From Serratia ficaria (GTDB lineage: Bacteria; Pseudomonadota; Gammaproteobacteria; Enterobacterales; Enterobacteriaceae): 64,000 nt of DNA. The notes beneath the pieces are model-generated. The model worked only from the letters and a program-made list of their open reading frames with translations. It did no database searches and was not told the DNA's origin. Within the stretch, counting starts at the first letter, position 1. Each line of letters opens with the position of its first letter. Positions 1 to 64,000 of the stretch are shown in pieces. The stretch lies in assembly GCF_900187015.1 (NCBI RefSeq), contig NZ_LT906479.1, positions 3,224,001 to 3,288,000 of the forward strand, given 5' to 3'. A program made the translations under genes and the position numbers.

Positions 1-2
1 TC

Positions 3-362
3 TATTACGACGTCCCCGCAGGCCCCTTCTACGGATACAACCGCCCAGGGGCCAATCCGTCGGAGGCTGTCGTCTGGAACTGGTGGCGGCAAGGCATGAT
101 GGGCGGAGCCAAGGCGCACTACGACGGTATCGTCGCCTTCTCGCAAACGGATTTCACCGAAGATCTCAAGAATATCTCCATCCCGGTTTTGGTGATCCAT
201 GGCGACGACGATCAGGTGGTTCCCTACCACGATTCGGGCCTGCTTTCGGCCAAGCTGGTCAAAAACGGCAAACTGAATACTTACCCGGGGGCGCCGCACG
301 GCATACCGACCACCCATGCCGACCAGGTCAATGCCGATCTGCTGGCATTTGTGAACAGCTGA
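3..362 (+). CDS. Alpha/beta hydrolase, non-heme chloroperoxidase type (3' part only)
   Basis: The reading frame is open from the window edge to the stop at 360-362, so only the C-terminal 119 residues are visible. The segment VLVIHGDDDQVVPY followed by GAPHGIPTTHADQVN has the Asp and His of the catalytic triad in the spacing typical of esterase-like non-heme chloroperoxidases; the nucleophile serine lies upstream of the window. Members of this family hydrolyse esters and can show perhydrolase activity in vitro, and the natural substrate cannot be told from sequence. It lies 127 bases upstream of an SDR/epimerase gene on the same strand, so co-transcription is possible. Confidence 0.8.
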   Translation, partial: YYDVPAGPFYGYNRPGANPSEAVVWNWWRQGMMGGAKAHYDGIVAFSQTDFTEDLKNISIPVLVIHGDDDQVVPYHDSGLLSAKLVKNGKLNTYPGAPHGIPTTHADQVNADLLAFVNS

Positions 363-489
363 GGCCCAGGATCGGGCGGGCCCCGGCTCACGACAGGGCC
401 GGGGCCCGTCTCTGAGAGCATCCGGCAAAACGCCAGAGTTGGAGATTCGCTCTGCCGTTGGCGGCCTAATCCCGATGCGAGGAACAACA

Positions 490-1440
490 ATGCAAACCAT
501 CCTGGGCGCCAATGGCCAGATAGCCCAAGAACTTGCGCGTGAGTTGAAGCGCGCGTATACCCCGGACCTGCGATTGGTCAGCCGCACCCCGCGGAAGGTC
601 AATGACGGCGATGTCACCGTGGCGGCGGATTTGCTTGATGCGCAGCAGACCCTGGAGGCCGTCAAAGGCAGCAGCGTTCTCTACTTCGCCGCGGGGTTGC
701 CGCCGGATTCGGCACTGTGGGAGAAACAGTTCCCGACGATGCTGAAGAATGCGCTGGACGCGAGCCGCACGGTGGGCGCCCGTTTTGTCTACTTTGACAA
801 CACCTATATGTATCCGCAGAACGGCGCCCCGCAGACCGAGGAAACCGGCTTTGCCCCCAGGGGGCGCAAGGGGCGGGTTCGCGCATTGATGGCGAACATG
901 GTGCTCGAGGAAATGGCGCGAAACGCCATGCCCGTCACTATCGGGCGAGCGCCGGAGTTCTATGGGCCGGGCAAAACGCAGAGCTTCACCAATGCGTTGA
1001 TCATCGACAAACTTAAAGCAGCGAAGAAGGCGCGCGTTCCGGTTCGCGACGATAAGCTGCGCACGCTCATCTGGACGCCTGACGCCAGCCGGGCCCTGGC
1101 GATCCTCGGTAATACGCCCGATGCTTTCGGCCAGACGTGGCACTTGCCCTGCTGCGATGATCGGCTCACCTACGCTCAGTTTGTTTCCCTGGCCGGTGAG
1201 GTGTTCGGTAAGGATGTCGCTTACTCGATCATCAGCCCAGCAGCCCTGGCCGTCGCGGGTCTCTTTTCGCAGGGAGCCCGTGAAATGCGGGAGCTGCTGC
1301 CGCGGTATCAGCATGACAATATATTCGACTCGGCAAAGTTCAAACGCCGCTTCCCAGATTTCACCGTCACCACTTACCGTGAAGGGTTGGAAAACATTTG
1401 GCATGAGCGGACAAGCAAGCACATTCCGGCGAATGCGTGA
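490..1440 (+). CDS. NAD(P)-binding SDR / NAD-dependent epimerase-like protein
   Basis: The protein has 316 residues and begins MQTILGANGQIAQELAREL, a Rossmann nucleotide-binding motif of the extended or atypical SDR type (GxxGxxx). A YMYPQ segment near residue 115 and a REGLENIW segment at the C-terminus fit the epimerase/NmrA-like fold. I chose the ATG at 490 because GAGGAAC lies just upstream; an ATG at 475 is in the same frame but has no better ribosome site. The substrate cannot be predicted. The last 27 bases of the gene are the start of a 100-bp sequence that occurs again at 10555-10654, so the 3' end marks the left boundary of the inserted island. Confidence 0.8.
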   Translation: MQTILGANGQIAQELARELKRAYTPDLRLVSRTPRKVNDGDVTVAADLLDAQQTLEAVKGSSVLYFAAGLPPDSALWEKQFPTMLKNALDASRTVGARFVYFDNTYMYPQNGAPQTEETGFAPRGRKGRVRALMANMVLEEMARNAMPVTIGRAPEFYGPGKTQSFTNALIIDKLKAAKKARVPVRDDKLRTLIWTPDASRALAILGNTPDAFGQTWHLPCCDDRLTYAQFVSLAGEVFGKDVAYSIISPAALAVAGLFSQGAREMRELLPRYQHDNIFDSAKFKRRFPDFTVTTYREGLENIWHERTSKHIPANA

Positions 1441-1513
1441 ATAACGGCCCATGCGCGCTACTGGCGATCGGCTCCGGCTAGCGGCGCCGGTGCTCTGAGG
1501 TCCCCCGAGGGGC
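1414..1513 (+). repeat. Left copy of a 100-bp perfect direct repeat bounding the tgl-like island
   Basis: These 100 bases match 10555-10654 base for base. The repeat starts inside the SDR gene at AGCAAGCACATT and ends at GTCCCCCGAGGGGC. Downstream of this copy the sequence becomes unrelated and AT-richer; downstream of the right copy lies umuC. It is far too long to be an ordinary transposase target duplication, so recombination or tandem duplication is the more likely origin. Confidence 0.9.
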
Positions 1514-1675
1514 ATCAGAAAAGCTTCGTCAATGTGAAGGGAAGTGGGTATAATTTCAGATCAGGCATGCCAATACTCCAGCTCTGATATGGGGCGTCCA
1601 TCGTAAAATGCCCTTTTCCAGGCCCTTGGCCTTGATGGGGTCCATATCTGAGGGCTGATCGGCACGCGAACGTCT

Positions 1676-2941
1676 TTAAACGTGTGTTTGTTTCCAGGGT
1701 TTAAAGGTTAACCACAGCAGTAAACCCGGTACTTGCAGGGCGATCAGCAGGACCAGCGACCACTGGTAAGCCACCACCGGATAACTGCCGGCCACCGTGC
1801 CCCAGTTACCGATCACCGCCCCCACCAACCACTGCACGATAAATGCCAACACAAAGACCACCAGATTGAATGAAGCGCTTACCCGGCCGGCTAACGCGGG
1901 TTCAACGGACTGGGCCACAATGGCATAGTTCATGGTGGCGGCGGTGCCAAAGAAACTGAATCCCATGGTGATCACGTAAGGTGACACGGAAAGGCCACTT
2001 AACATCAGCACCTGAAACAGCACAAAAATCACTACGCCGCAGCCACAAATCATAATCGGTTGCACCGCATATTTACGCAAGTAATCCGTCAACCAGCCAA
2101 AGCCGAGCGATCCTGCAACCATCGCGACCGTACCCAGCATCAGTGCATTGGCCATCTGTCCATTGCTCAGGCCGGCAACGTCGTGCAGCCAGGGCCCCAT
2201 CCAAAGTGCCAGGATAGCCATGTAAGTCGCGTGAGCAAACACCGAATAGAGTCCCAACCGCCAGAAGGTCCATGAACGGTATAAACGGCCCACTTCACGA
2301 CACATATCGCTGAAACGCGTATTTTTCGAGATGAAAGCACCGCGTACAGAAAAGTGAATCACCACACTCACCAGCACCGTTAACCCGGCCAGCAGCAGGA
2401 ATGCATCTCGCCAAGTGATCCAGGTCAGCGCCGCGTGTAACGGCGCCGTCGAGGCCATGGCTCCCAAGCCGCCAACCGAAAGCAGACAAGCGGTACTGAG
2501 CGGCAGCCTGTCTATCGGTAACCAGATGGAGCATGCCTTGATGGCACTCATCAGGGAACCGGCAACGCCCAAGCCGATCAACCCCCGCCCAATCAACAAC
2601 CCTACCTCGCTGTGTGACAGCGCAAAAATCACTGAACCGGCGGCGGCTATCAACAGCATCGGGCTTTGTACCGAACGGGGACCATAGCGATCCAGCATGA
2701 CGCCGAGGGGCAATTGAGCGGCGGCGAACGTGAGAAAATAAACCCCGGTCAGCAACCCCAAGCTTTCCGCCGGCAGTTGAAGCTCATTGGCAAGGTCGTT
2801 ATAAATCACGGCATTCACGGTACGGTACAGGTAGGAGATAAAGTGCCCCATACCGAAGGGGATAAATATCGTTAAGAACAGCATGGCGAAGCTTTTTTTC
2901 GTCTCTTGTATCGCTACGCTAGAAACCTCTTCATTCTGCAT
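1676..2941 (-). CDS. MFS transporter of the tgl-like cluster
   Basis: This is a 421-residue major facilitator protein with about twelve hydrophobic segments and the conserved loop G(V)MLDRYGPRSV after the second helix. I start it at the ATG at 2941 because AGGAGACGACCGAGA precedes it and it then overlaps the end of the upstream LanB-like gene by 11 bases, which indicates translational coupling; the longer frame back to 3028 has no support. As the last gene of the leftward biosynthetic operon it is probably the exporter of the amino-acid-like product, although uptake or self-protection roles are equally compatible. The transported compound is inferred from context only. Confidence 0.85.
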   Translation of the reverse strand: MQNEEVSSVAIQETKKSFAMLFLTIFIPFGMGHFISYLYRTVNAVIYNDLANELQLPAESLGLLTGVYFLTFAAAQLPLGVMLDRYGPRSVQSPMLLIAAAGSVIFALSHSEVGLLIGRGLIGLGVAGSLMSAIKACSIWLPIDRLPLSTACLLSVGGLGAMASTAPLHAALTWITWRDAFLLLAGLTVLVSVVIHFSVRGAFISKNTRFSDMCREVGRLYRSWTFWRLGLYSVFAHATYMAILALWMGPWLHDVAGLSNGQMANALMLGTVAMVAGSLGFGWLTDYLRKYAVQPIMICGCGVVIFVLFQVLMLSGLSVSPYVITMGFSFFGTAATMNYAIVAQSVEPALAGRVSASFNLVVFVLAFIVQWLVGAVIGNWGTVAGSYPVVAYQWSLVLLIALQVPGLLLWLTFKPWKQTHV

Positions 2942-5363
2942 TCTCGGTCGTCTCCTGCTTAATGGGGGAGAATGTGGTACGTATCTCGCAGCAGACGCGG
3001 CCACGAGCATCGTTGAACCATAGTTCATCAGGTGTCGGTAGCATTTCCGATACCTGAATCACCCGCGCCTTCTTCAATGCCGTCGCCAGTGCGTCTAAAG
3101 AAAGTGGATTGTCGAAATCGATAAACAACGGTTTGGGTTCACTGTCACACTTGATAAATACCCAACGAGGCAGTGCCTGCCGCTGTTGCCAGTCTCTCCA
3201 TTGGATAAACGCCATGAATTCGTCAGACACCGCCTCGGGCCACCCACCGGCGTTAAACGCCCAGGTACGCCGCTTGTACAGGGTGCGATTCACACGGATG
3301 CGGCGAGGCTCGTGGCGTGGCAATACATCTCCCGCCAGTCGGAACAGCAATTGATGCAGAGAGGTGCCGCTGACACACAATAAGTCCTCGTGAAAAGCGC
3401 CGTCCATATCCTCTACGGTCAAGCGACCTGTCTTGCAATGCAGACGTGCGCGCCCCGCTGGATAACGTTTTTCAGCGGCAACGCTGCCGCCACCGCCCGG
3501 CAATATCAACTGAACATAATGGGATACCAGTGGCCAATCGATATGTGAACGCTGATAACTCTCAGGCGAGTCGGCTAATATCAGTCGTTCTCGCCCCAAT
3601 AGCGCATTAACCCCTTGGTCAATCTCTGCCGTTACGGGGCAAAACGGCGCGGCGACCGGTTGACTCAACGTATGAACCCCGGGGTGCGTCTCTCCCAGCA
3701 CCACTTGGTATTCCCCACGGTTCAATGCCTCCAGATTATCTGCTGCCAACATGAAATCCGGTGAATGGAAATCGTCACCAAATACCGGAAAATCTGCGGC
3801 CGCAGGGCATTGTTGATTCAGTGCCGCCAATACCTGTTCTAATTGCGCCGCGCTAAGTTGCAACTCTTCGGTATGCACCACGCTGAGTAACGGTTGCCAG
3901 GCTTCATTCAGCATGGTGCGGACCCGGTCGCAAACCTGTTGCTGGATCGCCGCTTGTTGCGGATGCAATAGGTGCAGAAACGCCAACAGACTGACGTCTT
4001 GCCCATCCGGACATGGCGGGATGAGCTGGTAAACATCCAACCAGGCCTGATGCAACAAAACGCCTGTAGCGCGAGTGAGCCACTGATACAACGACATAAG
4101 CGGTGCAAAATCCACATCCAGCGCTTGTTGCAACTTACGGTTAAACGTCAGGGTACTGGCGCGGGCACAATCCTCATAAACCGGATAACGCCCGACATAC
4201 ATCTTCCCACTGTCCCGCGCTAACGAAACCCCCGCATCACTCAGTGTCTGGTTCATCGCCGCCAATGCCTGCTGGCGCTGCTGTAAATCGCCGCCGGCAT
4301 AAGTTTCACGTTGTCTTTCCAAACGCTGAAAACATTCGGACCAGTGGGCAACGAAACGTTCAGGCAGCGCGGCTGTGCGCATTGCCTCTAATATCGTGGT
4401 TAACGCGGCCGGATCACGCGGCGAAAGCTGGAAACCGCGTTGCACAATGCCAGCGCTAATCAAGTGTTTAACTACCTGCCCCGGGTTGTTATCCAGACGG
4501 TCACGCAACTGTTTTTCACTGACAACGGCCATCGTCAATGCTTTCAAAACATCAAAAGTCGGGCCTGTCAAGCGGCGTGATTTACCCAACGGATAGTGCA
4601 GCACATCGCCCTGTAGATAGCAGCCAGGGTTAACCGATAACGGCAAACACATCGGTTCCGGACACTGCGCGTTTATCTGGGCAACAAGGCGTTGTATTAC
4701 CCAGCTTTCAAAAAAAGTCTTCCGCTGAGAAAGCCACGACCCCATGCTCCACTTGACATTGGCCAGCACTGTTTGCCGATCGTCAAAGCGCCCCCAGGCG
4801 ATCGGCCCAAAAAAGCTGCAGGTATCATTCTTGGTACAAAAACGTTGGGCATAACTCCACCCCAAGCGAATTTTCTGTTTTTTACGACTGTCATGGGGCG
4901 CATGACGTTCAGTGATCAGTGCATTGATTCGCTGTGCGGCATCAGGGTTAGAAATGAATATCGCTTCCGATACGTCGGCCCGAGACAGAAAATCAATCAA
5001 CTGTTGGCGTCCCTGCTCATTAAAGTTGGCAAACACGGGGCGCAGAGTAGTTTCTTGTGCCACAATCTTCGCGTTGACGTTGTGCCACTCATCGAGTGGT
5101 TGTTGCAATACATCGCGTAACGGCAACGGCAAGTCACTCACGCTCACCGCCTGTTGAGCCGCCAGTTTACGTGCGAACTTACGACACTGCACTTCCCCAA
5201 CGACGGCCATCTGCTGCTCAAATTGCTGTAATAACCGCCCACGCAATTGGTGCAGTGCCATCAGTGAGGTAAAGGCTGGCAGACTGGGGAACGACGTGGC
5301 CTGCATTAGTTGATCCGCTGGAAACCCCGCAGAACGCAACCAAAAATAATCAGCGCACCTCAT
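2931..5363 (-). CDS. tglB: Short LanB-type protein, probable peptide aminoacyl-tRNA ligase (PEARL, TglB-like)
   Basis: The 810-residue protein has the lantibiotic-dehydratase N-terminal (glutamylation) domain signature RFCTKNDTCSFFGP at about residues 174-187. No SpaB_C elimination domain follows and none is encoded separately in the cluster. Full-length dehydratases are around 1000 residues, and short forms of this size are known as PEARLs, which attach an amino acid from aminoacyl-tRNA to the C-terminus of a scaffold peptide. The scaffold encoded at 7103-7237 has almost no Ser or Thr to dehydrate, which argues for ligation. In the Pseudomonas 3-thiaglutamate pathway the enzyme TglB adds Cys; that amino acid is inferred here. 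The gene overlaps both neighbours, by 14 and 11 bases. Confidence 0.85.
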   Translation of the reverse strand: MRCADYFWLRSAGFPADQLMQATSFPSLPAFTSLMALHQLRGRLLQQFEQQMAVVGEVQCRKFARKLAAQQAVSVSDLPLPLRDVLQQPLDEWHNVNAKIVAQETTLRPVFANFNEQGRQQLIDFLSRADVSEAIFISNPDAAQRINALITERHAPHDSRKKQKIRLGWSYAQRFCTKNDTCSFFGPIAWGRFDDRQTVLANVKWSMGSWLSQRKTFFESWVIQRLVAQINAQCPEPMCLPLSVNPGCYLQGDVLHYPLGKSRRLTGPTFDVLKALTMAVVSEKQLRDRLDNNPGQVVKHLISAGIVQRGFQLSPRDPAALTTILEAMRTAALPERFVAHWSECFQRLERQRETYAGGDLQQRQQALAAMNQTLSDAGVSLARDSGKMYVGRYPVYEDCARASTLTFNRKLQQALDVDFAPLMSLYQWLTRATGVLLHQAWLDVYQLIPPCPDGQDVSLLAFLHLLHPQQAAIQQQVCDRVRTMLNEAWQPLLSVVHTEELQLSAAQLEQVLAALNQQCPAAADFPVFGDDFHSPDFMLAADNLEALNRGEYQVVLGETHPGVHTLSQPVAAPFCPVTAEIDQGVNALLGRERLILADSPESYQRSHIDWPLVSHYVQLILPGGGGSVAAEKRYPAGRARLHCKTGRLTVEDMDGAFHEDLLCVSGTSLHQLLFRLAGDVLPRHEPRRIRVNRTLYKRRTWAFNAGGWPEAVSDEFMAFIQWRDWQQRQALPRWVFIKCDSEPKPLFIDFDNPLSLDALATALKKARVIQVSEMLPTPDELWFNDARGRVCCEIRTTFSPIKQETTENAE

Positions 5364-6144
5364 GCGTTACCTCCCGCCACATCAAGGCATTTGCAGCGAC
5401 CAAACGTGCCAAAAACGGCCGGTCGCTCTCATCCAAAGGCGCTTCGGCAACGGGGGGCTGGTTAAACAATGCGGCACAACGAGGTGGTAACAATAGGTAC
5501 TTATGACGGCTGTTCAAATCCGGCAACGTCACCAGCAGGTGTTCCTCACCGGGTGGTGGCATGGCTTGCCCCAGCGTTTTTTTATCGCGCAACCACTGCG
5601 AAAGCCGAAACTGGCTGCAGTACAGACGGGCCATGCCGGTGTGAGTATAACCCGCAGTTCCCGCAACCTCAGAAAATACTCCTTGTTGCAGCGACAGATA
5701 CAACGATACCACTTGGGACTCCAGTTCCATTAAATCGACCAACGGCGCTGGCCATACGTGGTTTTTCCCGTCCGCAGTCAGCCAATTGAGGATATCCCGA
5801 CAATAGGTGTAAACACGTGGACCATAATCATACCATTGGTGCGCCTGTAAAAACTCTCGTGACAGTTGCGGCATTCCTACGCCGCGATTAAGCAGCGCTC
5901 GCAACGTCAACGGAGCACCATTTTCCAGCGCATTAATAAAGGAATTTACCAATCGGAATTGGTAGTTCTCAATAAACCACCTCGCACGATCAATATTTTC
6001 AGCATAGTCGGCAATCACCGCTTGCTCTTCCGGCGTAAATGCATCACAAATCTGGGGTTGCCATTGGCGGTCAACCAATTGTTGTTGTAACCCTTCATCG
6101 CGCAGGATCTTACGCCAGGTATGCCAGGCAATTTTAGCATCCAT
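5350..6144 (-). CDS. tglI: MNIO partner protein (TglI-like)
   Basis: This 264-residue soluble protein has no recognisable catalytic motif. It is rich in aromatic residues in its centre (WYDYGPRVYTYCRDILNW) and overlaps the MNIO enzyme gene upstream by 11 bases and the LanB-like gene downstream by 14 bases. MNIO enzymes such as MbnB and TglH work with a dedicated partner that binds the peptide substrate (MbnC, TglI), and this gene holds exactly that place. The assignment rests mainly on position and size. I did not recognise the family from sequence alone, so a divergent RiPP recognition protein is the cautious description. Confidence 0.65.
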   Translation of the reverse strand: MDAKIAWHTWRKILRDEGLQQQLVDRQWQPQICDAFTPEEQAVIADYAENIDRARWFIENYQFRLVNSFINALENGAPLTLRALLNRGVGMPQLSREFLQAHQWYDYGPRVYTYCRDILNWLTADGKNHVWPAPLVDLMELESQVVSLYLSLQQGVFSEVAGTAGYTHTGMARLYCSQFRLSQWLRDKKTLGQAMPPPGEEHLLVTLPDLNSRHKYLLLPPRCAALFNQPPVAEAPLDESDRPFLARLVAANALMWREVTHEVR

Positions 6145-7048
6145 CGCTTACCACCTGTTGACCGCTCACCGCTCGCTGCCAAATAGCCTGAGCACGCTTC
6201 ACGTCTTTGACAATCATCGACTCATCATTAGCGTCCATTATCCGCGTCAACGCATGGTGCGCCTGTCCCTGATACTCCAGCACGATGGCCGAAGGCAAGG
6301 TGCGCGACAGGAGATCTTCATACAGATCCCACACCGGCTCCGGTACGGCGGCATCGTGCCAATCGTGGTACAGACCGTCCGCCCAACTGCCACCGGCCAG
6401 ATGGACCGAAATCACGCGTTCCAGCGGTAAAGTGTCAAGATAATCAGCCAGATCGAAACTCGGAAGATTAATAGAGTTGGCATAAATATTATGTAAATCC
6501 AGATGCAAAAAAGTGCCAGAACGCTGCACCAAACGAGCAAGAAACTCTGCTTCACGCATTTCTGCTCCGGGACAAGGCAGATAATAAGCGGCATTCTCAT
6601 GGGCCAACGGCATACCATAACGTTGTTGCAATTCAGCGGCGCGATCGGCGCAACGGATCACTTCTCGCTGTGAAAACTGCAGTGGGCTGCTCCAAATATC
6701 CAACCAGGAATCATCACCGTAAAAGCAGTGGTTAGCCACCCATGGGCTGTTGATCATCTTGGCCAATGGAATATGCCGCTGCACCGCGGCAGTGCTGGCC
6801 AAAGGATTAAAGCCAAAATCGCAACCATAGTTTGAATGCGCCAATAGAGTGAAACGTTCACCAAGTTTCTCCAACGTCGCACGCATTTCCGGGCGCATAA
6901 TATGCGGCCCGTCCAGTGGCGCCATAATGTTATCTAACAGTATCTCCAACAAATCGACGTGCAAGGTTTCAAAAGGAAACCAGTCCAGTATTTCTGGGTT
7001 ATATTGAATACCCACTCCAACTACCGTGGGTTTTGCCATTATAGTCAT
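6134..7048 (-). CDS. tglH: MNIO / DUF692 multinuclear iron oxidative enzyme (TglH-like)
   Basis: The protein carries the metal-ligand blocks of the DUF692 TIM-barrel family: HSNYGCDFGF, HENAAYYLP, DLHNIYANS and HLAGG, in family order. These enzymes use a di- or tri-iron centre and O2 to remodel peptide residues, usually Cys; MbnB makes oxazolones and TglH excises the beta-carbon of a C-terminal Cys. Here the likely substrate is the scaffold peptide after C-terminal Cys addition. An ATG at 7048, an upstream GTG at 7057 and an ATG at 7039 are all possible starts; I list 7048. It sits 54 bases downstream of the scaffold gene, with a strong hairpin between them, and overlaps the partner gene. Confidence 0.88.
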   Translation of the reverse strand: MTIMAKPTVVGVGIQYNPEILDWFPFETLHVDLLEILLDNIMAPLDGPHIMRPEMRATLEKLGERFTLLAHSNYGCDFGFNPLASTAAVQRHIPLAKMINSPWVANHCFYGDDSWLDIWSSPLQFSQREVIRCADRAAELQQRYGMPLAHENAAYYLPCPGAEMREAEFLARLVQRSGTFLHLDLHNIYANSINLPSFDLADYLDTLPLERVISVHLAGGSWADGLYHDWHDAAVPEPVWDLYEDLLSRTLPSAIVLEYQGQAHHALTRIMDANDESMIVKDVKRAQAIWQRAVSGQQVVSDGC

Positions 7049-7076
7049 ATCGTCCACAATCCCCGTCGGAACAAAG

Positions 7077-7096
7077 CTGCCCTGTTTCCAGGGCAG
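7077..7096 (-). promoter_or_regulatory. Intercistronic hairpin behind the scaffold peptide gene
   Basis: CTGCCCTG and CAGGGCAG form a perfect 8-bp stem with a 4-nt loop, seven bases after the scaffold stop codon. On the transcribed strand it is followed by CTTTGTT, a weak U-rich tract. This is the arrangement of a partial terminator or RNA-stabilising hairpin that lets a carrier peptide be made in excess of its enzymes. Confidence 0.6.
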
Positions 7097-7102
7097 TAGT
7101 GT

Positions 7103-7237
7103 TTATGCAAAGACTTTGCTTTCAATCACTTCGATATCATCCAGATCAAACTCTTCAAACAGATTATCTACCTGCTCATCCGCAGGCTGTTGCTCCACAA
7201 CTTGGTTTTGTTCATTTTCTTTCATTTCAGGTTTCAT
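7103..7237 (-). CDS. tglA: 44-aa pearlin-type scaffold (precursor) peptide, TglA-like
   Basis: A 45-codon frame runs from ATG 7237 to TAA 7103, preceded by TAAGGAGAACCTG, a strong ribosome site whose TAA is the stop of the upstream protease gene. The peptide begins MKPEMKENEQNQ, is very acidic, contains FDLDDIEVIE like RiPP leader peptides, and ends ESKVFA. It has no Cys, no Thr and a single Ser, so there is no core region for lanthionine, azole or methanobactin chemistry. This is what a recyclable scaffold that receives an amino acid at its C-terminus should look like. It lies between the protease and the MNIO enzyme. Family membership is inferred from cluster content and shape. Confidence 0.85.
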   Translation of the reverse strand: MKPEMKENEQNQVVEQQPADEQVDNLFEEFDLDDIEVIESKVFA

Positions 7238-7247
7238 CAGGTTCTCC

Positions 7248-8366
7248 TTAGGGCAATAGACGAAAAATCATCATGGCAATCCCGCACCAGGCCAGCACCC
7301 AGCCTAATGCGGTGAACAAGCTTACTAACCAATAGAGACGGCTATTTTTATCATCTTCAGTAGACTTACCTACCAGACGTTGGCGGCAGTAACGCAACGC
7401 ACGTTGCCGCAAACGGGGTTGGTTAAACAATTCAGTCAACGCGAGGTAGGTATCACCGTTGAAAATTGGCAACAGCGTAGGTATTAATGACAGGCAGGAG
7501 GCGACGATCATCACGACCGCCATATCATGGAACGGCGAGCCGACTCCCGTTATTCCCCATATAACAATGCCCACCGCTGCATAATAAAAACTGGCGGCAG
7601 GGCCCATCAGGATGGTGATTGCTCGTTTTCCGGGACTCAGTGCGGACCATGTCCGTTGTTCCGGCCTGACCCAGCCAGTCGCCAATAACGTATACACGCC
7701 GATGCCAAAATCAGTAACACGCACGCGGTAATGACGACAACTCAGCGCATGCCCTAATTCATGGATAGCGATAGAACTCAATATTACCGGATAGTGCCAA
7801 GCCAACCATAACCAGCTTTGAGTGTAGGTTGTCATGACGTCTCGGCTAAACTGCGGCCATTGGCTGAACAAAAGCCCAAAGGCCCCTCCCACAGCAAACA
7901 GCAACAATGCGTTAAACAGTGGGGCACACACCCATGGCACCCGACGGTAGAGACTATCCAAACCACTTTGCGGGTTCATTTTCACTAGGGTGATCAGCAA
8001 AAAACGTTTCAGCGGGCCATAGGTAATACCGGTGGCAGGGTCGCGCTTGAGGCCGCCACGTTGACCGCTATGCGTCAATAAGCCCAGTTGCAATAAACGT
8101 GTTTGAAATGCGACCAGCTTTGACAAGGTGATGGTCGCTTGCAAACGATCCTGCGCCGCCCATTGCACCTGCTCCACAGTACGCTCACCGTTAAACAATC
8201 GCGCTAAAGCAAGTTCAGTTTTGCCAAGTTCATAAGCGATGTCATTTTGGGGATCATAAATACGGAATTTCGGCTTTTCATTTCCCACTACCGGTTCACA
8301 AATCAGTTCATCGCGATATTTGCAGGGAGCGGGTGTCGCTGCTATCGGTATTATGCTATCGCTCAT
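7248..8366 (-). CDS. tglG: Membrane M50-type metalloprotease with PqqD-like N-terminus (TglG-like)
   Basis: The protein has 372 residues. Residues ~33-90 (FRIYDPQNDIAYELGKTELA onward) resemble a PqqD-like peptide-binding domain. Several membrane helices follow, with HELGH at 202-206 and FNGD at 302-305, the zinc ligands of site-2-type M50 proteases. In the 3-thiaglutamate pathway a membrane protease of this type (TglG) cleaves the finished amino acid from the scaffold and regenerates it, and the N-terminal domain here would hold the scaffold. The start at 8366 overlaps the upstream methyltransferase stop by four bases (ATGA), and its own stop codon overlaps the ribosome site of the scaffold gene. 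Confidence 0.87.
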   Translation of the reverse strand: MSDSIIPIAATPAPCKYRDELICEPVVGNEKPKFRIYDPQNDIAYELGKTELALARLFNGERTVEQVQWAAQDRLQATITLSKLVAFQTRLLQLGLLTHSGQRGGLKRDPATGITYGPLKRFLLITLVKMNPQSGLDSLYRRVPWVCAPLFNALLLFAVGGAFGLLFSQWPQFSRDVMTTYTQSWLWLAWHYPVILSSIAIHELGHALSCRHYRVRVTDFGIGVYTLLATGWVRPEQRTWSALSPGKRAITILMGPAASFYYAAVGIVIWGITGVGSPFHDMAVVMIVASCLSLIPTLLPIFNGDTYLALTELFNQPRLRQRALRYCRQRLVGKSTEDDKNSRLYWLVSLFTALGWVLAWCGIAMMIFRLLP

Positions 8367-9274
8367 GCGGCCCCCATAGTTTCAAACCAAGGCCGATAAA
8401 ACTGCTGCAACCGGTTACGCCCGGTTACGCAGACAGCTGAAAATACCGTACTGTCCGCACGACCGAACCGACCTAGCACAAAAACAGCCCCCGGCCTTGT
8501 CGGCCCGCATAGCGGTGTTTCCGTGGTTAAGATCGGCGTCCAACCATGTTTGAGCATCAACAGCTCAATACTGTGCGGAGTCAAAAAACGCCGATGATTG
8601 TGGGTCAGATAACCCTGCTGCATGCCATAGCCCAACGCACGACCTTCGATCAACAGCAATCCTTGCGTTTTCGCCATGGCTTGGCATTTTTCCATCACCT
8701 GATTGACGTCATAGACATGTTCTAGTGAACCGTTAATTATAATCAGATCCGCTTGTTCATCTGCGGTCATTTCTTCAGCGCTGACCGTATCAATATTCAA
8801 CCCTAGCGCTTTTCCATACTGGGCATAAGCGCTATCCGGATCGTTTCCCTTTACATGCCAACCTCGTTTGGCGAACGGGATCATTAATCCACCAGCAGCA
8901 CAGCCCACATCGACCAGTCGTCCCCGTTCGGGTAACCATTGACTTAGGTTCTTGTAGAGGTAATCACCCCGTTTGATTTGATCCAGGAAAAACATTTTAT
9001 CTGGCACATCATCGCCGAATAAATTCAAACGATAAAATTTATCGTAATAGTCTTGATAAAACTGAGCGTCAAAACGATATGCTTGGTAAATATGTCCACA
9101 TTGACTACAGCCGACTATTGGCAACGCGACGGTGTTTTCATGTGGCCCGCGGACGTACGTCAATAAAGTCAAACAGGCCGTTGAGCTACAGATTTCACAC
9201 GCAACGTGCGTTGCCTGATAATCTTGTCGCATTTGCAATAAACTCAGATAATGCCGTACGGATCTGATATCCAT
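8363..9274 (-). CDS. tglF: Class I SAM methyltransferase-fold enzyme, probable carboxymethyl transferase (TglF-like)
   Basis: An N-terminal zinc ribbon (CEIC at about residues 25-28 and CSQC at about 57-60) precedes a Rossmann methyltransferase domain with motif I LVDVGCAAGG and a later LIIINGSLEHVYD segment. Because the neighbouring gene is a CmoA homologue that should make carboxy-SAM, the likely reaction is transfer of a carboxymethyl group to a thiol on the scaffold C-terminus, as TglF does in Pseudomonas. Plain methyl transfer is the alternative. I use the ATG at 9274; a TTG at 9280 is in frame and closer to GGGATAAA. It is 15 bases downstream of the cmoA-like gene and overlaps the protease gene by 4 bases. 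Confidence 0.75.
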   Translation of the reverse strand: MDIRSVRHYLSLLQMRQDYQATHVACEICSSTACLTLLTYVRGPHENTVALPIVGCSQCGHIYQAYRFDAQFYQDYYDKFYRLNLFGDDVPDKMFFLDQIKRGDYLYKNLSQWLPERGRLVDVGCAAGGLMIPFAKRGWHVKGNDPDSAYAQYGKALGLNIDTVSAEEMTADEQADLIIINGSLEHVYDVNQVMEKCQAMAKTQGLLLIEGRALGYGMQQGYLTHNHRRFLTPHSIELLMLKHGWTPILTTETPLCGPTRPGAVFVLGRFGRADSTVFSAVCVTGRNRLQQFYRPWFETMGAA

Positions 9275-9289
9275 TTCCAATTTATCCCA

Positions 9290-10039
9290 TCACTTAATAC
9301 AGAAGAATCCTTCGAAACAGATATGTTTAAAAATGGTCATCACATCCAAAAATCCGGCGCGATTAAGCATATCTTGGTTACCTGCCGCGGAAAACGGTTC
9401 GAGAACTCCCTTTAGGGAACGCGACTTGGCCAAGATCTCATGCGCGGCATACCCTTGCTCAACTTTGTAATCAACATACAGACTACTGATGATGTCCTGA
9501 AAACGGGCATCGGGACCGCGTACCTTTTCAAATAGCACGAAGGCACCACCCCAGTTGAGGCTTTGGTAAATACGATCGAGCAATTGTTGGCGAACACACG
9601 GAGGAATAAACTGCACAGTGTAATACGCAACGATAAAATCGCTTTTTTCATACGGAAAGTTCAGAATATCATCCGTAAGAAAGCTCACATTTTTATTTTC
9701 CGCATGTTCGGCAAGCTGAATAGTGGCCTGTTGTGTCATGGCTTCTTCAATATCAATACCAACGAATTTGGCACCCAGGGGATGGCGTTTGGCCAGTTTG
9801 CGGGTTAAGGCCCCCGTTGAGCTTCCAAGCTCATAAACAACGGAGTTTTTATTGATAAAGAAATCACTAAGCGAAAGAATAAGCTCGTGCCCATCATGAT
9901 ATTTAGGTACCGATTTCGAGACATGAGAGTCAAAATTCTTTGGGGTGTTACCGCCAAAACTCCATGCTGCATTTAAAGAATCGATCCCATCACCCACATG
10001 GTCCAAAGACGACTCGGTTACACTGTCCATACTCGTCAT
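9290..10039 (-). CDS. CmoA-like carboxy-SAM synthase homologue of the cluster
   Basis: The 249-residue protein follows E. coli CmoA through much of its length: VYELGSSTGALTRKLAKRH for the SAM site, TVQFIPPCVRQQLLDRIYQ, LNWGGAFVLFEK and a C-terminal NRAGFLDV. An Arg near residue 207 in AKSRSLK lines up with the Arg of CmoA's QKRSMLENV segment that contacts the carboxylate of carboxy-SAM. CmoA converts SAM and prephenate to carboxy-SAM. No tRNA-modifying CmoB is adjacent, and the gene opens the biosynthetic operon, so it probably supplies carboxy-SAM for the neighbouring transferase. The alternative start is the ATG at 10030. Confidence 0.8.
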   Translation of the reverse strand: MTSMDSVTESSLDHVGDGIDSLNAAWSFGGNTPKNFDSHVSKSVPKYHDGHELILSLSDFFINKNSVVYELGSSTGALTRKLAKRHPLGAKFVGIDIEEAMTQQATIQLAEHAENKNVSFLTDDILNFPYEKSDFIVAYYTVQFIPPCVRQQLLDRIYQSLNWGGAFVLFEKVRGPDARFQDIISSLYVDYKVEQGYAAHEILAKSRSLKGVLEPFSAAGNQDMLNRAGFLDVMTIFKHICFEGFFCIK

Positions 10040-10307
10040 GACGCCCCATCAAGAATGATAATAAATTGTTAGCAATGTAAATATTATTTATCATTTTAAG
10101 AGTTCTTAATCAATGACCACGCCTGATTTATTTTTTTTGCTTTACTTTCAAATACAATGAAGCAGCTCCACGCGCACCGTCATTATTAATATATTCATTT
10201 TTATTATATTAATTGACTGTAATATTTACCAACCTCCAATCATAAAAATAAAAATTATATATGCATATCTTTATATAACCAATTTCATGATGTCTTTTGC
10301 CAAGGAC
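10040..10307 (-). promoter_or_regulatory. AT-rich upstream region of the tgl-like operon
   Basis: No gene is visible in this stretch, which is strikingly AT-rich compared with the flanking chromosome. On the minus strand TTGATT (10113-10108) and TAAATA (10090-10085), 17 bases apart, form a plausible sigma-70 promoter about 45 bases upstream of the cmoA-like start. GAATGATAATAAATTGTTA at 10053-10071 contains AATGATAAT and could be a weak Fur site; this is speculative. Confidence 0.4.
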
Positions 10308-10380
10308 ATCGCCACGTTGCGGTGCCGCATCTCGTCCTTGACCTTGAACATAAGGTGCGCTCATCGGCAAGCCCAAAGCC
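10308..10380 (-). pseudogene. Degenerate internal fragment of umuC
   Basis: This 73-base stretch is a diverged copy of 11722-11793 within umuC, in the same orientation. CGCCACGTTGCGG and CGCATCTCGTCCTTGA are shared, with scattered substitutions and one inserted base. It directly precedes the fhuE fragment, in the same order as the intact genes. Confidence 0.8.
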
Positions 10381-10390
10381 GGACCAAAGG

Positions 10391-10556
10391 GACCATATGC
10401 ACTAGCTTAGAAGCGGTAGTTGGCGGTGACGGCGAAATTGCGCGGCGCGCCGTAGACCACATAGCGGTCAACCGAGGTGTCGTAAGTTTTATCGAACGGG
10501 TTGTTCAGGTTAGCCTGCACCGACAGCTGTGGGGTGACCTTATAGTGCCCAAACAG
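10391..10556 (-). pseudogene. Duplicated 3'-terminal fragment of fhuE
   Basis: These 166 bases align without gaps to 12131-12296, the last ~50 codons of fhuE plus its downstream flank, with nine mismatches by eye (about 95 percent identity). The copy stops at CCCAAACAG and runs straight into the duplicated SDR 3' end, sharing only a few bases at the junction. It is not translatable as a gene. Confidence 0.9.
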
Positions 10557-10654
10557 CAAGCACATTCCGGCGAATGCGTGAATAACGGCCCATGCGCGCT
10601 ACTGGCGATCGGCTCCGGCTAGCGGCGCCGGTGCTCTGAGGTCCCCCGAGGGGC
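10555..10654 (+). repeat. Right copy of the 100-bp perfect direct repeat
   Basis: The sequence is identical to 1414-1513, including the final 27 bases of the SDR coding sequence, which are non-functional here. It lies between the fhuE fragment and umuC, and the umuC frame reads into it to a stop at 10599-10601. Confidence 0.92.
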
Positions 10655-11927
10655 TTCCCCCCTCCAGCCGCGCCCGCGGAATGTCCGCCAGCCGGGTGGT
10701 GTAGGCCGGCGACAGCATTTCACGCTTCATCTGCCAGGGCTTGACGATGCCCTGGCCGGCGAACCAGACGCGACCGCGCCCTTCCCGGTTCAGCTTGTCC
10801 AGCGTCGCCATCAGTTGGCCGCTGTTGCGCCGCGGCGGGCAGTCGTCGAACAGGTCGATCTGCGCCATGGCGCCGGCGCTGAAATCCCCCAGCATCACGC
10901 CGCCCTTCAGGTAACGGCGCCCTTCCTGCCAAATGCTATCCAGCGCGCGCACCGCCATGGCGATGATGTCGCGGCTGTCGTTGCTCGGGGTGCGCAGCCG
11001 GGCGGTGCCCACATTGCTGTAGTACCCCTCGCCCGCCGAGTGCGGGCTGGTTTTGATAAACACCGACACGTTGCGGCAATAGCGCTCGTCCTGGCGCAGC
11101 TTTTCCGCCGCGCGTTCCGCGTAGCTGCAGATCGCTTCGCGCATATGCGGGTAGTGCGTCAGGCGCTGGCCGAACGAACGCGAACAAATGATCTGCTCCC
11201 TGGCCGCCGCCTGATCCTCCAGCTGCAGGCAGGATCCGCCGCGCAGCTCGCGCACCGTGCGCTCCAGCACCACGCCGAAGGTTTTGCGCGCCAGGCGGGT
11301 ATCGCAGTCCGCCAGCTGCAGCGCGCTGTGAATGCCCATCGCCTGCAGCTGCCGGGTCAACCGGCGGCCGACGCCCCACACCTCTTCCACCGGGATCAGC
11401 GCCAGCAGCCTGCGCTGGCGAGCCGGGTCCGACAAATCCACCACCCCGCCGGTTTTACGCCATCTCTTGGCGGCGTAATTGGCCAGCTTGGCCAGCGTCT
11501 TGCTCGGCGCAATGCCCACGCCGACCGTCAAATGCAGCTCCCGCTGGATCCTGTCGCGCACCTGTTGGCCAAACCGCTCCAGCGCCACGCCGCGGCCCAA
11601 CCCGTCCAGCCGCAGAAAGGCTTCGTCCAGCGAATAAATCTCCACCGCCGGCGCCATCTCTTCCAGGGTATCCATCACCCGGCGAGACATGTCGGCATAC
11701 AGCGCGTAGTTGGAAGAGAATACCGCCACGTTGCGGCGACGCATCTCGTCCTTGATCTTGAAATAAGGCGCGCCCATCGGCACGCCAAGCGCCCTGGCCT
11801 CGGCGCTGCGGGCGATCACGCAGCCGTCGTTGTTCGAGAGCACAATCACCGGCCGCCCCTTCAGGTCCGGCCGGAACACCGTCTCGCAGGAGGCGTAAAA
11901 GCTGTTCACATCCACCAGGGCGAACAT
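10599..11927 (-). CDS. umuC: UmuC, catalytic subunit of DNA polymerase V (altered C-terminus)
   Basis: This Y-family polymerase opens MFALVDVNSFYASCE with the first catalytic Asp and contains EIYSLDEAFL with the catalytic Asp-Glu pair, then the ERTVRELRG little-finger region. It extends lesions during SOS mutagenesis together with UmuD'2. I start at 11927 by family alignment; an ATG at 11963 is an alternative. After SPAYTTRLADIPRAR, where UmuC normally ends, the frame continues for about 20 residues (EGGSPSGDLRAPAPLAGAD) through the 100-bp repeat, so the original stop was lost at the junction. A LexA-like site lies about 75 bases upstream. It is separated from umuD by fhuE. Confidence 0.9.
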   Translation of the reverse strand: MFALVDVNSFYASCETVFRPDLKGRPVIVLSNNDGCVIARSAEARALGVPMGAPYFKIKDEMRRRNVAVFSSNYALYADMSRRVMDTLEEMAPAVEIYSLDEAFLRLDGLGRGVALERFGQQVRDRIQRELHLTVGVGIAPSKTLAKLANYAAKRWRKTGGVVDLSDPARQRRLLALIPVEEVWGVGRRLTRQLQAMGIHSALQLADCDTRLARKTFGVVLERTVRELRGGSCLQLEDQAAAREQIICSRSFGQRLTHYPHMREAICSYAERAAEKLRQDERYCRNVSVFIKTSPHSAGEGYYSNVGTARLRTPSNDSRDIIAMAVRALDSIWQEGRRYLKGGVMLGDFSAGAMAQIDLFDDCPPRRNSGQLMATLDKLNREGRGRVWFAGQGIVKPWQMKREMLSPAYTTRLADIPRARLEGGSPSGDLRAPAPLAGADRQ

Positions 11928-12002
11928 CTTATCTGCCGCCCAGGCCGGTGAACGGGCGCGCATCGCTTCTCTTTCGCATGTTGTCACACACCATAAAAAA
12001 AA

Positions 12003-12022
12003 TATGTACATATATACAGTAT
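12003..12022 (-). promoter_or_regulatory. LexA-like operator upstream of umuC
   Basis: On the minus strand the site reads ATACTGTATATATGTACATA: a perfect CTGT half site, an AT-rich centre and ACAT in place of ACAG. It lies 75-95 bases upstream of the umuC start, indicating SOS control of umuC independent of umuD. Confidence 0.7.
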
Positions 12023-12146
12023 TTTGATTTTTGCAGTAATGATCAAGCGGAAGAAAGGATAAACGGGCTATCAACCTGATGCCGTTTGAAATTTAGTTGG
12101 GCCAGAGGGGGGAGGAATGGCCCCTCGCGGGGCCATAGGCACTAGC

Positions 12147-14360
12147 TTAGAAACGGTAGTTGGCGGTGACGGCGAAATTGCGCGGCGCGCCGTAGACCAC
12201 ATAGCGGTCAACCGAGGTGTCGTAAGTTTTATCGAACAGGTTGTTCAGGTTCGCCTGCACCGACAGCTGCGGGGTGACCTGATAACGCCCAAACAGGTTG
12301 ACCAGCGCATAGCTGCCCTGCTCGGCCCGCAGGGTGCCGTTCCCTTCCGGGCCGCTGACGTCCTGCCACACGTGGGTCTGCCAGTTGATGCCGCCGCCCA
12401 GCGTCAACGCTCTCAGCGTCGGCGGGTTATAGGCCGTGAACAGCTTGACCGTCGTGCGCGGCAACGCCGGGTTGACCGCGTTTCCTTCGCTGTCTTCCGC
12501 CACATAGCGGGTGGCGCCGAAGGTCATTTGCAGGTTATCGGTCACTGCGCCGTTCACTTCGAACTCGATGCCTTTGCTGACCGAGCCTTGCGCACCGTAG
12601 TAAGCCGTTTCCAGGGTGCCGGGGATCACCGCGCCGGTGCTTTGCGCCACGTTGTCCTGCTCGATGCGGAATATCGCCACTGAGCCGGTCAACCGACTGT
12701 TCAGCCAGTCGGCTTTTAGCCCCGCCTCATAGTTCTTCCCGGTAATCGGCGACAGGTAATTGCCGCCGCTGTCGCGGTAAGTTTGCGGTTTGAACACCGA
12801 AGTGTAGCTGGCGTAGGCTGACCAGGTATCGTCGATGTCGTACACCAGCCCGGCGTAAGGCGTGACATTGTTCTTCTCCATATTTTGGCTCAGGGTGCTG
12901 GTGCTCCACTGGGTATAACGCGCGCCGACGATCAGATGCAGCGGATCCGCCAGCGAAATGCGGGTCGCGGTATAAGCCGACTTCTGGTGAATGGTATCCT
13001 CCTGCGCCAGGCTCAACGCATTCCAGTCGGTCTCGGGAAAATCCCCGCCCCAGTGATTGAAGTTGCCCACGTCTGACGGCGAGAGATTGGCGAAGGCGTT
13101 GAGATAGCGATTGTTCTGCCTGCTGTAGCTGACGCCGGCCATCAGCTGGTGCTGGCGCCCGAACAGCGCGTACGGCCCGCTGGCGAACGCATCGACGGCG
13201 TGCACCTTGCGCGTTCCGGTGTTGTAGCCCGTGCCGCCGACCACCGGATAATTCGCGTAAGGGCTGACGCCGATGCCGGTGTTTTTATCGAAGTAGCCGT
13301 CGATATACAGCATTTTGCTGTCGAGACGGGTTTCCGTATCGGCGCCGTTCAGCGTGAACTGCCAGCCATTATCAAAACGTTGCTTCAACGTGGCGAACAG
13401 CTTTCGCGATTGCTTATCGTTGTAGGCCCAGTCGGGCGCAGTGTTGAATTCACGATCGTAATGCGTTTTGCTGCCGTCGCTGTACCACCGCGGCATCCCT
13501 CCCCAGGTGGGGCTGTTGGCGTTGGTTTTCTGATAGTCGTAACCGACGGAGAGCGTCGTGGAGTCGGTCAGATCGGCATCCACCACCCCATAGAAAAATG
13601 TCTTGTCGGCGCTGTAGCGATCGACATAGCTGTCGTTGCCCTGATACCCGGCGACCACGCGGCCGCGCACCCTGCCGGACTCGCTCAGCGGTGCGGAAAG
13701 GTCCGCCACATAGCGCTGCTTATTCCAACTGCCATAGCTGGCGGAAACGTTGCCGACAAACTCGCGGCTGTCGGCATGCTTGCGCACCATGTTCACCGCA
13801 GCGGAAGGATTGCCGGCGCCGGTCATCAGGCCGGTCGCGCCGCGCACCACTTCAATGCGTTCGTAGATCGCGGTATCGGCCGACGAATCGCCCAAATTCC
13901 AGCGCTCTTCAAACTGGGTGGGAATACCGTCAACCATATAGTTGTCGATCAAGAAACCGCGCGAATAAAAGGTACTGCGGTCAAGGTCCGCCACCTTTTC
14001 GGTGACGCCGGTGGTGTTTTTCAGCGCATCCCCCAGCGTCTGCAACTGCTGATCCTGCATGCGCTGTTTGCTGATAATGCTGACGGACTGCGGTATGTCG
14101 CGCGCGGTCAGGGCCATTTTGGTGCCCGCCCGGGTTATCGGCACGCTGTAGTCGTTTTCCCCCGTCTCGCCGGCGCTCTCGGCCGAGGCTTCGACCAGCA
14201 GGGTATCTTCTTTTGCCCCGGCCTCTGCGGCGCAAGCATAAGGCGCCTGCAGCGCCACCGCGACGAATGCGGCAACGCCGGTGAGTGATGAAACATGGAT
14301 TTTACGGGATGCCGAACCGCCGGCGCGATCCCCTTTGCTATGGCATGGAGCCAGAAACAT
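12147..14360 (-). CDS. fhuE: FhuE-type TonB-dependent receptor for coprogen / hydroxamate siderophores
   Basis: The mature part matches E. coli FhuE closely: GENDYSV, AGTKM, RDIPQSVSIISKQRMQDQQL in the plug, DNYMVDGIPT, ERIEVVRGATGLMTGAGNPS, and a beta-barrel ending NYRF with the terminal aromatic. The 737-residue precursor begins with a long basic signal region followed by a hydrophobic stretch ending ACAAEAGA. I chose the ATG at 14360 because GAGGGTAAAGTC precedes it; the frame is open to 14441. It imports ferric coprogen or rhodotorulic-acid-type siderophores through the outer membrane using TonB. A Fur-like site lies upstream. It interrupts umuD and umuC, and its 3' end is duplicated at 10391-10556. 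Confidence 0.92.
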   Translation of the reverse strand: MFLAPCHSKGDRAGGSASRKIHVSSLTGVAAFVAVALQAPYACAAEAGAKEDTLLVEASAESAGETGENDYSVPITRAGTKMALTARDIPQSVSIISKQRMQDQQLQTLGDALKNTTGVTEKVADLDRSTFYSRGFLIDNYMVDGIPTQFEERWNLGDSSADTAIYERIEVVRGATGLMTGAGNPSAAVNMVRKHADSREFVGNVSASYGSWNKQRYVADLSAPLSESGRVRGRVVAGYQGNDSYVDRYSADKTFFYGVVDADLTDSTTLSVGYDYQKTNANSPTWGGMPRWYSDGSKTHYDREFNTAPDWAYNDKQSRKLFATLKQRFDNGWQFTLNGADTETRLDSKMLYIDGYFDKNTGIGVSPYANYPVVGGTGYNTGTRKVHAVDAFASGPYALFGRQHQLMAGVSYSRQNNRYLNAFANLSPSDVGNFNHWGGDFPETDWNALSLAQEDTIHQKSAYTATRISLADPLHLIVGARYTQWSTSTLSQNMEKNNVTPYAGLVYDIDDTWSAYASYTSVFKPQTYRDSGGNYLSPITGKNYEAGLKADWLNSRLTGSVAIFRIEQDNVAQSTGAVIPGTLETAYYGAQGSVSKGIEFEVNGAVTDNLQMTFGATRYVAEDSEGNAVNPALPRTTVKLFTAYNPPTLRALTLGGGINWQTHVWQDVSGPEGNGTLRAEQGSYALVNLFGRYQVTPQLSVQANLNNLFDKTYDTSVDRYVVYGAPRNFAVTANYRF

Positions 14361-14528
14361 GACTTTACCCTCAGGCATTTTTATTATGTTTGATTGGCTG
14401 AATGAAGATACGGCGCACTCAGCCGGTTTTCCCTGTCCCAATAATGAGTTACCGCCCCAGGCATCACTCCGACGTTGATAACCTTCCCTGCTGACGCGTT
14501 AATGCCCGCCGAAGCGATCATTAATACG

Positions 14529-14547
14529 AATGAGAACTATAAGCATT
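14529..14547 (-). promoter_or_regulatory. Possible Fur box upstream of fhuE
   Basis: AATGAGAACTATAAGCATT is an imperfect palindrome with AATG and CATT ends, similar to the Fur 19-mer, 170 bases upstream of the chosen fhuE start. The match is partial, and the main support is that fhuE genes are normally iron-regulated. Confidence 0.4.
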
Positions 14548-14676
14548 TTAATCGTTAGTGTAAAAGAGTATTACCGGCCTCAGGGCGGTGCCCTGCGCGG
14601 CAGACGGTGCGGGGGAGGAGAAACGGAGGCACAGGCCGATCGCATCGCCTTTGAAGGCTGGCCCGGCCGCTTAACC

Positions 14677-14901
14677 TTAACTTCCCTGACGATCGAGCAT
14701 GTTAAGGTCCGGCGTTCTTTTGGACTCATCATTGAAGACGACAAGGCACCATGAGCGTTTATCTGGCTTGTTTAGGATACGTTTCACCCGCTTGCGGGGT
14801 TTCGGCAGGGTGCGTTTTGATTGGAGTTTAGCGTGTCTTACCAGTGAAAATATGGAAAAAGCGAACAAGAGCAATGCGATAATTATCCCTGAAAAATCCA
14901 T
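14677..14901 (-). CDS. Small single-span membrane protein, unknown function
   Basis: This 74-residue frame begins MDFSGIIIALLLFAFSIFSL, one clear membrane helix, followed by a strongly basic stretch (KLQSKRTLPKPRKRVKRI) and a soluble tail. The positive residues after the helix favour an N-out, C-in topology. TTGGAATGAAA precedes the ATG at 14901, and a second ATG lies at 14907. I do not recognise the family. It sits between umuD and fhuE in the region where the umuDC operon has been split, on the same strand as both. It may be a real small protein, but a chance frame is not excluded. Confidence 0.4.
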   Translation of the reverse strand: MDFSGIIIALLLFAFSIFSLVRHAKLQSKRTLPKPRKRVKRILNKPDKRSWCLVVFNDESKRTPDLNMLDRQGS

Positions 14902-15090
14902 TTTCATTCCAATTTGCTGTCCTTTGCGTGGAGCTCACTATTATCTCTTTCGTTTTTATTTTCAAAAAGTTATTTGTAAACAGGATTATTCCAAGATATT
15001 CCATTGATATATCCTAGCCAGTAACCTTTAGCCGAGAACGTTTATCTTGGCGCTTTAGGGTATTAACCGCACTCACCGCCAGGCGCGCGA

Positions 15091-15133
15091 AAACCTCCCG
15101 GTTAATTTCATGATTAAAATGAAAGCCGGGAGG
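15091..15133 (-). terminator. Terminator after umuD
   Basis: CCTCCCGG (15094-15101) pairs with CCGGGAGG (15126-15133), and on the minus strand the stem is followed by TTTTCGCG. It starts seven bases past the umuD stop codon, so umuD appears to be transcribed alone. Confidence 0.55.
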
Positions 15134-15139
15134 CCGGCG

Positions 15140-15493
15140 CTATGTCGCGGCGTAGACGATAAACGTCACCACGCCGAAGATTTCCAGCTGCGTTTCGTCG
15201 CCGAAAACCATCGGCGCGTAGGCCGGATCCATCGGCAACAGCCGCAAATCCGGGTGGCGCTGCAGCCTCTTGACGGTGAACTCGCCGTCTACGGCGGCGA
15301 TAACGATATTGCCATGCTCCGGCGTCAGCGCGCTGTCGACGATCAGCAGATCGCCATCCTGAATATTGCCGTCGATCATCGAATCGCCGCTGGCGCGCAC
15401 AAAGTAGGTGGCGTTGGGATGCCGCACCAGCAGTTTGCCGATATCCAACCGGCTTTCGACGTAGTCCTGCGCCGGGGAAGGAAAACCGCCCAT
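15140..15493 (-). CDS. umuD: UmuD, probably encoded directly as the processed UmuD' form
   Basis: The protein matches UmuD from the cleavage site onward: [11 protein letters not shown], the catalytic Ser in [10 protein letters not shown] and the catalytic Lys in [10 protein letters not shown]. The ATG at 15493 has a strong site, AAAGGGGGTAACT, and yields 117 residues starting MGGFPSP; E. coli UmuD' starts GFPSP and has 115 residues. Upstream in frame there are only CTG and TTG codons without a ribosome site before a TGA, and the Cys-Gly cleavage pair is Gly-Gly. The regulatory N-terminal arm thus seems absent. It would form Pol V with UmuC without needing RecA-stimulated cleavage. A consensus LexA box lies 149 bases upstream. 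Confidence 0.85.
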
Positions 15494-15641
15494 AGTTACC
15501 CCCTTTGTCTCAACAGAAAACGGCGACGGCAACCGCAGTCATGGCTCCCGGGGGCGTTTGCCGGCATATCCCCCCCTGGTCCGCATAGTCGGTGTCGCAA
15601 AAATGCCCCTTGTCCCCCATAGGGAGTTTCAACTTATCCAA

Positions 15642-15661
15642 TACTGTATTTATATACAGTA
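15642..15661 (-). promoter_or_regulatory. Consensus LexA box of umuD
   Basis: TACTGTATTTATATACAGTA is a perfect CTGT-N8-ACAG palindrome with the A/T-rich core of high-affinity SOS boxes. It lies upstream of umuD on the minus strand. Confidence 0.9.
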
Positions 15662-16193
15662 ATTCATGTTGTGACGAGGATCAAGCCGCTTGCCGGGCAC
15701 CAGTCAGAACGCATTGAAATGCACGATGATTTAGTTACCCCCCCCTGGACAACCATGGGCCTTCGAGCGGCGGCCTGCCGCCGATTCTTTTACCCCTGAC
15801 GCTGTCGCCGGATTATTAATAAAAATGTATTTTCCCGCTTTTGTTTCGCCAACAGTCGCAGCCTCAGCAACAGAGCAATCAATATTCCCCCAGCGCCAAG
15901 ATAATAATAATTATCAATCTCGTTTAATTTTCAGCACATTAACGCCTGCAGATGAAAACTATCCCGCCGCGAAACTGAGCTAACCTTAGTATGTCAGTGT
16001 GAACATTATTCCTATGTTCAAGACCGCCACAATGAAAAATGAAGGGGAATATAACGTCAGGTCACCCGCTTTTTAGCTCCATGGGCTGCAGTTTTGTGTT
16101 GATTACCTGTGAGATTGTTCCATGGACCCTGTTTCGCTCATGACCATCTGGAACATCGGATTGGCAATTTGGTAATACTGAGGGGTGTTAACA
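15662..16193. other. Intergenic region between umuD and the first cio operon
   Basis: There is no convincing gene in these 530 bases. A 17-codon hydrophobic frame, MDPVSLMTIWNIGLAIW, lies at 16122-16175 just upstream of cioA; it has only a weak ribosome site (GTGAGATTGTTCC) and I do not call it a gene. The region must hold the promoter of the cio operon, but I see no clear FNR or ArcA site. Confidence 0.5.
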
Positions 16194-17618
16194 ATGTTCG
16201 GATTAGATGCTTTCGAGCTGGCGAGGATACAATTTGCCTTTACGGTGTCCTTTCACATTATTTTTCCTGCAATTACTATCGGTCTCGCCAGTTTTCTGGC
16301 GGTGCTGGAGGGGCTGTGGCTTAAAACTCACGATGACACCTACCGTGAGCTTTATCATTTCTGGTCAAAAATATTTGCCGTTAACTTCGGCATGGGGGTG
16401 GTGTCGGGGCTGGTGATGGCCTATCAGTTCGGCACCAACTGGAGCGGATTCTCGCAGTTTGCCGGCAGCATCACCGGGCCGCTGCTGACCTATGAGGTCC
16501 TCACCGCCTTCTTCCTCGAGGCCGGCTTCCTGGGCGTGATGCTGTTTGGCTGGCACCGGGTCGGGCGCGGGCTGCACTTCTTCGCCACCTGCATGGTGGC
16601 GCTGGGCACCTTGATATCGACCTTCTGGATCCTGTCCTCCAACAGCTGGATGCATACCCCGCAGGGCTTCGCCATCGAGAACGGCATCGTCGTGCCGGTG
16701 GACTGGCTGAAAATCGTCTTCAACCCGTCCTTCCCGTACCGCTTGATGCACATGACCACCGCGGCCTTCCTGTCGAGCGCCTTCTTCGTCGGCGCCTCCG
16801 CGGCCTGGCACCTGCTGAAGGGCAACGATACGCCGGCGATCCGCAAGATGCTCTCCATGGCGCTGTGGATGGCGCTGATCGTCTCGCCTGTCCAGGCGGT
16901 GCTCGGCGATGCCCATGGTTTGAATACGCTGGAGCATCAGCCGGCCAAAATCGCCGCCATCGAAGGGCACTGGGAAAACAAACCCGGCGAGGCAACGCCG
17001 CTGGTGCTGTTCGGCATGCCGGACATGGACGACGAGGTCACCCGCTACAAGCTGGAAGTTCCCTATCTGGGCAGCATCATACTGACGCACAGCCTCGACA
17101 AGCAGGTGCCGGCGCTGAAAAGCTTCCCGAAAGAAGACCGCCCCAACTCCAGCATCATCTTCTGGTCGTTCCGCGTGATGGCCGGGTTGGGCATGCTGAT
17201 GATACTGCTCGGCGTGGTCAGCGTCTGGCTACGCTGGAAAGGCCGGCTGTATCAGTCGCGGCCGTTCCTGTGGTTCGCGCTGCTGATGGGGCCGTCGGGG
17301 CTGATCGCGCTGCTGGCGGGCTGGTTCACCACCGAGATCGGCCGGCAACCCTGGGTGGTGTATGGCGTGATGCGCACGCGGGACGCGGTCTCGCCGCACG
17401 GCGAAATGCACATGACGTTCAGCCTGCTTCTCTTCATTGTGGTTTACACCTCGGTATTTGGCGTGGGGTATGTCTATTTGATGCGATTGATTAAAAAAGG
17501 CCCCGTCAGCGAAGATGCTCATCCGATCCCCGAGGGCGGCCCGGGCCTGTCGCAAACACCTGCACGTCCACTGTCGGCGGTTCAGGAGCCGCTGAACAAA
17601 CCGGAAGGGAGAGAATAA
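16194..17618 (+). CDS. cioA: Cytochrome bd-type quinol oxidase subunit I, cyanide-insensitive (CIO) type, copy 1
   Basis: The protein starts MFGLDAFELARIQFAFTVSF, which contains the conserved N-terminal helix with the haem-ligand His (FHIIFPAITIG), and has about nine membrane helices. At 474 residues it is shorter than E. coli CydA (522), consistent with the short Q-loop of CioA-type oxidases. It oxidises quinol and, with subunit II, reduces O2 to water at the inner membrane. The ATG at 16194 follows GAGGGGTGTTAACA; a GTG at 16185 is in frame but lacks a site. It is the first gene of cioA-cioB-DUF2474. A paralogue, about 95 percent identical by eye, lies at 27536-28945. Confidence 0.93.
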   Translation: MFGLDAFELARIQFAFTVSFHIIFPAITIGLASFLAVLEGLWLKTHDDTYRELYHFWSKIFAVNFGMGVVSGLVMAYQFGTNWSGFSQFAGSITGPLLTYEVLTAFFLEAGFLGVMLFGWHRVGRGLHFFATCMVALGTLISTFWILSSNSWMHTPQGFAIENGIVVPVDWLKIVFNPSFPYRLMHMTTAAFLSSAFFVGASAAWHLLKGNDTPAIRKMLSMALWMALIVSPVQAVLGDAHGLNTLEHQPAKIAAIEGHWENKPGEATPLVLFGMPDMDDEVTRYKLEVPYLGSIILTHSLDKQVPALKSFPKEDRPNSSIIFWSFRVMAGLGMLMILLGVVSVWLRWKGRLYQSRPFLWFALLMGPSGLIALLAGWFTTEIGRQPWVVYGVMRTRDAVSPHGEMHMTFSLLLFIVVYTSVFGVGYVYLMRLIKKGPVSEDAHPIPEGGPGLSQTPARPLSAVQEPLNKPEGRE

Positions 17619-17619
17619 C

Positions 17620-18627
17620 ATGGGTATCGATCTGTCAGTCATCTGGTTCACCATCATCGTTTTCTCAACGCTGATGTACATTGTGATGGACGGTTTTGAT
17701 CTTGGGATCGGCATCCTGTTCCCGTTTAACCAGGACCCCGTTCAGCGGGACATGATGGTGAATACCGTAGCGCCGGTATGGGACGGCAACGAAACCTGGC
17801 TGGTGCTGGGCGGCGCGGCGCTGTACGGCGCCTTCCCGCTGGCCTATGCGGTCATTGTCGACGCGCTGTCGATTCCGTTGACCATCATGCTGGTGGGGTT
17901 GATTTTCCGCGGCGTCGCCTTCGAGTTTCGCTTTAAGGCCACGCCGGAACACCGGCCGTTCTGGGACAAGGCGTTCATTGTCGGCTCTATCGTGGCGACC
18001 TTCAGCCAGGGGGTCGCGGTAGGATCGGTGCTGAACGGTTTCGAAGTGACCGGCCGCGCCTACAGCGGCCCGGCGCTGAGCTGGCTGGCGCCGTTCCCGC
18101 TGTTCTGCGGCGTGGGCCTGGTGGTGGCCTACGCGCTGCTGGGCAGCACCTGGCTTATCATGAAAACCGAGGGCGAACTGCACCGTAAAATGTCGAACCT
18201 GGCCATCCCGCTGACGCTGGCGCTGCTGGCCGCGGTGGTCATTATCAGCATCTGGACGCCGCTCGCGCATCCGGACATTGCGCAGCGCTGGTTTACCTTC
18301 CCGAACATCGTCTGGTTCCTGCCGGTGCCGCTGCTGGTCGTGGTTTTCTCCTGGGGGATCGTGCGGGCGGCCTATAACCACGCCAGCTACGGCCCGTTCA
18401 TGCTCACGCTGGGCCTGATGTTCCTTGGCTTCAGCGGCCTGGGCATCAGCATCTGGCCGAACATCATCCCGCCGTCCATCTCCATTTGGCAGGCGGCTTC
18501 ACCGCCGCAGAGCCAGGGCTTTATGCTGGTCGGGGCGCTGCTGATTATTCCCGTCATCCTGATGTACACCTGCTGGAGCTACTACGTGTTCCGCGGCAAA
18601 ATCAAACCGGATGCGGGTTACCACTGA
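17620..18627 (+). CDS. cioB: Cytochrome bd-type quinol oxidase subunit II, copy 1
   Basis: The 335-residue membrane protein begins MGIDLSVIWFTIIVFSTLMYIVMDGFDLGIG, the hallmark of CydB/CioB subunits, and carries WDGNETWLVLGGAALYGAFP. It pairs with subunit I to form the oxidase and has about eight or nine helices. It starts one base after the cioA stop, so the two are coupled. The paralogue at 26527-27534 differs at roughly thirty positions by eye (about 90 percent identity), too many for a very recent duplication. Confidence 0.93.
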   Translation: MGIDLSVIWFTIIVFSTLMYIVMDGFDLGIGILFPFNQDPVQRDMMVNTVAPVWDGNETWLVLGGAALYGAFPLAYAVIVDALSIPLTIMLVGLIFRGVAFEFRFKATPEHRPFWDKAFIVGSIVATFSQGVAVGSVLNGFEVTGRAYSGPALSWLAPFPLFCGVGLVVAYALLGSTWLIMKTEGELHRKMSNLAIPLTLALLAAVVIISIWTPLAHPDIAQRWFTFPNIVWFLPVPLLVVVFSWGIVRAAYNHASYGPFMLTLGLMFLGFSGLGISIWPNIIPPSISIWQAASPPQSQGFMLVGALLIIPVILMYTCWSYYVFRGKIKPDAGYH

Positions 18628-18654
18628 CAGCTTAACGAAACGGAGGCTGAAATC

Positions 18655-18801
18655 ATGAAGTCCGTAGCGGAAAACCGGCCTGCCTTCTGGCGGCGCCTGA
18701 TGTGGATGCTGGCCATCTGGGGAGCGAGCGTACTCGCCCTGGCCGCGGTGGCCTCGATATTCAAGCTGCTGATGTACGCGGCCGGCATGAAAACTCACTA
18801 A
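18655..18801 (+). CDS. DUF2474-like small membrane protein, oxidase accessory subunit candidate, copy 1
   Basis: This 48-residue frame begins MKSVAENRPAFWRRLMWMLA, with one membrane helix (LAIWGASVLALAAVASIFKLL), and ends AAGMKTH. AACGGAGGCTGAAATC provides a good ribosome site 28 bases after the cioB stop. Small single-helix proteins of this kind (DUF2474) follow bd-oxidase operons and, like CydX, probably stabilise the complex. An almost identical 48-residue protein follows the second cio operon at 26363-26509, which is strong evidence that both are real genes. Confidence 0.85.
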   Translation: MKSVAENRPAFWRRLMWMLAIWGASVLALAAVASIFKLLMYAAGMKTH

Positions 18802-18839
18802 CGGCAAACGGGCCACTGGCATGGCCTGTCTCTCTCCCC

Positions 18840-18863
18840 AAGGCGCCCATTTTGCTGGGCGCC
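18840..18863 (+). terminator. Terminator of the first cio operon
   Basis: AGGCGCCCA and TGGGCGCCT form a 9-bp stem, followed after a few bases by TTAATCTTTT. It lies 39 bases past the DUF2474 stop. Confidence 0.65.
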
Positions 18864-19013
18864 TGCTGCTTAATCTTTTCCATAAGTGGCGTTAATGCTT
18901 CTGTAAAACCCTTTGCCATACCAATCTCGTGCCTTTAAAAATGAAGCGTTACCGATCCGGCGCCATAAAAAACAGAGGTCGCAACCTCCGTAGGGTTAGT
19001 ATTCAAAAAGAAT

Positions 19014-19049
19014 CCCGCACTGGGGCTGATTATTATGCCCCAGTGCGGG
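19014..19049 (-). terminator. Terminator of the YdeP-like gene 1
   Basis: CCCGCACTGGGGC and GCCCCAGTGCGGG form a perfect 13-bp stem with a 10-nt loop. On the minus strand it is followed by ATTCTTTTTG. It lies just past the stop at 19068 and insulates this gene from the convergent cio operon. Confidence 0.85.
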
Positions 19050-19067
19050 CGATTTAACGCTTTCTCG

Positions 19068-21362
19068 TTACGCTATTTTTACCTTGAGAACCTCTTTAGA
19101 TCTTAGCGTTACCCTGATTGGCACGGATTTATAGGAAGGCGTGCCGCTCTCTTCATCGATGTAGTGCAGCGGCACCAGCACGTTGGCCTCCGGATAGTAG
19201 GCGCCGACCGAGCCGGCGGAAATGTTGTAGGCGATGACCGTAATGCCTTCCAGACGCTGAGAGCTGCCGGGCAGCGCGGTTGCCAAATCAACCACGTCGC
19301 CATGTTCAAGCCCCAACCGCTGAAGATCGACGTCATTCATAAACAGCACGTCACGCCGGCCGAAGACCCCGCGGTAGCGGTCATCCAGGGCATAAATGGT
19401 GGTGTTGTATTGGTCGTGGCTGCGCAGGGTGATCAGCCGCAGAACATCGTCCCCCGCCACGATTTCATTTTCGTGCAGCCCGGTGAATACCGAGAACATC
19501 GCCTTGCCGGTGGCCGTCGGCCACTGGCGTTCGGTTGGCGGCAACGGCATGCGGAAGCCGCCCGGCTGCCGAATGCGCGCATTGTAATCGTCGAATCCCG
19601 GGATGGTTTTTTCGATCAGGTCGCGGATAACGTCGTAATCCTCAATCAGTTCATCCCAGGGGACTTTGCTGTTGGGCAGGGTCGCTTTGGCCATGCCGGC
19701 CACGATGGCGGGTTCTGAACGCAGCAGGTCTGAAGCGGGTTTTAATTTGCCGGAGGAAGCATGGACCATCGACATCGAGTCTTCCACCGTCACCGATTGC
19801 CGCCCGCTCGCCTGCAAGTCCAGCTCGGTACGGCCAAGACACGGCAGGATAAGGGTTTCTTTCGCCACCAACAGATGGCTGCGGTTAAGCTTGGTGCCGA
19901 TATGCACGCTCAAATCCAGCGCTTTCATCGCCGGGAAGCTTTGCTCGGGGTCCGGCAGCGCCACGGCAAAGTTGCCGCCCAGGCAGATAAGCGCCTTCGA
20001 GGCGCCGTCGATCATCGCCTGCATGGTCTTCACCGCGTCATGGCCATGCCCTTTTGGCGGAGCGAAGCCAAATACCGCTTCCAGTTTCGCCAGAAAATCG
20101 GCCGAAGGCTTCTCGGTGATGCCGACGGTGCGGTTGCCCTGCACGTTGGAATGGCCGCGCAACGGACAAATGCCGGCGCCCGGCTTGCCGATGTTGCCGC
20201 GCATCAGCAGCAGGTCGGCGATCAGGCGCACATTCGCCGTCCCTTTATTGTGCTGGGTGATGCCCATGCCGTAGGTGACGATGGTGGCCTTGGATTTGGC
20301 ATAGGCCACCGCCACCTGCTCCAGATCCTGACGTGTCAGGCCGCATTCTTTCTCGATCGCTTCCCACGGGGTCGCCGCCAAATCGTCGGCAAAAGCGGGG
20401 AAACCTGCGGTATGTTCGGCGATAAAGGCATGGTCCAGCGCATCCCCTTGCAGCGCATCCAGCGCCAACAGCGCTTTGGCTATGCCTTTCAACGCCGCGG
20501 CGTCGCCGCCGGCCTTCACTTGATAGTAGGTCGAGGCGATGTTGGTCGAGCTGTAGGTGGCCATTTCGATAACGCTTTGCGGGTCAGTAAAACGCTCCAG
20601 CGCCCGCTCGCGCAGCGGATTAAAGACGATGATGGGGACATTTTTGCGCGCCAGCTCATGCAGCGTACCCATCATGCGCGGGTGGTTGGTGCCCGGATTG
20701 TGGCCGATGGAGATAACCAGCTCGGTGCTGTCAAAATCGTCCAGCGACACCGTGCCTTTGCCGATGCCGATCGACTGCGGCAGCCCCACGCTGGTGGGTT
20801 CGTGGCACATGTTGGAGCAATCGGGGAAGTTATTGGTGCCGTATTCGCGGGCAAACAGCTGGAACAGATAGGCCGCTTCGTTGGAGGCGCGGCCCGAGGT
20901 GTAGAACTCGACCTGGTCGGGCTGCAGCGTCTGCAGAACGGCGCCAATGCGTTGAAAAGCCTCATCCCATTCGAGAGGGCGCAAGGTATCGGTGCCGGCG
21001 TCATACCTCAGCGGCGTCGTCAGGCGGCCATAGCCCTCCAGCTCGTAATCGGTTTTTTGCAGCAGTGAAGTCACGGTATTTTGCGCCAGAAATTCGGCGG
21101 TGACACGTTTGCTGGTGGCTTCCCAGGTAACGGCTTTCGCGCCGTTTTCACAGAATTGGAAGGTGGAACGATGCTCTTTATCCGGCCACGCACACCCCGG
21201 GCAGTCAAAACCATCCGGTTGATTGGTGCGCATCAGCGTGACCGGTGCCTCAAGGGTGTCCATCTGCGTGCGGACGGCGATAGCCGTTGCTTTCAATGCG
21301 CCCCAACCGCCAGCGGGACCATCGTAGGGATGGATCCCGGGTACTGCTCGTCTATTCGCCAT
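19068..21362 (-). CDS. YdeP-family formate-dehydrogenase-like molybdopterin oxidoreductase, copy 1
   Basis: The 764-residue protein aligns along its length with E. coli YdeP: GGWGALKATAIAVRTQM, GFDCPGCAWPD, CENGAKAVTWE, VEFYTSGRASNEAA, NNFPDCSNMCHEP, GHNPGTNHPRMMGTL, GAGICPLRGHSNVQGNR and RSHDQYNTTIY. The Cys of MCHEP sits where FdhH has catalytic selenocysteine. Only a CxxC pair is seen at the N-terminus instead of a full [4Fe-4S] motif. It should bind bis-MGD in the cytoplasm; formate oxidation is plausible but unproven for YdeP, which is linked to acid resistance. The ATG at 21362 follows CGGAGGCAATA. It is most similar to the copy at 32309-34588. Confidence 0.88.
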   Translation of the reverse strand: MANRRAVPGIHPYDGPAGGWGALKATAIAVRTQMDTLEAPVTLMRTNQPDGFDCPGCAWPDKEHRSTFQFCENGAKAVTWEATSKRVTAEFLAQNTVTSLLQKTDYELEGYGRLTTPLRYDAGTDTLRPLEWDEAFQRIGAVLQTLQPDQVEFYTSGRASNEAAYLFQLFAREYGTNNFPDCSNMCHEPTSVGLPQSIGIGKGTVSLDDFDSTELVISIGHNPGTNHPRMMGTLHELARKNVPIIVFNPLRERALERFTDPQSVIEMATYSSTNIASTYYQVKAGGDAAALKGIAKALLALDALQGDALDHAFIAEHTAGFPAFADDLAATPWEAIEKECGLTRQDLEQVAVAYAKSKATIVTYGMGITQHNKGTANVRLIADLLLMRGNIGKPGAGICPLRGHSNVQGNRTVGITEKPSADFLAKLEAVFGFAPPKGHGHDAVKTMQAMIDGASKALICLGGNFAVALPDPEQSFPAMKALDLSVHIGTKLNRSHLLVAKETLILPCLGRTELDLQASGRQSVTVEDSMSMVHASSGKLKPASDLLRSEPAIVAGMAKATLPNSKVPWDELIEDYDVIRDLIEKTIPGFDDYNARIRQPGGFRMPLPPTERQWPTATGKAMFSVFTGLHENEIVAGDDVLRLITLRSHDQYNTTIYALDDRYRGVFGRRDVLFMNDVDLQRLGLEHGDVVDLATALPGSSQRLEGITVIAYNISAGSVGAYYPEANVLVPLHYIDEESGTPSYKSVPIRVTLRSKEVLKVKIA

Positions 21363-21671
21363 TATTGCCTCCGACACAGCTCACGATAAATGCAGGTGTT
21401 TTATTAACCGCTAATGGGTTGTACTGATTGATATTAGAATTATCGTCCACGGCCGATTGCCGGCCCGGCTACAGCCAGGCCCAAGCCTGTTGATCATTAT
21501 AGATGAGTACTGCCAACCTTAATGCGGCTTCTGCTTCGATTCTTCGCCCGTCGCCGTCGCTGCGGGACAATCGGCATCGCCTAAGGGAGGTTTTGCATGA
21601 GGGAAAGAGAGCTCGCTAATGGCCCTGAGCGCGGCCCGGCCACTAGCGAGTGAGTACAGCGGCAAGGCTAA

Positions 21672-22679
21672 TCAGTCAGCCAGATCGCTCAGGAATTTAC
21701 GGGCGGGCACAAAGAAGGTCACGCCGGCGACCGCCGTGGAAAAATCCAGGATCCGGTCATGCAGCGGCGGTGGGTTGCCGATAAACATCCGCTCCAGCAT
21801 CTTCTCGATCACCCACAGGTGGCGGGAATAACCGATAAAATAGGTGCCGTATTCACCACGGCCCGGTGACGCGAAGGGCATATTGTTACGCAGAATATCA
21901 TGCTCCCCCTGCTCGTCCTCGATGGTGCACAGCGTCTTATGTGATTTTTGCCCTTCCGTCGCATCCGGCAACTCGACGTTGTCATACTTGGTGCGCCCGA
22001 TAATCGCCTCCTGAGTTTCCACCTTTTGCGCGCGCCAGGCAGCCAGGTTATGCAGGTATTTTTGGATCACCACATAGCTGCCGCCGGCGTAGTCAGGATC
22101 CTCATCGCCCACGATCGTCGCCTCAGGCAATGAAAGACCGATCGGGTTCGCGGTGCCGTCGACGAACTCGAGCAGGTCGCGTCCGTCGAAGTAACGGAAT
22201 CCAGCCACTTCGTCGACGACGGTGACAGAGTCACCGAAGGCTTCCAGCAGGATTTTCTCGAACTCGATGATCAGATCCGTCGCGCCGGCGCGGATATGGA
22301 ACAGCAGATCGCCGGCGGTAGCCACCGCCGTATGCTGGGCGCCTTTCACTTCCTGGAACGGCCTCAGCTCTTTGGGCGCCGGCTTCCCGGTCAGGCTCTG
22401 CCAGACCCGATGCGCAATGCCGACGTTACAGTTGAAGCCCACATCGATGGATCGTATCTGGACGTTTTTAATCAGGTCTTCGGTACTGGCGATGACGGAA
22501 CGAACGGTCTCGAGCGATGCGCTATCGTCTTTGACCTCCAGGACCAGAAAAGCGGCGGCGGGTGTCATCGGTGCATCAATGTATTGCGGTTCTGTCTCGA
22601 GCGCGCGTTGCGCCATTGAGAGCGGTGAAGATGATGCTGAGCTCACGGGTGTCTCCTGTATGAGTGAGTTTTTTGCCAC
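21672..22679 (-). CDS. DyP-type haem peroxidase
   Basis: The 335-residue protein has the DyP GxxDG signature (FVDGTANPIG, with the distal Asp), a SHKTLC segment near the proximal region, and the NMPFASPGRGEYGTYFIGYS haem-pocket block. No Tat or Sec signal is seen, so it should be cytoplasmic. It oxidises dyes or phenols, or acts on haem, with peroxide. I start it at the GTG at 22679 because GGGAGGATGCC precedes it; a GTG after CAGGAGACACCC, eleven codons later, is equally well supplied. It lies between ydeP-like gene 1 and the divergent fdhD, and could protect the nearby redox enzymes from peroxide, which is inference from context. Confidence 0.85.
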   Translation of the reverse strand: MAKNSLIQETPVSSASSSPLSMAQRALETEPQYIDAPMTPAAAFLVLEVKDDSASLETVRSVIASTEDLIKNVQIRSIDVGFNCNVGIAHRVWQSLTGKPAPKELRPFQEVKGAQHTAVATAGDLLFHIRAGATDLIIEFEKILLEAFGDSVTVVDEVAGFRYFDGRDLLEFVDGTANPIGLSLPEATIVGDEDPDYAGGSYVVIQKYLHNLAAWRAQKVETQEAIIGRTKYDNVELPDATEGQKSHKTLCTIEDEQGEHDILRNNMPFASPGRGEYGTYFIGYSRHLWVIEKMLERMFIGNPPPLHDRILDFSTAVAGVTFFVPARKFLSDLAD

Positions 22680-23121
22680 GGCATCCTCCCTGACTACGGA
22701 GAACTGGGGGATGGTGCTGAACGATCCCCGTCGACTGCTGACAGGCTACCCGATTTATCGAAAGCCCCATAGCGGACGCCTGTCATTTTATATAAATAAT
22801 GTGGATATAGCACCCGTTTGCGCCCGCTGCCGCACTCGTCATCGGCGCGTCCCCGCCGGTGAAAGGCCCTGCATTTTAAAAGGAAATAAACGATTATCGG
22901 GTTATTGCCGCCCGCAACGGTCGAATTGTTGAAATACTTTGCAACAGAGTTTCACGCCGGGATGAGTTAAATAAAAAATCTTATTCTTTGCCGAATGAAA
23001 AGAAGACTTTTCCATTTATTCGATGCGCCATTTCAATGACGCTCATGTATAATAAACCCCATCATTGCTCACCTGAAAATATTCGCGTCGCTCTTTAATC
23101 CGCGACGCTGACGAGAAAATC
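22680..23121. promoter_or_regulatory. Divergent promoter region between the DyP gene and fdhD
   Basis: These 440 bases hold no gene. The right part is AT-rich and contains TATAAT at 23048-23053, about 70 bases upstream of fdhD, as a likely -10 element; the -35 is poor. Nothing else recognisable is seen. Confidence 0.35.
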
Positions 23122-23955
23122 ATGAATAAGCATTTGCTCCTCAATGAGCCAGGCGATGTCGAACAGCAATGCCTGTCGCAACACCCGGTTTGGCAACGCA
23201 ACGAGCTCGCGCAGACCCAGCAAGACTGGCTGGCCGAAGAAGTGCCGGTAGCGCTGGTGTATAACGGCATTTCGCATGTGGTGATGATGGCCACCCCGAA
23301 AGATCTGGCGGCGTTCGCCATCGGCTTTTCATTATCCGAAGGGATCATCGACTCCCCCGACGACGTCTACGATATCCGCCAGCAGCCCGCCTGCAACGGC
23401 ATTGAGGTGCATGTGGAACTCTCCAGCCGGCGGTTTATGCAGCTGAAAGAGAAGCGCCGCAGCCTGGCCGGCCGCACCGGTTGTGGCGTCTGCGGCGTGG
23501 AGCAATTGCAGGAGGTCACCCGGCCAATCGCCCCGCTGCCATTCACCCAACATTTTGATTTATCAATGCTTGATCGGGGTTTGTCACAGCTGAAAAACGT
23601 CCAGACGGTGGGCCAACTGACCGGCTGCACCCACGCGGCGGCCTGGCTGCAGCCCGACGGCAATCTGAGCGGCGGCTGCGAAGACGTCGGCCGGCACGTG
23701 GCGCTCGACAAACTGCTGGGTTACCGCAGCCAGCAAGGTTGGCAACGGGGCGCGGTGCTGGTTTCCAGCCGCGCCAGCTATGAGATGGTGCAAAAAACCG
23801 CCATGTGCGGCATCGAGATCTTGTTCGCCGTTTCCGCCGCCACCAGCCTGGCGGTCGCGGTGGCCGAAAGCTGCAACCTGACGCTGGTGGGCTTCAGCAA
23901 ACCGGGCCGCGCCACCGTTTACACCCATCCGCAGCGTCTGATTGCGGAGCAATAA
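23122..23955 (+). CDS. fdhD: FdhD, sulfurtransferase accessory protein for formate dehydrogenases
   Basis: The 277-residue protein contains [12 protein letters not shown], the two-Cys catalytic loop of FdhD, together with [37 protein letters not shown] and [11 protein letters not shown]. FdhD passes sulfur from IscS to the molybdenum cofactor of formate dehydrogenases, without which they are inactive. Its placement among three YdeP-like molybdoenzymes and a moaA-moaD pair supports the idea that those proteins need a sulfurated bis-MGD cofactor. It is transcribed to the right, away from the DyP gene and toward the bestrophin gene. Confidence 0.95.
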
Positions 23956-24021
23956 GTGCCGTTCCGCAACCAATCCGTACTAAACTAATATCAAAGAAAA
24001 ACACCGGGAAGTATTAACGCC

Positions 24022-24939
24022 ATGATTATTCGCCCAAACCAAAATTGGTTTTTCCGCCTGTTTGCCTGGCACGGTTCGGTCCTGTCAAAGATCACCTTTC
24101 GTTTATCATTAAATATTCTCATGTCTATTGTGGCGATTATCAGCTTCCAATGGTATGAACAGCTCGGCATTCATTTAACCATCGCCCCTTTCAGCCTGCT
24201 GGGGATCGCCATCGCCATATTTCTCGGCTTCCGTAATAGCGCCGGATATAGCCGTTTCGTCGAAGCGAGAAATTTATGGGGATCGCTGTTAATTACCGTT
24301 CGCACCCTGCTGCGCCAGATTAAGAGCCTGCTGCCGGACGATAAGGCGGTGCATCAAAAAATCGCCCACTTGCTGATCGCTTTTAGCTGGAGCCTGAAGC
24401 ATCAGCTGCGCAATACCGACGCCACGGCGGATCTGTACCACAACCTGTCCTTGCAAGAGCTGACCAGGGTAACCTCCAGCCCGATGCCGACCAACAGGAT
24501 CCTGCTGTTGCTGGGCCAGGAGTTCGGCAAACTGCGGCAACAGGGTTTACTGAGCGACATCAACTTTCAGATGATCGACACCAATCTGAGCGAACTTTCA
24601 CACGTGCAGGGCGGCTGCGAACGGCTGTCGAACACGCCGGTGCCGTTCGCCTATACCCTGATTTTGCAACGCACGGTGTATCTGTTCTGTTCACTGCTGC
24701 CCTTCGCGCTGGTTTCCGATCTGCACTACATGACGCCGTTCGTCTCGGTGTTCATTTCCTACACCTTTTTATCCTGGGACTCGCTGGCGGAAGAGCTGGA
24801 AGATCCCTTCGGCACCTCGGCCAACGACCTGCCGCTGAACGCCATCTGCAACACCATTGAACGCAGCCTGCTGGAAATGAACGACCAGAGCCCGCTGCCG
24901 CCGCCGCTGAAACCCGACGAACACTTCAATCTGATCTAA
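24022..24939 (+). CDS. yneE: Bestrophin-family membrane protein (YneE-like)
   Basis: The 305-residue protein begins MIIRPNQNWFFRLFAWHGSV and has the bestrophin pattern: N-terminal helices, GFRNSAGYSRFVEARNLWG, and a later WDSLAEELEDPFGTSANDLPLN segment that contains the acidic cluster and the DPFG loop. Bacterial homologues form pentameric channels in the inner membrane, and both anion and cation conduction have been described. It follows fdhD by 66 bases and ends at a strong terminator. A role in balancing ions near the oxidases would be speculation. Confidence 0.9.
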   Translation: MIIRPNQNWFFRLFAWHGSVLSKITFRLSLNILMSIVAIISFQWYEQLGIHLTIAPFSLLGIAIAIFLGFRNSAGYSRFVEARNLWGSLLITVRTLLRQIKSLLPDDKAVHQKIAHLLIAFSWSLKHQLRNTDATADLYHNLSLQELTRVTSSPMPTNRILLLLGQEFGKLRQQGLLSDINFQMIDTNLSELSHVQGGCERLSNTPVPFAYTLILQRTVYLFCSLLPFALVSDLHYMTPFVSVFISYTFLSWDSLAEELEDPFGTSANDLPLNAICNTIERSLLEMNDQSPLPPPLKPDEHFNLI

Positions 24940-24945
24940 ATATTC

Positions 24946-24979
24946 AGGCCCCGAACGCAACGCGCCGGGGCCTTTTTTA
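24946..24979 (+). terminator. Terminator after yneE
   Basis: AGGCCCC and GGGGCCT form a 7-bp stem around a GC-rich loop, followed by a run of six T, seven bases after the yneE stop. It also faces the convergent moaD. Confidence 0.85.
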
Positions 24980-25006
24980 TCCTGCCTGCACAACAGATTG
25001 CGCGTT

Positions 25007-25252
25007 TCAGCCGCCGGTCACCGGCGGATAAAACGCCACCTCGTCGCCGGCCTGCAGCGCATGGTCCATCGGCACCAGCGTTTGATTGACCGCCGCCAGC
25101 AGGCGGTCGGACTCCAGCGCCAGCTGCCAGCGGCTGCCGCGGTTCAACAACGCCAACCGCAGCGCCTCGACCGTGGCGTACTCGGCGCCAAGCCGCAAAC
25201 GGCTGCAGCCGACCAGTTCACGCACCTGCGCGAAGAATAAAATATCAAGCAT
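25007..25252 (-). CDS. moaD: MoaD, molybdopterin synthase small subunit
   Basis: The 81-residue ubiquitin-like protein begins MLDILFFAQVRELVG, contains AGDEVAFYPPVTGG and ends in the Gly-Gly tail that is thiocarboxylated to carry sulfur to precursor Z. TAAGGAGCGCCATC precedes the ATG. It lies 59 bases downstream of moaA, and no moaB, moaC or moaE is present in the window. The pair is therefore either a second set beside a complete moa operon elsewhere or a relocated part of it. Confidence 0.92.
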   Translation of the reverse strand: MLDILFFAQVRELVGCSRLRLGAEYATVEALRLALLNRGSRWQLALESDRLLAAVNQTLVPMDHALQAGDEVAFYPPVTGG

Positions 25253-25311
25253 GATGGCGCTCCTTACTCCGCATCAGCGGCGAAAAATCATCGAAAGGGT
25301 GCATCTGGCGG

Positions 25312-26298
25312 TTAACCGCCGATAAACGACAGGTTTTGCGTAATGCCGGTATCGCCCTGATGCAGGAAATGGGTCTGTTTTTTCTGCAGCAGGCTGTGCG
25401 CAATGCGTTCCTGCAGCTCGGTTTGCCGATCGTCGGACTGCAGCAAATCGCGCAGCGGCACACCGCCGTCGCCGAACAGGCACAGGTGCAGCTTGCCCAG
25501 CGCCGAGACGCGCAGCCGGTTGCAGCTGGCGCAGAAGTTTTTCTCGTACGGCATGATCAGGCCAATCTCCCCCTGGTAATCGGGGTGGGCGAACACCTGC
25601 GCCGGCCCGGCGCTGCGTTCCCGCTCCTGCCGCTGCCAGCCGGCGGCGATCAGTTGATCGCGGATCACCTCGCCGGAAATATGATGCCGTTTGAACAACG
25701 CATGCCCTTCCCCGGTTTCCATCAGCTCGATGAAACGCAGTTGAATCGGGCGATGCCTGATCCAGTCGAGAAAGGTGCGCAGGCTGTGATGGTTGATATC
25801 GCGCATCAGCACCGTATTGACCTTGACCTTGTCAAAGCCGGCGCTGAAGGCGGCGTCGATGCCCGCCATCACCTGGTGGAATTTATCCTGCCCGGTGATG
25901 GCGTGAAACTGGTTGGCGTCCAGGCTGTCGATGCTGACGTTCAGCGAGGTCAGGCCGGCTTCGCGCCAGCGCGCCACGTCACGCGCCAGTCGGTAGCCGT
26001 TGGTGGTCATGGCGATATTTTTGATCGCGGCGTTCTCGCGCACCGCCGCGATAATGTCGATAAAATCCCGGCGCAGCGAGGGTTCGCCGCCGGTCAGCCG
26101 CACCTTTTCGGTGCCGGCCGCCGCAAAGGCGCGGGTGACGCGGCGGATCTCGTCCAGCGTCAAAAAGCTTTTGTTGTTGCCCGTGGTCGGACGATAGCCG
26201 TCGGGCAGGCAGTAGCTGCAGCGGAAATTGCATACGTCGGTGATGGAAAGGCGCAAATAATAAAATTTACGCTCCCAGGGATCGGTAAATTGCGTCAT
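25312..26298 (-). CDS. moaA: MoaA, GTP 3',8-cyclase of molybdenum cofactor synthesis
   Basis: This radical-SAM enzyme has CNFRCSYC for the first [4Fe-4S] cluster (near residue 23), the [17 protein letters not shown]-binding block, [20 protein letters not shown] for the second cluster, and the essential C-terminal Gly-Gly (SFIGG). It converts GTP to 3',8-cyclo-GTP, the first step of molybdopterin synthesis. GGAAGGAGGAGCAA is the ribosome site. It follows a terminator behind the second cio operon on the same strand. Its position between fdhD and the YdeP-like genes suggests cofactor supply for them. Confidence 0.95.
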
Positions 26299-26325
26299 TT
26301 GCTCCTCCTTCCATAATGAAAAGGC

Positions 26326-26351
26326 GCCGGGCCGTCGTTTGTCGGCCCGGC
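26326..26351 (-). terminator. Terminator between the second cio operon and moaA
   Basis: GCCGGGCCG and CGGCCCGGC make a 9-bp stem with an 8-nt loop. On the minus strand it is followed by GCCTTTTCATT, twelve bases past the DUF2474 stop. The short T tract may allow read-through into moaA. Confidence 0.7.
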
Positions 26352-26362
26352 TTGCTGCGGTG

Positions 26363-26509
26363 TTAATGCGACTTCATGCCGGCTGCGGCCATCAGCAATT
26401 TAAATACTGAGGCAACGACCCCGAGCGCCAGTACGCTCGCCGCCCAGATGGCGATCATCCACATCATGCGCCGCCAGAGGGCGGGCCGGTTCTCGGCTTC
26501 AGATTTCAT
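26363..26509 (-). CDS. DUF2474-like small membrane protein, copy 2
   Basis: This 48-residue protein reads [18 protein letters not shown] at the start, then one membrane helix, and ends AAAGMKSH. It is nearly the same as the protein at 18655-18801 and holds the same place, 17 bases after the cioB stop. Preservation of both copies over the whole length argues for a functional oxidase-associated peptide. It is too short for most gene finders. Confidence 0.85.
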
Positions 26510-26526
26510 CACGCGAGTCTCCAATA

Positions 26527-27534
26527 TCAGTGGTAGCCTTCGTCAGGTTTGATTTTTCCGCGGAACACGTAGTAGCTCCAGCAGGTGTAGGCCAGGATCA
26601 CCGGGATGATCAGCAGGCCGCCGACCAGCATAAAGCCCTGGCTTTGCGGCGGTGAGGCCGCCTGCCAGATGGAGATGGACGGCGGAATGATGTTCGGCCA
26701 GATGCTGATGCCCAGGCCGCTGAAGCCGAGGAACACCAGCGCCAGCGTGAGCAGGAACGGGCCGTAGCTGGCGTGGTTATAGGCCGCCCGCACGATCCCC
26801 CAGGAGCAGGCCAGCACCAGCAGCGGCACCGGCAGGAACCAGAAGATGTTCGGCGCGGTGAACCAGCGCTGCGCGATGTCGTGATGCGACAACGGCGTCC
26901 AGATGCTGACGATGGCGATAATCGCCAGCAGCGCCAGCGTCAGCGGGATCGCCAGATCGGACATCTTGCGGTGCAGCCCGCCCTCGGTTTTCATGATAAG
27001 CCAGGTGCAGCCCAGCAGCGCGTAGGCCACCACCAGACCCACGCCGCAGAACAGCGGGAACGGCGCCAGCCAGCTCAGCGTAGAGCCGCTGTAGGCGCGG
27101 CCGGTCACTTCGAAGCCGTTCAGCACCGTGCCGACCGAAACGCCCTGGCTGAAGGCGGCGACGATCGAACCGCCGATAAACGCCTTGTCCCAGAACGGCC
27201 GGTGTTCCGGCGTGGCCTTAAAGCGAAACTCGAAGGCGACGCCGCGGAAAATCAAGCCGATCAGCATCAGGGTCAACGGAATCGACAGCGCGTCGACAAT
27301 GACCGCATAGGCCAGCGGGAAGGCGCCGTACAGCGCCGCGCCGCCCAGCACCAGCCAGGTTTCGTTGCCGTCCCATACCGGCGCTACGGTGTTGACCATC
27401 ATGTCGCGTTCGGTAGCGTCCTTATTGAACGGGAACAGGATGCCGATGCCGAGGTCGAAACCGTCCATCACGATATACATCAGCGTGGCGAACACGATGA
27501 TGGTGAACCAAATAATTGAAAGGTCGATGCCCAT
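26527..27534 (-). CDS. cioB: Cytochrome bd-type quinol oxidase subunit II, copy 2
   Basis: The 335-residue CydB/CioB-type protein starts MGIDLSIIWFTIIVFATLMY and shares WDGNETWLVLGGAALYGAFP with copy 1. Substitutions cluster in loops (for example KDATERD against QDPVQRD), and the two copies are about 90 percent identical by eye. It forms the oxidase with the upstream subunit I, whose stop codon is one base before this start. Confidence 0.93.
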   Translation of the reverse strand: MGIDLSIIWFTIIVFATLMYIVMDGFDLGIGILFPFNKDATERDMMVNTVAPVWDGNETWLVLGGAALYGAFPLAYAVIVDALSIPLTLMLIGLIFRGVAFEFRFKATPEHRPFWDKAFIGGSIVAAFSQGVSVGTVLNGFEVTGRAYSGSTLSWLAPFPLFCGVGLVVAYALLGCTWLIMKTEGGLHRKMSDLAIPLTLALLAIIAIVSIWTPLSHHDIAQRWFTAPNIFWFLPVPLLVLACSWGIVRAAYNHASYGPFLLTLALVFLGFSGLGISIWPNIIPPSISIWQAASPPQSQGFMLVGGLLIIPVILAYTCWSYYVFRGKIKPDEGYH

Positions 27535-27535
27535 A

Positions 27536-28945
27536 TCAGTGTTTTCCTTCCGGTTTATTCAACGATTCCTGAACCGCTGACAGCGGACGCGCAGGGGTGC
27601 CTTCGGCAACCGGCTCATGCAGATCGCCGGCCACCGGGCCTTTTTTGATTAAACGCATCATGTAGATGTAGCCCACGCCGAACACCGAGGAATACACCAG
27701 GATGAAGGCCAGCAGGCTGATGCTCATGTGCATCTCGCCGTGCGCCGAAACCGCATCGCGCGTTCGCTGCAGGCCATACACCACCCAGGGTTGCCGGCCG
27801 ATCTCGGTGGTGAACCAGCCCGCCAGCAGCGCGATCAGCCCCGACGGCCCCATCAGCAGCGCGAACCACAGGAACGGCCGCGACTGATACAGCCGGCCTT
27901 TCCAGCGCAGCCAGGCGCTGACCACGCCGAGCAGTATCATCAGCATGCCCAGCCCGGCCATCACGCGGAACGACCAGAAGATGATGCTGGAGTTGGGGCG
28001 GTCTTCTTTCGGGAAGCTTTTCAGCGCCGGCACCTGCTTGTCGAGGCTGTGCGTCAGGATCAGGCTGCCCAGATACGGGATTTCCAGCTTGTAGCGGGTA
28101 ACTTCGCCGTCCATGTCCGGCATGCCGAACAGCACCAGCGGCGTCGGCTCGCCGGGTTGGTTTTCCCAGTGCCCTTCGATGGCGGCGATTTTGGCCGGCT
28201 GATATTTCAGGGTGTTCAAACCATGGGCATCGCCGAGCACCGCCTGGACAGGCGCGACGATCAGCGCCATCCACAGCGCCATGGAGAACATCTTGCGGAT
28301 CGCCGGCGTATCGTTGCCCTTCAGCAGGTGCCAGGCCGCGGAGGCGCCGACGAAGAAGGCGCTCGACAGGAAGGCCGCGGTGGTCATGTGCATCAAGCGG
28401 TACGGGAAGGACGGGTTGAAGACGATTTTCAGCCAGTCCACCGGCACGACGATGCCGTTCTCGATGGCGAAGCCCTGCGGGGTATGCATCCAGCTGTTGG
28501 AAGACAGGATCCAGAAGGTGGAGATGATCGTCCCGAGCGCCACCATGCAGGTGGCGAAGAAGTGCAGCCCGCGCCCGACCCGGTGCCAGCCAAACAGCAT
28601 CACGCCCAGGAAGCCGGCCTCGAGGAAGAAGGCGGTGAGGACCTCATAGGTCAGCAGCGGCCCGGTGATGCTGCCGGCAAACTGCGAGAACCCGCTCCAG
28701 TTGGTGCCGAACTGATAGGCCATCACCAGCCCCGACACCACTCCCATGCCGAAGTTGACCGCGAACACCTTCGACCAAAAATGATAGAGCTCGCGGTAGG
28801 TATCATTGCGCGTTTTGAGCCACAGCCCCTCCAGCACCGCCAGAAAACTGGCGAGACCGATGGTGATGGCCGGAAAAATAATATGGAAGGAAACAGTAAA
28901 GGCAAACTGTATCCTCGCCAAGTGAAAGGCATCTAATCCCAACAT
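27536..28945 (-). CDS. cioA: Cytochrome bd-type quinol oxidase subunit I, CIO type, copy 2
   Basis: The 469-residue protein begins MLGLDAFHLARIQFAFTVSF and retains all the conserved blocks of copy 1, including the short Q-loop region after KSFPKEDRPNSSIIFWSFR. The C-terminal tail is five residues shorter. It opens the leftward operon cioA-cioB-DUF2474, mirror-imaged with respect to the first operon. Two quinol oxidases of the same type in one locus suggest different regulation. The upstream spacer to ydeP-like gene 2 is 133 bases. Confidence 0.93.
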   Translation of the reverse strand: MLGLDAFHLARIQFAFTVSFHIIFPAITIGLASFLAVLEGLWLKTRNDTYRELYHFWSKVFAVNFGMGVVSGLVMAYQFGTNWSGFSQFAGSITGPLLTYEVLTAFFLEAGFLGVMLFGWHRVGRGLHFFATCMVALGTIISTFWILSSNSWMHTPQGFAIENGIVVPVDWLKIVFNPSFPYRLMHMTTAAFLSSAFFVGASAAWHLLKGNDTPAIRKMFSMALWMALIVAPVQAVLGDAHGLNTLKYQPAKIAAIEGHWENQPGEPTPLVLFGMPDMDGEVTRYKLEIPYLGSLILTHSLDKQVPALKSFPKEDRPNSSIIFWSFRVMAGLGMLMILLGVVSAWLRWKGRLYQSRPFLWFALLMGPSGLIALLAGWFTTEIGRQPWVVYGLQRTRDAVSAHGEMHMSISLLAFILVYSSVFGVGYIYMMRLIKKGPVAGDLHEPVAEGTPARPLSAVQESLNKPEGKH

Positions 28946-29078
28946 TGTTCACCCCTGTGCAACAGGCCAGATAAACTCATCGCCGGAAAGGTTATTTTCG
29001 GTGATGAGGTATTTTCCATTTGAAAAAGGCCGGCTAATTTGCAGTGCAAATAGCGGTCCGATAAAACGCCCTCATTAC

Positions 29079-31391
29079 CTAGGCAATTCTCAGCGTTTGT
29101 CTTGTTGCCGCCCGGGAAATCTTGACCGGTACGGATTTGGAAGTCGGTGTCCCGGTGCCGTCGCCAATGCTGTTCATCGGCACCAGCGGATTGGTTTCCG
29201 GGTAATAGGCGGCCAGGTTGCCGCGCGGGATGTCATAGGCCACCAGCTTGAACCCGAATACCTCGCGCTTGACGCCGTCATTCCACAGCGTGGCGATATC
29301 CACCAGATCGCCCGGCCGGTATCCCGCCGCGGCGATGTCCTCCGGGTTCATGAACAGCACTTCCCGCTGGCCATAGACGCCGCGATAGCGATCATCCAGC
29401 CCATAGATGGTGGTGTTGTACTGGTCATGAGAACGCAGGGTCTGCAGCACGAACGGCACCGTTTCCCCCTTCAGCTGCGGGAATAACGATTCAGGCAGCG
29501 GCGCGTGGCTGAATTGCGCTTTGCCGCTCGGGGTGGCGAAGCGCAGCTCCGCGGCCGCATTGCCGAGATAAAAACCGCCCGGGTGTTCGCACTTGCGGTT
29601 GAAATCGGTGAAGCCGGGAATGGTGGCAGCGATATGATCGCGGATCTGGTTGTAGTCCCCCGCCAACGCCAGCCAGTCGATGGTCGGGGTATTGCCCACC
29701 GCCGCATCGGCGATGCCCGCCACGATCGCCGTTTCCGAACGCTGGGTGTCAAACAGCGGCTTGCCGATGCCTTCAGAGGCGTGAACCATGCTGAAAGAGT
29801 CTTCCACCGTGACGAACTGCGGGCCGCCGGCCTGGATATCCTGCTCGGTGCGCCCCAGCGCCGGCAGGATCAGCGCGTCCCGCTTGCCGGTAACCAGGTG
29901 GCTGCGGTTCAGCTTGGTGCTGATGTGCACGGTCAGGTCGCACTGTCTCAGCGCTTCTTCGGTGCGGTGGCTGTCCGGCGCGGCGGCGGCCAGGTTGCCG
30001 CCGAGCGCGATCAGCACCCTCACTTCGTCGCGCAGCATGGCGCCGAGCGCTTCCACCGTGTTGTGCCCGTGGGCGCGCGGCGGCGCGAAGTCGAAGTGGT
30101 TGCCCAGGCTGTCGAGAAACGCCTGCGAAGGTTGCTCGTCGATGCCCATGGTGCGGTTGCCCTGCACGTTGCTGTGCCCGCGCACCGGGCACAGGCCGGC
30201 GCCCGGCTTGCCCAACTGCCCGAACAGCAGCTGCAGGTTGACGATTTCACGCACCGTCACCAGCGAATGCTTGTGCTGGGTAATGCCCATCGCCCAGGTG
30301 CAAATCACGTTGTCGGCCTGCTGGTAAATCTGCGCGGCCTCTCTGATCTGCGCCTCGCTCAGGCCGGACTGGCTTTCGATAAACGCCCAGGAGGTGGCGT
30401 CGACCTCGGCCAGATAGTCGGCGACGCCCTGGGTATGAGCCTCGATAAACTCGCTGTCGAAAATGCCGCCCTTGCCCGCCGCCAGGCGCGCATTGTGGGT
30501 TTCCAGCAGCGCCTTGACCATGCCGCGCACCACCGCCATGTCGCCGCCGAGGTTCGGCTGGTAGTAGCGATGGCTGATGGTGCCCGCCAGCGGCGTCACC
30601 ACTTCCAGCGGTTTTTGCGGATCGGCGAAGCGCTCCAACCCGCGTTCGCGCAGGGTATTGAACGTCACGATGCGCGCGCCGTGCTCGGCGGCATGCCGCA
30701 GGCTGTGCAGCATGCGCGGGTGGTTGGTGCCCGGATTTTGCCCGAACACGAAGATGGCGTCCGCGTGGTCAAAATCGTCGAGGTGAATGGTGCCCTTGCC
30801 GACGCCCAGGCTTTGCTGCATGCCGTAGCCGCTGGCTTCGTGACACATATTGGAGCAGTCGGGGAAATTATTGGTGCCCAGCACGCGGCCGAACAACTGA
30901 TACAGCCACGAGGCTTCATTGCTCGCGCGGCCGGAGGTATATAACTCCAGCTGGTTGGGGCCGGTCATGTTTTTAATATGCTTGCCGATTAACGCGAAGG
31001 CATCGTCCCAGCCGATCGGCTCATAATGGTCGGTTTCGCGGTTATAGCGCATCGGCTCAACCACCCGCCCCTGATATTCCAGGAAATAGTCGCTTTCCAG
31101 GTAAAGCCGGCTGACGCTGTGGGCGGCGAAGAAGTCGCGGTCGACGTGCCGACGCGTCGCTTCCCAGGTCACCGCCTTGGCGCCGTTCTCGCAAAAGCTG
31201 AAGGTGCTCTTGTTGTCGTCGCCCCATGCGCAGCCCGGGCAGTCGAAGCCCTTCGCCTTGTTCATGCGCATCAGGTTGACCATGTTCTTCAGCACCTGCT
31301 TGCTATCAAAAACAAATCGTGTGGTGGCTTCAAGAGAGCCCCAACCGCCCGCGGCCGCTGAGTACGGCTTTATTTTTGATTTGAATTTCAT
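29079..31391 (-). CDS. YdeP-family formate-dehydrogenase-like molybdopterin oxidoreductase, copy 2 (divergent paralogue)
   Basis: This 770-residue protein shares the family framework: FDCPGCAWGD, LYTSGRASNEASWLYQL, NNFPDCSNMCHEASGYG with the Cys in the selenocysteine position, GQNPGTNHPRML, GLCPVRGHSNVQGNR and RSHDQYNTTIYGLDDRYRG. It is clearly more distant from the other two copies than they are from each other: N-terminus MKFKSKIKPYSAAAGGWGSL, and EASGYGMQQ for EPTSVGLPQ after the catalytic Cys. The active-site difference suggests another substrate. It lies upstream of the second cio operon on the same strand, 133 bases away, so coupled expression is possible. Confidence 0.87.
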   Translation of the reverse strand: MKFKSKIKPYSAAAGGWGSLEATTRFVFDSKQVLKNMVNLMRMNKAKGFDCPGCAWGDDNKSTFSFCENGAKAVTWEATRRHVDRDFFAAHSVSRLYLESDYFLEYQGRVVEPMRYNRETDHYEPIGWDDAFALIGKHIKNMTGPNQLELYTSGRASNEASWLYQLFGRVLGTNNFPDCSNMCHEASGYGMQQSLGVGKGTIHLDDFDHADAIFVFGQNPGTNHPRMLHSLRHAAEHGARIVTFNTLRERGLERFADPQKPLEVVTPLAGTISHRYYQPNLGGDMAVVRGMVKALLETHNARLAAGKGGIFDSEFIEAHTQGVADYLAEVDATSWAFIESQSGLSEAQIREAAQIYQQADNVICTWAMGITQHKHSLVTVREIVNLQLLFGQLGKPGAGLCPVRGHSNVQGNRTMGIDEQPSQAFLDSLGNHFDFAPPRAHGHNTVEALGAMLRDEVRVLIALGGNLAAAAPDSHRTEEALRQCDLTVHISTKLNRSHLVTGKRDALILPALGRTEQDIQAGGPQFVTVEDSFSMVHASEGIGKPLFDTQRSETAIVAGIADAAVGNTPTIDWLALAGDYNQIRDHIAATIPGFTDFNRKCEHPGGFYLGNAAAELRFATPSGKAQFSHAPLPESLFPQLKGETVPFVLQTLRSHDQYNTTIYGLDDRYRGVYGQREVLFMNPEDIAAAGYRPGDLVDIATLWNDGVKREVFGFKLVAYDIPRGNLAAYYPETNPLVPMNSIGDGTGTPTSKSVPVKISRAATRQTLRIA

Positions 31392-32308
31392 AATTGTCTC
31401 GATATCTTATTTTTTTGAAATATGCCTGAGCGTCGCCTATTAAATACAAGCGAACTTATGGGAGGCATTTTTCTGCGATGTGAGACTATTTTACCAACCG
31501 CTAACATCTCGTCAAATTGGTTAATCTGATAGCGCAATAGATACAATCTATCGCGCACTTTGTTAATCTCTGTTATGTTATTTATTCGAAATGTGGCTAT
31601 ATTGACAAGACAAAGTAAACCCTGTAGCTCTGTATATAGGCCGACAACCTTCAGGCAGCCTATTGTTGCTTTTAATATGTCTCTTTAGCGAATGATATTC
31701 ACTCTCAACAACCGGAGCCGGACGCATGAAAACCAACGCCACCCCGCCGCAAGCCGGCCCTTGCGCAGCCCAACGCGGTGCGCGGAGGTGAATTCGGATT
31801 TATCCCAGCACCGTTGCGCGCCTGAAAAACAAAAACCAAGCGGCGGGCCTTAGATTATTTTTAACTATTTTCCCAACGGGTTACATTTTTCATAAAAACA
31901 TGGGCATTTCATTTTTGCGCCAAGCCAGCATTTATTAACTTGCAATTGATCAGGGATGGATATCCGTGGTCGTGTTTACCCTATTTGGGTTAATCGAGCT
32001 GATTCAATTGAAAAATCTCGATGACGCTTAAATAGGTTTGGTTGAAGTTGTATTCCTTAAACCTGACTGGAGTTAATTCATTATGCCTATCTGTGATATT
32101 TGCCATGCCCGTCCGGCCTCGGAACATGTCACCGTCATGCAAAATGGCCAGCGCAAAACCAGCAGCCGTTGATGAAGAAAAGCCGTCTCAAACCGCGCCC
32201 ACTGCGCCTAATGCTAATGGGCAGGAGGAGCGATGGCGCGCCAAAGCCATTGCAGGCCTCAATAAGTTGCATTCACCTATCGCACAAAACAGGCAGTAAG
32301 GAGTTCAT
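31392..32308. other. Long divergent spacer between YdeP-like genes 2 and 3
   Basis: Nine hundred bases separate the divergent starts at 31391 and 32309. The left half is AT-rich, with several TATA-like stretches, and no intact gene is visible. The right end carries a truncated zinc-ribbon frame (32083-32172), listed separately. The length and base composition suggest either lost genes or extended regulation. Confidence 0.5.
32083..32172 (+). pseudogene. Truncated zinc-ribbon peptide, remnant of a larger protein
   Basis: A 29-codon frame begins MPICDICHARPASEHVTV, then QNGQRK, and stops at TGA. The CxxC with ARPA and NGQ is like the N-terminal zinc ribbon of some Clp-type ATPases and related proteins, where a second CxxC should follow; it is missing. 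An overlapping frame continues to 32299 with a protein-like composition, suggesting a frameshift. AACCTGACTGGAGTTAATTCATT supplies a GGAG-type ribosome site. The parent protein is not identified with certainty. Confidence 0.35.
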
Positions 32309-34588
32309 ATGAAAAAGAAAAGACGCGCAGTTCCCGGCATACGCCCCTATGATGGGCCGGCGGGCGGCTGGGGAGCCCTGAAGGCGACGGCCATCGCCGT
32401 GCGCACGCAAATGGAAACGCTGGAGGCGCCGGTCACCCTGTTGCGCACCAACCAGCCCGACGGTTTTGACTGCCCGGGCTGCGCCTGGCCGGACAAAGAG
32501 CATCATTCCACCTTCCAATTTTGCGAAAACGGCGCCAAAGCGGTGACCTGGGAAGCCACCAGCAAACGCGTGACGCCGGAGTTTTTAGCGCAAAACACCC
32601 TGACCTCGCTGCTGCAAAAAACCGATTTTGAGCTGGAAGGTTACGGCCGCCTGACCCATCCTCTGGCCTACGATCGCGACAGCGATACCCTGCGCCCGGT
32701 CGAATGGGACGACGCCTTCGCCCGCATCGGCGAAGTGCTGCGCGGCATGTCGTCGCCGGACCAGGTCGAGTTCTACACCTCGGGGCGCGCCTCCAACGAA
32801 GCGGCCTATCTGTTCCAGCTGTTTGCCCGCGAATACGGCACCAATAACTTCCCAGACTGTTCCAACATGTGCCACGAACCCACCAGCGTGGGGCTGCCGC
32901 AGTCGATCGGCATCGGCAAAGGCACCGTCTCGCTGGAAGACTTCGATCATGCGGAGCTGATCATCTCCATCGGCCACAACCCGGGCACCAACCACCCGCG
33001 CATGATGGGCACCCTGCACGAACTGGCGCGCAAAAACGTGCCGATCATCGTGCTTAACCCGCTGCGCGAGCGGGCCCTGGAGCGCTTCGCCGACCCGCAA
33101 AGCGTCATAGAAATGGCCACCTACAGCTCGACCAACATCGCCTCGACCTACTTCCAGGTCAAAGCCGGCGGCGACGCTGCGGCGCTGAAGGGCATCATGA
33201 AAGCGCTGCTGGTCATGGACGCCGAACAAGGCGACGTGGTGGACCACGCGTTTATCGCCGCGCACACCCAGGGCTTTGCGTCGCTGGCCGCTGATTTGGC
33301 CGCGACCCCATGGGAGGCGATAGAAAAGGAAAGCGGGCTGACGCGCGCCGAACTGGAACAGGTGGCGGTAGCCTACGCCAAATCCAAGGCCACCATCGTC
33401 ACCTACGGCATGGGCATCACCCAGCATAACAAGGGCACCGCCAACGTGCGCCTGATCGCCGATCTGCTGCTGATGGGCGGCAACATCGGCAAGCCGGGCG
33501 CCGGCATTTGTCCGCTGCGCGGCCATTCCAACGTGCAGGGTAACCGCACCGTCGGCATCACCGAGAAGCCCTCGGCTGATTTCCTGGCGAAACTGGAGGA
33601 GGTGTTTGGCTTCACCGCGCCGAAAGAGCACGGCCATGACGCGGTCAAGGCGATGCAGGCCATGGTGGAGGGCAGCGCCAAGGCGTTGATCTGCCTGGGC
33701 GGCAACTTCGCCGTGGCGCTGCCGGATCCGGAACAGTGCTTCCCCGCCATGCAAAAGCTGGATCTGAGCGTCCATCTCGGCACCAAGCTTAATCGCACCC
33801 ATCTGCTGGTGGCCAAAGAGACCTTTATCCTGCCTTGCCTGGGCCGTACCGAGCTCGATATTCAGGCCAGCGGCCGCCAGTCGATCACGGTCGAGGACTC
33901 GATGTCGATGGTGCACGCCTCATCCGGCAAGCTGAAACCCGCCTCCGCGTTTTTGCGTTCCGAGCCCGCCATCGTGGCCGGCATGGCCAAGGCGACCCTG
34001 CCGGGCAGCCAGGTGCCGTGGCTGGAACTGGTGGCGGACTACAGCATCATTCGCGACCTGATCGAGAAAACCGTCCCGGGCTTTGACGATTACAATGCGC
34101 GCATCGCCAAGCCGGGCGGTTTCCGCATGCCGCTGCCGCCGACCGAACGCCAATGGCCGACGCCGACCGGCAAGGCCATGTTCTCGGTGTTCAGCGGCGT
34201 GCACGAGGACGCGCAGGTGCAGGGAGAAGACGTACTGCGCCTGATCACCCTGCGCAGCCACGACCAGTACAACACCACCATCTACGCCATGGACGACCGC
34301 TACCGCGGCGTATTCGGCCGACGCGACGTGCTGTTCATGTGCGATGCCGATCTCGACGCGCGCGGGCTGGAGCACGGCGACCTGGTGGATATTGAAACGG
34401 TGGTCGCCGGCAGCACGCTGCGTTTGCCGAACATCACGGTGATCGCCTACAACATCGCACCGGGCTCGGTCGGCGCTTATTATCCGGAGGCCAACGTGCT
34501 GGTGCCGCTGGATTATATCGACACGGAAAGCGGCACCCCGTCGTATAAATCGGTGCCGGTGCGCGTCACGCTGGCGGCAGCGGGCTGA
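32309..34588 (+). CDS. YdeP-family formate-dehydrogenase-like molybdopterin oxidoreductase, copy 3
   Basis: At 759 residues, the same length as E. coli YdeP, it begins MKKKRRAVPGIRPYDGPAGG. It has all family blocks, including GFDCPGCAWPD, SNMCHEPTSVGLPQSIGIGKG with the Cys ligand, and SNVQGNRTVGITEKPSADF. It is about 90 percent identical by eye to copy 1 at 19068-21362, although the two lie 11 kb apart on opposite strands. AGTAAGGAGTTCAT is the ribosome site. It is the only one of the three transcribed rightward and ends at a terminator before the pcaR-like gene. Confidence 0.88.
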   Translation: MKKKRRAVPGIRPYDGPAGGWGALKATAIAVRTQMETLEAPVTLLRTNQPDGFDCPGCAWPDKEHHSTFQFCENGAKAVTWEATSKRVTPEFLAQNTLTSLLQKTDFELEGYGRLTHPLAYDRDSDTLRPVEWDDAFARIGEVLRGMSSPDQVEFYTSGRASNEAAYLFQLFAREYGTNNFPDCSNMCHEPTSVGLPQSIGIGKGTVSLEDFDHAELIISIGHNPGTNHPRMMGTLHELARKNVPIIVLNPLRERALERFADPQSVIEMATYSSTNIASTYFQVKAGGDAAALKGIMKALLVMDAEQGDVVDHAFIAAHTQGFASLAADLAATPWEAIEKESGLTRAELEQVAVAYAKSKATIVTYGMGITQHNKGTANVRLIADLLLMGGNIGKPGAGICPLRGHSNVQGNRTVGITEKPSADFLAKLEEVFGFTAPKEHGHDAVKAMQAMVEGSAKALICLGGNFAVALPDPEQCFPAMQKLDLSVHLGTKLNRTHLLVAKETFILPCLGRTELDIQASGRQSITVEDSMSMVHASSGKLKPASAFLRSEPAIVAGMAKATLPGSQVPWLELVADYSIIRDLIEKTVPGFDDYNARIAKPGGFRMPLPPTERQWPTPTGKAMFSVFSGVHEDAQVQGEDVLRLITLRSHDQYNTTIYAMDDRYRGVFGRRDVLFMCDADLDARGLEHGDLVDIETVVAGSTLRLPNITVIAYNIAPGSVGAYYPEANVLVPLDYIDTESGTPSYKSVPVRVTLAAAG

Positions 34589-34613
34589 TACCCGGCCGCG
34601 AGCCGTATAAAAC

Positions 34614-34647
34614 CGGGGGCCGGGATCGTTTCGGCCCCCGTCTTGTT
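34614..34647 (+). terminator. Terminator after YdeP-like gene 3
   Basis: CGGGGGCCG and CGGCCCCCG make a 9-bp stem with a 9-nt loop, followed by TCTTGTTT. It lies 26 bases past the stop. Confidence 0.8.
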
Positions 34648-34688
34648 TCGTGCATCCCCGCGCCGGGGGGCGCGGCATGCAATAAGCA

Positions 34689-35522
34689 TCACAGCAGCAG
34701 CGCCAGCTCCATCGCCGCGCGCTGCAGCTGCGGCAGCACCCGTTCGCGCAGCGCCGCCGCCGACATCTGCGAGGCGTTGACGCCCACGTTCATCGCCGCC
34801 ACCACCCCGCCCTTGCGCGAGTGCATCGGCACCGCGATCGAGCGCAGGCCGATCTCCAGCTGCTGGTCGTTGATGGCGTACCCCTGTCTGCGCACCCTGG
34901 CCAGCTGCTCGCGCAGCTGTTCCGCGCTGGTGACGGTGAACTCGGTCAGCGGCTCGAACGTCACCCGCGACAGATAATCCTCCAGCTGTTCCTCATCCAG
35001 CGCGCTCAGCAGCACCAGCCCCATCGACGTGGCGTAGGCCGGCAGACGGCTGCCGCGCCCCAGATCGATGGTCATGATGCGCTTCACCGAGGCGCGGGCG
35101 ATATACAGAATATTGTCGCCGTCCAGCGTCGCCACCGAGCAGGATTCGTTGAGCAGCCTGCTGAGATACTCCAGCGAGTTCTGCGCCGCCTTGGCCAGTT
35201 CGGAGGAGGAAAGATAGGCGTGGCCGATGGTCAATACCCGCGGCAGCAGGCGATAGTGGCGGCCATCGGGGCAATGCACAAAGCCCAGCGCCCGCAGGGT
35301 ATACAGGCAGCGCCGCACCGCCGCGCGCGGGATGCCGGTCAGCTGGCTGATCTCGGAGACCGACATCTGCGAATACTGCGGTTTGAACGCCTGCAGCACC
35401 TCCAGCCCGCGGGCCAGCGAAGCCATAAAGTTGGGATCGCCTTTGTAGCGATCGTTGCTTAATTCTCCGATCTCCTGCAGCCGGCGCAGCTCTTCGGTAC
35501 CCAATTCAGGAACTTCACTCAT
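34689..35522 (-). CDS. pcaR: IclR-family regulator, PcaR/PcaU-like
   Basis: The 277-residue protein has an N-terminal winged helix (MSVSEISQLTGIPRAAVRRCLYTLRALGFV) and a C-terminal IclR effector domain with YATSMGLVLLSAL and GLRSIAVPM. PcaR and PcaU use beta-ketoadipate or protocatechuate as inducer to activate pca genes. It is divergent from pcaI, and the 241-base spacer contains TTCGATAATCGCAC, which matches the PcaR operator known from Pseudomonas putida. No LysR-type CatR/BenM gene is adjacent to the cat and ben genes, so this may be the only local regulator of the eleven-gene block. Confidence 0.87.
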   Translation of the reverse strand: MSEVPELGTEELRRLQEIGELSNDRYKGDPNFMASLARGLEVLQAFKPQYSQMSVSEISQLTGIPRAAVRRCLYTLRALGFVHCPDGRHYRLLPRVLTIGHAYLSSSELAKAAQNSLEYLSRLLNESCSVATLDGDNILYIARASVKRIMTIDLGRGSRLPAYATSMGLVLLSALDEEQLEDYLSRVTFEPLTEFTVTSAEQLREQLARVRRQGYAINDQQLEIGLRSIAVPMHSRKGGVVAAMNVGVNASQMSAAALRERVLPQLQRAAMELALLL

Positions 35523-35645
35523 TTAGGCCTCCCATATAAACACACATCCAATTTATACGCTCAATACGAGCGGACAGAGTGCCGTGGCGCATGCGATGTC
35601 GATTTAGCTACCTACATCACAAAACGCAGCGCCAAAGCCATAACG

Positions 35646-35679
35646 TTTCGATAATCGCACAATGATCTGATATTCGCAC
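35646..35679 (+). promoter_or_regulatory. PcaR-type operator with tandem repeats upstream of pcaI
   Basis: GATAATCGCAC (35650-35660) and GATATTCGCAC (35669-35679) are direct repeats differing at one base, 19 bases apart start to start. The first is embedded in TTCGATAATCGCAC, essentially the P. putida PcaR site. Repeats on about the same face of the helix are typical for IclR-type activators. The site lies 85-118 bases upstream of pcaI. Confidence 0.7.
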
Positions 35680-35763
35680 TTGCTGCTGAATTTTTCATCC
35701 CCTAAGTTAATTTCAGACCCGTAAGTTTGGCGCTGACTCATTCACAGCGTACGAGGAGAGCAA

Positions 35764-36450
35764 ATGATCGATAAAAGCGTGGCGTCCGCAGACGCCGCCG
35801 TCGCCGATATCCCGGACGGCGCAGCCATCATGGTCGGCGGTTTTGGCCCGGCCGGGCAGCCCTATGCGCTGCTGGACGCCCTGATCCGGCACCGGCCGCG
35901 CGAGTTGACGCTGATCAGCAACAACGCCGGCAACGGCGATACCGGCCTGGCGGCGCTGCTGCAGGCCGGCTGCGTACGCAAGGTGGTGTGTTCTTTCCCG
36001 CGCCAGACCGACTCCTGGGTATTCGACGAGCTGTACCGCCGCGGCGAACTGGAGCTGGAGCTGATTCCGCAGGGCAACCTGGCGGCGCGCATCCAGGCCG
36101 CCGGCGCCGGCCTCGGCGGTTTTTATACCCCGACCGGCTACGGCACCCAGCTGGCGGAAGGTAAGGAAACCCGCGAGATCGACGGCCGCCAGTATGTGTT
36201 CGAGCTGCCGCTGAAGGCCGACTTCGCGCTGATCAAGGCCGAAAAAGCCGACCGCTGGGGCAACCTGCTGTATGACAAGACCGGGCGCAATTTCGGGCCG
36301 ATTATGGCGATGGCCGCCGGCTGCACCATCGTCGAAGTCAATCGCATGGTGCCGCTGGGCGAGCTGGATCCGGAAAACATCATCACGCCGGGCATTTTCG
36401 TGCAACGCCTGGTGACCTCACCCGAGCGCCCGGCGCAGCTGTCGGCTTAA
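35764..36450 (+). CDS. pcaI: 3-oxoadipate CoA-transferase subunit A
   Basis: The 228-residue protein begins MIDKSVASADAAVADIPDGA and has IMVGGFGPAGQP, the CoA-transferase family I alpha signature, plus NNAGNGDTGLAALLQAG. With PcaJ it transfers CoA from succinyl-CoA to beta-ketoadipate, the second-to-last step of the pathway. CGAGGAGAGCAA precedes the start. It is the promoter-proximal gene of pcaIJFD-catBCA-benABCD and lies downstream of the PcaR-type operator. Confidence 0.95.
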   Translation: MIDKSVASADAAVADIPDGAAIMVGGFGPAGQPYALLDALIRHRPRELTLISNNAGNGDTGLAALLQAGCVRKVVCSFPRQTDSWVFDELYRRGELELELIPQGNLAARIQAAGAGLGGFYTPTGYGTQLAEGKETREIDGRQYVFELPLKADFALIKAEKADRWGNLLYDKTGRNFGPIMAMAAGCTIVEVNRMVPLGELDPENIITPGIFVQRLVTSPERPAQLSA

Positions 36451-36460
36451 GGAGCGCATC

Positions 36461-37141
36461 ATGAGCAAACTGACCCATCAACAGCTAGCCGAGCGCATTG
36501 CGCGCGATATCCCTGAAGGCGCCTACGTCAATCTGGGTATCGGCATCCCGACCCAGATCGCCAACTACCTGCCGGCGGATAAAGAAATCTTTCTGCACAG
36601 CGAAAACGGCATCCTCGGCATGGGGCCGGCGCCGGCGCCGGGCGAAGAGGATCCGCAGCTGATCAACGCCGGCAAACAGCCGGTGACGCTGCTGAAAGGC
36701 GGCTGCTTTTTCCATCACGGCGACTCCTTCGCCATGATGCGCGGCGGCCACCTGGATATCTGCGTGCTCGGCGCCTATCAGGTTTCCGAACGCGGCGATC
36801 TGGCCAACTGGAGCACCGGCGCGCCGGGGGCGATCCCGGCGGTCGGCGGCGCGATGGATTTGGCGATCGGCGCGCGGCAGGCGTTTGTGATGACCGAACA
36901 CCTGACCAAAAAAGGCGAATGCAAAATCGTCCGTCAATGCAGCTATCCGCTGACCGGCATCGGCTGCATCGACCGCATCTACAGCGATCTGGCGGTGATG
37001 GACGTCACCCCGCAGGGCCTGGTGGTGCGGGAAATTTTCGGCGGGCTGACCCCGCAGCAACTGCAGGATGTCACCCCGGTCGACCTGACCTTTGCCCTAC
37101 AGCACGGAGAACAACCGCATGAATCCAGCCTATCTGTGTGA
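36461..37141 (+). CDS. pcaJ: 3-oxoadipate CoA-transferase subunit B
   Basis: The 226-residue beta subunit has YVNLGIGIPTQIANYLPADK and HSENGILGMGPAP, the latter containing the catalytic Glu that forms the CoA thioester intermediate. It lies ten bases after pcaI with TAAGGAGCGCATC as ribosome site. Its last 23 bases overlap the pcaF start, consistent with translational coupling. Confidence 0.95.
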   Translation: MSKLTHQQLAERIARDIPEGAYVNLGIGIPTQIANYLPADKEIFLHSENGILGMGPAPAPGEEDPQLINAGKQPVTLLKGGCFFHHGDSFAMMRGGHLDICVLGAYQVSERGDLANWSTGAPGAIPAVGGAMDLAIGARQAFVMTEHLTKKGECKIVRQCSYPLTGIGCIDRIYSDLAVMDVTPQGLVVREIFGGLTPQQLQDVTPVDLTFALQHGEQPHESSLSV

Positions 37142-38321
37142 CGCCGTCCGCACGCCCTTCGGCCGCCTCAACGGCAGCCTGGCCGGCATCCGCGCCGACG
37201 ATTTGGCCGCCCTGCCGCTGAAGGCGCTGCTGGCGCGCCACCCGCAGCTCGACTGGCGCGCGGTGGACGACGTGCTGTTCGGCTGCGCCAACCAGGCCGG
37301 GGAGGACAATCGCAACGTGGCGCGCATGGCGCTGCTGCTGGCCGGCCTGCCGGTGCAGGTGCCCGGCTGCACCCTCAACCGCCTGTGCGGCTCCAGCCTG
37401 GATGCGGTGGCGGCCGCGGCGCGCGCCATCAAAACCGGCGAAAGCGAGCTGATGATCGCCGGCGGCGTAGAGAGCATGTCGCGCGCGCCGTTCGTGATGG
37501 GCAAGGCGGAAAGCGCCTTCAGCCGCGCGATGAAGATTGAAGACACCACCATGGGCTGGCGGTTTATCAACCCGCAGATGCAGGCGCTGTACGGCGTAGA
37601 GTCAATGCCGCAGACCGCCGAAAACGTGGCGTTGAAATTCGGCATCAGCCGAGCGGATCAGGACGCCTTCGCCCTGCGCAGCCAGCAGCGCACCGCCGCG
37701 GCCCGGGAGAGCGGTTTTTTCGCCAGCCAACTGATCGCGGTAAGCGTGCCGCAGAAGAAAGGCGACCCGCAGAGGTTCAGTCAGGATGAACATCCGCGCG
37801 CCACCACCTTGACGGCGCTGGAAAAGCTGAAACCGGTGGTCAACCCGCAGGGCAGCGTCACCGCCGGCAACGCCTCGGGGTTAAACGACGGCGCCTGCGC
37901 GCTGCTGCTGGCCGGTGAACGCGGCGTCGCCCGGCACGGCCTGCAGCCGATGGCGCGCATCGTCGCCAGCGCCGTTACCGGCATAGACCCCTCGATCATG
38001 GGCTTTGCGCCGGCGGAAGCGGTGCGCAAGGTCTTGGGCATCGCCGGCCTGACCCTCGACCAGATGGACGTGATCGAGCTGAACGAAGCCTTCGCCGCGC
38101 AGGCGCTGGCGGTAACCCGCGAACTGGGGCTGAACGACGACGCGCCGCAGGTTAACCCGAACGGCGGCGCCATCGCCCTCGGCCATCCGCTGGGCGCCTC
38201 CGGCGGCCGGCTGGTGATGAACGCCGCTTACCAACTGCAGAACACCCGCGGACGCTACGGGCTGTGCACCATGTGCATCGGCGTCGGCCAGGGCATCGCG
38301 CTGATTATCGAACGGGTATGA
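37119..38321 (+). CDS. pcaF: 3-oxoadipyl-CoA thiolase
   Basis: At 400 residues it has the thiolase active sites: Cys in NRLCGSSLDAV near residue 90, His in NPNGGAIALGHPLGASG and Cys in TMCIGVGQG. It cleaves beta-ketoadipyl-CoA to succinyl-CoA and acetyl-CoA, the end of the route. The start at 37119 (MNPAYLCDAVRTPFG) follows ACGGAGAACAACCGC and overlaps pcaJ; the longer frame back to 37092 lies inside pcaJ and is not used. Confidence 0.95.
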   Translation: MNPAYLCDAVRTPFGRLNGSLAGIRADDLAALPLKALLARHPQLDWRAVDDVLFGCANQAGEDNRNVARMALLLAGLPVQVPGCTLNRLCGSSLDAVAAAARAIKTGESELMIAGGVESMSRAPFVMGKAESAFSRAMKIEDTTMGWRFINPQMQALYGVESMPQTAENVALKFGISRADQDAFALRSQQRTAAARESGFFASQLIAVSVPQKKGDPQRFSQDEHPRATTLTALEKLKPVVNPQGSVTAGNASGLNDGACALLLAGERGVARHGLQPMARIVASAVTGIDPSIMGFAPAEAVRKVLGIAGLTLDQMDVIELNEAFAAQALAVTRELGLNDDAPQVNPNGGAIALGHPLGASGGRLVMNAAYQLQNTRGRYGLCTMCIGVGQGIALIIERV

Positions 38322-38329
38322 GGTCAATC

Positions 38330-39091
38330 ATGGACATCGAATATCGCCTTGACGGCCCGGCCGACGCTCCGCTGCTGGTGCTGTCCAATTCGCTGGGCAC
38401 CGCCTTCGAGATGTGGCGGCCGCAGCTGCCGGCGCTGAGCGAACGCTTTCGCGTGCTGCGCTACAACCCGCGCGGCCACGGCACCACCCCGCTGCCAACG
38501 GCGCCGCTGCGCCTCGACACCCTGGGCAACGACGTGATCGCCCTGCTCGACCATCTGGATGCGCCGGTCGCCCATTTTTGCGGCATCTCGATGGGCGGTC
38601 TGACCGGGCTGTGGCTCAACCGCTATCATCCGCAGCGGATCGGCCGGCTGGTGGTGGCCAATACCGCCGCGCGCATCGGCAGCGCCGAAGGCTGGCAGCA
38701 GCGCGCGCAACAGGTGCGTGAGCGCGGGCTGGCGCCGATCGCCGCCGCTTCCCCCGCGCGCTGGTTCAGCGAGGCATTCGTGCAGCGGCACCCCGAGCAG
38801 GTCGCGCCGCTGGTGGCCGCGCTGGCGGCCGGCAATCCGCAGGGATACGCCGCCTGCTGCGACGCGCTGGCGCAGGCCGATCTGCGCGCCGAAACGGCCG
38901 CGATGTCGCGGCCGATGCGGGTGATCGCCGGTGAATGGGATCCGGTCACCACGGTGGCGGACGCCGAGTTTCTGGTGGCCAACGCGCCGCACGCCGAACT
39001 GCAACGGCTACCGGCTTCACATATCTCCAATATCGCCTGTCCGGAGCTCTTCAACCGCAGCGTTGTCGGGTTCCTCACCGAAAAGGAATGA
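38330..39091 (+). CDS. pcaD: 3-oxoadipate enol-lactonase
   Basis: This 253-residue alpha/beta hydrolase has the nucleophile elbow GISMGG, the Asp in GEWDPVTTVADAEF and the His in ASHISNIA. It hydrolyses beta-ketoadipate enol-lactone, the point where the catechol and protocatechuate branches meet. The ATG at 38330 lies nine bases after the pcaF stop (TGAGGTCAATC supplies the site); the longer frame from 38264 overlaps pcaF and is rejected. Confidence 0.93.
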   Translation: MDIEYRLDGPADAPLLVLSNSLGTAFEMWRPQLPALSERFRVLRYNPRGHGTTPLPTAPLRLDTLGNDVIALLDHLDAPVAHFCGISMGGLTGLWLNRYHPQRIGRLVVANTAARIGSAEGWQQRAQQVRERGLAPIAAASPARWFSEAFVQRHPEQVAPLVAALAAGNPQGYAACCDALAQADLRAETAAMSRPMRVIAGEWDPVTTVADAEFLVANAPHAELQRLPASHISNIACPELFNRSVVGFLTEKE

Positions 39092-39094
39092 CGC

Positions 39095-40210
39095 ATGGAA
39101 CTGTGCATTGAACGTATCGACAGCTGGCTGGTGGATATCCCGACCATCCGCCCGCACAAGCTGTCGATGGCCACCATGGGCTGCCAGACGCTGACGCTGG
39201 TGCGCCTGACCTGCGCCGACGGCCTGGTCGGCTGGGGCGAAGCCACCACCATCGGCGGATTGAGCTACGGCCCCGAAAGCCCGGAAGGCATCAAGTCGGC
39301 CATCGACTGCTACCTGGCGCCGCTGCTGAGCGGCAAAGGGTTTAACGGCCTGGCGCCGCTGGTGGCGACGATGAACGCCCACGTCAAAGGCAACAGCTTC
39401 GCCAAATCGGCGCTGGAGACCGCCTTTCTCGATGCGCAGGGCAAGCGCCTCGGCCTGCCGGTCAGCACCCTGCTCGGCGGCGCGCTGAGCGACAGCCTGC
39501 CGGTGCTGTGGACCCTGGCCAGCGGCGATACGCAAAAAGACATCGCCGAGGGGCAGACGCTGCTGGCGGAGGGGCGACACCGCGCCTTCAAGCTGAAGAT
39601 CGGCGCCCGCCCGCTGGCGGAAGATCTGCGCCATACCGCGGCGATTAAACGGGCGCTGGGGCCGGATGTCAGCATCCGCGTCGACGTCAATCAGGCCTGG
39701 GACGCCGGCACCGCGGTGCGCGGCATGGCGGCACTGCAGGACATCGGCATCGATCTGGTCGAGCAACCGGTGGCGCTGTGGGATCGCGCCGCGCTGACTC
39801 GGCTCAGCCGGCGTTTTACCCTGCCGATCCTCGCCGACGAGGCGGTGGCCGACGCCCATGACGGCTATGCGCTGGCGGCGGGCGGGTTTACCGGCGCCTA
39901 TGCGCTGAAGATAGCCAAGGCGGGGGGGCCGGCGCAGGCGCTGAAGCTGGCGCAGGTGGCGCAGGCCGCCGGCGTGGCGCTGTACGGCGGCACCATGCTG
40001 GAAGGCACGCTGGGCACCGTCGCCTCGCTGCACGCCTGGTCGACGCTGAAGCTGGACTGGGGCAGCGAGATGTTTGGCCCGCTGCTGCTCAAAGACGATG
40101 TGGTTACCGCGCCGCTGCGCTTCGCCGACGGTCAGGTCAGCCTGCCTTCCGGCCCGGGCCTGGGGATCGACATCGATGAAGACAAACTGCGCTTTTACCG
40201 GCGCAAATAA
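39095..40210 (+). CDS. catB: Muconate cycloisomerase
   Basis: At 371 residues it belongs to the enolase superfamily, muconate-lactonising group: FKLKIGARP with the KxK catalytic lysines, RVDVNQAWD, LVEQPVALWDRAAL with the metal-binding Glu, and LADEAVADAHDG. It converts cis,cis-muconate to muconolactone with a divalent metal. It starts three bases after pcaD with AAAAGGAATGACGC as ribosome site and precedes catC. The pca and cat genes thus form one transcription unit with no promoter-sized gap. Confidence 0.95.
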   Translation: MELCIERIDSWLVDIPTIRPHKLSMATMGCQTLTLVRLTCADGLVGWGEATTIGGLSYGPESPEGIKSAIDCYLAPLLSGKGFNGLAPLVATMNAHVKGNSFAKSALETAFLDAQGKRLGLPVSTLLGGALSDSLPVLWTLASGDTQKDIAEGQTLLAEGRHRAFKLKIGARPLAEDLRHTAAIKRALGPDVSIRVDVNQAWDAGTAVRGMAALQDIGIDLVEQPVALWDRAALTRLSRRFTLPILADEAVADAHDGYALAAGGFTGAYALKIAKAGGPAQALKLAQVAQAAGVALYGGTMLEGTLGTVASLHAWSTLKLDWGSEMFGPLLLKDDVVTAPLRFADGQVSLPSGPGLGIDIDEDKLRFYRRK

Positions 40211-40229
40211 CCCCCCGAGGAACAACGCC

Positions 40230-40520
40230 ATGTTATTTAAAGTCGAAATGACGGTGAAACTGCCGCCCGACATGCCCAAAGAGACGGCGGACGCCATTAA
40301 ACTGCGTGAAAAAGCCTATTCGCAGGAATTGCAGTCCCGCGGGAAATGGCGGCATATCTGGCGCGTGGCGGGCAGCTATGCCAACGTCAGCATTTTTGAC
40401 GTCGACAGCAACGCCGAGCTGCACGATATATTATTCGCGCTGCCGCTTTACCCTTATATGGAAATTCGCGTCGACGCCTTATGTCGGCATCCGTCATCGA
40501 TTCGCGACGATGACAAATAA
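40230..40520 (+). CDS. catC: Muconolactone delta-isomerase
   Basis: The 96-residue protein begins MLFKVEMTVKLPPDMP and contains REKAYSQELQSRGKWRHIWRVAG and LPLYPYM, as in CatC proteins, which form decamers. It isomerises muconolactone to the enol-lactone used by PcaD. The ATG at 40230 follows CGAGGAACAACGCC. A 78-base spacer separates it from catA, the largest gap so far in the block. Confidence 0.95.
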   Translation: MLFKVEMTVKLPPDMPKETADAIKLREKAYSQELQSRGKWRHIWRVAGSYANVSIFDVDSNAELHDILFALPLYPYMEIRVDALCRHPSSIRDDDK

Positions 40521-40598
40521 AAAATAGGATAATAACCCCCAAGGTTAGCCGTTAATTCCTGCTCTCTTCCCTACATAATAAGCAATGAGGAATTCGCA

Positions 40599-41528
40599 AT
40601 GTCTATTTCCTTCAATCAACATCCAGACGTGATTAAGCTGCTGGAAATCAGCAGCGGCTTTACCGACGAAGGCGGTGACCCGCGCTTCAAAAAAATCATG
40701 CATCAGCTGTTGGGCGATATTTGCCGGCTGATTGATCGGTATGACATCAGCGCCGAAGAGTTCTGGCAGGCGGTGAATTACCTGCATACGCTGGGCGGCC
40801 GACAGGAGGCGGCGCTGCTGGCCGCCGGGCTGGGGCTGGAGCACTATCTCGACCTGCGCGACGATGAGCTGGAACGGCAACGGGGGCTGGCGGGCGGTAC
40901 GCCGCGCACCATCGAAGGCCCGCTGTACGTCGCCAACGCGCCGCTGAGCGAAGGCTTTGCCCGCATGGACGACGGCGCCGACGCCGGCGAAGTGATGTGG
41001 CTGCACGGCCAGGTCAGCGGCGCCGACGGGCGACCGCTGGCGGGTGCGGTGGTGGATATCTGGCACGCCAACACGCTGGGCAACTATTCCTTCTTCGACA
41101 AATCGCAAAGCGACTTCAACCTGCGCCGCCGGGTGAAGACCGACGCCGCCGGCCGCTACGCGGTGCGCAGCATCGTGCCTTCCGGCTACGGCTGCCCGCC
41201 GGACGGACCGACCCAGGCGTTGCTCAACCGGCTGGGCCGCCACGGCAATCGCCCGGCGCATATCCACTTCTTCGTCTCGGCGCCGGGCCACAAGCACTTG
41301 ACCACCCAAATCAACCTCAACGGCGACCGCTATCTGTGGGACGACTTCGCCTTCGCCACCCGCGCCGAACTGATTGCCGACCCGGTAAAAGTGACAGATG
41401 CGGCCATTGCGGCCCGGCGCGATCTGCCCGGTGCGCATACCGAAGTCACTTTCGATTTCAGCCTGTACCCCGCCGCCGATAGCGAAGAGCAAAATAGAAT
41501 TAAACGCGCCCGGGCGCTGCAGGACTAA
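40599..41528 (+). CDS. catA: Catechol 1,2-dioxygenase (intradiol)
   Basis: The 309-residue protein has the N-terminal helical dimer domain and the non-haem Fe(III) ligands Tyr in EGPLYVANAP, Tyr in VPSGYGCPPDGP, and two His in RPAHIHFF. It opens catechol to cis,cis-muconate with O2. It is well supplied by CAATGAGGAATTCGCA. In this window catA follows catBC rather than preceding them, and a run of repeats sits in the 98 bases between it and benA. Confidence 0.96.
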   Translation: MSISFNQHPDVIKLLEISSGFTDEGGDPRFKKIMHQLLGDICRLIDRYDISAEEFWQAVNYLHTLGGRQEAALLAAGLGLEHYLDLRDDELERQRGLAGGTPRTIEGPLYVANAPLSEGFARMDDGADAGEVMWLHGQVSGADGRPLAGAVVDIWHANTLGNYSFFDKSQSDFNLRRRVKTDAAGRYAVRSIVPSGYGCPPDGPTQALLNRLGRHGNRPAHIHFFVSAPGHKHLTTQINLNGDRYLWDDFAFATRAELIADPVKVTDAAIAARRDLPGAHTEVTFDFSLYPAADSEEQNRIKRARALQD

Positions 41529-41590
41529 TTACCCGCAATGGAAGCACCAATAACGATATCAGCAACGGGTAATTAAATACGCATTACCCG
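41528..41590 (+). promoter_or_regulatory. Triple ATTACCCG repeat upstream of benA
   Basis: ATTACCCG occurs at 41528-41535 and 41583-41590, and its inverse CGGGTAAT at 41566-41573. The middle copy can pair with either outer copy, giving two mutually exclusive 8-bp stems. It could be an operator for a ben regulator or an RNA switch between catA and benA. The first copy overlaps the last base of the catA stop. Confidence 0.6.
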
Positions 41591-41626
41591 CTCATTAACC
41601 CTGTATCTTTATACGAGGTCATTACC

Positions 41627-43003
41627 ATGAACTCATTAGTGAACAATGCGTCCGCCGAATTAAAAAAGAAAATAAATAATGCTTTAATCATTGATAAAGA
41701 GAATGGCGTTTATCAATGTAATCGCGGTATTTTTACCGACGAAGCGCTGTTTGAACTGGAAATGAAAGCGATTTTCGAAGGTAACTGGGTTTATTTGGCC
41801 CATGAAAGCCAAATCGCCGCACCCGGCGATTATTATACCCTCACCCTCGGCCGCCAGCCGGTCATTATCACCCGCGATAAAGACATGGCGCTGCACGCCA
41901 TGATCAACAGCTGTTCGCACCGCGGCGCGATGCTGGCCAGCCGCAAGTCCGGCAATAAAAGTACCTTTACCTGCCCGTTCCACGGCTGGACCTTCAACAA
42001 CGCCGGCAACCTGCTGAAGGCCAAGGACGAAAAGACCGGCGCTTATCCGCCGTGCTTCAAACAGGCCGGTTCGCACGATCTCAAACCGCTGCCGCGCTTT
42101 GCATCCTACCGCGGTTTTCTGTTCGGCAGCCTGAGCGACGAGGTGCTGCCGCTGACGGACTATCTGGGCGAGACGCGGCATATCCTCGATCTGATCGTCG
42201 ATCAGGCCGAGGACGGGCTGGAAGTGCTGCGCGGTTCATCCTCCTATACCTTCGACGGCAACTGGAAACTGCAGATAGAAAACGGTGCGGACGGTTATCA
42301 CGTCAGCGTGGTGCACTGGAACTATGTCTCCACCATGGCGCACCGCGATGCAGCAACCGGCACCCAAACCATGGACGCCAACTGCTGGTCTTCAAAAAAC
42401 GACGGCGGCGCCTACGGCTTCAAGAATGGCCACCTGCTGCTGTGGACCCGCGTGCTGAATCCGGAGTCCCGCCCTATTTACCGCCACTTCAGCCGCCTGA
42501 ACGACGCCTTCGGCCCGCAGCGCGCCGATCTGATGGTTAACCAGACCCGCAACCTGTGCCTCTACCCTAACCTGTACATCATGGATCAGCTTTCCAGCCA
42601 GCTGCGCGTCGTTCGCCCCCTTTCCGTCAATAAAACCGAAGTGACGGTGTTCTGCTTTGCGCCGAAGGGCGAAAGCGCCGCCGAGCGCGCCTTGCGCATC
42701 CGCCAGTATGAGGATTTCTTCAACGTCAGCGGCATGGGTACGCCGGACGATCTGGAAGAGTTTCGCGCCTGCCAGCTGGGCTTCAACGCCGGCAATATGC
42801 CCTGGAGCGATCTCAGCCGCGGCGCCACCCGCTGGCTCGAAGGTCAGGCGGACGACAACGCCAGGGCGCTGGGGATCCTGCCTGAAATGACCGGCCCGCG
42901 CCCGGAAGACGAAGCCTTGTATCTCAGCCAGCATCATCACTGGCAAACCCTTCTGCTGCGCAAGCTGGCGCTTCAACAACCCAACGATGAGGTGGCGCAA
43001 TGA
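41627..43003 (+). CDS. benA: Benzoate 1,2-dioxygenase large (alpha) subunit
   Basis: The 458-residue protein has the Rieske motif CSHRGAML and CPFHGW around residues 90-120, and a catalytic domain with NGADGYHVSVVHWNY, which contains two of the mononuclear iron ligands. It dihydroxylates benzoate to a cis-diol, using electrons from BenC. The first codons are AT-rich (NNASAELKKKINNALI). TACGAGGTCATTACC is the ribosome site. It overlaps benB by four bases. Confidence 0.96.
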   Translation: MNSLVNNASAELKKKINNALIIDKENGVYQCNRGIFTDEALFELEMKAIFEGNWVYLAHESQIAAPGDYYTLTLGRQPVIITRDKDMALHAMINSCSHRGAMLASRKSGNKSTFTCPFHGWTFNNAGNLLKAKDEKTGAYPPCFKQAGSHDLKPLPRFASYRGFLFGSLSDEVLPLTDYLGETRHILDLIVDQAEDGLEVLRGSSSYTFDGNWKLQIENGADGYHVSVVHWNYVSTMAHRDAATGTQTMDANCWSSKNDGGAYGFKNGHLLLWTRVLNPESRPIYRHFSRLNDAFGPQRADLMVNQTRNLCLYPNLYIMDQLSSQLRVVRPLSVNKTEVTVFCFAPKGESAAERALRIRQYEDFFNVSGMGTPDDLEEFRACQLGFNAGNMPWSDLSRGATRWLEGQADDNARALGILPEMTGPRPEDEALYLSQHHHWQTLLLRKLALQQPNDEVAQ

Positions 43004-43497
43004 GCACGCTCAACCTGCAACAGCAAGTGGAACAATTCCTGTATCGCGAAGCGCGCCTGCTGGATGACCGGCAATGGGATGAATGGCTCGCCTGCTATCA
43101 CCCGCAGGTCGAATACTGGATGCCTGCCTGGGCCGACGACGACCGGCAGACCACGGATCCCCACAGCGAAATTTCGTTGATTTATTACGCCAACCGCGAA
43201 GGCCTGGAGGACCGCGTTTACCGCATCAAGACCGAACGCTCGGCCGCCAGCAGCATGCCGGAACCGCGCACCGTCCACCTGGTCAGCAACGTGGAAATCC
43301 TGTCGGCCGCGGAGGGCCAGGCCGAGGTGAACTATCACTGGGCCACCTTCTACCACCGCTACAACCATACGGATACCTACTTCGGCTCGACCCGCCTGCT
43401 GCTGGAACACGCCGGCGATACGCTGCGGATTAAGCGCAAGAAAATTCGTCTGGATAATGACTATATCCATCATGTTATTGATATTTATCATCTTTGA
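43000..43497 (+). CDS. benB: Benzoate 1,2-dioxygenase small (beta) subunit
   Basis: The 165-residue protein has the SnoaL/NTF2-like fold of ring-hydroxylating dioxygenase beta subunits (LLDDRQWDEWLACYHPQVEYWMPAW) and ends IHHVIDIYHL. It forms the alpha3beta3 oxygenase with BenA. Its ATG overlaps the benA stop (ATGA). Confidence 0.95.
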   Translation: MSTLNLQQQVEQFLYREARLLDDRQWDEWLACYHPQVEYWMPAWADDDRQTTDPHSEISLIYYANREGLEDRVYRIKTERSAASSMPEPRTVHLVSNVEILSAAEGQAEVNYHWATFYHRYNHTDTYFGSTRLLLEHAGDTLRIKRKKIRLDNDYIHHVIDIYHL

Positions 43498-43511
43498 ATC
43501 GTGAGGTGAGC

Positions 43512-44528
43512 ATGTCTTTTACCGTTGCCCTTAATTTTGAAGACGGCGTCAGCCGCTTTATTCAGTGTAACCCGAATGAAAAGGTGCTCGACGCCGCCTA
43601 TCGGCAGAGGATCAACCTGCCGATGGACTGCTCGGACGGCGTGTGCGGCACCTGCAAATGCCGCTGCGAACAGGGGGAGTATCGGCTGGGCGATGATTAT
43701 CTGGACGAGGCGCTGTCCGAGCAGGAAGCGGCGCAGCGGCTGGTGTTGACCTGCCAGATGGTGCCCTCTTCGGACTGCGTCATCGAGGTGCCCATCGCCT
43801 CGACGCTGTGCAAAACCGGCAGCGAGGAATTTGCCGCCACCGTCACGTCGGCCACCGCGCTGTCGGACAGCGCCATCGAGTTCTGCCTGACGCTGGACGA
43901 CGAACGCGGCATCGCTTTCCTGCCCGGCCAGTACGTCAATATCGCGGTGCCCGGCAGCGAAGCCAGCCGCGCCTATTCCTTCAGCTCGCTGCCCGGCGGC
44001 CGGCAAATCTCTTTTCTGCTGCGCAACGTGCCCGGCGGCATGATGAGCGGCTATCTGACCGATCGGGCCCGGCCCGGCGACGCGATCCGCCTGCGCGGCC
44101 CGCAGGGCAGCTTCTACCTGCGCACGCCGGTGCGGCCGATGCTGTTTCTGGCCGGCGGCACCGGGCTGGCGCCGTTCCTTTCCATGCTGGAGCAGCTGGC
44201 CGCCGACGCCAGCCCGCAGCCGGTGCATCTGATTTACGGCGTCACCCATGATCATGATCTGGTCAAGCTGGAACAGCTGGAAAGCTATCGCCGGCGCCTG
44301 CCGAATTTCAGCTACCTGACCTGCGTGGCCAGCGAGGCGTCGCAGTCGCCGCACAAGGGCTACGTCACGCAGCACCTCGACGAAAGCCTGCTCAACGACG
44401 GCGATCTGGACGTGTATCTGTGCGGGCCGCCGCCGATGGTGGAAGCGGTGCTCGGCGATTTCCAACGCCGCGCCTTTACCCCCGCCAGCTTCCACTATGA
44501 AAAGTTCGCCCCCAGCCAGGCCAGCTAA
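43512..44528 (+). CDS. benC: Benzoate 1,2-dioxygenase electron transfer component (reductase)
   Basis: At 338 residues it joins an N-terminal plant-type [2Fe-2S] ferredoxin (CSDGVCGTCKCRCEQG and a later Cys in LTCQMV) to an FAD domain (RAYSFSSLPG) and an NAD domain (LAGGTGLAPFLSML, CGPPPMVEAVL). It passes electrons from NADH to BenAB. The ATG at 43512 follows GTGAGGTGAGC; the frame opens at 43494, within the benB end. Confidence 0.95.
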   Translation: MSFTVALNFEDGVSRFIQCNPNEKVLDAAYRQRINLPMDCSDGVCGTCKCRCEQGEYRLGDDYLDEALSEQEAAQRLVLTCQMVPSSDCVIEVPIASTLCKTGSEEFAATVTSATALSDSAIEFCLTLDDERGIAFLPGQYVNIAVPGSEASRAYSFSSLPGGRQISFLLRNVPGGMMSGYLTDRARPGDAIRLRGPQGSFYLRTPVRPMLFLAGGTGLAPFLSMLEQLAADASPQPVHLIYGVTHDHDLVKLEQLESYRRRLPNFSYLTCVASEASQSPHKGYVTQHLDESLLNDGDLDVYLCGPPPMVEAVLGDFQRRAFTPASFHYEKFAPSQAS

Positions 44529-44539
44529 AGGAGCCCATC

Positions 44540-45322
44540 ATGGATAAACCCCGTTTCGGCGGCAAGGTGATGGCGATCACCGGCGCCGCTCAGGGCATCG
44601 GCAAAGCCGTCGCCGAACGCGCGGCGCAGGAAGGCGCCAGATTGGCGCTGATCGACCGCGCGCCCTACCTCGCCGAGGTGGCGGCGGCGCTAACAGAACG
44701 CGGCGTTGAGGCCATCGCGCTGCAGGCCGACCTGGAAAACTGGGAGGCGACCCGCGACGCGCTCAACCGGGTGCAACGGCACTTCGGCCGGCTGGATATT
44801 TTGGTGAACAACGTCGGCGGCACCATCTGGGCCCGGCCATTCGCCGAGTACGACGCGCAGCAGATCGAAGCGGAAATTCGGCGCTCGCTGTTCCCGACGC
44901 TGTGGGGCTGCCGCGCGGCGCTACCGCATATGCTGGCGCAGGGGAACGGGGTGATCGTCAACGTCTCTTCCGTCGCCACCCGCGGCGTCAACCGCGTGCC
45001 CTATTCGGCGGCCAAGGGCGGCGTCAACGCCCTCACCCAATCGCTGGCGTTCGAGTACGCCGGCGCCGGCATCCGCATCAACGCCACCGCGCCGGGCGGC
45101 ACCGAAGCGCCGCCGCGCCTGACGCCGCGCAACAGCCAGGCGCCAACGCCACAGGAGGAGGTCTGGTATCGACAGGTGGTCAGCCAAACCCTGGACAGCA
45201 GCCTGATGCACCGCTACGGCAGCGTCGGCGAACAGGCCGACGCCATCTTGTTCCTCGCCAGCGACCAGGCCAGCTACATTAACGGCACGGTGCTGCCGGT
45301 AGCGGGCGGCGATCTGGGGTGA
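44540..45322 (+). CDS. benD: Benzoate cis-diol dehydrogenase (SDR)
   Basis: The 260-residue SDR has GAAQGIGKAVAERA for NAD binding, NNVGGTIW, a catalytic SS and YSAAKGG (Tyr and Lys) and a C-terminal INGTVLPVAGGDLG. It oxidises and decarboxylates the 1,2-cis-diol to catechol, feeding CatA. It ends the eleven-gene block. No benzoate transporter (benK, benE or benF) follows, so uptake must be encoded elsewhere or be passive. Confidence 0.94.
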   Translation: MDKPRFGGKVMAITGAAQGIGKAVAERAAQEGARLALIDRAPYLAEVAAALTERGVEAIALQADLENWEATRDALNRVQRHFGRLDILVNNVGGTIWARPFAEYDAQQIEAEIRRSLFPTLWGCRAALPHMLAQGNGVIVNVSSVATRGVNRVPYSAAKGGVNALTQSLAFEYAGAGIRINATAPGGTEAPPRLTPRNSQAPTPQEEVWYRQVVSQTLDSSLMHRYGSVGEQADAILFLASDQASYINGTVLPVAGGDLG

Positions 45323-45430
45323 CCCCGCCGGGGCGGCATACCAAGCATCAAATATGAACGCCGGCTCAACGGCAAAGGTTCGATGGGCGATTATACTTAC
45401 CTGACCGCTGTTCTTTTGGAGGGAAACGCC

Positions 45431-46540
45431 ATGTCGCTCGCATTCAAACGCTCGCAACGGCTCTCCATCGGCACCGAAATAGAACTGCAGCTGGTCGACG
45501 GTGAGAGCCTGGATCTCGCGGACAAAGCCGATTTGGTGGTGGCGGATCTCGGCGATAAAAAGCGCATCAAACACGAGCTTACCAAGTCGATGGTCGAGCT
45601 GAACAGCTCGGTGCATCACGACATCGGCGAACTGCACGACGAACTGCGCGAACTGTGCTTCGCCATTCGTCGCAGCGCGCAGCGCGTCGGCTGCGACGTC
45701 TGCGGCGGCGGCCGCCACTTGAACAACGACTGGCGCAAACAAGCCATCACCGACGCTCAACGCTACCGCCTGCTGGCCAGCCGCTTCGGCTATTTGTCCA
45801 AGCTGGCCTGCGTGTTCGGCCAGCATATTCATATCGGCGTCAACGACGGCGACGAAGCGATGTACCTGTGCCACGCGCTAACGCCCTATTTCCCGCACCT
45901 GATCGCCCTCAGCGCTTCTTCACCGTTCTATCAGGGGGTCGACACGCTGTTCGCCAGCTCGCGCTTCAGCGCGCAAAATTCCTTCCCCAACTACGGTTGC
46001 CTGGAACAGATCTACAGCTGGGACGAGTTCAACCGCTACTATGAAAGGTTGAGCGCCGCCGGGGTCATCGACAGCATCAAGGACATTTACTGGGACGCCC
46101 GGCCAAAACCGGAGCTGGGCACGGTGGAAATCCGCATCTGCGATACGCCGCTGCATCTCTCGCACGCCGCGCTGCTGGTGGGCTATTGCCGCCTGCTGGC
46201 CGGTTTTTTGCTGAAGCACCGCAGGCCGATGGCGCCGGAATATTACGCCTTTACCAACTACAACAAAATCAACGCCTACCGTCGCGGTTTTGCCGCCGAC
46301 TATGTCGAACCCGCCACCCTGCGCCGCCTCAGCCTGACCGCGCATATGCTGACCACGCTCGATGCGCTGCGCGCGGAGGCCCGCGCCCGGGAAGAGCTGA
46401 GCCTGCTGGATAATATTGAGCGCCATGTCCGGCTGGGGGTGAACGATTCGGACCGGATCCGCCACCTGTTTGACAACGGCCTGCAGCAGCGACAGGTGAT
46501 TAAACGGCTGTGCGACGAACTGCTGCAAGCGGCGAGTTAA
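45431..46540 (+). CDS. ybdK: YbdK-type carboxylate-amine ligase (GCS2 family)
   Basis: The 369-residue protein begins MSLAFKRSQRLSIGTEIELQ and has the GCS2 features GTEIELQLVD, VELNSSVHH, FGQHIHIGV and GTVEIRICDTP, matching YbdK, a weak gamma-glutamate-cysteine ligase in vitro whose physiological role is unknown. It ends KRLCDELLQAAS. The ATG at 45431 has TTTTGGAGGGAAACGCC; the frame back to 45383 lacks a site. It is separated from benD by about 100 bases and is probably not part of that operon. Confidence 0.9.
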   Translation: MSLAFKRSQRLSIGTEIELQLVDGESLDLADKADLVVADLGDKKRIKHELTKSMVELNSSVHHDIGELHDELRELCFAIRRSAQRVGCDVCGGGRHLNNDWRKQAITDAQRYRLLASRFGYLSKLACVFGQHIHIGVNDGDEAMYLCHALTPYFPHLIALSASSPFYQGVDTLFASSRFSAQNSFPNYGCLEQIYSWDEFNRYYERLSAAGVIDSIKDIYWDARPKPELGTVEIRICDTPLHLSHAALLVGYCRLLAGFLLKHRRPMAPEYYAFTNYNKINAYRRGFAADYVEPATLRRLSLTAHMLTTLDALRAEARAREELSLLDNIERHVRLGVNDSDRIRHLFDNGLQQRQVIKRLCDELLQAAS

Positions 46541-46634
46541 GTTTCAGCTATCGATTCCATACGCCAAAGCCACTGTTCATTATGTGCTCTTTCGTTACAA
46601 TCGTGGCATTGAAAACCCCCGTTGCGAGGACACT

Positions 46635-46814
46635 ATGTACAACTTCTCACGCTATCAGGCAAAAGAGCTGGCGCTGGCTTACATGAGCGGCAAAAAACAC
46701 GATCTGTCGCCGCAGGAATTTCTGCAGCAGCTGAAAAACAGCGAAAGATCCTTCGACCAACTGCTGAAACACGGCACCGAGCTGCCGCGCGATGTGCTGG
46801 TGAAAAGTTTCTGA
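46635..46814 (+). CDS. Small soluble protein, unknown function
   Basis: The 59-residue protein begins MYNFSRYQAKELALAYMSGK and is charged and probably helical (LSPQEFLQQLKNSERSFDQLLKH). It ends LPRDVLVKSF. TTGCGAGGACACT is the ribosome site. Its amino-acid composition looks like a real protein, but I do not recognise the family. It lies between ybdK and a convergent LysR regulator. Confidence 0.65.
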   Translation: MYNFSRYQAKELALAYMSGKKHDLSPQEFLQQLKNSERSFDQLLKHGTELPRDVLVKSF

Positions 46815-46880
46815 TCCCCCGCCATTCTCCGCCGGTGGCGAGCCGCAGGGCGCGCGTATTCCCGGCCGGAGGCGCTTGGG

Positions 46881-47801
46881 CTAGCAGGCCCGCCGCACGT
46901 CCCAATAGGGCTCTTCGCCGCCAAACTGCGACAGCAAAAAATCGATAAACGCCAACACCTTGGCCGGGACATGTCTGCGCTCCGGGTACACCGCATAGAT
47001 CGCATGCGCCGGCAGCCGATACGCCGGCAACAGTTCCACCAACCGCCCCTGCGCCAAATCCTCCCCGACGATGAAGGTCGGCATCTGACAGATGCCCAGC
47101 CCGGCGAGCAGCGCATCGCGCAGCGCTTCGCTATTGTTGACCTGATAATTGCCCCGCGGCTGGAAACGCACCGCCCCGTCCGGCCCCTGAAATTGCCATT
47201 CGCTGCCCGCGCGGAAATAACTGTAAAACAGGCAGTTATGCTCGCTTAACTGTGCAGGCGTCGCCGGCCGACCGCAGCGCTCCAGATAGGCGGGCGCCGC
47301 ACACAGCACGCTGCGGCAGGGCGCCATGCGCCGGGCGACCAGGCTGGAATCGGCCAGACTGCCGATACGGATCGCCAGGTCATAACCGCCCTCGATCAGA
47401 TCGACCAGCTTGTCATCCATCATCATATTGATTTCCACGTCCGGACAGGCCGCCAGAAACCGCGGGATCAGCGGGGCAACGTGCAGCCGGCCGAACACCA
47501 TAGGCACGCTGAGCCGCAGCATGCCGCGCGGGCGTCCCTGCAGACGCGTCAGCGCATCTTCACCCTCCTGCGCCACCGCGCAGGCGCTGCGGGCGTAGGC
47601 GAAGTACTGCTCTCCCGCCTCGGTCAGGCTCAGGCTGCGGGTGGTGCGGTGCAGCAGCCGCGCGCCCAGTGCGCTCTCCAGCTGGGTGATGCGCTTGCTG
47701 ACCGCCGATTTGGTGATGCCGAGGCGCACCCCGGCGGCGGAAAAACTGCCGCACTCCACCACCGCCACAAACACCGGGATCGCCGCGAAGTTATCGTTCA
47801 T
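46881..47801 (-). CDS. LysR-family transcriptional regulator
   Basis: The 306-residue protein has the N-terminal HTH with FSAAGVRLGITKSAVSKRITQLE and LLHRTTRSLSLTEAG, followed by a periplasmic-binding-like effector domain. It resembles the AaeR/DsdC-like group that uses KSAVSKRI recognition helices. It is divergent from the DUF606 pair across a 100-base spacer and is their probable regulator. Confidence 0.9.
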   Translation of the reverse strand: MNDNFAAIPVFVAVVECGSFSAAGVRLGITKSAVSKRITQLESALGARLLHRTTRSLSLTEAGEQYFAYARSACAVAQEGEDALTRLQGRPRGMLRLSVPMVFGRLHVAPLIPRFLAACPDVEINMMMDDKLVDLIEGGYDLAIRIGSLADSSLVARRMAPCRSVLCAAPAYLERCGRPATPAQLSEHNCLFYSYFRAGSEWQFQGPDGAVRFQPRGNYQVNNSEALRDALLAGLGICQMPTFIVGEDLAQGRLVELLPAYRLPAHAIYAVYPERRHVPAKVLAFIDFLLSQFGGEEPYWDVRRAC

Positions 47802-47904
47802 TTATCGTCAACTTTTACTCAACAATGAGTTTCCATTCTAATGGATTATGGCACCGATAAAAACAATATACCCTGTGCGCCATTCAACACACGGAGTATG
47901 AAAC

Positions 47905-48363
47905 ATGCGCGAACGTCTTTCCGATCCGCTGCTGGCGCTGAGCGCCGGCGCCCTGCTGGCCCTGATGATCGGCGTAAACAGCGTGCTGGCGAGCCATTAC
48001 ACCCCGCTGTTCGCTTCCTGGACCGCACACGGCATCGGCGCCCTTACCGCCTGGCTGCTGCTGTTGCTGCTGCGTCGCCGTTTCGGCGCTCAGCGGCCCT
48101 CTTCAACCGCTGCGCCGCCGCGTTGGGCCTACCTCGGCGGCATCCCCGGCGCGCTGACCGTGGTGCTGGCCGCCATCACCGTCAACAGCCCGCTGGCGCT
48201 TGCCGGCAGCCTGGCGCTGATGCTGACCGGGCAAGTGCTGTTCGGCATGTTGTCCGACAGCCGCGGCTGGTTCGGCGTCGCCAAACGTCGCCTGAACGCC
48301 AACGACGTGCTCGCTACGCTGCTGATCCTTTCCGGCTGCGCCATTCTGATCTTTCTGAGATAA
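47905..48363 (+). CDS. DMT-superfamily DUF606 (YdcZ) membrane protein, first of a pair
   Basis: The 152-residue protein has about five hydrophobic helices and begins MRERLSDPLLALSAGALLAL. The segment MIGVNSVLASHYTPLFASW with GIPGALTVVLAAITVNSPLALAG is typical of DUF606 half transporters, which occur as tandem pairs or fused dimers. The partner starts five bases after this stop. The substrate is unknown. Confidence 0.85.
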   Translation: MRERLSDPLLALSAGALLALMIGVNSVLASHYTPLFASWTAHGIGALTAWLLLLLLRRRFGAQRPSSTAAPPRWAYLGGIPGALTVVLAAITVNSPLALAGSLALMLTGQVLFGMLSDSRGWFGVAKRRLNANDVLATLLILSGCAILIFLR

Positions 48364-48367
48364 CCCT

Positions 48368-48829
48368 ATGTCATTCCTGATCCTTCTCGCCCTGTTCAAC
48401 GGCGTTTGCATCAGCATCAGCCGGGCGGTCAACGGCCGTCTGGCGCTGGATCGCGGCGCTTTCTCCGCCTCGCTGTGCAACCACATCGTCGGCTTTCTGT
48501 TCCTCAGCCTGCTGCTGGCGGCCAGCGGCGGCTTCAGCCTCGATCAAACCGGCCAGGCGCCCTGGGGCGCCTACCTGGGCGGCGCGATCGGCGCGCTGTT
48601 CGTGGCGCTGAACAGCTACGTGCTGCCCCGGCTTGGCGCCATGCGCGCCGCGCTGTTGATCATCAGCGGCCAGATGCTGGCCGGCGTGGCGATCGATAGC
48701 CTGAACGGCGGCCCCCCCGCCATGGCTCCCCTGTTCGGCGTCGCCCTGATCCTGCTCGGCGTCTATCTGGCCCGGATGAAGCGTTCCGTCGGCGCGCTGT
48801 TGTGGAAATCAGTCCGCCCGCACCGCTGA
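48368..48829 (+). CDS. DMT-superfamily DUF606 (YdcZ) membrane protein, second of a pair
   Basis: The 153-residue partner has the same fold: LFNGVCISISRAVNGRLALD, GAYLGGAIGALFVALNSYVLPRLGA and LIISGQMLAGVAIDSL. It probably assembles with the preceding protein in antiparallel orientation, as small dual-topology transporters do. Both lie divergent to the LysR gene. Confidence 0.85.
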   Translation: MSFLILLALFNGVCISISRAVNGRLALDRGAFSASLCNHIVGFLFLSLLLAASGGFSLDQTGQAPWGAYLGGAIGALFVALNSYVLPRLGAMRAALLIISGQMLAGVAIDSLNGGPPAMAPLFGVALILLGVYLARMKRSVGALLWKSVRPHR

Positions 48830-48857
48830 TTTCGCGCTGCAGGGCGGATCTCGCCAC

Positions 48858-48909
48858 AATTCGCATTTAGAGGCGAATTATTGACAAATTCGCCTTTATG
48901 TACGAAATT
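48858..48909 (+). promoter_or_regulatory. Operator-like promoter of the SatD/DUF3307 pair
   Basis: AATTCGC (48858-48864) and GCGAATT (48873-48879) form a palindrome, and a third half site, AATTCGC, lies at 48887-48893. A perfect -35 TTGACA (48881-48886) sits between them, with a weak -10 around 48904-48910. A protein bound to these sites would block RNA polymerase. Confidence 0.6.
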
Positions 48910-48942
48910 ATCATTATCCTTTCCGGCAATACAGGCAAACGC

Positions 48943-49539
48943 ATGCAGACGCATATCAGCGTAATCAGCGGCGATCTGGTCAATTCCCGCCGCCTCGATC
49001 CGCCAAATTACATCAACGGGCTACGCAGCCTGCTCGAACAGCTGCAACAGGCCAATCGGCTGCAGGGCTTTGAGATTTTTCGCGGCGATGCCTTTCAGGC
49101 GCAGGCCGGGCCAGAATCGGGCCTGCTGCTGGCGGTGTACATTCGCATTGCGCTGAAAGCGATGGACGCCGCCGACCGGGACGCGCGGATCGCCGTCGGG
49201 CTCGGCAGCCGGCAAACGGACGCCGCCGGCTACGGCAGCGCCTTCGTCAATTCCGGCGGCGCGCTGGACGCCATGGCGAAAAATTGCAGGCTGGCTCTGA
49301 AAACCGACAACGATCGGACAAACGCCATTGTCAGCGATCTGCTGCCGATGTTAGATCATGTCATCAGCCGTCTTTCGCAGACCGAGGCGCGCATCGTCCA
49401 GGCGCGCATGTTCGCCGGCAGCAGCGCGGAAGTGGCGGAGAAGCTGCAGAAAGCCGCCTCCACCATCTCCGCCGCGCTGAAGCGCGCGGCCTACGAGGAA
49501 ATCATGCGGTTCATTCATGCGATTAACAGGATCACCTGA
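48943..49539 (+). CDS. SatD-family protein, possible DNA-binding regulator
   Basis: The 198-residue protein begins MQTHISVISGDLVNSRRLD. The central region has FRGDAFQAQAG and IAVGLGSRQTDAAGYGSAFVNSG, characteristic of SatD-like proteins, and the C-terminus (EVAEKLQKAASTISAALKRAAYEEI) reads as a sigma-70-region-4-like helix-turn-helix. I use the ATG at 48943 because the upstream ATG at 48898 lies inside the promoter. It precedes a DUF3307 gene by two bases, a pair often seen together. Autoregulation through the AATTCGC sites is likely but inferred. Confidence 0.7.
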   Translation: MQTHISVISGDLVNSRRLDPPNYINGLRSLLEQLQQANRLQGFEIFRGDAFQAQAGPESGLLLAVYIRIALKAMDAADRDARIAVGLGSRQTDAAGYGSAFVNSGGALDAMAKNCRLALKTDNDRTNAIVSDLLPMLDHVISRLSQTEARIVQARMFAGSSAEVAEKLQKAASTISAALKRAAYEEIMRFIHAINRIT

Positions 49540-49541
49540 CT

Positions 49542-50315
49542 ATGGATCTCACCTATGCGCCCCTGCTGACCTGGCTGCTGATCGTGCATCTGCTGGCGGA
49601 TTTCCCGCTGCAGCCTCTCAGTTGGGTGGCCGATAAAACCCGCTACCGCGCCCGTTCGCGTTTTCTGCTGCTGCACGCCCTGCTGCATGGGGTGCTGGCC
49701 GCCTGGGTCGTGGCCGGCTTCGGCCTGCTGCACGGCGGGCTTTCATCCGCCGACGTGCTGGTCAGCCTGCTGACGATCGCCGCCAGCCATTACCTGATTG
49801 ACCTGCTGAAGGTCACGCTGATGACCCGTCTTAGCCAGGCCCGCAGCTTCCTGCTCGATCAAGGGCTGCATCTGGCGGTCATTGCCTGGCTGTGGCTGTA
49901 CCTTACCCCGCATGCCGGCAGCCTGCTCGCCGCGCTGTGGCTGCAGTTGGGCAGCCTGCAAACCGGCCTGGTGCTGGTGGCCTACAGCCTGATTTACCTG
50001 CCGATGGGCATTTTGATTGGGCAATTGCTGGCGCGCTGGACGCCGCAAATGCCGCCTTCGGCCAAGGCCGATAACGATTCGCTGCTGCGGGCGGGCAAAC
50101 AGATTGGCTATCTGGAAAGAACGCTGATCCTGACCTTCGTGCTGATTGGCCAGATACCGGCGATCGGTTTCCTGCTGGCCGCCAAGTCAATTTTCCGATT
50201 TGGCGATTTACGGCAGAGCGATGACAAAATGCGCACCGAGTATGTGCTGCTCGGCACGCTGTTTTCCTTTACGCTGACCATCATGCTCGGTCTGGCGGTC
50301 AAAAAGCTGTTATGA
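49542..50315 (+). CDS. DUF3307 membrane protein
   Basis: The 257-residue protein has about six membrane segments and begins MDLTYAPLLTWLLIVHLLADFPLQP, the DUF3307 signature with LADFPLQ. HALLHGVLA and SHYLIDLLKV supply conserved His and Asp residues within helices. The function is unknown. It is co-transcribed with the SatD-like gene. Confidence 0.85.
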   Translation: MDLTYAPLLTWLLIVHLLADFPLQPLSWVADKTRYRARSRFLLLHALLHGVLAAWVVAGFGLLHGGLSSADVLVSLLTIAASHYLIDLLKVTLMTRLSQARSFLLDQGLHLAVIAWLWLYLTPHAGSLLAALWLQLGSLQTGLVLVAYSLIYLPMGILIGQLLARWTPQMPPSAKADNDSLLRAGKQIGYLERTLILTFVLIGQIPAIGFLLAAKSIFRFGDLRQSDDKMRTEYVLLGTLFSFTLTIMLGLAVKKLL

Positions 50316-50347
50316 CCGCCGGGCATGGCGCCCGGCGGTGACGACGA

Positions 50348-53047
50348 TTACAACCACTCGCCGAAGCGGCGGATATAGAAACGCTTCATCATTTGCGCCA
50401 CCACGCAGTAGCTGATCAGCGTACCGGCCAGCCACGGGAAGTATTCCCACGGCAGCGGCTGCAACCCCACCAGGGCGCCGAGCGGCGAGAATGGAATGTA
50501 GATGCCCAGCGCCATCACCAGCGCGGTGGTGAGCAGTACCGGCAACGCGGCGGTGCTTTGAATGAACGGGATCTTCTGGGTGCGCAGCATGTGTACCACC
50601 AGCGTTTGCGACAGCAAGCCCTCGATAAACCAGCCGGACTGGAACAGCGCCTGATGCTCCACGCTGTTGGCGGCGAAGACAAACCACATCAGCGCATAGG
50701 TGGTGATGTCGAAAATCGACGAGGTGGGGCCGATCCACAGCATAAAGCGGCCGATGTTCTTTGAATCCCACTTGCGCGGCTTGCGCAGGAACTCTTTGTC
50801 CATCTTGTCCCACGGCAGCGACAGCTGGGAGATATCGTACATCAGGTTTTGGATCAGCAGGTGGATCGCCAGCATCGGCAAGAACGGAATGAACGCGCTG
50901 GCCACCAGCACCGAGAACACGTTGCCGAAGTTGGAACTGGCGGTCATGTTCAGATACTTGATGATATTGCCGAAGGTTTCGCGCCCCTTGATCACCCCCT
51001 CTTCCAACACCATCAGGTTTTTTTCCAGCAGGATGATATCCGCCGACTCCTTGGCGATATCGGTGCCGGTATCCACCGAAATGCCGACGTCGGCGTCGCG
51101 CAGCGCCGGCGCATCGTTGATGCCGTCGCCGAGGAAGCCCACGGTGTGGCCATTGGCCTGCAGCATTTTCAGCACCCGCGATTTCTGCAGCGGCGTCAGC
51201 TTGGTGAAGACCGTACGCTGCTCCACCTCGCGCCCCAGCGTCTCATCGTCCATCCGCTCAATCTGCAGGCCGGAGAGCGGTTCGCCCGGCTCCAGCCCGA
51301 CGTCACGGCAGATTTTGCAGGTGATGACCGGGTTGTCGCCGGTCAGCACCTTCACCGTGACGCCGTTTTCCTGCAGCGCGGCGATCGCCTGCTGAGCGCT
51401 CTCTTTCGGCGGATCGAGGAAGGTCAGCAGCCCCTGGATCACCATGTCGCGCTCGTCGGCCACGCTCAGCGGGGCCGTCTGCGGCTGCTCGCCCAGCTCG
51501 CGGGTGGCCAGCACCAGCACGCGGAAGCCGTCTTCGTTGTACTCGCGCGCCAACGCCTGCAGCGCAGCGCGACGCGCCTCATCCAGCGCCAGCGTCTGCT
51601 GCCCTTCGCGCACGTGGGTGGCGATGTCCAGCATCTCCTCCACCGCGCCTTTGCAGATCAGCTGGCGCTGCCCGCTCTCATCCGCCACCACGATAGACAA
51701 ACGGCGGCGCACGAAGTCGAACGGCAGCTCATCCACCTTGCTGAAACGCCCCAGCGCCTCGATGCCCGGCTTGCCGCGGCCAAAACGGATCACCGCCTGA
51801 TCCATCAGGTTTTTCATGCCGCTTTGATGGAAGCTGTTCAGCCAGGCCAGGTGCAGCACCTCGTTATCCTTGGCGCCGCTGACGTTGATATGATGCTCGA
51901 GAATGATGCGATCCTGCGTCAGGGTGCCGGTCTTATCCGTGCAGAGCACATCCATGGCGCCGAAGTTTTGGATGGCGTTCAGCCGCTTCACCACCACCTT
52001 GCGGCGCGACATGGCGATGGCGCCCTTCGCCAGGTTGGAGCTGACGATCATCGGCAGCATTTCCGGCGTCAGGCCCACCGCCACCGCCAGCGCGAACAGC
52101 GCCGCCTCGCTCCAGTCGCCCTTGGTGAAGCCGTTGATCAACAGCACCACCGGCACCATCACCAACATGAAGCGGATCAGCAGCCAGCTGACGCTGTTCA
52201 CCCCGCGATCGAACGCGGTCTGCGCGCGGGAGCCGACGATCGATTTGGCCAGCGAACCGAAATAGGTGCGCCCGCCGGTGGCCACCACCACCGCCGTGGC
52301 GGTGCCGCTGGCGACGTTGGTGCCCATCAGACAGATGTTGGACAGCTCAAGCAGCGCGTTTTCGCTGGGGACTTCGGCCTCGCTCGACTTCGGGGCCACG
52401 CAGCCCATCGCATCGTATTTCTCGATGGGGATGGCCTCGCCGGTCAAAATCGCCTGGCTGATGAACAGATCGCGCGAGGCGATCAGGCGCACGTCGGCCG
52501 GCACCATGTCGCCGGCGGAGAGCTGAATGATGTCCCCCGGCACCAGTTCGCGGATCGGCACTTCCAGCGTCAGCGGATGCGCGCTGTAGCTGCTGCGCCG
52601 CAGCACCGTGGCGGTGGTGCGCACCATCGTTTTCAGCGCTTCCGCCGCCTTGTTGGTGCGATACTCCTGCCAAAAGCGCAGCAGCCCGCTGAGCGACACC
52701 ATGATCAGGATGATGATGACGCCGGTAAGTTCAGTTTCTTCACCGCGCTGGGCCGGCAGCCAGTAGTCGGTAAAGAAACTGATCGCAGCCAACGCCATCA
52801 GCACGAAGATAAACGGGTTGTTAAACGCCTTGATAAGCTGGATCAGCGCAGGCGGCGCCTTGTCGTGGGCCACCTGATTGGCGCCGAACTGCTCCAACCG
52901 TTCATCGGCGTCGTCCTGGGTCAGGCCGTTGCGGTTGCATTTTAAATTTGCCAGCGTCTGGGCGATGTTATTTTTCGCCTCTTCCGCGATGGCGTAAGTC
53001 GCAGCCTGCTTGTCGCGGCGGCGTGCTTTTTCGTTAATCTGAGTCAT
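50348..53047 (-). CDS. mgtB: MgtB, P-type Mg2+-importing ATPase
   Basis: At 899 residues this P3-type ATPase matches Salmonella MgtB rather than MgtA (for example HDKAPPALIQLIKAFNNPFI near the N-terminus). It has DKTGTLTQ with the phosphorylated Asp, KGAVEEM, LTGDNPV and GDGINDAPALRDADVGISVD, and about ten membrane helices. It imports Mg2+ (and Ni2+) when Mg2+ is scarce. It lies downstream of mgtC with a 204-base gap that carries a 23-codon leader frame. Confidence 0.96.
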   Translation of the reverse strand: MTQINEKARRRDKQAATYAIAEEAKNNIAQTLANLKCNRNGLTQDDADERLEQFGANQVAHDKAPPALIQLIKAFNNPFIFVLMALAAISFFTDYWLPAQRGEETELTGVIIILIMVSLSGLLRFWQEYRTNKAAEALKTMVRTTATVLRRSSYSAHPLTLEVPIRELVPGDIIQLSAGDMVPADVRLIASRDLFISQAILTGEAIPIEKYDAMGCVAPKSSEAEVPSENALLELSNICLMGTNVASGTATAVVVATGGRTYFGSLAKSIVGSRAQTAFDRGVNSVSWLLIRFMLVMVPVVLLINGFTKGDWSEAALFALAVAVGLTPEMLPMIVSSNLAKGAIAMSRRKVVVKRLNAIQNFGAMDVLCTDKTGTLTQDRIILEHHINVSGAKDNEVLHLAWLNSFHQSGMKNLMDQAVIRFGRGKPGIEALGRFSKVDELPFDFVRRRLSIVVADESGQRQLICKGAVEEMLDIATHVREGQQTLALDEARRAALQALAREYNEDGFRVLVLATRELGEQPQTAPLSVADERDMVIQGLLTFLDPPKESAQQAIAALQENGVTVKVLTGDNPVITCKICRDVGLEPGEPLSGLQIERMDDETLGREVEQRTVFTKLTPLQKSRVLKMLQANGHTVGFLGDGINDAPALRDADVGISVDTGTDIAKESADIILLEKNLMVLEEGVIKGRETFGNIIKYLNMTASSNFGNVFSVLVASAFIPFLPMLAIHLLIQNLMYDISQLSLPWDKMDKEFLRKPRKWDSKNIGRFMLWIGPTSSIFDITTYALMWFVFAANSVEHQALFQSGWFIEGLLSQTLVVHMLRTQKIPFIQSTAALPVLLTTALVMALGIYIPFSPLGALVGLQPLPWEYFPWLAGTLISYCVVAQMMKRFYIRRFGEWL

Positions 53048-53126
53048 AACGCTATTCTCTTTTTTATTCCGCGCACAGGGATAGCCCGCCCGATTAATGG
53101 GTGAATATGCGCGAAAGGGAATTTAT

Positions 53127-53198
53127 TTAATTAGCGTGATTGAATTGCGAGAGCAGACAGCCACGCTGCAATAATCGCCCGCTGGGGTCGTCGTCCAT
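53127..53198 (-). CDS. MgtL-like 23-aa leader peptide upstream of mgtB
   Basis: A 24-codon frame with the excellent site TAAGGAGGCGTT begins MDDDPSGRLLQRGCLLSQ and ends FNHAN. Salmonella MgtL, the Mg2+-sensing leader of mgtA, begins MEPDPTPLP; the early acidic and Pro residues destabilise the ribosome at low Mg2+ and so relieve transcription termination. The MDDDP start here has the same chemistry. It lies 79 bases upstream of mgtB and 53 bases downstream of mgtC, and is too short for ordinary gene calling. Function is inferred from position and the acidic/Pro start. Confidence 0.7.
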   Translation of the reverse strand: MDDDPSGRLLQRGCLLSQFNHAN

Positions 53199-53251
53199 AA
53201 CGCCTCCTTAATACCTTATGTATTTAAAGTCAGTTAAGTTGATATAATTAA

Positions 53252-53950
53252 TCAGACCGGCAATTCGGACGCAACGCGCCAACGTACGGCGCTCACGCTT
53301 TTTTCCAGGCTGACGCGGCAGACAATGCCTTCAATTTCTTTTTGCGCGGCCGGGGTCGCGGTTATTTCCGCGCAAACCTCCAGCTGACCTGGGCTGGAAA
53401 TATCAGCGCTGCGCAATGATTGCAGCCGCAGCGCCACGCCGTTCAACGCCTGTAATATCAGGGTGCGCACCAATATTTCATCCTGTTCGCCGCAGGTCAC
53501 CTGAATTCGGTAGCATAATTCCAGATCGGTCGCCTGCTGCTGCGGCTGCAGGTTAATGCGCTGCGCCGCCTCGCGCAGCAGGATATTGGCGCACAGGATA
53601 ACCAGCGTGGCGATAACCGCATCCCAGTGTTGCCCCAGGCCGCACAGCACGCCGATACCCGCAGAACACCACAGCGTGGCGGCGGTGTTGAGACCGCGAA
53701 TATTCAGGCCTTCGCGCATGATCACCCCGGCGCCGAGAAAGCCGATGCCGGAGACAATCTGCGCGGCGACCCGCCCGGCGCTGGAAGGATCGGTGGACAT
53801 TGAGCTAAGAATGAATACCGCCGCGCCGGTCGCCACCAGCGCATTGGTGCGCAGGCCGGCCATACGCTGGCGCCATTGGCGCTCGGCGCCAATAACCGCC
53901 CCCAGGCACATCGCCAGTAATAAATTTAAAACAAAAGGAGTCATAGCCAT
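53252..53950 (-). CDS. mgtC: MgtC virulence-type membrane protein
   Basis: The 232-residue protein follows Salmonella MgtC: LGAVIGAERQWRQRMAGLRTNALVATGAAVF, QIVSGIGFLGAGVIMREG and NTAATLWCSAGIGVL in four or five membrane helices, then a cytoplasmic ACT-like domain. MgtC modulates F1F0 ATP synthase and phosphate uptake and supports survival at low Mg2+. AAGGGGAAAGTC precedes the ATG. Upstream lies a structured leader of about 360 bases and a PhoP box. Confidence 0.95.
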   Translation of the reverse strand: MAMTPFVLNLLLAMCLGAVIGAERQWRQRMAGLRTNALVATGAAVFILSSMSTDPSSAGRVAAQIVSGIGFLGAGVIMREGLNIRGLNTAATLWCSAGIGVLCGLGQHWDAVIATLVILCANILLREAAQRINLQPQQQATDLELCYRIQVTCGEQDEILVRTLILQALNGVALRLQSLRSADISSPGQLEVCAEITATPAAQKEIEGIVCRVSLEKSVSAVRWRVASELPV

Positions 53951-53984
53951 GACTTTCCCCTTAATTAACCGCAGGAGATAAAAT

Positions 53985-54040
53985 CATGTGCTGTTTAGCA
54001 CACGCGAAATCGCGCTGAAAATAAATCAGCGAATCAGCGT
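53985..54040 (-). promoter_or_regulatory. Tandem hairpins in the mgtC leader
   Basis: On the minus strand three stems follow each other: CGCTGA/TCAGCG with a 7-nt loop, CGCGA/TCGCG around a T, and GTGCT/AGCAC with a 4-nt loop. They end about 35 bases before the mgtC start. In Salmonella the mgtC leader has alternative stems that sense ATP and proline-tRNA. Confidence 0.5.
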
Positions 54041-54329
54041 ATCGGTGCCTGGAGGGAAAAGGCTGTGGCTGCAAAATACCATAATGACGTCCAACTCAAT
54101 TCGCCTGAAGCCAACCGGCATCAGGTAACGCAGTTATATTCGGGTATGCGCAGCTCGGAATAATCAGAGAGGAGTGCCGCCCGCCGTGTTCGGCAAGCGA
54201 CAAATCAAAAGAGGATTGGTCAGCTTGCCTTGTTTATTTCACTGCAACTACAACTGTCCAATTGGGTTTCTCCTTTGAAATTTTGGCTGAGTATAATGAC
54301 GCGAGGTTATGATGTAAAGGTCAATTTAT

Positions 54330-54346
54330 TAAACGTAAATTAAACC
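54330..54346 (-). promoter_or_regulatory. PhoP box of mgtC
   Basis: On the minus strand GGTTTAATTTACGTTTA has two PhoP hexamers (GGTTTA, CGTTTA) separated by five bases, with one mismatch to the (T/G)GTTTA direct repeat. It lies 380 bases upstream of mgtC, and TTTACA follows 11 bases later as a possible -10. Confidence 0.75.
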
Positions 54347-54461
54347 GGAAATAACCCTTATTTTCCGCCTCTGGCCATTATCGCGCGCCATTGCGCTTAG
54401 CAACTCCGGCGGCGGTGGACTACGCTAGGCACATGTCCCGCCGACTCACCAAGGAGCCGTT

Positions 54462-55847
54462 ATGAATCCCCTCACCCATACCCTGCTTGACGCGATCTGG
54501 CAAAGCCTGGGGCACCGCGCCACTCCGGCCGATCAACTTACCGTCGGCGGCGACGGCGCGCTGACCTCGGCGTTTCCGGTCACCGAGCTGGCGACCGCCG
54601 CCTGGGCCGCCGCCGGGTTGGCCTGCGCCGAGCTGCTTAACCGGGACGGCGGCTCCGCGCCGCAGGTGTGGGTCGATCAACGGCTGGCCTCGCTGTGGTT
54701 CGGCTGGACCTTACGCCCGCTGGGCTGGACCCTGCCCGGCGCCTGGGATGCGCTGGCCGGCGACTACGCCACCGCCGACGGCTGGATACGGCTGCATACC
54801 AATGCGCCGCATCATCGCCAGGCGGTGGAACGGCTGCTGGGGCCGGTGCGGGATAAGGGAACGCTGGCCGAAAAGGTACTGAGCTGGAAGAAAACCGAGC
54901 TGGAGCAGGCGGTGATTGAAGCCGGCGGTTGCGCGGCGGAGATGCGCACGGCGGAAGAATGGCAAACGCATGTTCAGGGCAAAAGCGTGGCGCTCGAGCC
55001 GCTGATCCACGCCTCGCTGCAGCCCGAGGCGCCGCGCCCTGGCTGGCCGCTTCCCACGGCCCGGCCGCTGCAAGGCGTGCGGGTGCTGGACCTGACGCGC
55101 ATTATCGCCGGCCCGGTCGCCACCCGCTTTCTCGCCGGGCTGGGCGCCGACGTGTTGCGCATCGATCCCTACGGCTGGGATGAGCCCGGCGTCGAACATG
55201 AAGTGATAGTGGGCAAGCGCTGCGCGCGACTCAGCCTGACCAATGCGCACGATCGCCATACCTTTGAGCAATTGCTGAAAAGCGCCGACGTTATCGTTCA
55301 CGGCTATCGCGCCGGCGCACTGGAGAAGCTGGGTTATGGCCCCGAAGAAAGGCGGGCGCTGGCGCCGGGACTGATCGACGTCTGCCTCAACGCCTATGGC
55401 TGGAGCGGCCCATGGCGCGCGCGCCGCGGCTTCGACAGCCTGGTGCAGATGAGCTGCGGGTTGGCGGCGACCGGCATGCGCCGACAAGGCGCCAGCCTGC
55501 CGGTGCCGCTGCCGGTACAGGCGCTGGACCACGCCACCGGCTATCTGATGGCGGCGGCGGTGCTGCAGGGCATGAAACAGCGCCTGACCCGCGGCACCGG
55601 CTACTGCGCGCGCTTGTCGCTGGCACGCACCGCTCAGCTGCTGCTGGCGCATCCTTATCCGCAGCACCACCTGCAGCAGCCATTGGCGCCGGTAACCGCC
55701 GCCGATGAAAACCCGGCGTGCGAGTTGACGCACTGGGGCCCGGCACAACGTCTGAACGCCCCCTTGAGCCTGACCGGCACCGCATTGCAGTGGGCGCTGC
55801 CGGCCACCGCGTTAGGCAGCGCTCAGCCGGCATGGCTGCGGCGCTAA
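54462..55847 (+). CDS. CaiB/BaiF (family III CoA-transferase-like) protein
   Basis: The 461-residue protein has an unusual N-terminal ~200 residues and then a family III CoA-transferase domain: PLQGVRVLDLTRIIAGPVATRFLAGLGADVLRID, including the Asp that typically forms the acyl-CoA anhydride region, and SADVIVHGYRAGALEKLGYG. The substrate is not predictable. The end overlaps the convergent LysR gene by four bases. Confidence 0.85.
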   Translation: MNPLTHTLLDAIWQSLGHRATPADQLTVGGDGALTSAFPVTELATAAWAAAGLACAELLNRDGGSAPQVWVDQRLASLWFGWTLRPLGWTLPGAWDALAGDYATADGWIRLHTNAPHHRQAVERLLGPVRDKGTLAEKVLSWKKTELEQAVIEAGGCAAEMRTAEEWQTHVQGKSVALEPLIHASLQPEAPRPGWPLPTARPLQGVRVLDLTRIIAGPVATRFLAGLGADVLRIDPYGWDEPGVEHEVIVGKRCARLSLTNAHDRHTFEQLLKSADVIVHGYRAGALEKLGYGPEERRALAPGLIDVCLNAYGWSGPWRARRGFDSLVQMSCGLAATGMRRQGASLPVPLPVQALDHATGYLMAAAVLQGMKQRLTRGTGYCARLSLARTAQLLLAHPYPQHHLQQPLAPVTAADENPACELTHWGPAQRLNAPLSLTGTALQWALPATALGSAQPAWLRR

Positions 55848-56734
55848 GCGCCCGGCAGCTGCTGCTGCAGCCAGCCCAGCAGTTCTGCGACCACCGGCGT
55901 CAGCCCGGCGGCCTGCGGCCAAACCAGATAAAAATCGTCCTCGCTCAGCCGCCGCGGGCCGGCCATCGCCGCCAGCCTCCCTTCGGCGATGGCGTCGCGC
56001 GTCAGCAGCGTTTTCACCAGCGCAACGCCGAACCCCTGCTCCGCCGCGCGGATCAATAGTCCGGCATCGTTGAACAGCGCTAACTGCCGGCCAGACTCCG
56101 GCTGCCGCTGCGCCTGAAACCAAGTGCGCCACGGCGTAACGTCGTGTTCCAGCAGCGGCGTAAGCGGCGAGCCTTGTTCGAACGCCGTCCGCCACCGCTG
56201 CGCCAGCGCCGGCGATGCCACCGGCATCGCTTCCCCGGAGGCGATGCGCTGCGCATGCAGCCCCGCCCAGCGCCCGTTGCCGATGCGGATCGCCGCGTCA
56301 AACCCCTTCAGCGACAGATCCTGCACCGCCAGCGAGGCGTCGATGTCCAGCGCAATGTCGGCGCAGGCGTCGCGAAAGGCCGGTAAACGCGGCAGCAGCC
56401 AGTAATGCGCAAAAGAGGGCAGCACGCTGATGCGCAGCGCGCGGCTTGCCGCAATGCGCCTGACGCGGCCGACGCCGCGCTGCAGCGCCAACAACGCCGG
56501 CTCCGCCACCGCCAGCAGTTCACGCCCGGCCGCATTCAAGCGCAGCCCGCGGCCACGGCGCTCAAACAGCGGGCAACCGATAGCCTGTTCGAGCTGCTGA
56601 ATTTGCTGGCTGACCGCACCGTGGGTCAGATGCACCCGCTGGGCCGTCGCCCGCAGGTTTTCCAACTGCGCGGCAATCACGAAGGTAGGCAGAATATGCA
56701 AAGGAATGCGTTCATTGACCATCTGGTTAGCCAT
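55844..56734 (-). CDS. LysR-family regulator (GcvA-like)
   Basis: The 296-residue protein has the HTH segment NLRATAQRVHLTHGAVSQQIQQLE and CPLFERRGRGLRLN, then an effector domain with FDAAIRIGNGRWAGL, as in the GcvA/AmpR group. It is divergent from the PLP decarboxylase gene and convergent with the CaiB-like gene. The ATG at 56734 is a reasonable start; the frame is open to 56752. Confidence 0.88.
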   Translation of the reverse strand: MANQMVNERIPLHILPTFVIAAQLENLRATAQRVHLTHGAVSQQIQQLEQAIGCPLFERRGRGLRLNAAGRELLAVAEPALLALQRGVGRVRRIAASRALRISVLPSFAHYWLLPRLPAFRDACADIALDIDASLAVQDLSLKGFDAAIRIGNGRWAGLHAQRIASGEAMPVASPALAQRWRTAFEQGSPLTPLLEHDVTPWRTWFQAQRQPESGRQLALFNDAGLLIRAAEQGFGVALVKTLLTRDAIAEGRLAAMAGPRRLSEDDFYLVWPQAAGLTPVVAELLGWLQQQLPGA

Positions 56735-56824
56735 GCCATCCAAAAAGAACATTTTTCATCGATTTCGACGCCAAAGCAAATGGTCTATGTTGAACGCATT
56801 CCCCCTTTTTCTTATGGAGTCATG

Positions 56825-58240
56825 ATGCACCCACGTTTGCAGCAAGATCTTGAGCAGTTTCCACAGATACTCGAACACACGCGTCAAATCGCGGCGGATT
56901 TCCTGGGCGGGCTGAAACGGCGGCCGGTGTGCCCGCCGCCGGAACAGCAACAGCTGCAGCCGGGCGACGATCGGCTGGTGGAGGACGGCGCGGGCGCGCT
57001 GGCCGCGCTGGCGGATTTCTGGCGGCGCTATGAGGCCGGCGTCTCCGCCAGCGCCGGCCCGCGTTATTTCGGTTTCGTCACCGGCGGCAGCACCCCGGCG
57101 GCGGTGGCGGCGGACTGGCTGGTTAGCATTATCGACCAAAACAGTCAACTTAGCCACGACACCATGGCGGCGGCGATCGAACTCGCCGCGGTTGAACAGC
57201 TCAAATCGCTGCTTGGCCTGCCTGAGACGTTCACCGGCAGCTTCGTCAGCGGCGCCACCATGGCCAACTTCGCCGGCCTGGCCATCGGCCGCCAATGGTT
57301 GGGCCGCCAGCGCGGCATCGATATCGCGCAGCAGGGGCTCGCCGCGCTGGGCGACATTCAGGTGCTGGCGGCGAACCCGCACGCCAGCAGCGTGAAGGCG
57401 CTCAGCATGCTGGGCATCGGCCGTGACGCGCTGATAACCATCGCCAGCCAGCCGGGCTGCGAGGCCATAGATACGCAGGCGCTGGAACGCCACCTGGCCG
57501 CGACCGAGGGCATGCCGACGCTGGTGCTGGCCAGCGCCGGCACGGTCAATACCGTGGTCTTTGACGACCTGCCGCGCCTGCTGGCGCTGCGCGAGCGCTA
57601 CCCGTTCTGGCTGCACGTCGACGCGGCCTTCGGCGGCGTGGCGGCCTGCTCGCCGCACTACGCGCCGCTGTTGGCCGGCTGGCAGCAGGCGGATTCCATT
57701 ACCGTTGACGCGCATAAATGGCTGAACGTGCCTTATGACAGCGCCATCCAGTTCACCCGCCACCTGGATTTGCAGATGCAGGTGTTTCAAAACCATTCTG
57801 CTTATCTGGAGGCGCCCAGCCTCAGGCCGGACAACTATCTGCATCTGACGCCGGAAAACTCACGGCGTTTTCGCGCCCTGCCGCTGTGGCTGGCGCTAAA
57901 AGCCTACGGCAGCAGCGGCATGCGCGATATCGTGGAACGCAACGTCAGGCTGGCGCGCCTGTTGGGGGCGGAACTGTCCGCCAGCGAAGGGTTCCGCCTG
58001 CTGGCGCCGGTCAACCTCAACGTGGTGTGCTTTGCCCTGAGCCAACCCACAGGCGATGCCGACGCGGCGCGCGATCGCTTCCTCGCCCGGCTGGATCGGC
58101 AAGCGGTAGTCCGCTGTACGCCAACCCGTTATAACGGTCAACCGGGCATTCGCGCGGCGCTGGTCAATTGGATGACGGAGGAAGAGGATATTCGACAGGC
58201 GCTGGCGTCAATGCGCGACTGCCTGCCGGAAGAGGAATGA
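56825..58240 (+). CDS. PLP-dependent group II decarboxylase (aromatic-amino-acid / glutamate type)
   Basis: The 471-residue protein has SFVSGATMANFAGLA, HVDAAFGG for the PLP-binding Asp and ITVDAHKWLNVPYDS with the Schiff-base Lys. The closest family is the pyridoxal-dependent decarboxylases acting on aromatic amino acids or 2,4-diaminobutyrate; the substrate cannot be fixed. The ATG at 56825 follows TTATGGAGTC. A long N-terminal extension in the open frame back to 56405 belongs to the antisense of the LysR gene and is not real. It is divergent from that regulator, which probably controls it. Confidence 0.88.
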   Translation: MHPRLQQDLEQFPQILEHTRQIAADFLGGLKRRPVCPPPEQQQLQPGDDRLVEDGAGALAALADFWRRYEAGVSASAGPRYFGFVTGGSTPAAVAADWLVSIIDQNSQLSHDTMAAAIELAAVEQLKSLLGLPETFTGSFVSGATMANFAGLAIGRQWLGRQRGIDIAQQGLAALGDIQVLAANPHASSVKALSMLGIGRDALITIASQPGCEAIDTQALERHLAATEGMPTLVLASAGTVNTVVFDDLPRLLALRERYPFWLHVDAAFGGVAACSPHYAPLLAGWQQADSITVDAHKWLNVPYDSAIQFTRHLDLQMQVFQNHSAYLEAPSLRPDNYLHLTPENSRRFRALPLWLALKAYGSSGMRDIVERNVRLARLLGAELSASEGFRLLAPVNLNVVCFALSQPTGDADAARDRFLARLDRQAVVRCTPTRYNGQPGIRAALVNWMTEEEDIRQALASMRDCLPEEE

Positions 58241-58259
58241 AGGCGTGGGGCGGCACGGG

Positions 58260-58964
58260 TCAACCTGGCTGGAACGCCTGCAGCCGCTGTTTCTGCTGCC
58301 CGTCATCGCTGATGTTGTCCGCCGACAGCCAGGCGCTGAACGCCGCGCGCACCGCCGGCCACTGGCTGTCGATCATCGACAGCCAGTCGGTGTCGCGATT
58401 GCGGCCTTTGACGACGACCGCCTGGCGGAAGGTGCCTTCGAAGCTGAAACCAAACCGCTCGGCGGCCTGACGCGACGGCAGATTAAGGCTGTCGCATTTC
58501 CATTCGCAGCGGCGGTAGCCCAGATCGTCGAACAGATGTTGCAACATCAGGAAGATGGCTTCGCTGCCGACCGCCCGGCGTTTCATCAGCGGCGACCAGT
58601 TGATCGTCCCCAGCTCGATCGCGCCGTTGATCGGGTCAATGCGCAAAAAAGCGCAGCTGCCGATCGCTTTACCGCTGACCTGATCGATAACCGCCATGGT
58701 TTTCCTGTCGGCATTGCTGGCCTGAGCCTGAAGATAATCGCGAAATTCGCTCGGCGTTTCCGGCCGCTCGCAAAACAGATAGGTCCAGTCGCGGCCATCT
58801 TCCGCCAGTTGATAAGCCTGATAAAGCTCATCGGCCCGGCGGTCCGCCTGCAACGGTTCCAAACGGCAAAAACGCCCTTGCAGCACTTTATTGCCGGGTT
58901 CGCCCGCCGTCTGCCAGTGGTCTAACGCGTCGCCAATTGGCTGGCCGTATTGATTGTGCCTCAT
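58260..58964 (-). CDS. GNAT-family N-acetyltransferase (RimJ/RimL-like)
   Basis: The 234-residue protein has GTINWSPLMKRRAVGSEAIFLM for acetyl-CoA binding and RRCEWKCDSLNLPSRQAAERFGFSFEG, the C-terminal block of RimJ/RimL-type acetyltransferases. This subgroup acts on protein N-termini or small substrates. It is convergent with the decarboxylase gene, with 19 bases between the two stops. Confidence 0.88.
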   Translation of the reverse strand: MRHNQYGQPIGDALDHWQTAGEPGNKVLQGRFCRLEPLQADRRADELYQAYQLAEDGRDWTYLFCERPETPSEFRDYLQAQASNADRKTMAVIDQVSGKAIGSCAFLRIDPINGAIELGTINWSPLMKRRAVGSEAIFLMLQHLFDDLGYRRCEWKCDSLNLPSRQAAERFGFSFEGTFRQAVVVKGRNRDTDWLSMIDSQWPAVRAAFSAWLSADNISDDGQQKQRLQAFQPG

Positions 58965-59697
58965 CCCTGCTCCTGAATTGTTATGCAGACTCTCAGCAAA
59001 TTAAGGCCGGATGCTGACCGATACAAGTCCGACCTGCCGACATCTCCATACCCTCGCAGCAGGCAAAGATAGTTCAGAAAAACCAATTAATCACGTAATA
59101 ATATTCTTCATACTGATTTCTAATGTAAAAAGATTCGTCATAAGCCATTGTTATGTTGCGCTATTTTTTAACGGTTCGCGCAATTTATGTTTCCGTAATG
59201 TAACAAATTGATTAGTTTTGTGATAAAAAAAGAAGGGATTATCATTACCAAATACAATTAGTTCAACTGCAACCAATTGATTATCAATACCAATTTTCTT
59301 ATCTGCGCGATCAAACACGCATAAAGTGGTCGCAAAACAGGCGAAAAAAAGTTAAAAAAACAACACATGAATTTTTTTTAAGAATTTTCCTAACAATCTA
59401 AAATTTCATTTCGTGACATGATGAACAGAATCAACGCGGAAGATACCGACAGGTACAGGGCTCAAGCGCGCGTTGAGATTGTCTGGCGCTCATCCGAACG
59501 CCAGCGCATTACGCTGACTTAAGCTAAACTTATAGATTCACGTGGTTAATAAGTTTAGTATGAAAATATCGTTGAGCGGCGTCGCGTTTATTGATAGAAC
59601 ACTCGCTATAAGTGAAATATTGATCCATTTTTTGCCTTTAGGCTTCAGGCTTTTTCTCATATTACCGCGGTAAAACGGATTTAAGTGGGGGTGCGAT
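58965..59697. other. Long AT-rich region upstream of rcsA
   Basis: These 730 bases have no gene. The stretch 59080-59420 is AT-rich with several A and T tracts, as in H-NS-bound silencer regions upstream of rcsA in enteric bacteria. An RcsAB-like box is at 59379-59392. Confidence 0.6.
59379..59392 (+). promoter_or_regulatory. RcsAB box
   Basis: TAAGAATTTTCCTA is very close to the RcsAB box of E. coli rcsA (TAAGAATATTCCTA), with one mismatch, about 305 bases upstream of the rcsA start. It indicates autoregulation by RcsA-RcsB. Confidence 0.8.
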
Positions 59698-60327
59698 ATG
59701 CCAACAATTATCATGGATTCATGTAGCTATACCAGATTGGGTCTAACTGACTATCTTACGGCGCACGGCGTAAAAAAACGCCATATTAACGCCATCGACG
59801 ATATTGACGGACTGCATGAAAAATGCAGCAAACTTAAGCCTAGTCTGGTATTTATTAACGAAGATTGCTTCATACATGAAGCGAATGCGACCGAGCGAAT
59901 AAAGCGGGTGATCTCACTGCATCCGGATACGTTATTCTTCATCTTCATGGCCATCACCAACGTACATTTTGACGATTATTTATATGTTCGTAAGAATGTC
60001 ATCATTTCGTCAAAATCCATCAAGCCAGAGACTATGAATCAACTACTTAGTCACTATCTTGAGAAAAAAGCGCCGCGAACGGAAAAGGGTTCCCTGGACC
60101 AAACGCCGGTGACGCTGAGCCAAACCGAGTCAAACATGCTGCGCATGTGGATGTCCGGCCAGGGCACTATCCAGATATCCGACCAGATGCAGATAAAAGC
60201 CAAGACCGTTTCTTCCCACAAGGGAAACATCAAGCGCAAAATAAAAACGCACAACAAGCAAATCATTTACCATGTTGTCCGTTTAACCGACAATCTGACC
60301 AGTGGAATATTCGTCAATAGTCGGTGA
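59698..60327 (+). CDS. rcsA: RcsA, auxiliary regulator of capsule synthesis (LuxR-type)
   Basis: The 209-residue protein starts [20 protein letters not shown] and follows E. coli Rcs[31 protein letters not shown], then the Lux[24 protein letters not shown] and [20 protein letters not shown]. It forms a heterodimer with RcsB to activate exopolysaccharide genes and repress flagella, and is a Lon substrate in E. coli. It is followed by dsrB, as in E. coli. Confidence 0.96.
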
Positions 60328-60550
60328 CACCCCTTCAGGGCGCTCTGCCCGGGTCTTAAATATTTGTTCGCCAATCGTGGCGATATAAACTTTGGGCTAA
60401 GACAACAAAAAGACTCGCGACGATATTCTCCGGCGCCGCGGGTTTTCCGTCGTCTTTAATAAAAACTCCTACCCGGCAGGGACAATTACATTATGGAAAA
60501 TTTCATAAGTAAACTAATGAGCCCGAATCATTTATCCCCGGCCGATCGGA

Positions 60551-60751
60551 TTATTTTTCCGAGGTCTGACGCGGTTCAACAAAGGTGCCGTCACGGCTGT
60601 CGATCTCATTAAAGAACCAGACGCCGGCAGGATAATCCTCAAGAGAAACCAGATACATGATGCCTTCGTTGAACTCCTCGACCGCCAGGATCACGCCTTC
60701 GCGTCGCGGCCCGCCGTCCGTTTTCACCGTTACCCGATCGTTCACGTTCAT
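60551..60751 (-). CDS. dsrB: DsrB protein
   Basis: The 66-residue protein begins [20 protein letters not shown] and has [26 protein letters not shown], nearly the E. coli DsrB sequence. The function is unknown; E. coli dsrB is linked to RpoS and H-NS control. I use the ATG at 60751, matching the E. coli start; the frame is open to 60766. It is convergent with rcsA. About 220 bases between them hold nothing recognisable. Confidence 0.9.
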
Positions 60752-60904
60752 GCTATTCCCCATCATTCGTCATTGAGGTCAGTGTATTACAAAATGAAGT
60801 GAGAAAAACACCGCGCGGTCGCAGTAAATTCGCGTGACCAGCCCGGCCCCTAACGCCCAGCGCCCAGCGGCCAGCGGAGTTTTTCACTTTCTTAACGCTT
60901 TGTC

Positions 60905-61023
60905 CGCAGAATCTTGCGCGGCCGACAGGTAGTCTGTATCCAGGCGCTTCCCCCCCAGAGAGGTGCCTGCAAATGAAGAAGTAACAAGGAACTTTTGCCC
61001 GCAGACTTGCGGGCTTTTTTTTG
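60905..61023 (+). ncRNA. Candidate small RNA between dsrB and the cold-shock gene
   Basis: On the plus strand a strong terminator, GCCCGCA/TGCGGGC (60997-61014) followed by nine T, has no coding gene upstream. It is preceded by a 10-bp G-U-containing stem CAGGCGCTTC/GAGGTGCCTG (60941-60969) and a single-stranded AAATGAAGAAGTAACAAGGA linker. The position, next to dsrB, is where E. coli has the sRNA DsrA, but I see no sequence match to DsrA. The start is a guess. Confidence 0.55.
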
Positions 61024-61050
61024 GCCGTGGTCAAACGACAGGCACAAAAA

Positions 61051-61073
61051 AACCCGCCTTGGCGGGTTTTTAT
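61051..61073 (-). terminator. Terminator of the cold-shock gene
   Basis: AACCCGCC and GGCGGGTT form an 8-bp stem with a TT loop, with T-rich flanks on both strands, 23 bases beyond the stop codon. Confidence 0.85.
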
Positions 61074-61090
61074 TAATCAGCGGAAGCCGA

Positions 61091-61303
61091 TTAGATAGCG
61101 GTAACGTTAGCCGCTGATGGACCTTTAGCACCGTTCTCGATAGAGAACTGTACGTTCTGGCCTTCTGCCAGGGTCTTGAAGCCTTGATCCTGGATTGCAG
61201 AGAAGTGTACGAACACGTCTTTGCTGCCGTCTGCCGGAGTGATGAAACCAAAACCTTTAGACTCGTTGAACCACTTCACTTGACCTTTGATCATGTTAGA
61301 CAT
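61091..61303 (-). CDS. Cold-shock domain protein, CspC/CspE type
   Basis: The 70-residue protein contains KGFGFITP (RNP1) and DVFVHFSAI (RNP2) and ends ANVTAI. It resembles CspC and CspE of E. coli about equally: [20 protein letters not shown] as in Csp[12 protein letters not shown] as in CspE. It binds single-stranded RNA and DNA and acts as a chaperone or antiterminator. The ATG is preceded by GAAGGAAATTAGAC. Confidence 0.95.
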
Positions 61304-61933
61304 GTCTAATTTCCTTCAATAATAAATGTAAGCCACCATGGGCATGTTATAGCCGGTCATCAGTTACTTATGGAGGCACTAGAAAGGAAATTCGTCAGAG
61401 AAGAGCTATCTAGGATAACGCTTTAAATTTGAACTACTTTACTCAAAATGTCGTGCATAAATAGGTCTGTACCACAGGCCGGGAATCATTAACTCATGAC
61501 CGGGCCCTAATAGCAACTCTTTTTGTCGCAACGCGCGGGAAAGGCGCGCCAAATGCACAGGATTTGAGCCGCGGCGGTTATTTTTACAGCGATATTTCAG
61601 TAAGTTGCCCAACGGCATCGGCCTAAATGCCCGAACGGCACAACGAAATCGCCAACGGTCTCGGCATCCAGGCCGGTACCGGTGGCAGTTCCGCTTTAAG
61701 AGTTATCCCTATATCTGCCGCTGTGGGGGATGCCTACAATAGCCGAAGTTCATCGCTCCTCCTGGTGATGAACGCTACAAGCTGTGTTGTAAATTTTATG
61801 CGCCTCCCTATAGGCGCTTTTTTTTTATTTTCGATATCAATAAATTACGCGGTTACGGAATGGTCTTATTGCTTCAGTACGTGATGGATGTCACAAATAC
61901 GCCTCCTTGCCATTCTTGTTGGAGGTAAATCTG
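61304..61933. other. Intergenic region with a terminator-ended plus-strand transcript candidate
   Basis: No protein gene is convincing in these 630 bases. GCGCCT/AGGCGC (61800-61817) followed by a run of T is a clear intrinsic terminator on the plus strand, and upstream of it GTTCATCGC/GGTGATGAAC (around 61750-61775) forms another stem. The two suggest an untranslated RNA ending at about 61826; the start is not clear. Confidence 0.45.
61800..61826 (+). terminator. Intrinsic terminator of an unassigned plus-strand transcript
   Basis: A 6-bp GC-rich stem, GCGCCT/AGGCGC, with a 6-nt loop is followed by nine T. No coding gene precedes it. Confidence 0.7.
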
Positions 61934-62050
61934 ATGGCGACAGAATATCTGGCACTCCTGGCCGCTTTGGCCGGCATTGCAGGCTATGCGTTGTACAGGC
62001 ATTTCAAGTCACAGAAGAAAAGCACCCTGGTGTATCCACACGACCGTTAA
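61934..62050 (+). CDS. 38-aa single-helix membrane protein
   Basis: The frame begins MATEYLALLAALAGIAGYAL, a membrane helix, followed by a basic segment (YRHFKSQKKS) and ends YPHDR. TTGGAGGTAAATCTG is an excellent ribosome site eight bases upstream. The charge pattern predicts N-out, C-in. I do not recognise the family. Hairpins with two alternative pairings follow 14 bases after the stop. The size and shape are compatible with a small regulatory membrane peptide or a type I toxin; the evidence does not separate these. Confidence 0.65.
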   Translation: MATEYLALLAALAGIAGYALYRHFKSQKKSTLVYPHDR

Positions 62051-62063
62051 GCGCAACGTTCAG

Positions 62064-62098
62064 CCTGAAATGTGCGGCCGGTTTCAGGCCGCACATTT
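62064..62098 (+). promoter_or_regulatory. Bistable hairpin after the 38-aa protein
   Basis: AAATGTGCGGCC (62068-62079) pairs perfectly with GGCCGCACATTT (62087-62098), a 12-bp stem. Alternatively CCTGAAA (62064-62070) pairs with TTTCAGG (62082-62088). The two structures are mutually exclusive. No T run follows, so it is not a standard terminator. Confidence 0.6.
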
Positions 62099-62192
62099 GC
62101 CGATTGTCATGTTTTCATCACAAAATTGTCACAATACGGCCATATGATGGTCCGCGATTATCCGTATTGGCTCAACACCAAGGATTTCGCTA

Positions 62193-62402
62193 ATGACCAC
62201 AATAAAAGCGGCAAACCACCAGGAAGCAGAAAAGCTGATCCGCTCCGGAACGGCAAAAAAAATCGAATTGGCTTATGACATCGACAGCGACGACTTTTTT
62301 CAGCTCGCTAGCCTGTGGTGTGATAAAGGCGCCAAAATTTCCAAAGGAAAAGAACACTTTATCGTCTCGCTAAAGGGTTTTCGCATCCCGCCCAACGACT
62401 GA
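62193..62402 (+). CDS. Small soluble protein, unknown function
   Basis: The 69-residue protein begins MTTIKAANHQEAEKLIRSGT and continues KKIELAYDIDSDDFFQLASL, then WCDKGAKISKGKEHFIVSLKGF. AAGGATTTCGCTA precedes the ATG. The balanced charge and alternating hydrophobic pattern look like a folded protein. I do not recognise the family. Confidence 0.65.
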   Translation: MTTIKAANHQEAEKLIRSGTAKKIELAYDIDSDDFFQLASLWCDKGAKISKGKEHFIVSLKGFRIPPND

Positions 62403-62563
62403 TACCCTGCCGCCCTCCGCGGCGGCGCCCCCTCCTCCGGTAAAACCGCTCTATCTTCTACATACCCCTCGCCCGCATTTCGCTAAGATAACCTCAGGCT
62501 TTATTGCAGGCGTGGGTCCGCGTGGACCTTTGATCACGCCTGCCCCTATCTGGAGAAAAGGCA

Positions 62564-63571
62564 ATGTCAGCACATCCATCACTGCCCGGCAGCATGAAAG
62601 CGATTGAAATCAGCCAGCCGGGCGAACCCGAGGTATTGGTCGTCACCGAGCGCCCGCTGCCAACCCCGCAAGCGGGTGAAATACTGGTGAAGGTCGCCGC
62701 CGCCGGCGTAAACCGCCCAGACGTGTTGCAGCGTCGCGGAAACTATGCGCCGCCGCCGGGCGCCTCGGATATTCCCGGCCTGGAGATCGCCGGTGAAGTG
62801 GTCGCGCTCGGCGAAGGGGTGCAGCGCTATGCCCTCGGCGATAAGGTGTGCGCCCTGATTGCCGGCGGCGGTTACGCCGAGTACTGCAAAGTGCATGAAA
62901 GCAATGCGCTGCCGGTACCCGTCGGGTTCAGCATGGTCGAGGCCGCCGCCATTCCGGAAACCTTCTTTACCGTCTGGGTCAACGTCTTCCAGCGCGGCCA
63001 TCTCAAGGCCGGCGAAACCGTGCTGATCCACGGCGGCACCTCCGGCATCGGCACCGTCGCCACCATGCTGGCGAAGGCCTTTTGCGCCCATGTGATCACC
63101 ACCGTCGGCTCTGAAGACAAGCGCCAGGCCAGCCTGGCGTTGGGCGCCGATGTGGCGATTAACTACCGCAGCGAGGATTTCGTCGAACGCACCAAAAGCG
63201 CCACCGATGGCAAAGGCGCCGACGTGATTGTCGATCTGATCGCCGGCGACTACCTGGCCAAGAACTACCAGGCGGCGGCGATGGAAGGGCGTATCGTGCA
63301 GATTGGCACCCAGAACGGCGTGGTGAAGGAGCTTAACCTGATGCCGCTGCTGCTCAAGCGGCTGACCCATACCGGTTCAACCCTGCGTTCGCGCAGCGTC
63401 GAGGACAAGGGGCAAATCGCCGCCGAACTGCTGGAAAAAGTCTGGCCGCTGCTGGAGCGCGGGGTGTTAAAACCGCAAATTTTCAAAACATTCCGCCTGG
63501 AACAGGCCGCAGAGGCGCATGCCCTGATGGAGTCCAGCGAGCACATCGGCAAAATTATGTTGACGCACTGA
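62564..63571 (+). CDS. Zinc-free NAD(P)H quinone oxidoreductase (PIG3/QOR type)
   Basis: The 335-residue MDR protein has AAAGVNRPDVLQRRGNYAPPPGASDIPGLEIAGEV and the cofactor loop HGGTSGIGTVATMLAKAF (here SGIG), typical of PIG3-like quinone oxidoreductases. GGAGAAAAGGCA precedes the ATG. It reduces quinones or similar electrophiles with NAD(P)H. It lacks the zinc-ligand set of alcohol dehydrogenases. Confidence 0.92.
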   Translation: MSAHPSLPGSMKAIEISQPGEPEVLVVTERPLPTPQAGEILVKVAAAGVNRPDVLQRRGNYAPPPGASDIPGLEIAGEVVALGEGVQRYALGDKVCALIAGGGYAEYCKVHESNALPVPVGFSMVEAAAIPETFFTVWVNVFQRGHLKAGETVLIHGGTSGIGTVATMLAKAFCAHVITTVGSEDKRQASLALGADVAINYRSEDFVERTKSATDGKGADVIVDLIAGDYLAKNYQAAAMEGRIVQIGTQNGVVKELNLMPLLLKRLTHTGSTLRSRSVEDKGQIAAELLEKVWPLLERGVLKPQIFKTFRLEQAAEAHALMESSEHIGKIMLTH

Positions 63572-63578
63572 GGAGGCT

Positions 63579-63607
63579 CCCCGCGGCGCCGGCCGCGGGG
63601 AACGTTT
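63579..63607 (+). terminator. Terminator after the quinone oxidoreductase
   Basis: CCCCGCGGC and GCCGCGGGG form a 9-bp stem with a 4-nt loop, followed by AACGTTTTA. It separates the two convergent genes. Confidence 0.75.
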
Positions 63608-63999
63608 TAGCCTCCCGGCGTATGCACCTCTTCCGGGGTGGAATCGGTGGCACCGAGTTTTTCCTGCGCCAGCGCCTCGTCTTCTCGGTGTTTTTCCAGG
63701 CTTTCCTGTTGCTCACCCTGCCTGGGCGCATACACCAGCTCCACCATGATCGGGAAATGGTCGGAGCCGACGTCGGTCAAACGGCGCAGGCTGCCCAGCA
63801 CGAAATCATCGCTGTGAAACACGTGATCCAGCGGCCAGCGCAGGAAAGGATAGCCGGCGTGGAAGGTGCTGAACATGCCGCGGCCGCGTCGCGGATCCAG
63901 CAGGCCGCTGACCTTGAGAAAAAGTCGGGTGGTGGTCGACCACGCCACATCGTTCAGATCGCCGGTCACGATCACCGGGTACTCGGATTTGGCCACGCT
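63607..63999 (-). CDS. Endonuclease/exonuclease/phosphatase-family protein (3' part only)
   Basis: The last 130 codons of the gene are in the window; the frame continues past its right edge. YPVIVTGDLNDVAW and the later LDHVFHSDDF and VGSDHFPIMVELVY are the EEP motifs with catalytic Asp, Asn and His residues. The C-terminal ~35 residues are charged and glutamine/glutamate-rich. It resembles YafD-type proteins of unknown function. Confidence 0.85.
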   Translation of the reverse strand, partial: SVAKSEYPVIVTGDLNDVAWSTTTRLFLKVSGLLDPRRGRGMFSTFHAGYPFLRWPLDHVFHSDDFVLGSLRRLTDVGSDHFPIMVELVYAPRQGEQQESLEKHREDEALAQEKLGATDSTPEEVHTPGG

Positions 64000-64000
64000 T

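Follow-up and report, generated by a model that had tools for sequence, protein, structure and literature searches.

A tgl gene cluster in a Serratia-like enterobacterium with 3-thiaglutamate as its most likely product

Introduction

The tgl cluster of Pseudomonas syringae pv. maculicola ES4326 produces 3-thiaglutamate (PMC9016710, PMC10880893), and the tmo cluster of Tistrella mobilis produces 3-thiahomoleucine (PMC9303977). Compared with the ES4326 cluster through its published description, the locus analyzed here, in a stretch of 64,000 nucleotides (the window), has the same activities and the same TglA tail. The carrier peptide is 50 aa in P. syringae and 44 aa in the window, and the hosts are a Pseudomonas and a Serratia-like enterobacterium, respectively. 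The tmo cluster also has a PEARL, a DUF692 protein, an RRE partner, a protease, a carrier, and a transporter, but it encodes a cobalamin radical SAM enzyme and a methyltransferase where the window instead encodes the CmoA-like TglE together with TglF. The Serratia-like bacterium is a further host of a pathway already known, and the pathway itself is of no new kind.

Results

Eight open reading frames in the order tglE-F-G-A-H-I-B-transporter were found on the minus strand at 1676-10039, and a translation check of the window revealed no stop in any of them. The genes and the stem-loop between two of them are as follows:

9290-10039, minus strand: tglE, predicted CmoA-like carboxy-SAM synthase, 249 aa (identity to genes at the same place in other loci)
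8363-9280, minus strand: tglF, predicted carboxymethyltransferase, 305 aa, with an N-terminal CxxC...CxxC ribbon (similarity to same-place genes)
7248-8366, minus strand: tglG, predicted M50 membrane metalloprotease with HELGH (Pfam M50, 1.3e-10)
7103-7237, minus strand: tglA, 44-aa carrier peptide ending FEEFDLDDIEVIESKVFA (NCBIfam NF038377)
7077-7096, minus strand: stem-loop in the tglA-tglH gap, 8 pairs and a 4-nt loop (terminator scan and folding energy)
6134-7057, minus strand: tglH, DUF692/MNIO iron oxidase, 307 aa (PDB 8hci chain D, E 1.2e-167)
5350-6144, minus strand: tglI, partner protein (PDB 8hci chain C, E 1.2e-59)
2931-5363, minus strand: tglB, PEARL, predicted peptide aminoacyl-tRNA ligase, 810 aa (Lant_dehydr_N)
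1676-3028, minus strand: MFS transporter (Pfam MFS_1, 2e-33)

An earlier note on this DNA had listed the same leftward gene set (a CmoA homologue, a second methyltransferase with a zinc ribbon, an M50 protease with HELGH, a 44-aa peptide, a DUF692/MNIO enzyme and its partner, an 810-residue LanB-like protein without elimination domain, and a transporter) and had read it as a complete pearlin-type pathway. The list is confirmed and the reading is supported, as every gene has a tgl counterpart and the order is that of the Pseudomonas loci. The order E-F-G-A-H-I-B recurred in 16 of the 24 compared loci, which excludes chance, and the window shares it with further tgl loci (L002-L014, L019, and L023) in Pseudomonas, Oxalobacteraceae, and Trinickia. 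Pfam matches among the eight proteins were Peptidase_M50, MbnB_TglH_ChrH, Lant_dehydr_N, and MFS_1; the Pfam search revealed no radical SAM protein, no extra tailoring enzyme, and no regulator among them, and Rfam found nothing in the operon. Downstream of tglB, a transporter was the next gene in 10 of the 24 loci, with 60-74% identity to the MFS protein of the window, and no MFS gene was found beside the tgl genes in L002, L010, L014, L019, and L023. The likely start of the MFS frame is at about 2941, where homology to its relatives begins, so that it overlaps the end of tglB.

The locus is very probably a tgl biosynthetic gene cluster, its reactions and product being assigned by analogy with the Pseudomonas biochemistry, and the most likely product is 3-thiaglutamate. 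TglB would use ATP and Cys-tRNA to extend TglA, the 44-aa carrier, by a Cys attached to its C-terminal Ala. The O2-dependent enzyme TglHI, which has a multi-iron site, would then remove the Cys beta-carbon as formate, leaving the sulphur bonded to the alpha carbon. TglE would supply carboxy-SAM, which TglF would spend on carboxymethylating the thiol, and the membrane protease TglG would free 3-thiaglutamate and make TglA available for the next round. The MFS protein is probably the product exporter; export, expression, and the biological role of the cluster are things that we infer only. The sequence shows directly that the genes are present, open, orthologous to tgl genes, and in the tgl order, and it shows the carrier tail and the catalytic residues; these findings support the proposal of the earlier note that 3-thiaglutamate or a close analogue is made.

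The carrier scored 52.8 bits against the NCBIfam TglA model NF038377, above the cut-off of 45. Its last 18 residues are residues 33-50 of P. syringae TglA; it carries FDLD, in agreement with the F[N/D]LD motif, and ends in ESKVFA with a C-terminal Ala. A single Ser is present, and Thr and Cys are absent. The residues scanned in the published single-residue alanine scan for TglHI fall within the shared 18-residue tail. For TglG, H202, E203, H206, and D305 were invariant across 22 aligned rows, so that HExxH is kept throughout.

TglH matched the solved TglH with 560 bits over residues 4-292. All nine iron ligands and Asn73 are kept, the residues present being His74, His110, Glu154, Asp187, Asn190, His219, Asp232, His234, Glu261, and Asn76. 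TglI and P0149, a protein from P. syringae, are 45% identical, and TglI scored 256.4 bits against the NCBIfam TglI model, under the equivalog cut-off of 450. In our opinion the TglI cut-off is too strict for this branch, because the P. syringae structure was still matched at 1.2e-59.

The terminator scan returned 9 sites in total, not above shuffled sequences. The folding energy of the tglA-tglH gap was −20.7 kcal/mol, a value matched by 0 of 200 shuffles. When 18 gaps were tested (L016 and L018, which have no short gap, were left out), eight had an energy that 5 or fewer of 200 shuffles attained: the window, L002, L006, L008, L009, L010, L015, and L023. The hairpin thus stands out in the window, and its generality across loci is not supported, because only 8 of 18 gaps stand out.

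The surroundings of the cluster were compared with G028, which served as the insertion reference because its umuC match was the best among the relatives. Relative to G028, the tgl genes lie within an 11.7-kb insertion, in line with the small island described earlier, and their G+C is below that of the surroundings. The flanks carry the following features, in which the gene names are putative assignments made from the translations:

1414-1516, no strand assigned: 103-bp direct repeat, left copy (end of an epimerase-like gene and a copy of the umuC 3' end), 99% to the right copy
10555-10657, no strand assigned: 103-bp direct repeat, right copy, 99% to the left copy
10303-10556, minus strand: scraps of duplicated neighbours, a umuC fragment from 10303 to about 10373 and a TonB-receptor-like copy

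The segment 10389-10556 copies, at 95%, positions 12129-12296, where the TonB-receptor-like gene has its 3' end. Other kinds of element were tried and rejected. For plasmid carriage, the 332 plasmid records that gave a match contained no DUF692 protein at 60% identity or more; for a phage origin, four proteins were compared with PHROGs, and TglE alone had hits, in two methyltransferase families; for a defence system, PADLOC gave no match for the 3 of 8 proteins tried; and the window contains no tRNA gene at which a tRNA-targeted island could lie.

A close TglH was present in 2 of 392 sampled genomes of the family. This rarity, the lower G+C, the scraps of duplicated genes on the flanks, and the lack of a regulator among the eight proteins would suit a cluster that is intact in sequence yet silent, or a passenger in its host. 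Such a state, which is compatible with the tgl identity, is unlikely in our judgment, as all frames are open, the catalytic residues are kept, and related TglI proteins persist in a clade of 16 rows. In the tree, from which P0122 (the window's own protein) was omitted and in which the G093 row was trimmed to its homologous start, the TglI of the window falls in this clade with Xenorhabdus and Enterobacter ludwigii, separate from the other tgl loci of Pseudomonas, Oxalobacteraceae, and Trinickia; the named rows of a separate 17-row clade are Pseudomonas.

TglE has 63-78% identity to its positional counterparts in the loci of Pseudomonas, Oxalobacteraceae, Trinickia, and G093. It scored 139.6 bits against the NCBIfam CmoA model, under the cut-off of 193.3, and it ranked second to a chromosomal CmoA. 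The host's own CmoA, a tRNA modification enzyme, is 28% identical to TglE over 250 aligned positions. In CmoA, Arg199 forms the salt bridge that holds the carboxylate of carboxy-SAM; in the alignment, TglE has Ser at this position and an Arg one residue later. TglF, which may start at the ATG two codons on, is 55-64% identical to its counterparts in the Pseudomonas, Oxalobacteraceae, and G093 loci and 46-49% to those in Trinickia. The ribbon was present in 18 of 19 aligned rows, the 19th beginning after the ribbon region. The tglF gene was not among the genome's five TIGR00452 matches, and its profile alignment was restricted to residues 123-271, the methyltransferase core, of the tRNA modification enzyme CmoB; the N-terminal region of CmoB with Lys91 is not matched. 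Judged by alignment, a TglE without the aligned Arg199 and a TglF that is CmoB-like only in the core both go against printed expectations.

These two departures, together with the sibling tmo pathway splitting off after common early steps, would fit a different thia-amino acid, for which the early steps are shared, and TglF moves a plain methyl or other group because TglE does not synthesize carboxy-SAM. The Pseudomonas cerasi copies of TglE and TglF are 77% and about 59% identical to the window proteins; the tglF of that species carries an in-frame stop. P. cerasi is a member of the P. syringae group. With this kinship, and with no extra tailoring enzyme among the eight proteins, a different product is very unlikely. 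According to a review, moreover, the TglE of P. syringae works like CmoA and produces carboxy-SAM, and a paper reports carboxymethylation by TglE and TglF. 3-Thiaglutamate is thus kept as the most likely product, and the two published statements on TglE and TglF merit a re-check, going by the comparison with CmoA and CmoB.

TglB is 44-46% identical over its full length to the same-place protein in ten Pseudomonas loci (L002-L011) and 45% identical to a P. cerasi protein. Its Arg10, Glu793, and Arg795 align with TglB Arg10, Glu801, and Arg803 and were invariant in 21 rows. Arg10, Glu542, Glu801, and Arg803 are reported as residues needed for phosphorylation or ligation. The position aligned with Glu542 was Asp in 21 of 21 rows, and residue numbering may differ between strains; BhaBC-Trp has Asp558 at the equivalent of position 542. 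Pfam listed no elimination-domain family for TglB at E 0.1, and TglB matched no solved structure at E 0.001, therefore none of a solved dehydratase. The refuting condition set by the earlier note, grouping with true dehydratases, was not borne out, with full-length kinship to the same-place proteins of the Pseudomonas loci and three PEARL residues kept. The Lant_dehydr_N match might point to a true dehydratase in a lanthipeptide-type system of class I. This reading has a negligible probability, as Pfam matched no elimination domain, PEARL residues are present, the ligases of other tgl loci are similar over the full length, and the peptide offers one Ser, no Thr, and no Cys.

Discussion

Beyond the tgl loci proper, L020, L022, and L085 (Burkholderia stagnalis) are sister clusters in which relatives of TglH and TglE adjoin small ribosomal peptides. 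These peptides have Cys in alanine-rich heptads, and the ligase is absent. This ligase-less family with Cys-repeat peptides is a more novel lead than the cluster of the window, and it may apply the same chemistry to ribosomal cysteines. We tentatively raise the possibility that TglH, TglI, and TglE form an exchangeable module that also works without carrier and ligase. The Cys residues of the sister RiPPs would then become in-peptide 3-thiaglutamate-like residues. The PEARL and RiPP pathways would descend from a common origin, and the window, Xenorhabdus, and E. ludwigii would make up an enterobacterial branch with a free-amino-acid version beyond the plant-associated pseudomonads.

The near-constant carrier tail, set against divergent TglI and TglB, provides natural variants for the study of peptide recognition. 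An enterobacterium is now found to hold the whole of a pathway known from a plant pathogen, and related TglI proteins occur in other enterobacteria, one of them a Xenorhabdus, an insect-associated genus. It can now be asked whether 3-thiaglutamate acts as a mimic in plant signalling or, more generally, as a glutamate antimetabolite.

Gene content of the operon and the proposed pathway

The earlier note had claimed a complete pearlin-type pathway in a single leftward operon, and the gene set that it described was borne out.

1676-10039, minus strand: tgl operon, eight genes

Stop-free translations were obtained for all eight frames. In the order of transcription, they encode a CmoA-like protein (TglE), a second methyltransferase with an N-terminal CxxC...CxxC (TglF), an M50 protease with HELGH (TglG), a 44-residue peptide (TglA), a DUF692/MNIO enzyme (TglH), its partner (TglI), an 810-residue LanB-like protein (TglB), and an MFS transporter. 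The LanB-like protein had been described as lacking an elimination domain, in agreement with our search, in which Lant_dehydr_N was found and an elimination-domain match was absent. Unlike the tmo cluster for 3-thiahomoleucine in Tistrella mobilis, which has a radical SAM enzyme, the operon has no such enzyme among its eight proteins. These proteins show no departure from the 3-thiaglutamate branch.

In the available parts of the literature, TglB is assigned cysteinylation, TglHI beta-carbon excision, TglE/TglF carboxymethylation, and TglG release (PMC9016710, PMC9303977, PMC10491745). The window proteins would act in the same order: cysteinylation by TglB, excision of the beta-carbon by TglHI, carboxymethylation by TglE/TglF, and product release by TglG. 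The MFS protein would be the exporter of the product.

Identity of TglA, TglH, TglI, and TglB

In profile searches of the individual proteins, the peptide passed the NCBIfam TglA model (52.8 bits, cut-off 45) and matched the TmoA model weakly (32.1 bits, cut-off 70). Counting against the tgl reading, TglI scored 256.4 against a cut-off of 450 for the NCBIfam TglI model, none of the NCBIfam models matched TglB, and TglH hit only other MNIO models, all below their cut-offs.

When compared with the solved P. syringae structure 8hci, TglH matched chain D with an E value of 1.2e-167 and TglI matched chain C with 1.2e-59. All nine iron ligands of TglH and Asn73, as named in the accessible text of PMC10880893, are kept in the window protein (offset 3, gapless alignment). 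For TglB, the part of PMC11962472 at hand reports Arg10, Glu801, and Arg803 as important, in the numbering of the P. cerasi protein; the aligning residues are kept in the window, and position 542, given there as Glu542, is Asp in 21 of 21 aligned rows.

The available portion of PMC9016710 gives residues 33-50 of P. syringae TglA individually in an alanine scan, and the final 18 residues of the window peptide are identical to these (18/18). Among 19 other loci with a TglA relative, five have the same 18 residues (L002, L005, L010, L012, and L069), and 17 end in ESKVFA.

7077-7096: stable stem-loop directly 3' of tglA, in the tglA-tglH gap (7057-7102)

In 8 of the 18 such gaps tested (window and related loci), at most 5 of 200 shuffles reached the gap's own folding energy. 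Possibly, the stem-loop sets the level of the carrier above that of the enzymes.

TglE and TglF compared with CmoA and CmoB

A review, as far as its text was available, describes TglE/F as highly identical in sequence to CmoA/B, with CmoB Lys91 conserved in TglF (PMC10491745). The window TglF was absent from the five TIGR00452 (CmoB) matches in the host genome, and BLAST against the host CmoB gave nothing better than E 0.12. With a profile of 19 TglF rows, only the methyltransferase core was aligned (CmoB 123-271, probability 86.6, E 4.4e-6). This comparison was made without the TglF of P. syringae ES4326; the P. cerasi copy belongs to the same family as the window TglF. Judged from these sequences, the printed likeness would need a caveat.

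TglE is a second CmoA-like protein beside the host's own, to which it is 28% identical. CmoA Arg199 binds the carboxylate, according to the accessible part of PMC3663124. At this column, which calls for a second caveat to the printed likeness, the window TglE has Ser; of the 21 TglE rows in the alignment, the nine inspected have Ser, Thr, or Ala there, followed by Arg, Lys, or Ser.

Downstream of the zinc ribbon, tglF of the Pseudomonas cerasi record (L005:7706-8599) is interrupted by an in-frame stop, and its tgl cluster is therefore probably broken.

Gene order and distribution

Gene order was compared across 24 loci, namely 23 DUF692 relatives (L002-L024) and the enterobacterial genome G093 (the short L030, then L069); five Acinetobacter loci with 28-30% identity were left out. 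The order E-F-G-A-H-I-B was found in 16 loci (L002-L014, L019, L023, and L069), and the transporter came next after tglB in 10 of the 24, the L013 contig stopping at tglB. Within the fetched stretches, the remaining eight loci were rearranged or without some genes. E lies after B in L015, and E, F, and G lie after B in L017, where a TglA match is absent; no E or F match was found in L016, L018, and L024, and no ligase, TglF, or protease match in L020-L022.

Of 197 genomes, counting the host, two had a TglH with over 60% identity; of 392 drawn evenly from the family, two had one at E 1e-60. Both surveys gave the same pair, the host and G093, which is of another genus and 87% identical. Among 46 TglI relatives in the protein database are a Xenorhabdus sp. 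12 protein (77%) and one from Enterobacter ludwigii (67%). In a TglI tree of 47 rows, midpoint-rooted and with long branches on some distant rows, the window fell in a 16-row clade (support 100/99), whose sister is a 17-row clade (98/97) with named rows all from Pseudomonas. The home is known for four of the 16 rows (window, G093, Xenorhabdus, and E. ludwigii), and therefore the other rows are enterobacterial by inference only. Among the matches listed, titles and abstract openings on 3-thiaglutamate name no enterobacterial tgl cluster, and three listed papers that mention both 3-thiaglutamate and Serratia, in the parts available, tie the compound to Pseudomonas (PMC8868522, PMC12822146, PMC10491745).

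Genomic position

Compared with the relative G028, the host genome carries an insertion of ~11.7 kb (about window -1097 to 10594) between gene X and umuC. Its cargo is tgl together with genes that we take to be a hydrolase and an epimerase, the flanking genes being named from translations. Of three relatives compared, G028 showed the empty site; G017 has different DNA, about 3.5 kb, between the left flank and umuC, and in G005 the left flank is absent from the fetched stretch.

1414-1516 and 10555-10657: 103-bp direct repeat bracketing tgl

To the right of tgl lie scraps of umuC and a TonB-receptor-like 3' end, an arrangement that would fit entry of tgl into a duplicated copy of umuC. The G+C content is 0.43-0.55 within the cluster and about 0.6 on either side, and no integrase or transposase was found among the eight operon proteins.

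At 10599-15532, a presumably TonB-receptor-like gene lies between genes that we take to be umuC-like and umuD-like; the pair is adjacent in G028, and about 5.4 kb separates it in two other relatives (L078 and L079). The interval is perhaps an insertion hotspot.

Elsewhere in the window, two two-gene sets (16185-18627 and 26527-28945), alike by eye and in opposite orientation, presumably encode cytochrome bd oxidase subunits. Three large, closely spaced oxidoreductases (19068-21377, 29079-31391, and 32309-34588) we take to be of the FdhF/YdeP kind, with presumed FdhD-like (23122-23955) and MoaA-like (25312-26298) genes amid them.

61044-61483, minus strand: cspA thermoregulator RNA (213.4 bits, gathering score 78)

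A sister family with Cys-heptad peptides

Three loci (L020, L021, and L022) encode relatives of TglH (53-54%), TglI (26-28%), and TglE (59-62%).

L020:9635-15930: sister cluster
L022:9692-15874: sister cluster
L085:7728-13873: sister cluster, Burkholderia stagnalis

L020 and L022 also encode a methyltransferase-domain protein and a radical SAM enzyme (Pfam assignment from the L020 protein alone). In both loci, the MNIO gene is preceded by a small ORF with Cys in alanine-rich heptads; L021 is cut there. PEARL and TglG were unmatched in L020 and L022. Plasmid plas2 of Burkholderia stagnalis carries the corresponding genes, except that the TglI part and the methyltransferase protein form a single fusion; its Cys-heptad peptide is 77 residues long. 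A search with the sister-family MNIO matched 375 proteins with an E value of 1e-60 or lower, of which 120 were listed; the set may include TglH proper. A description of the family was not found in the literature covered, most subscription papers being outside it, nor in the available passages of PMC12452194. From their gene content, the TglH-like MNIO, TglI-like part, TglE-like carboxy-SAM synthase, methyltransferase, radical SAM enzyme, and Cys-heptad peptide may together constitute a new RiPP family.
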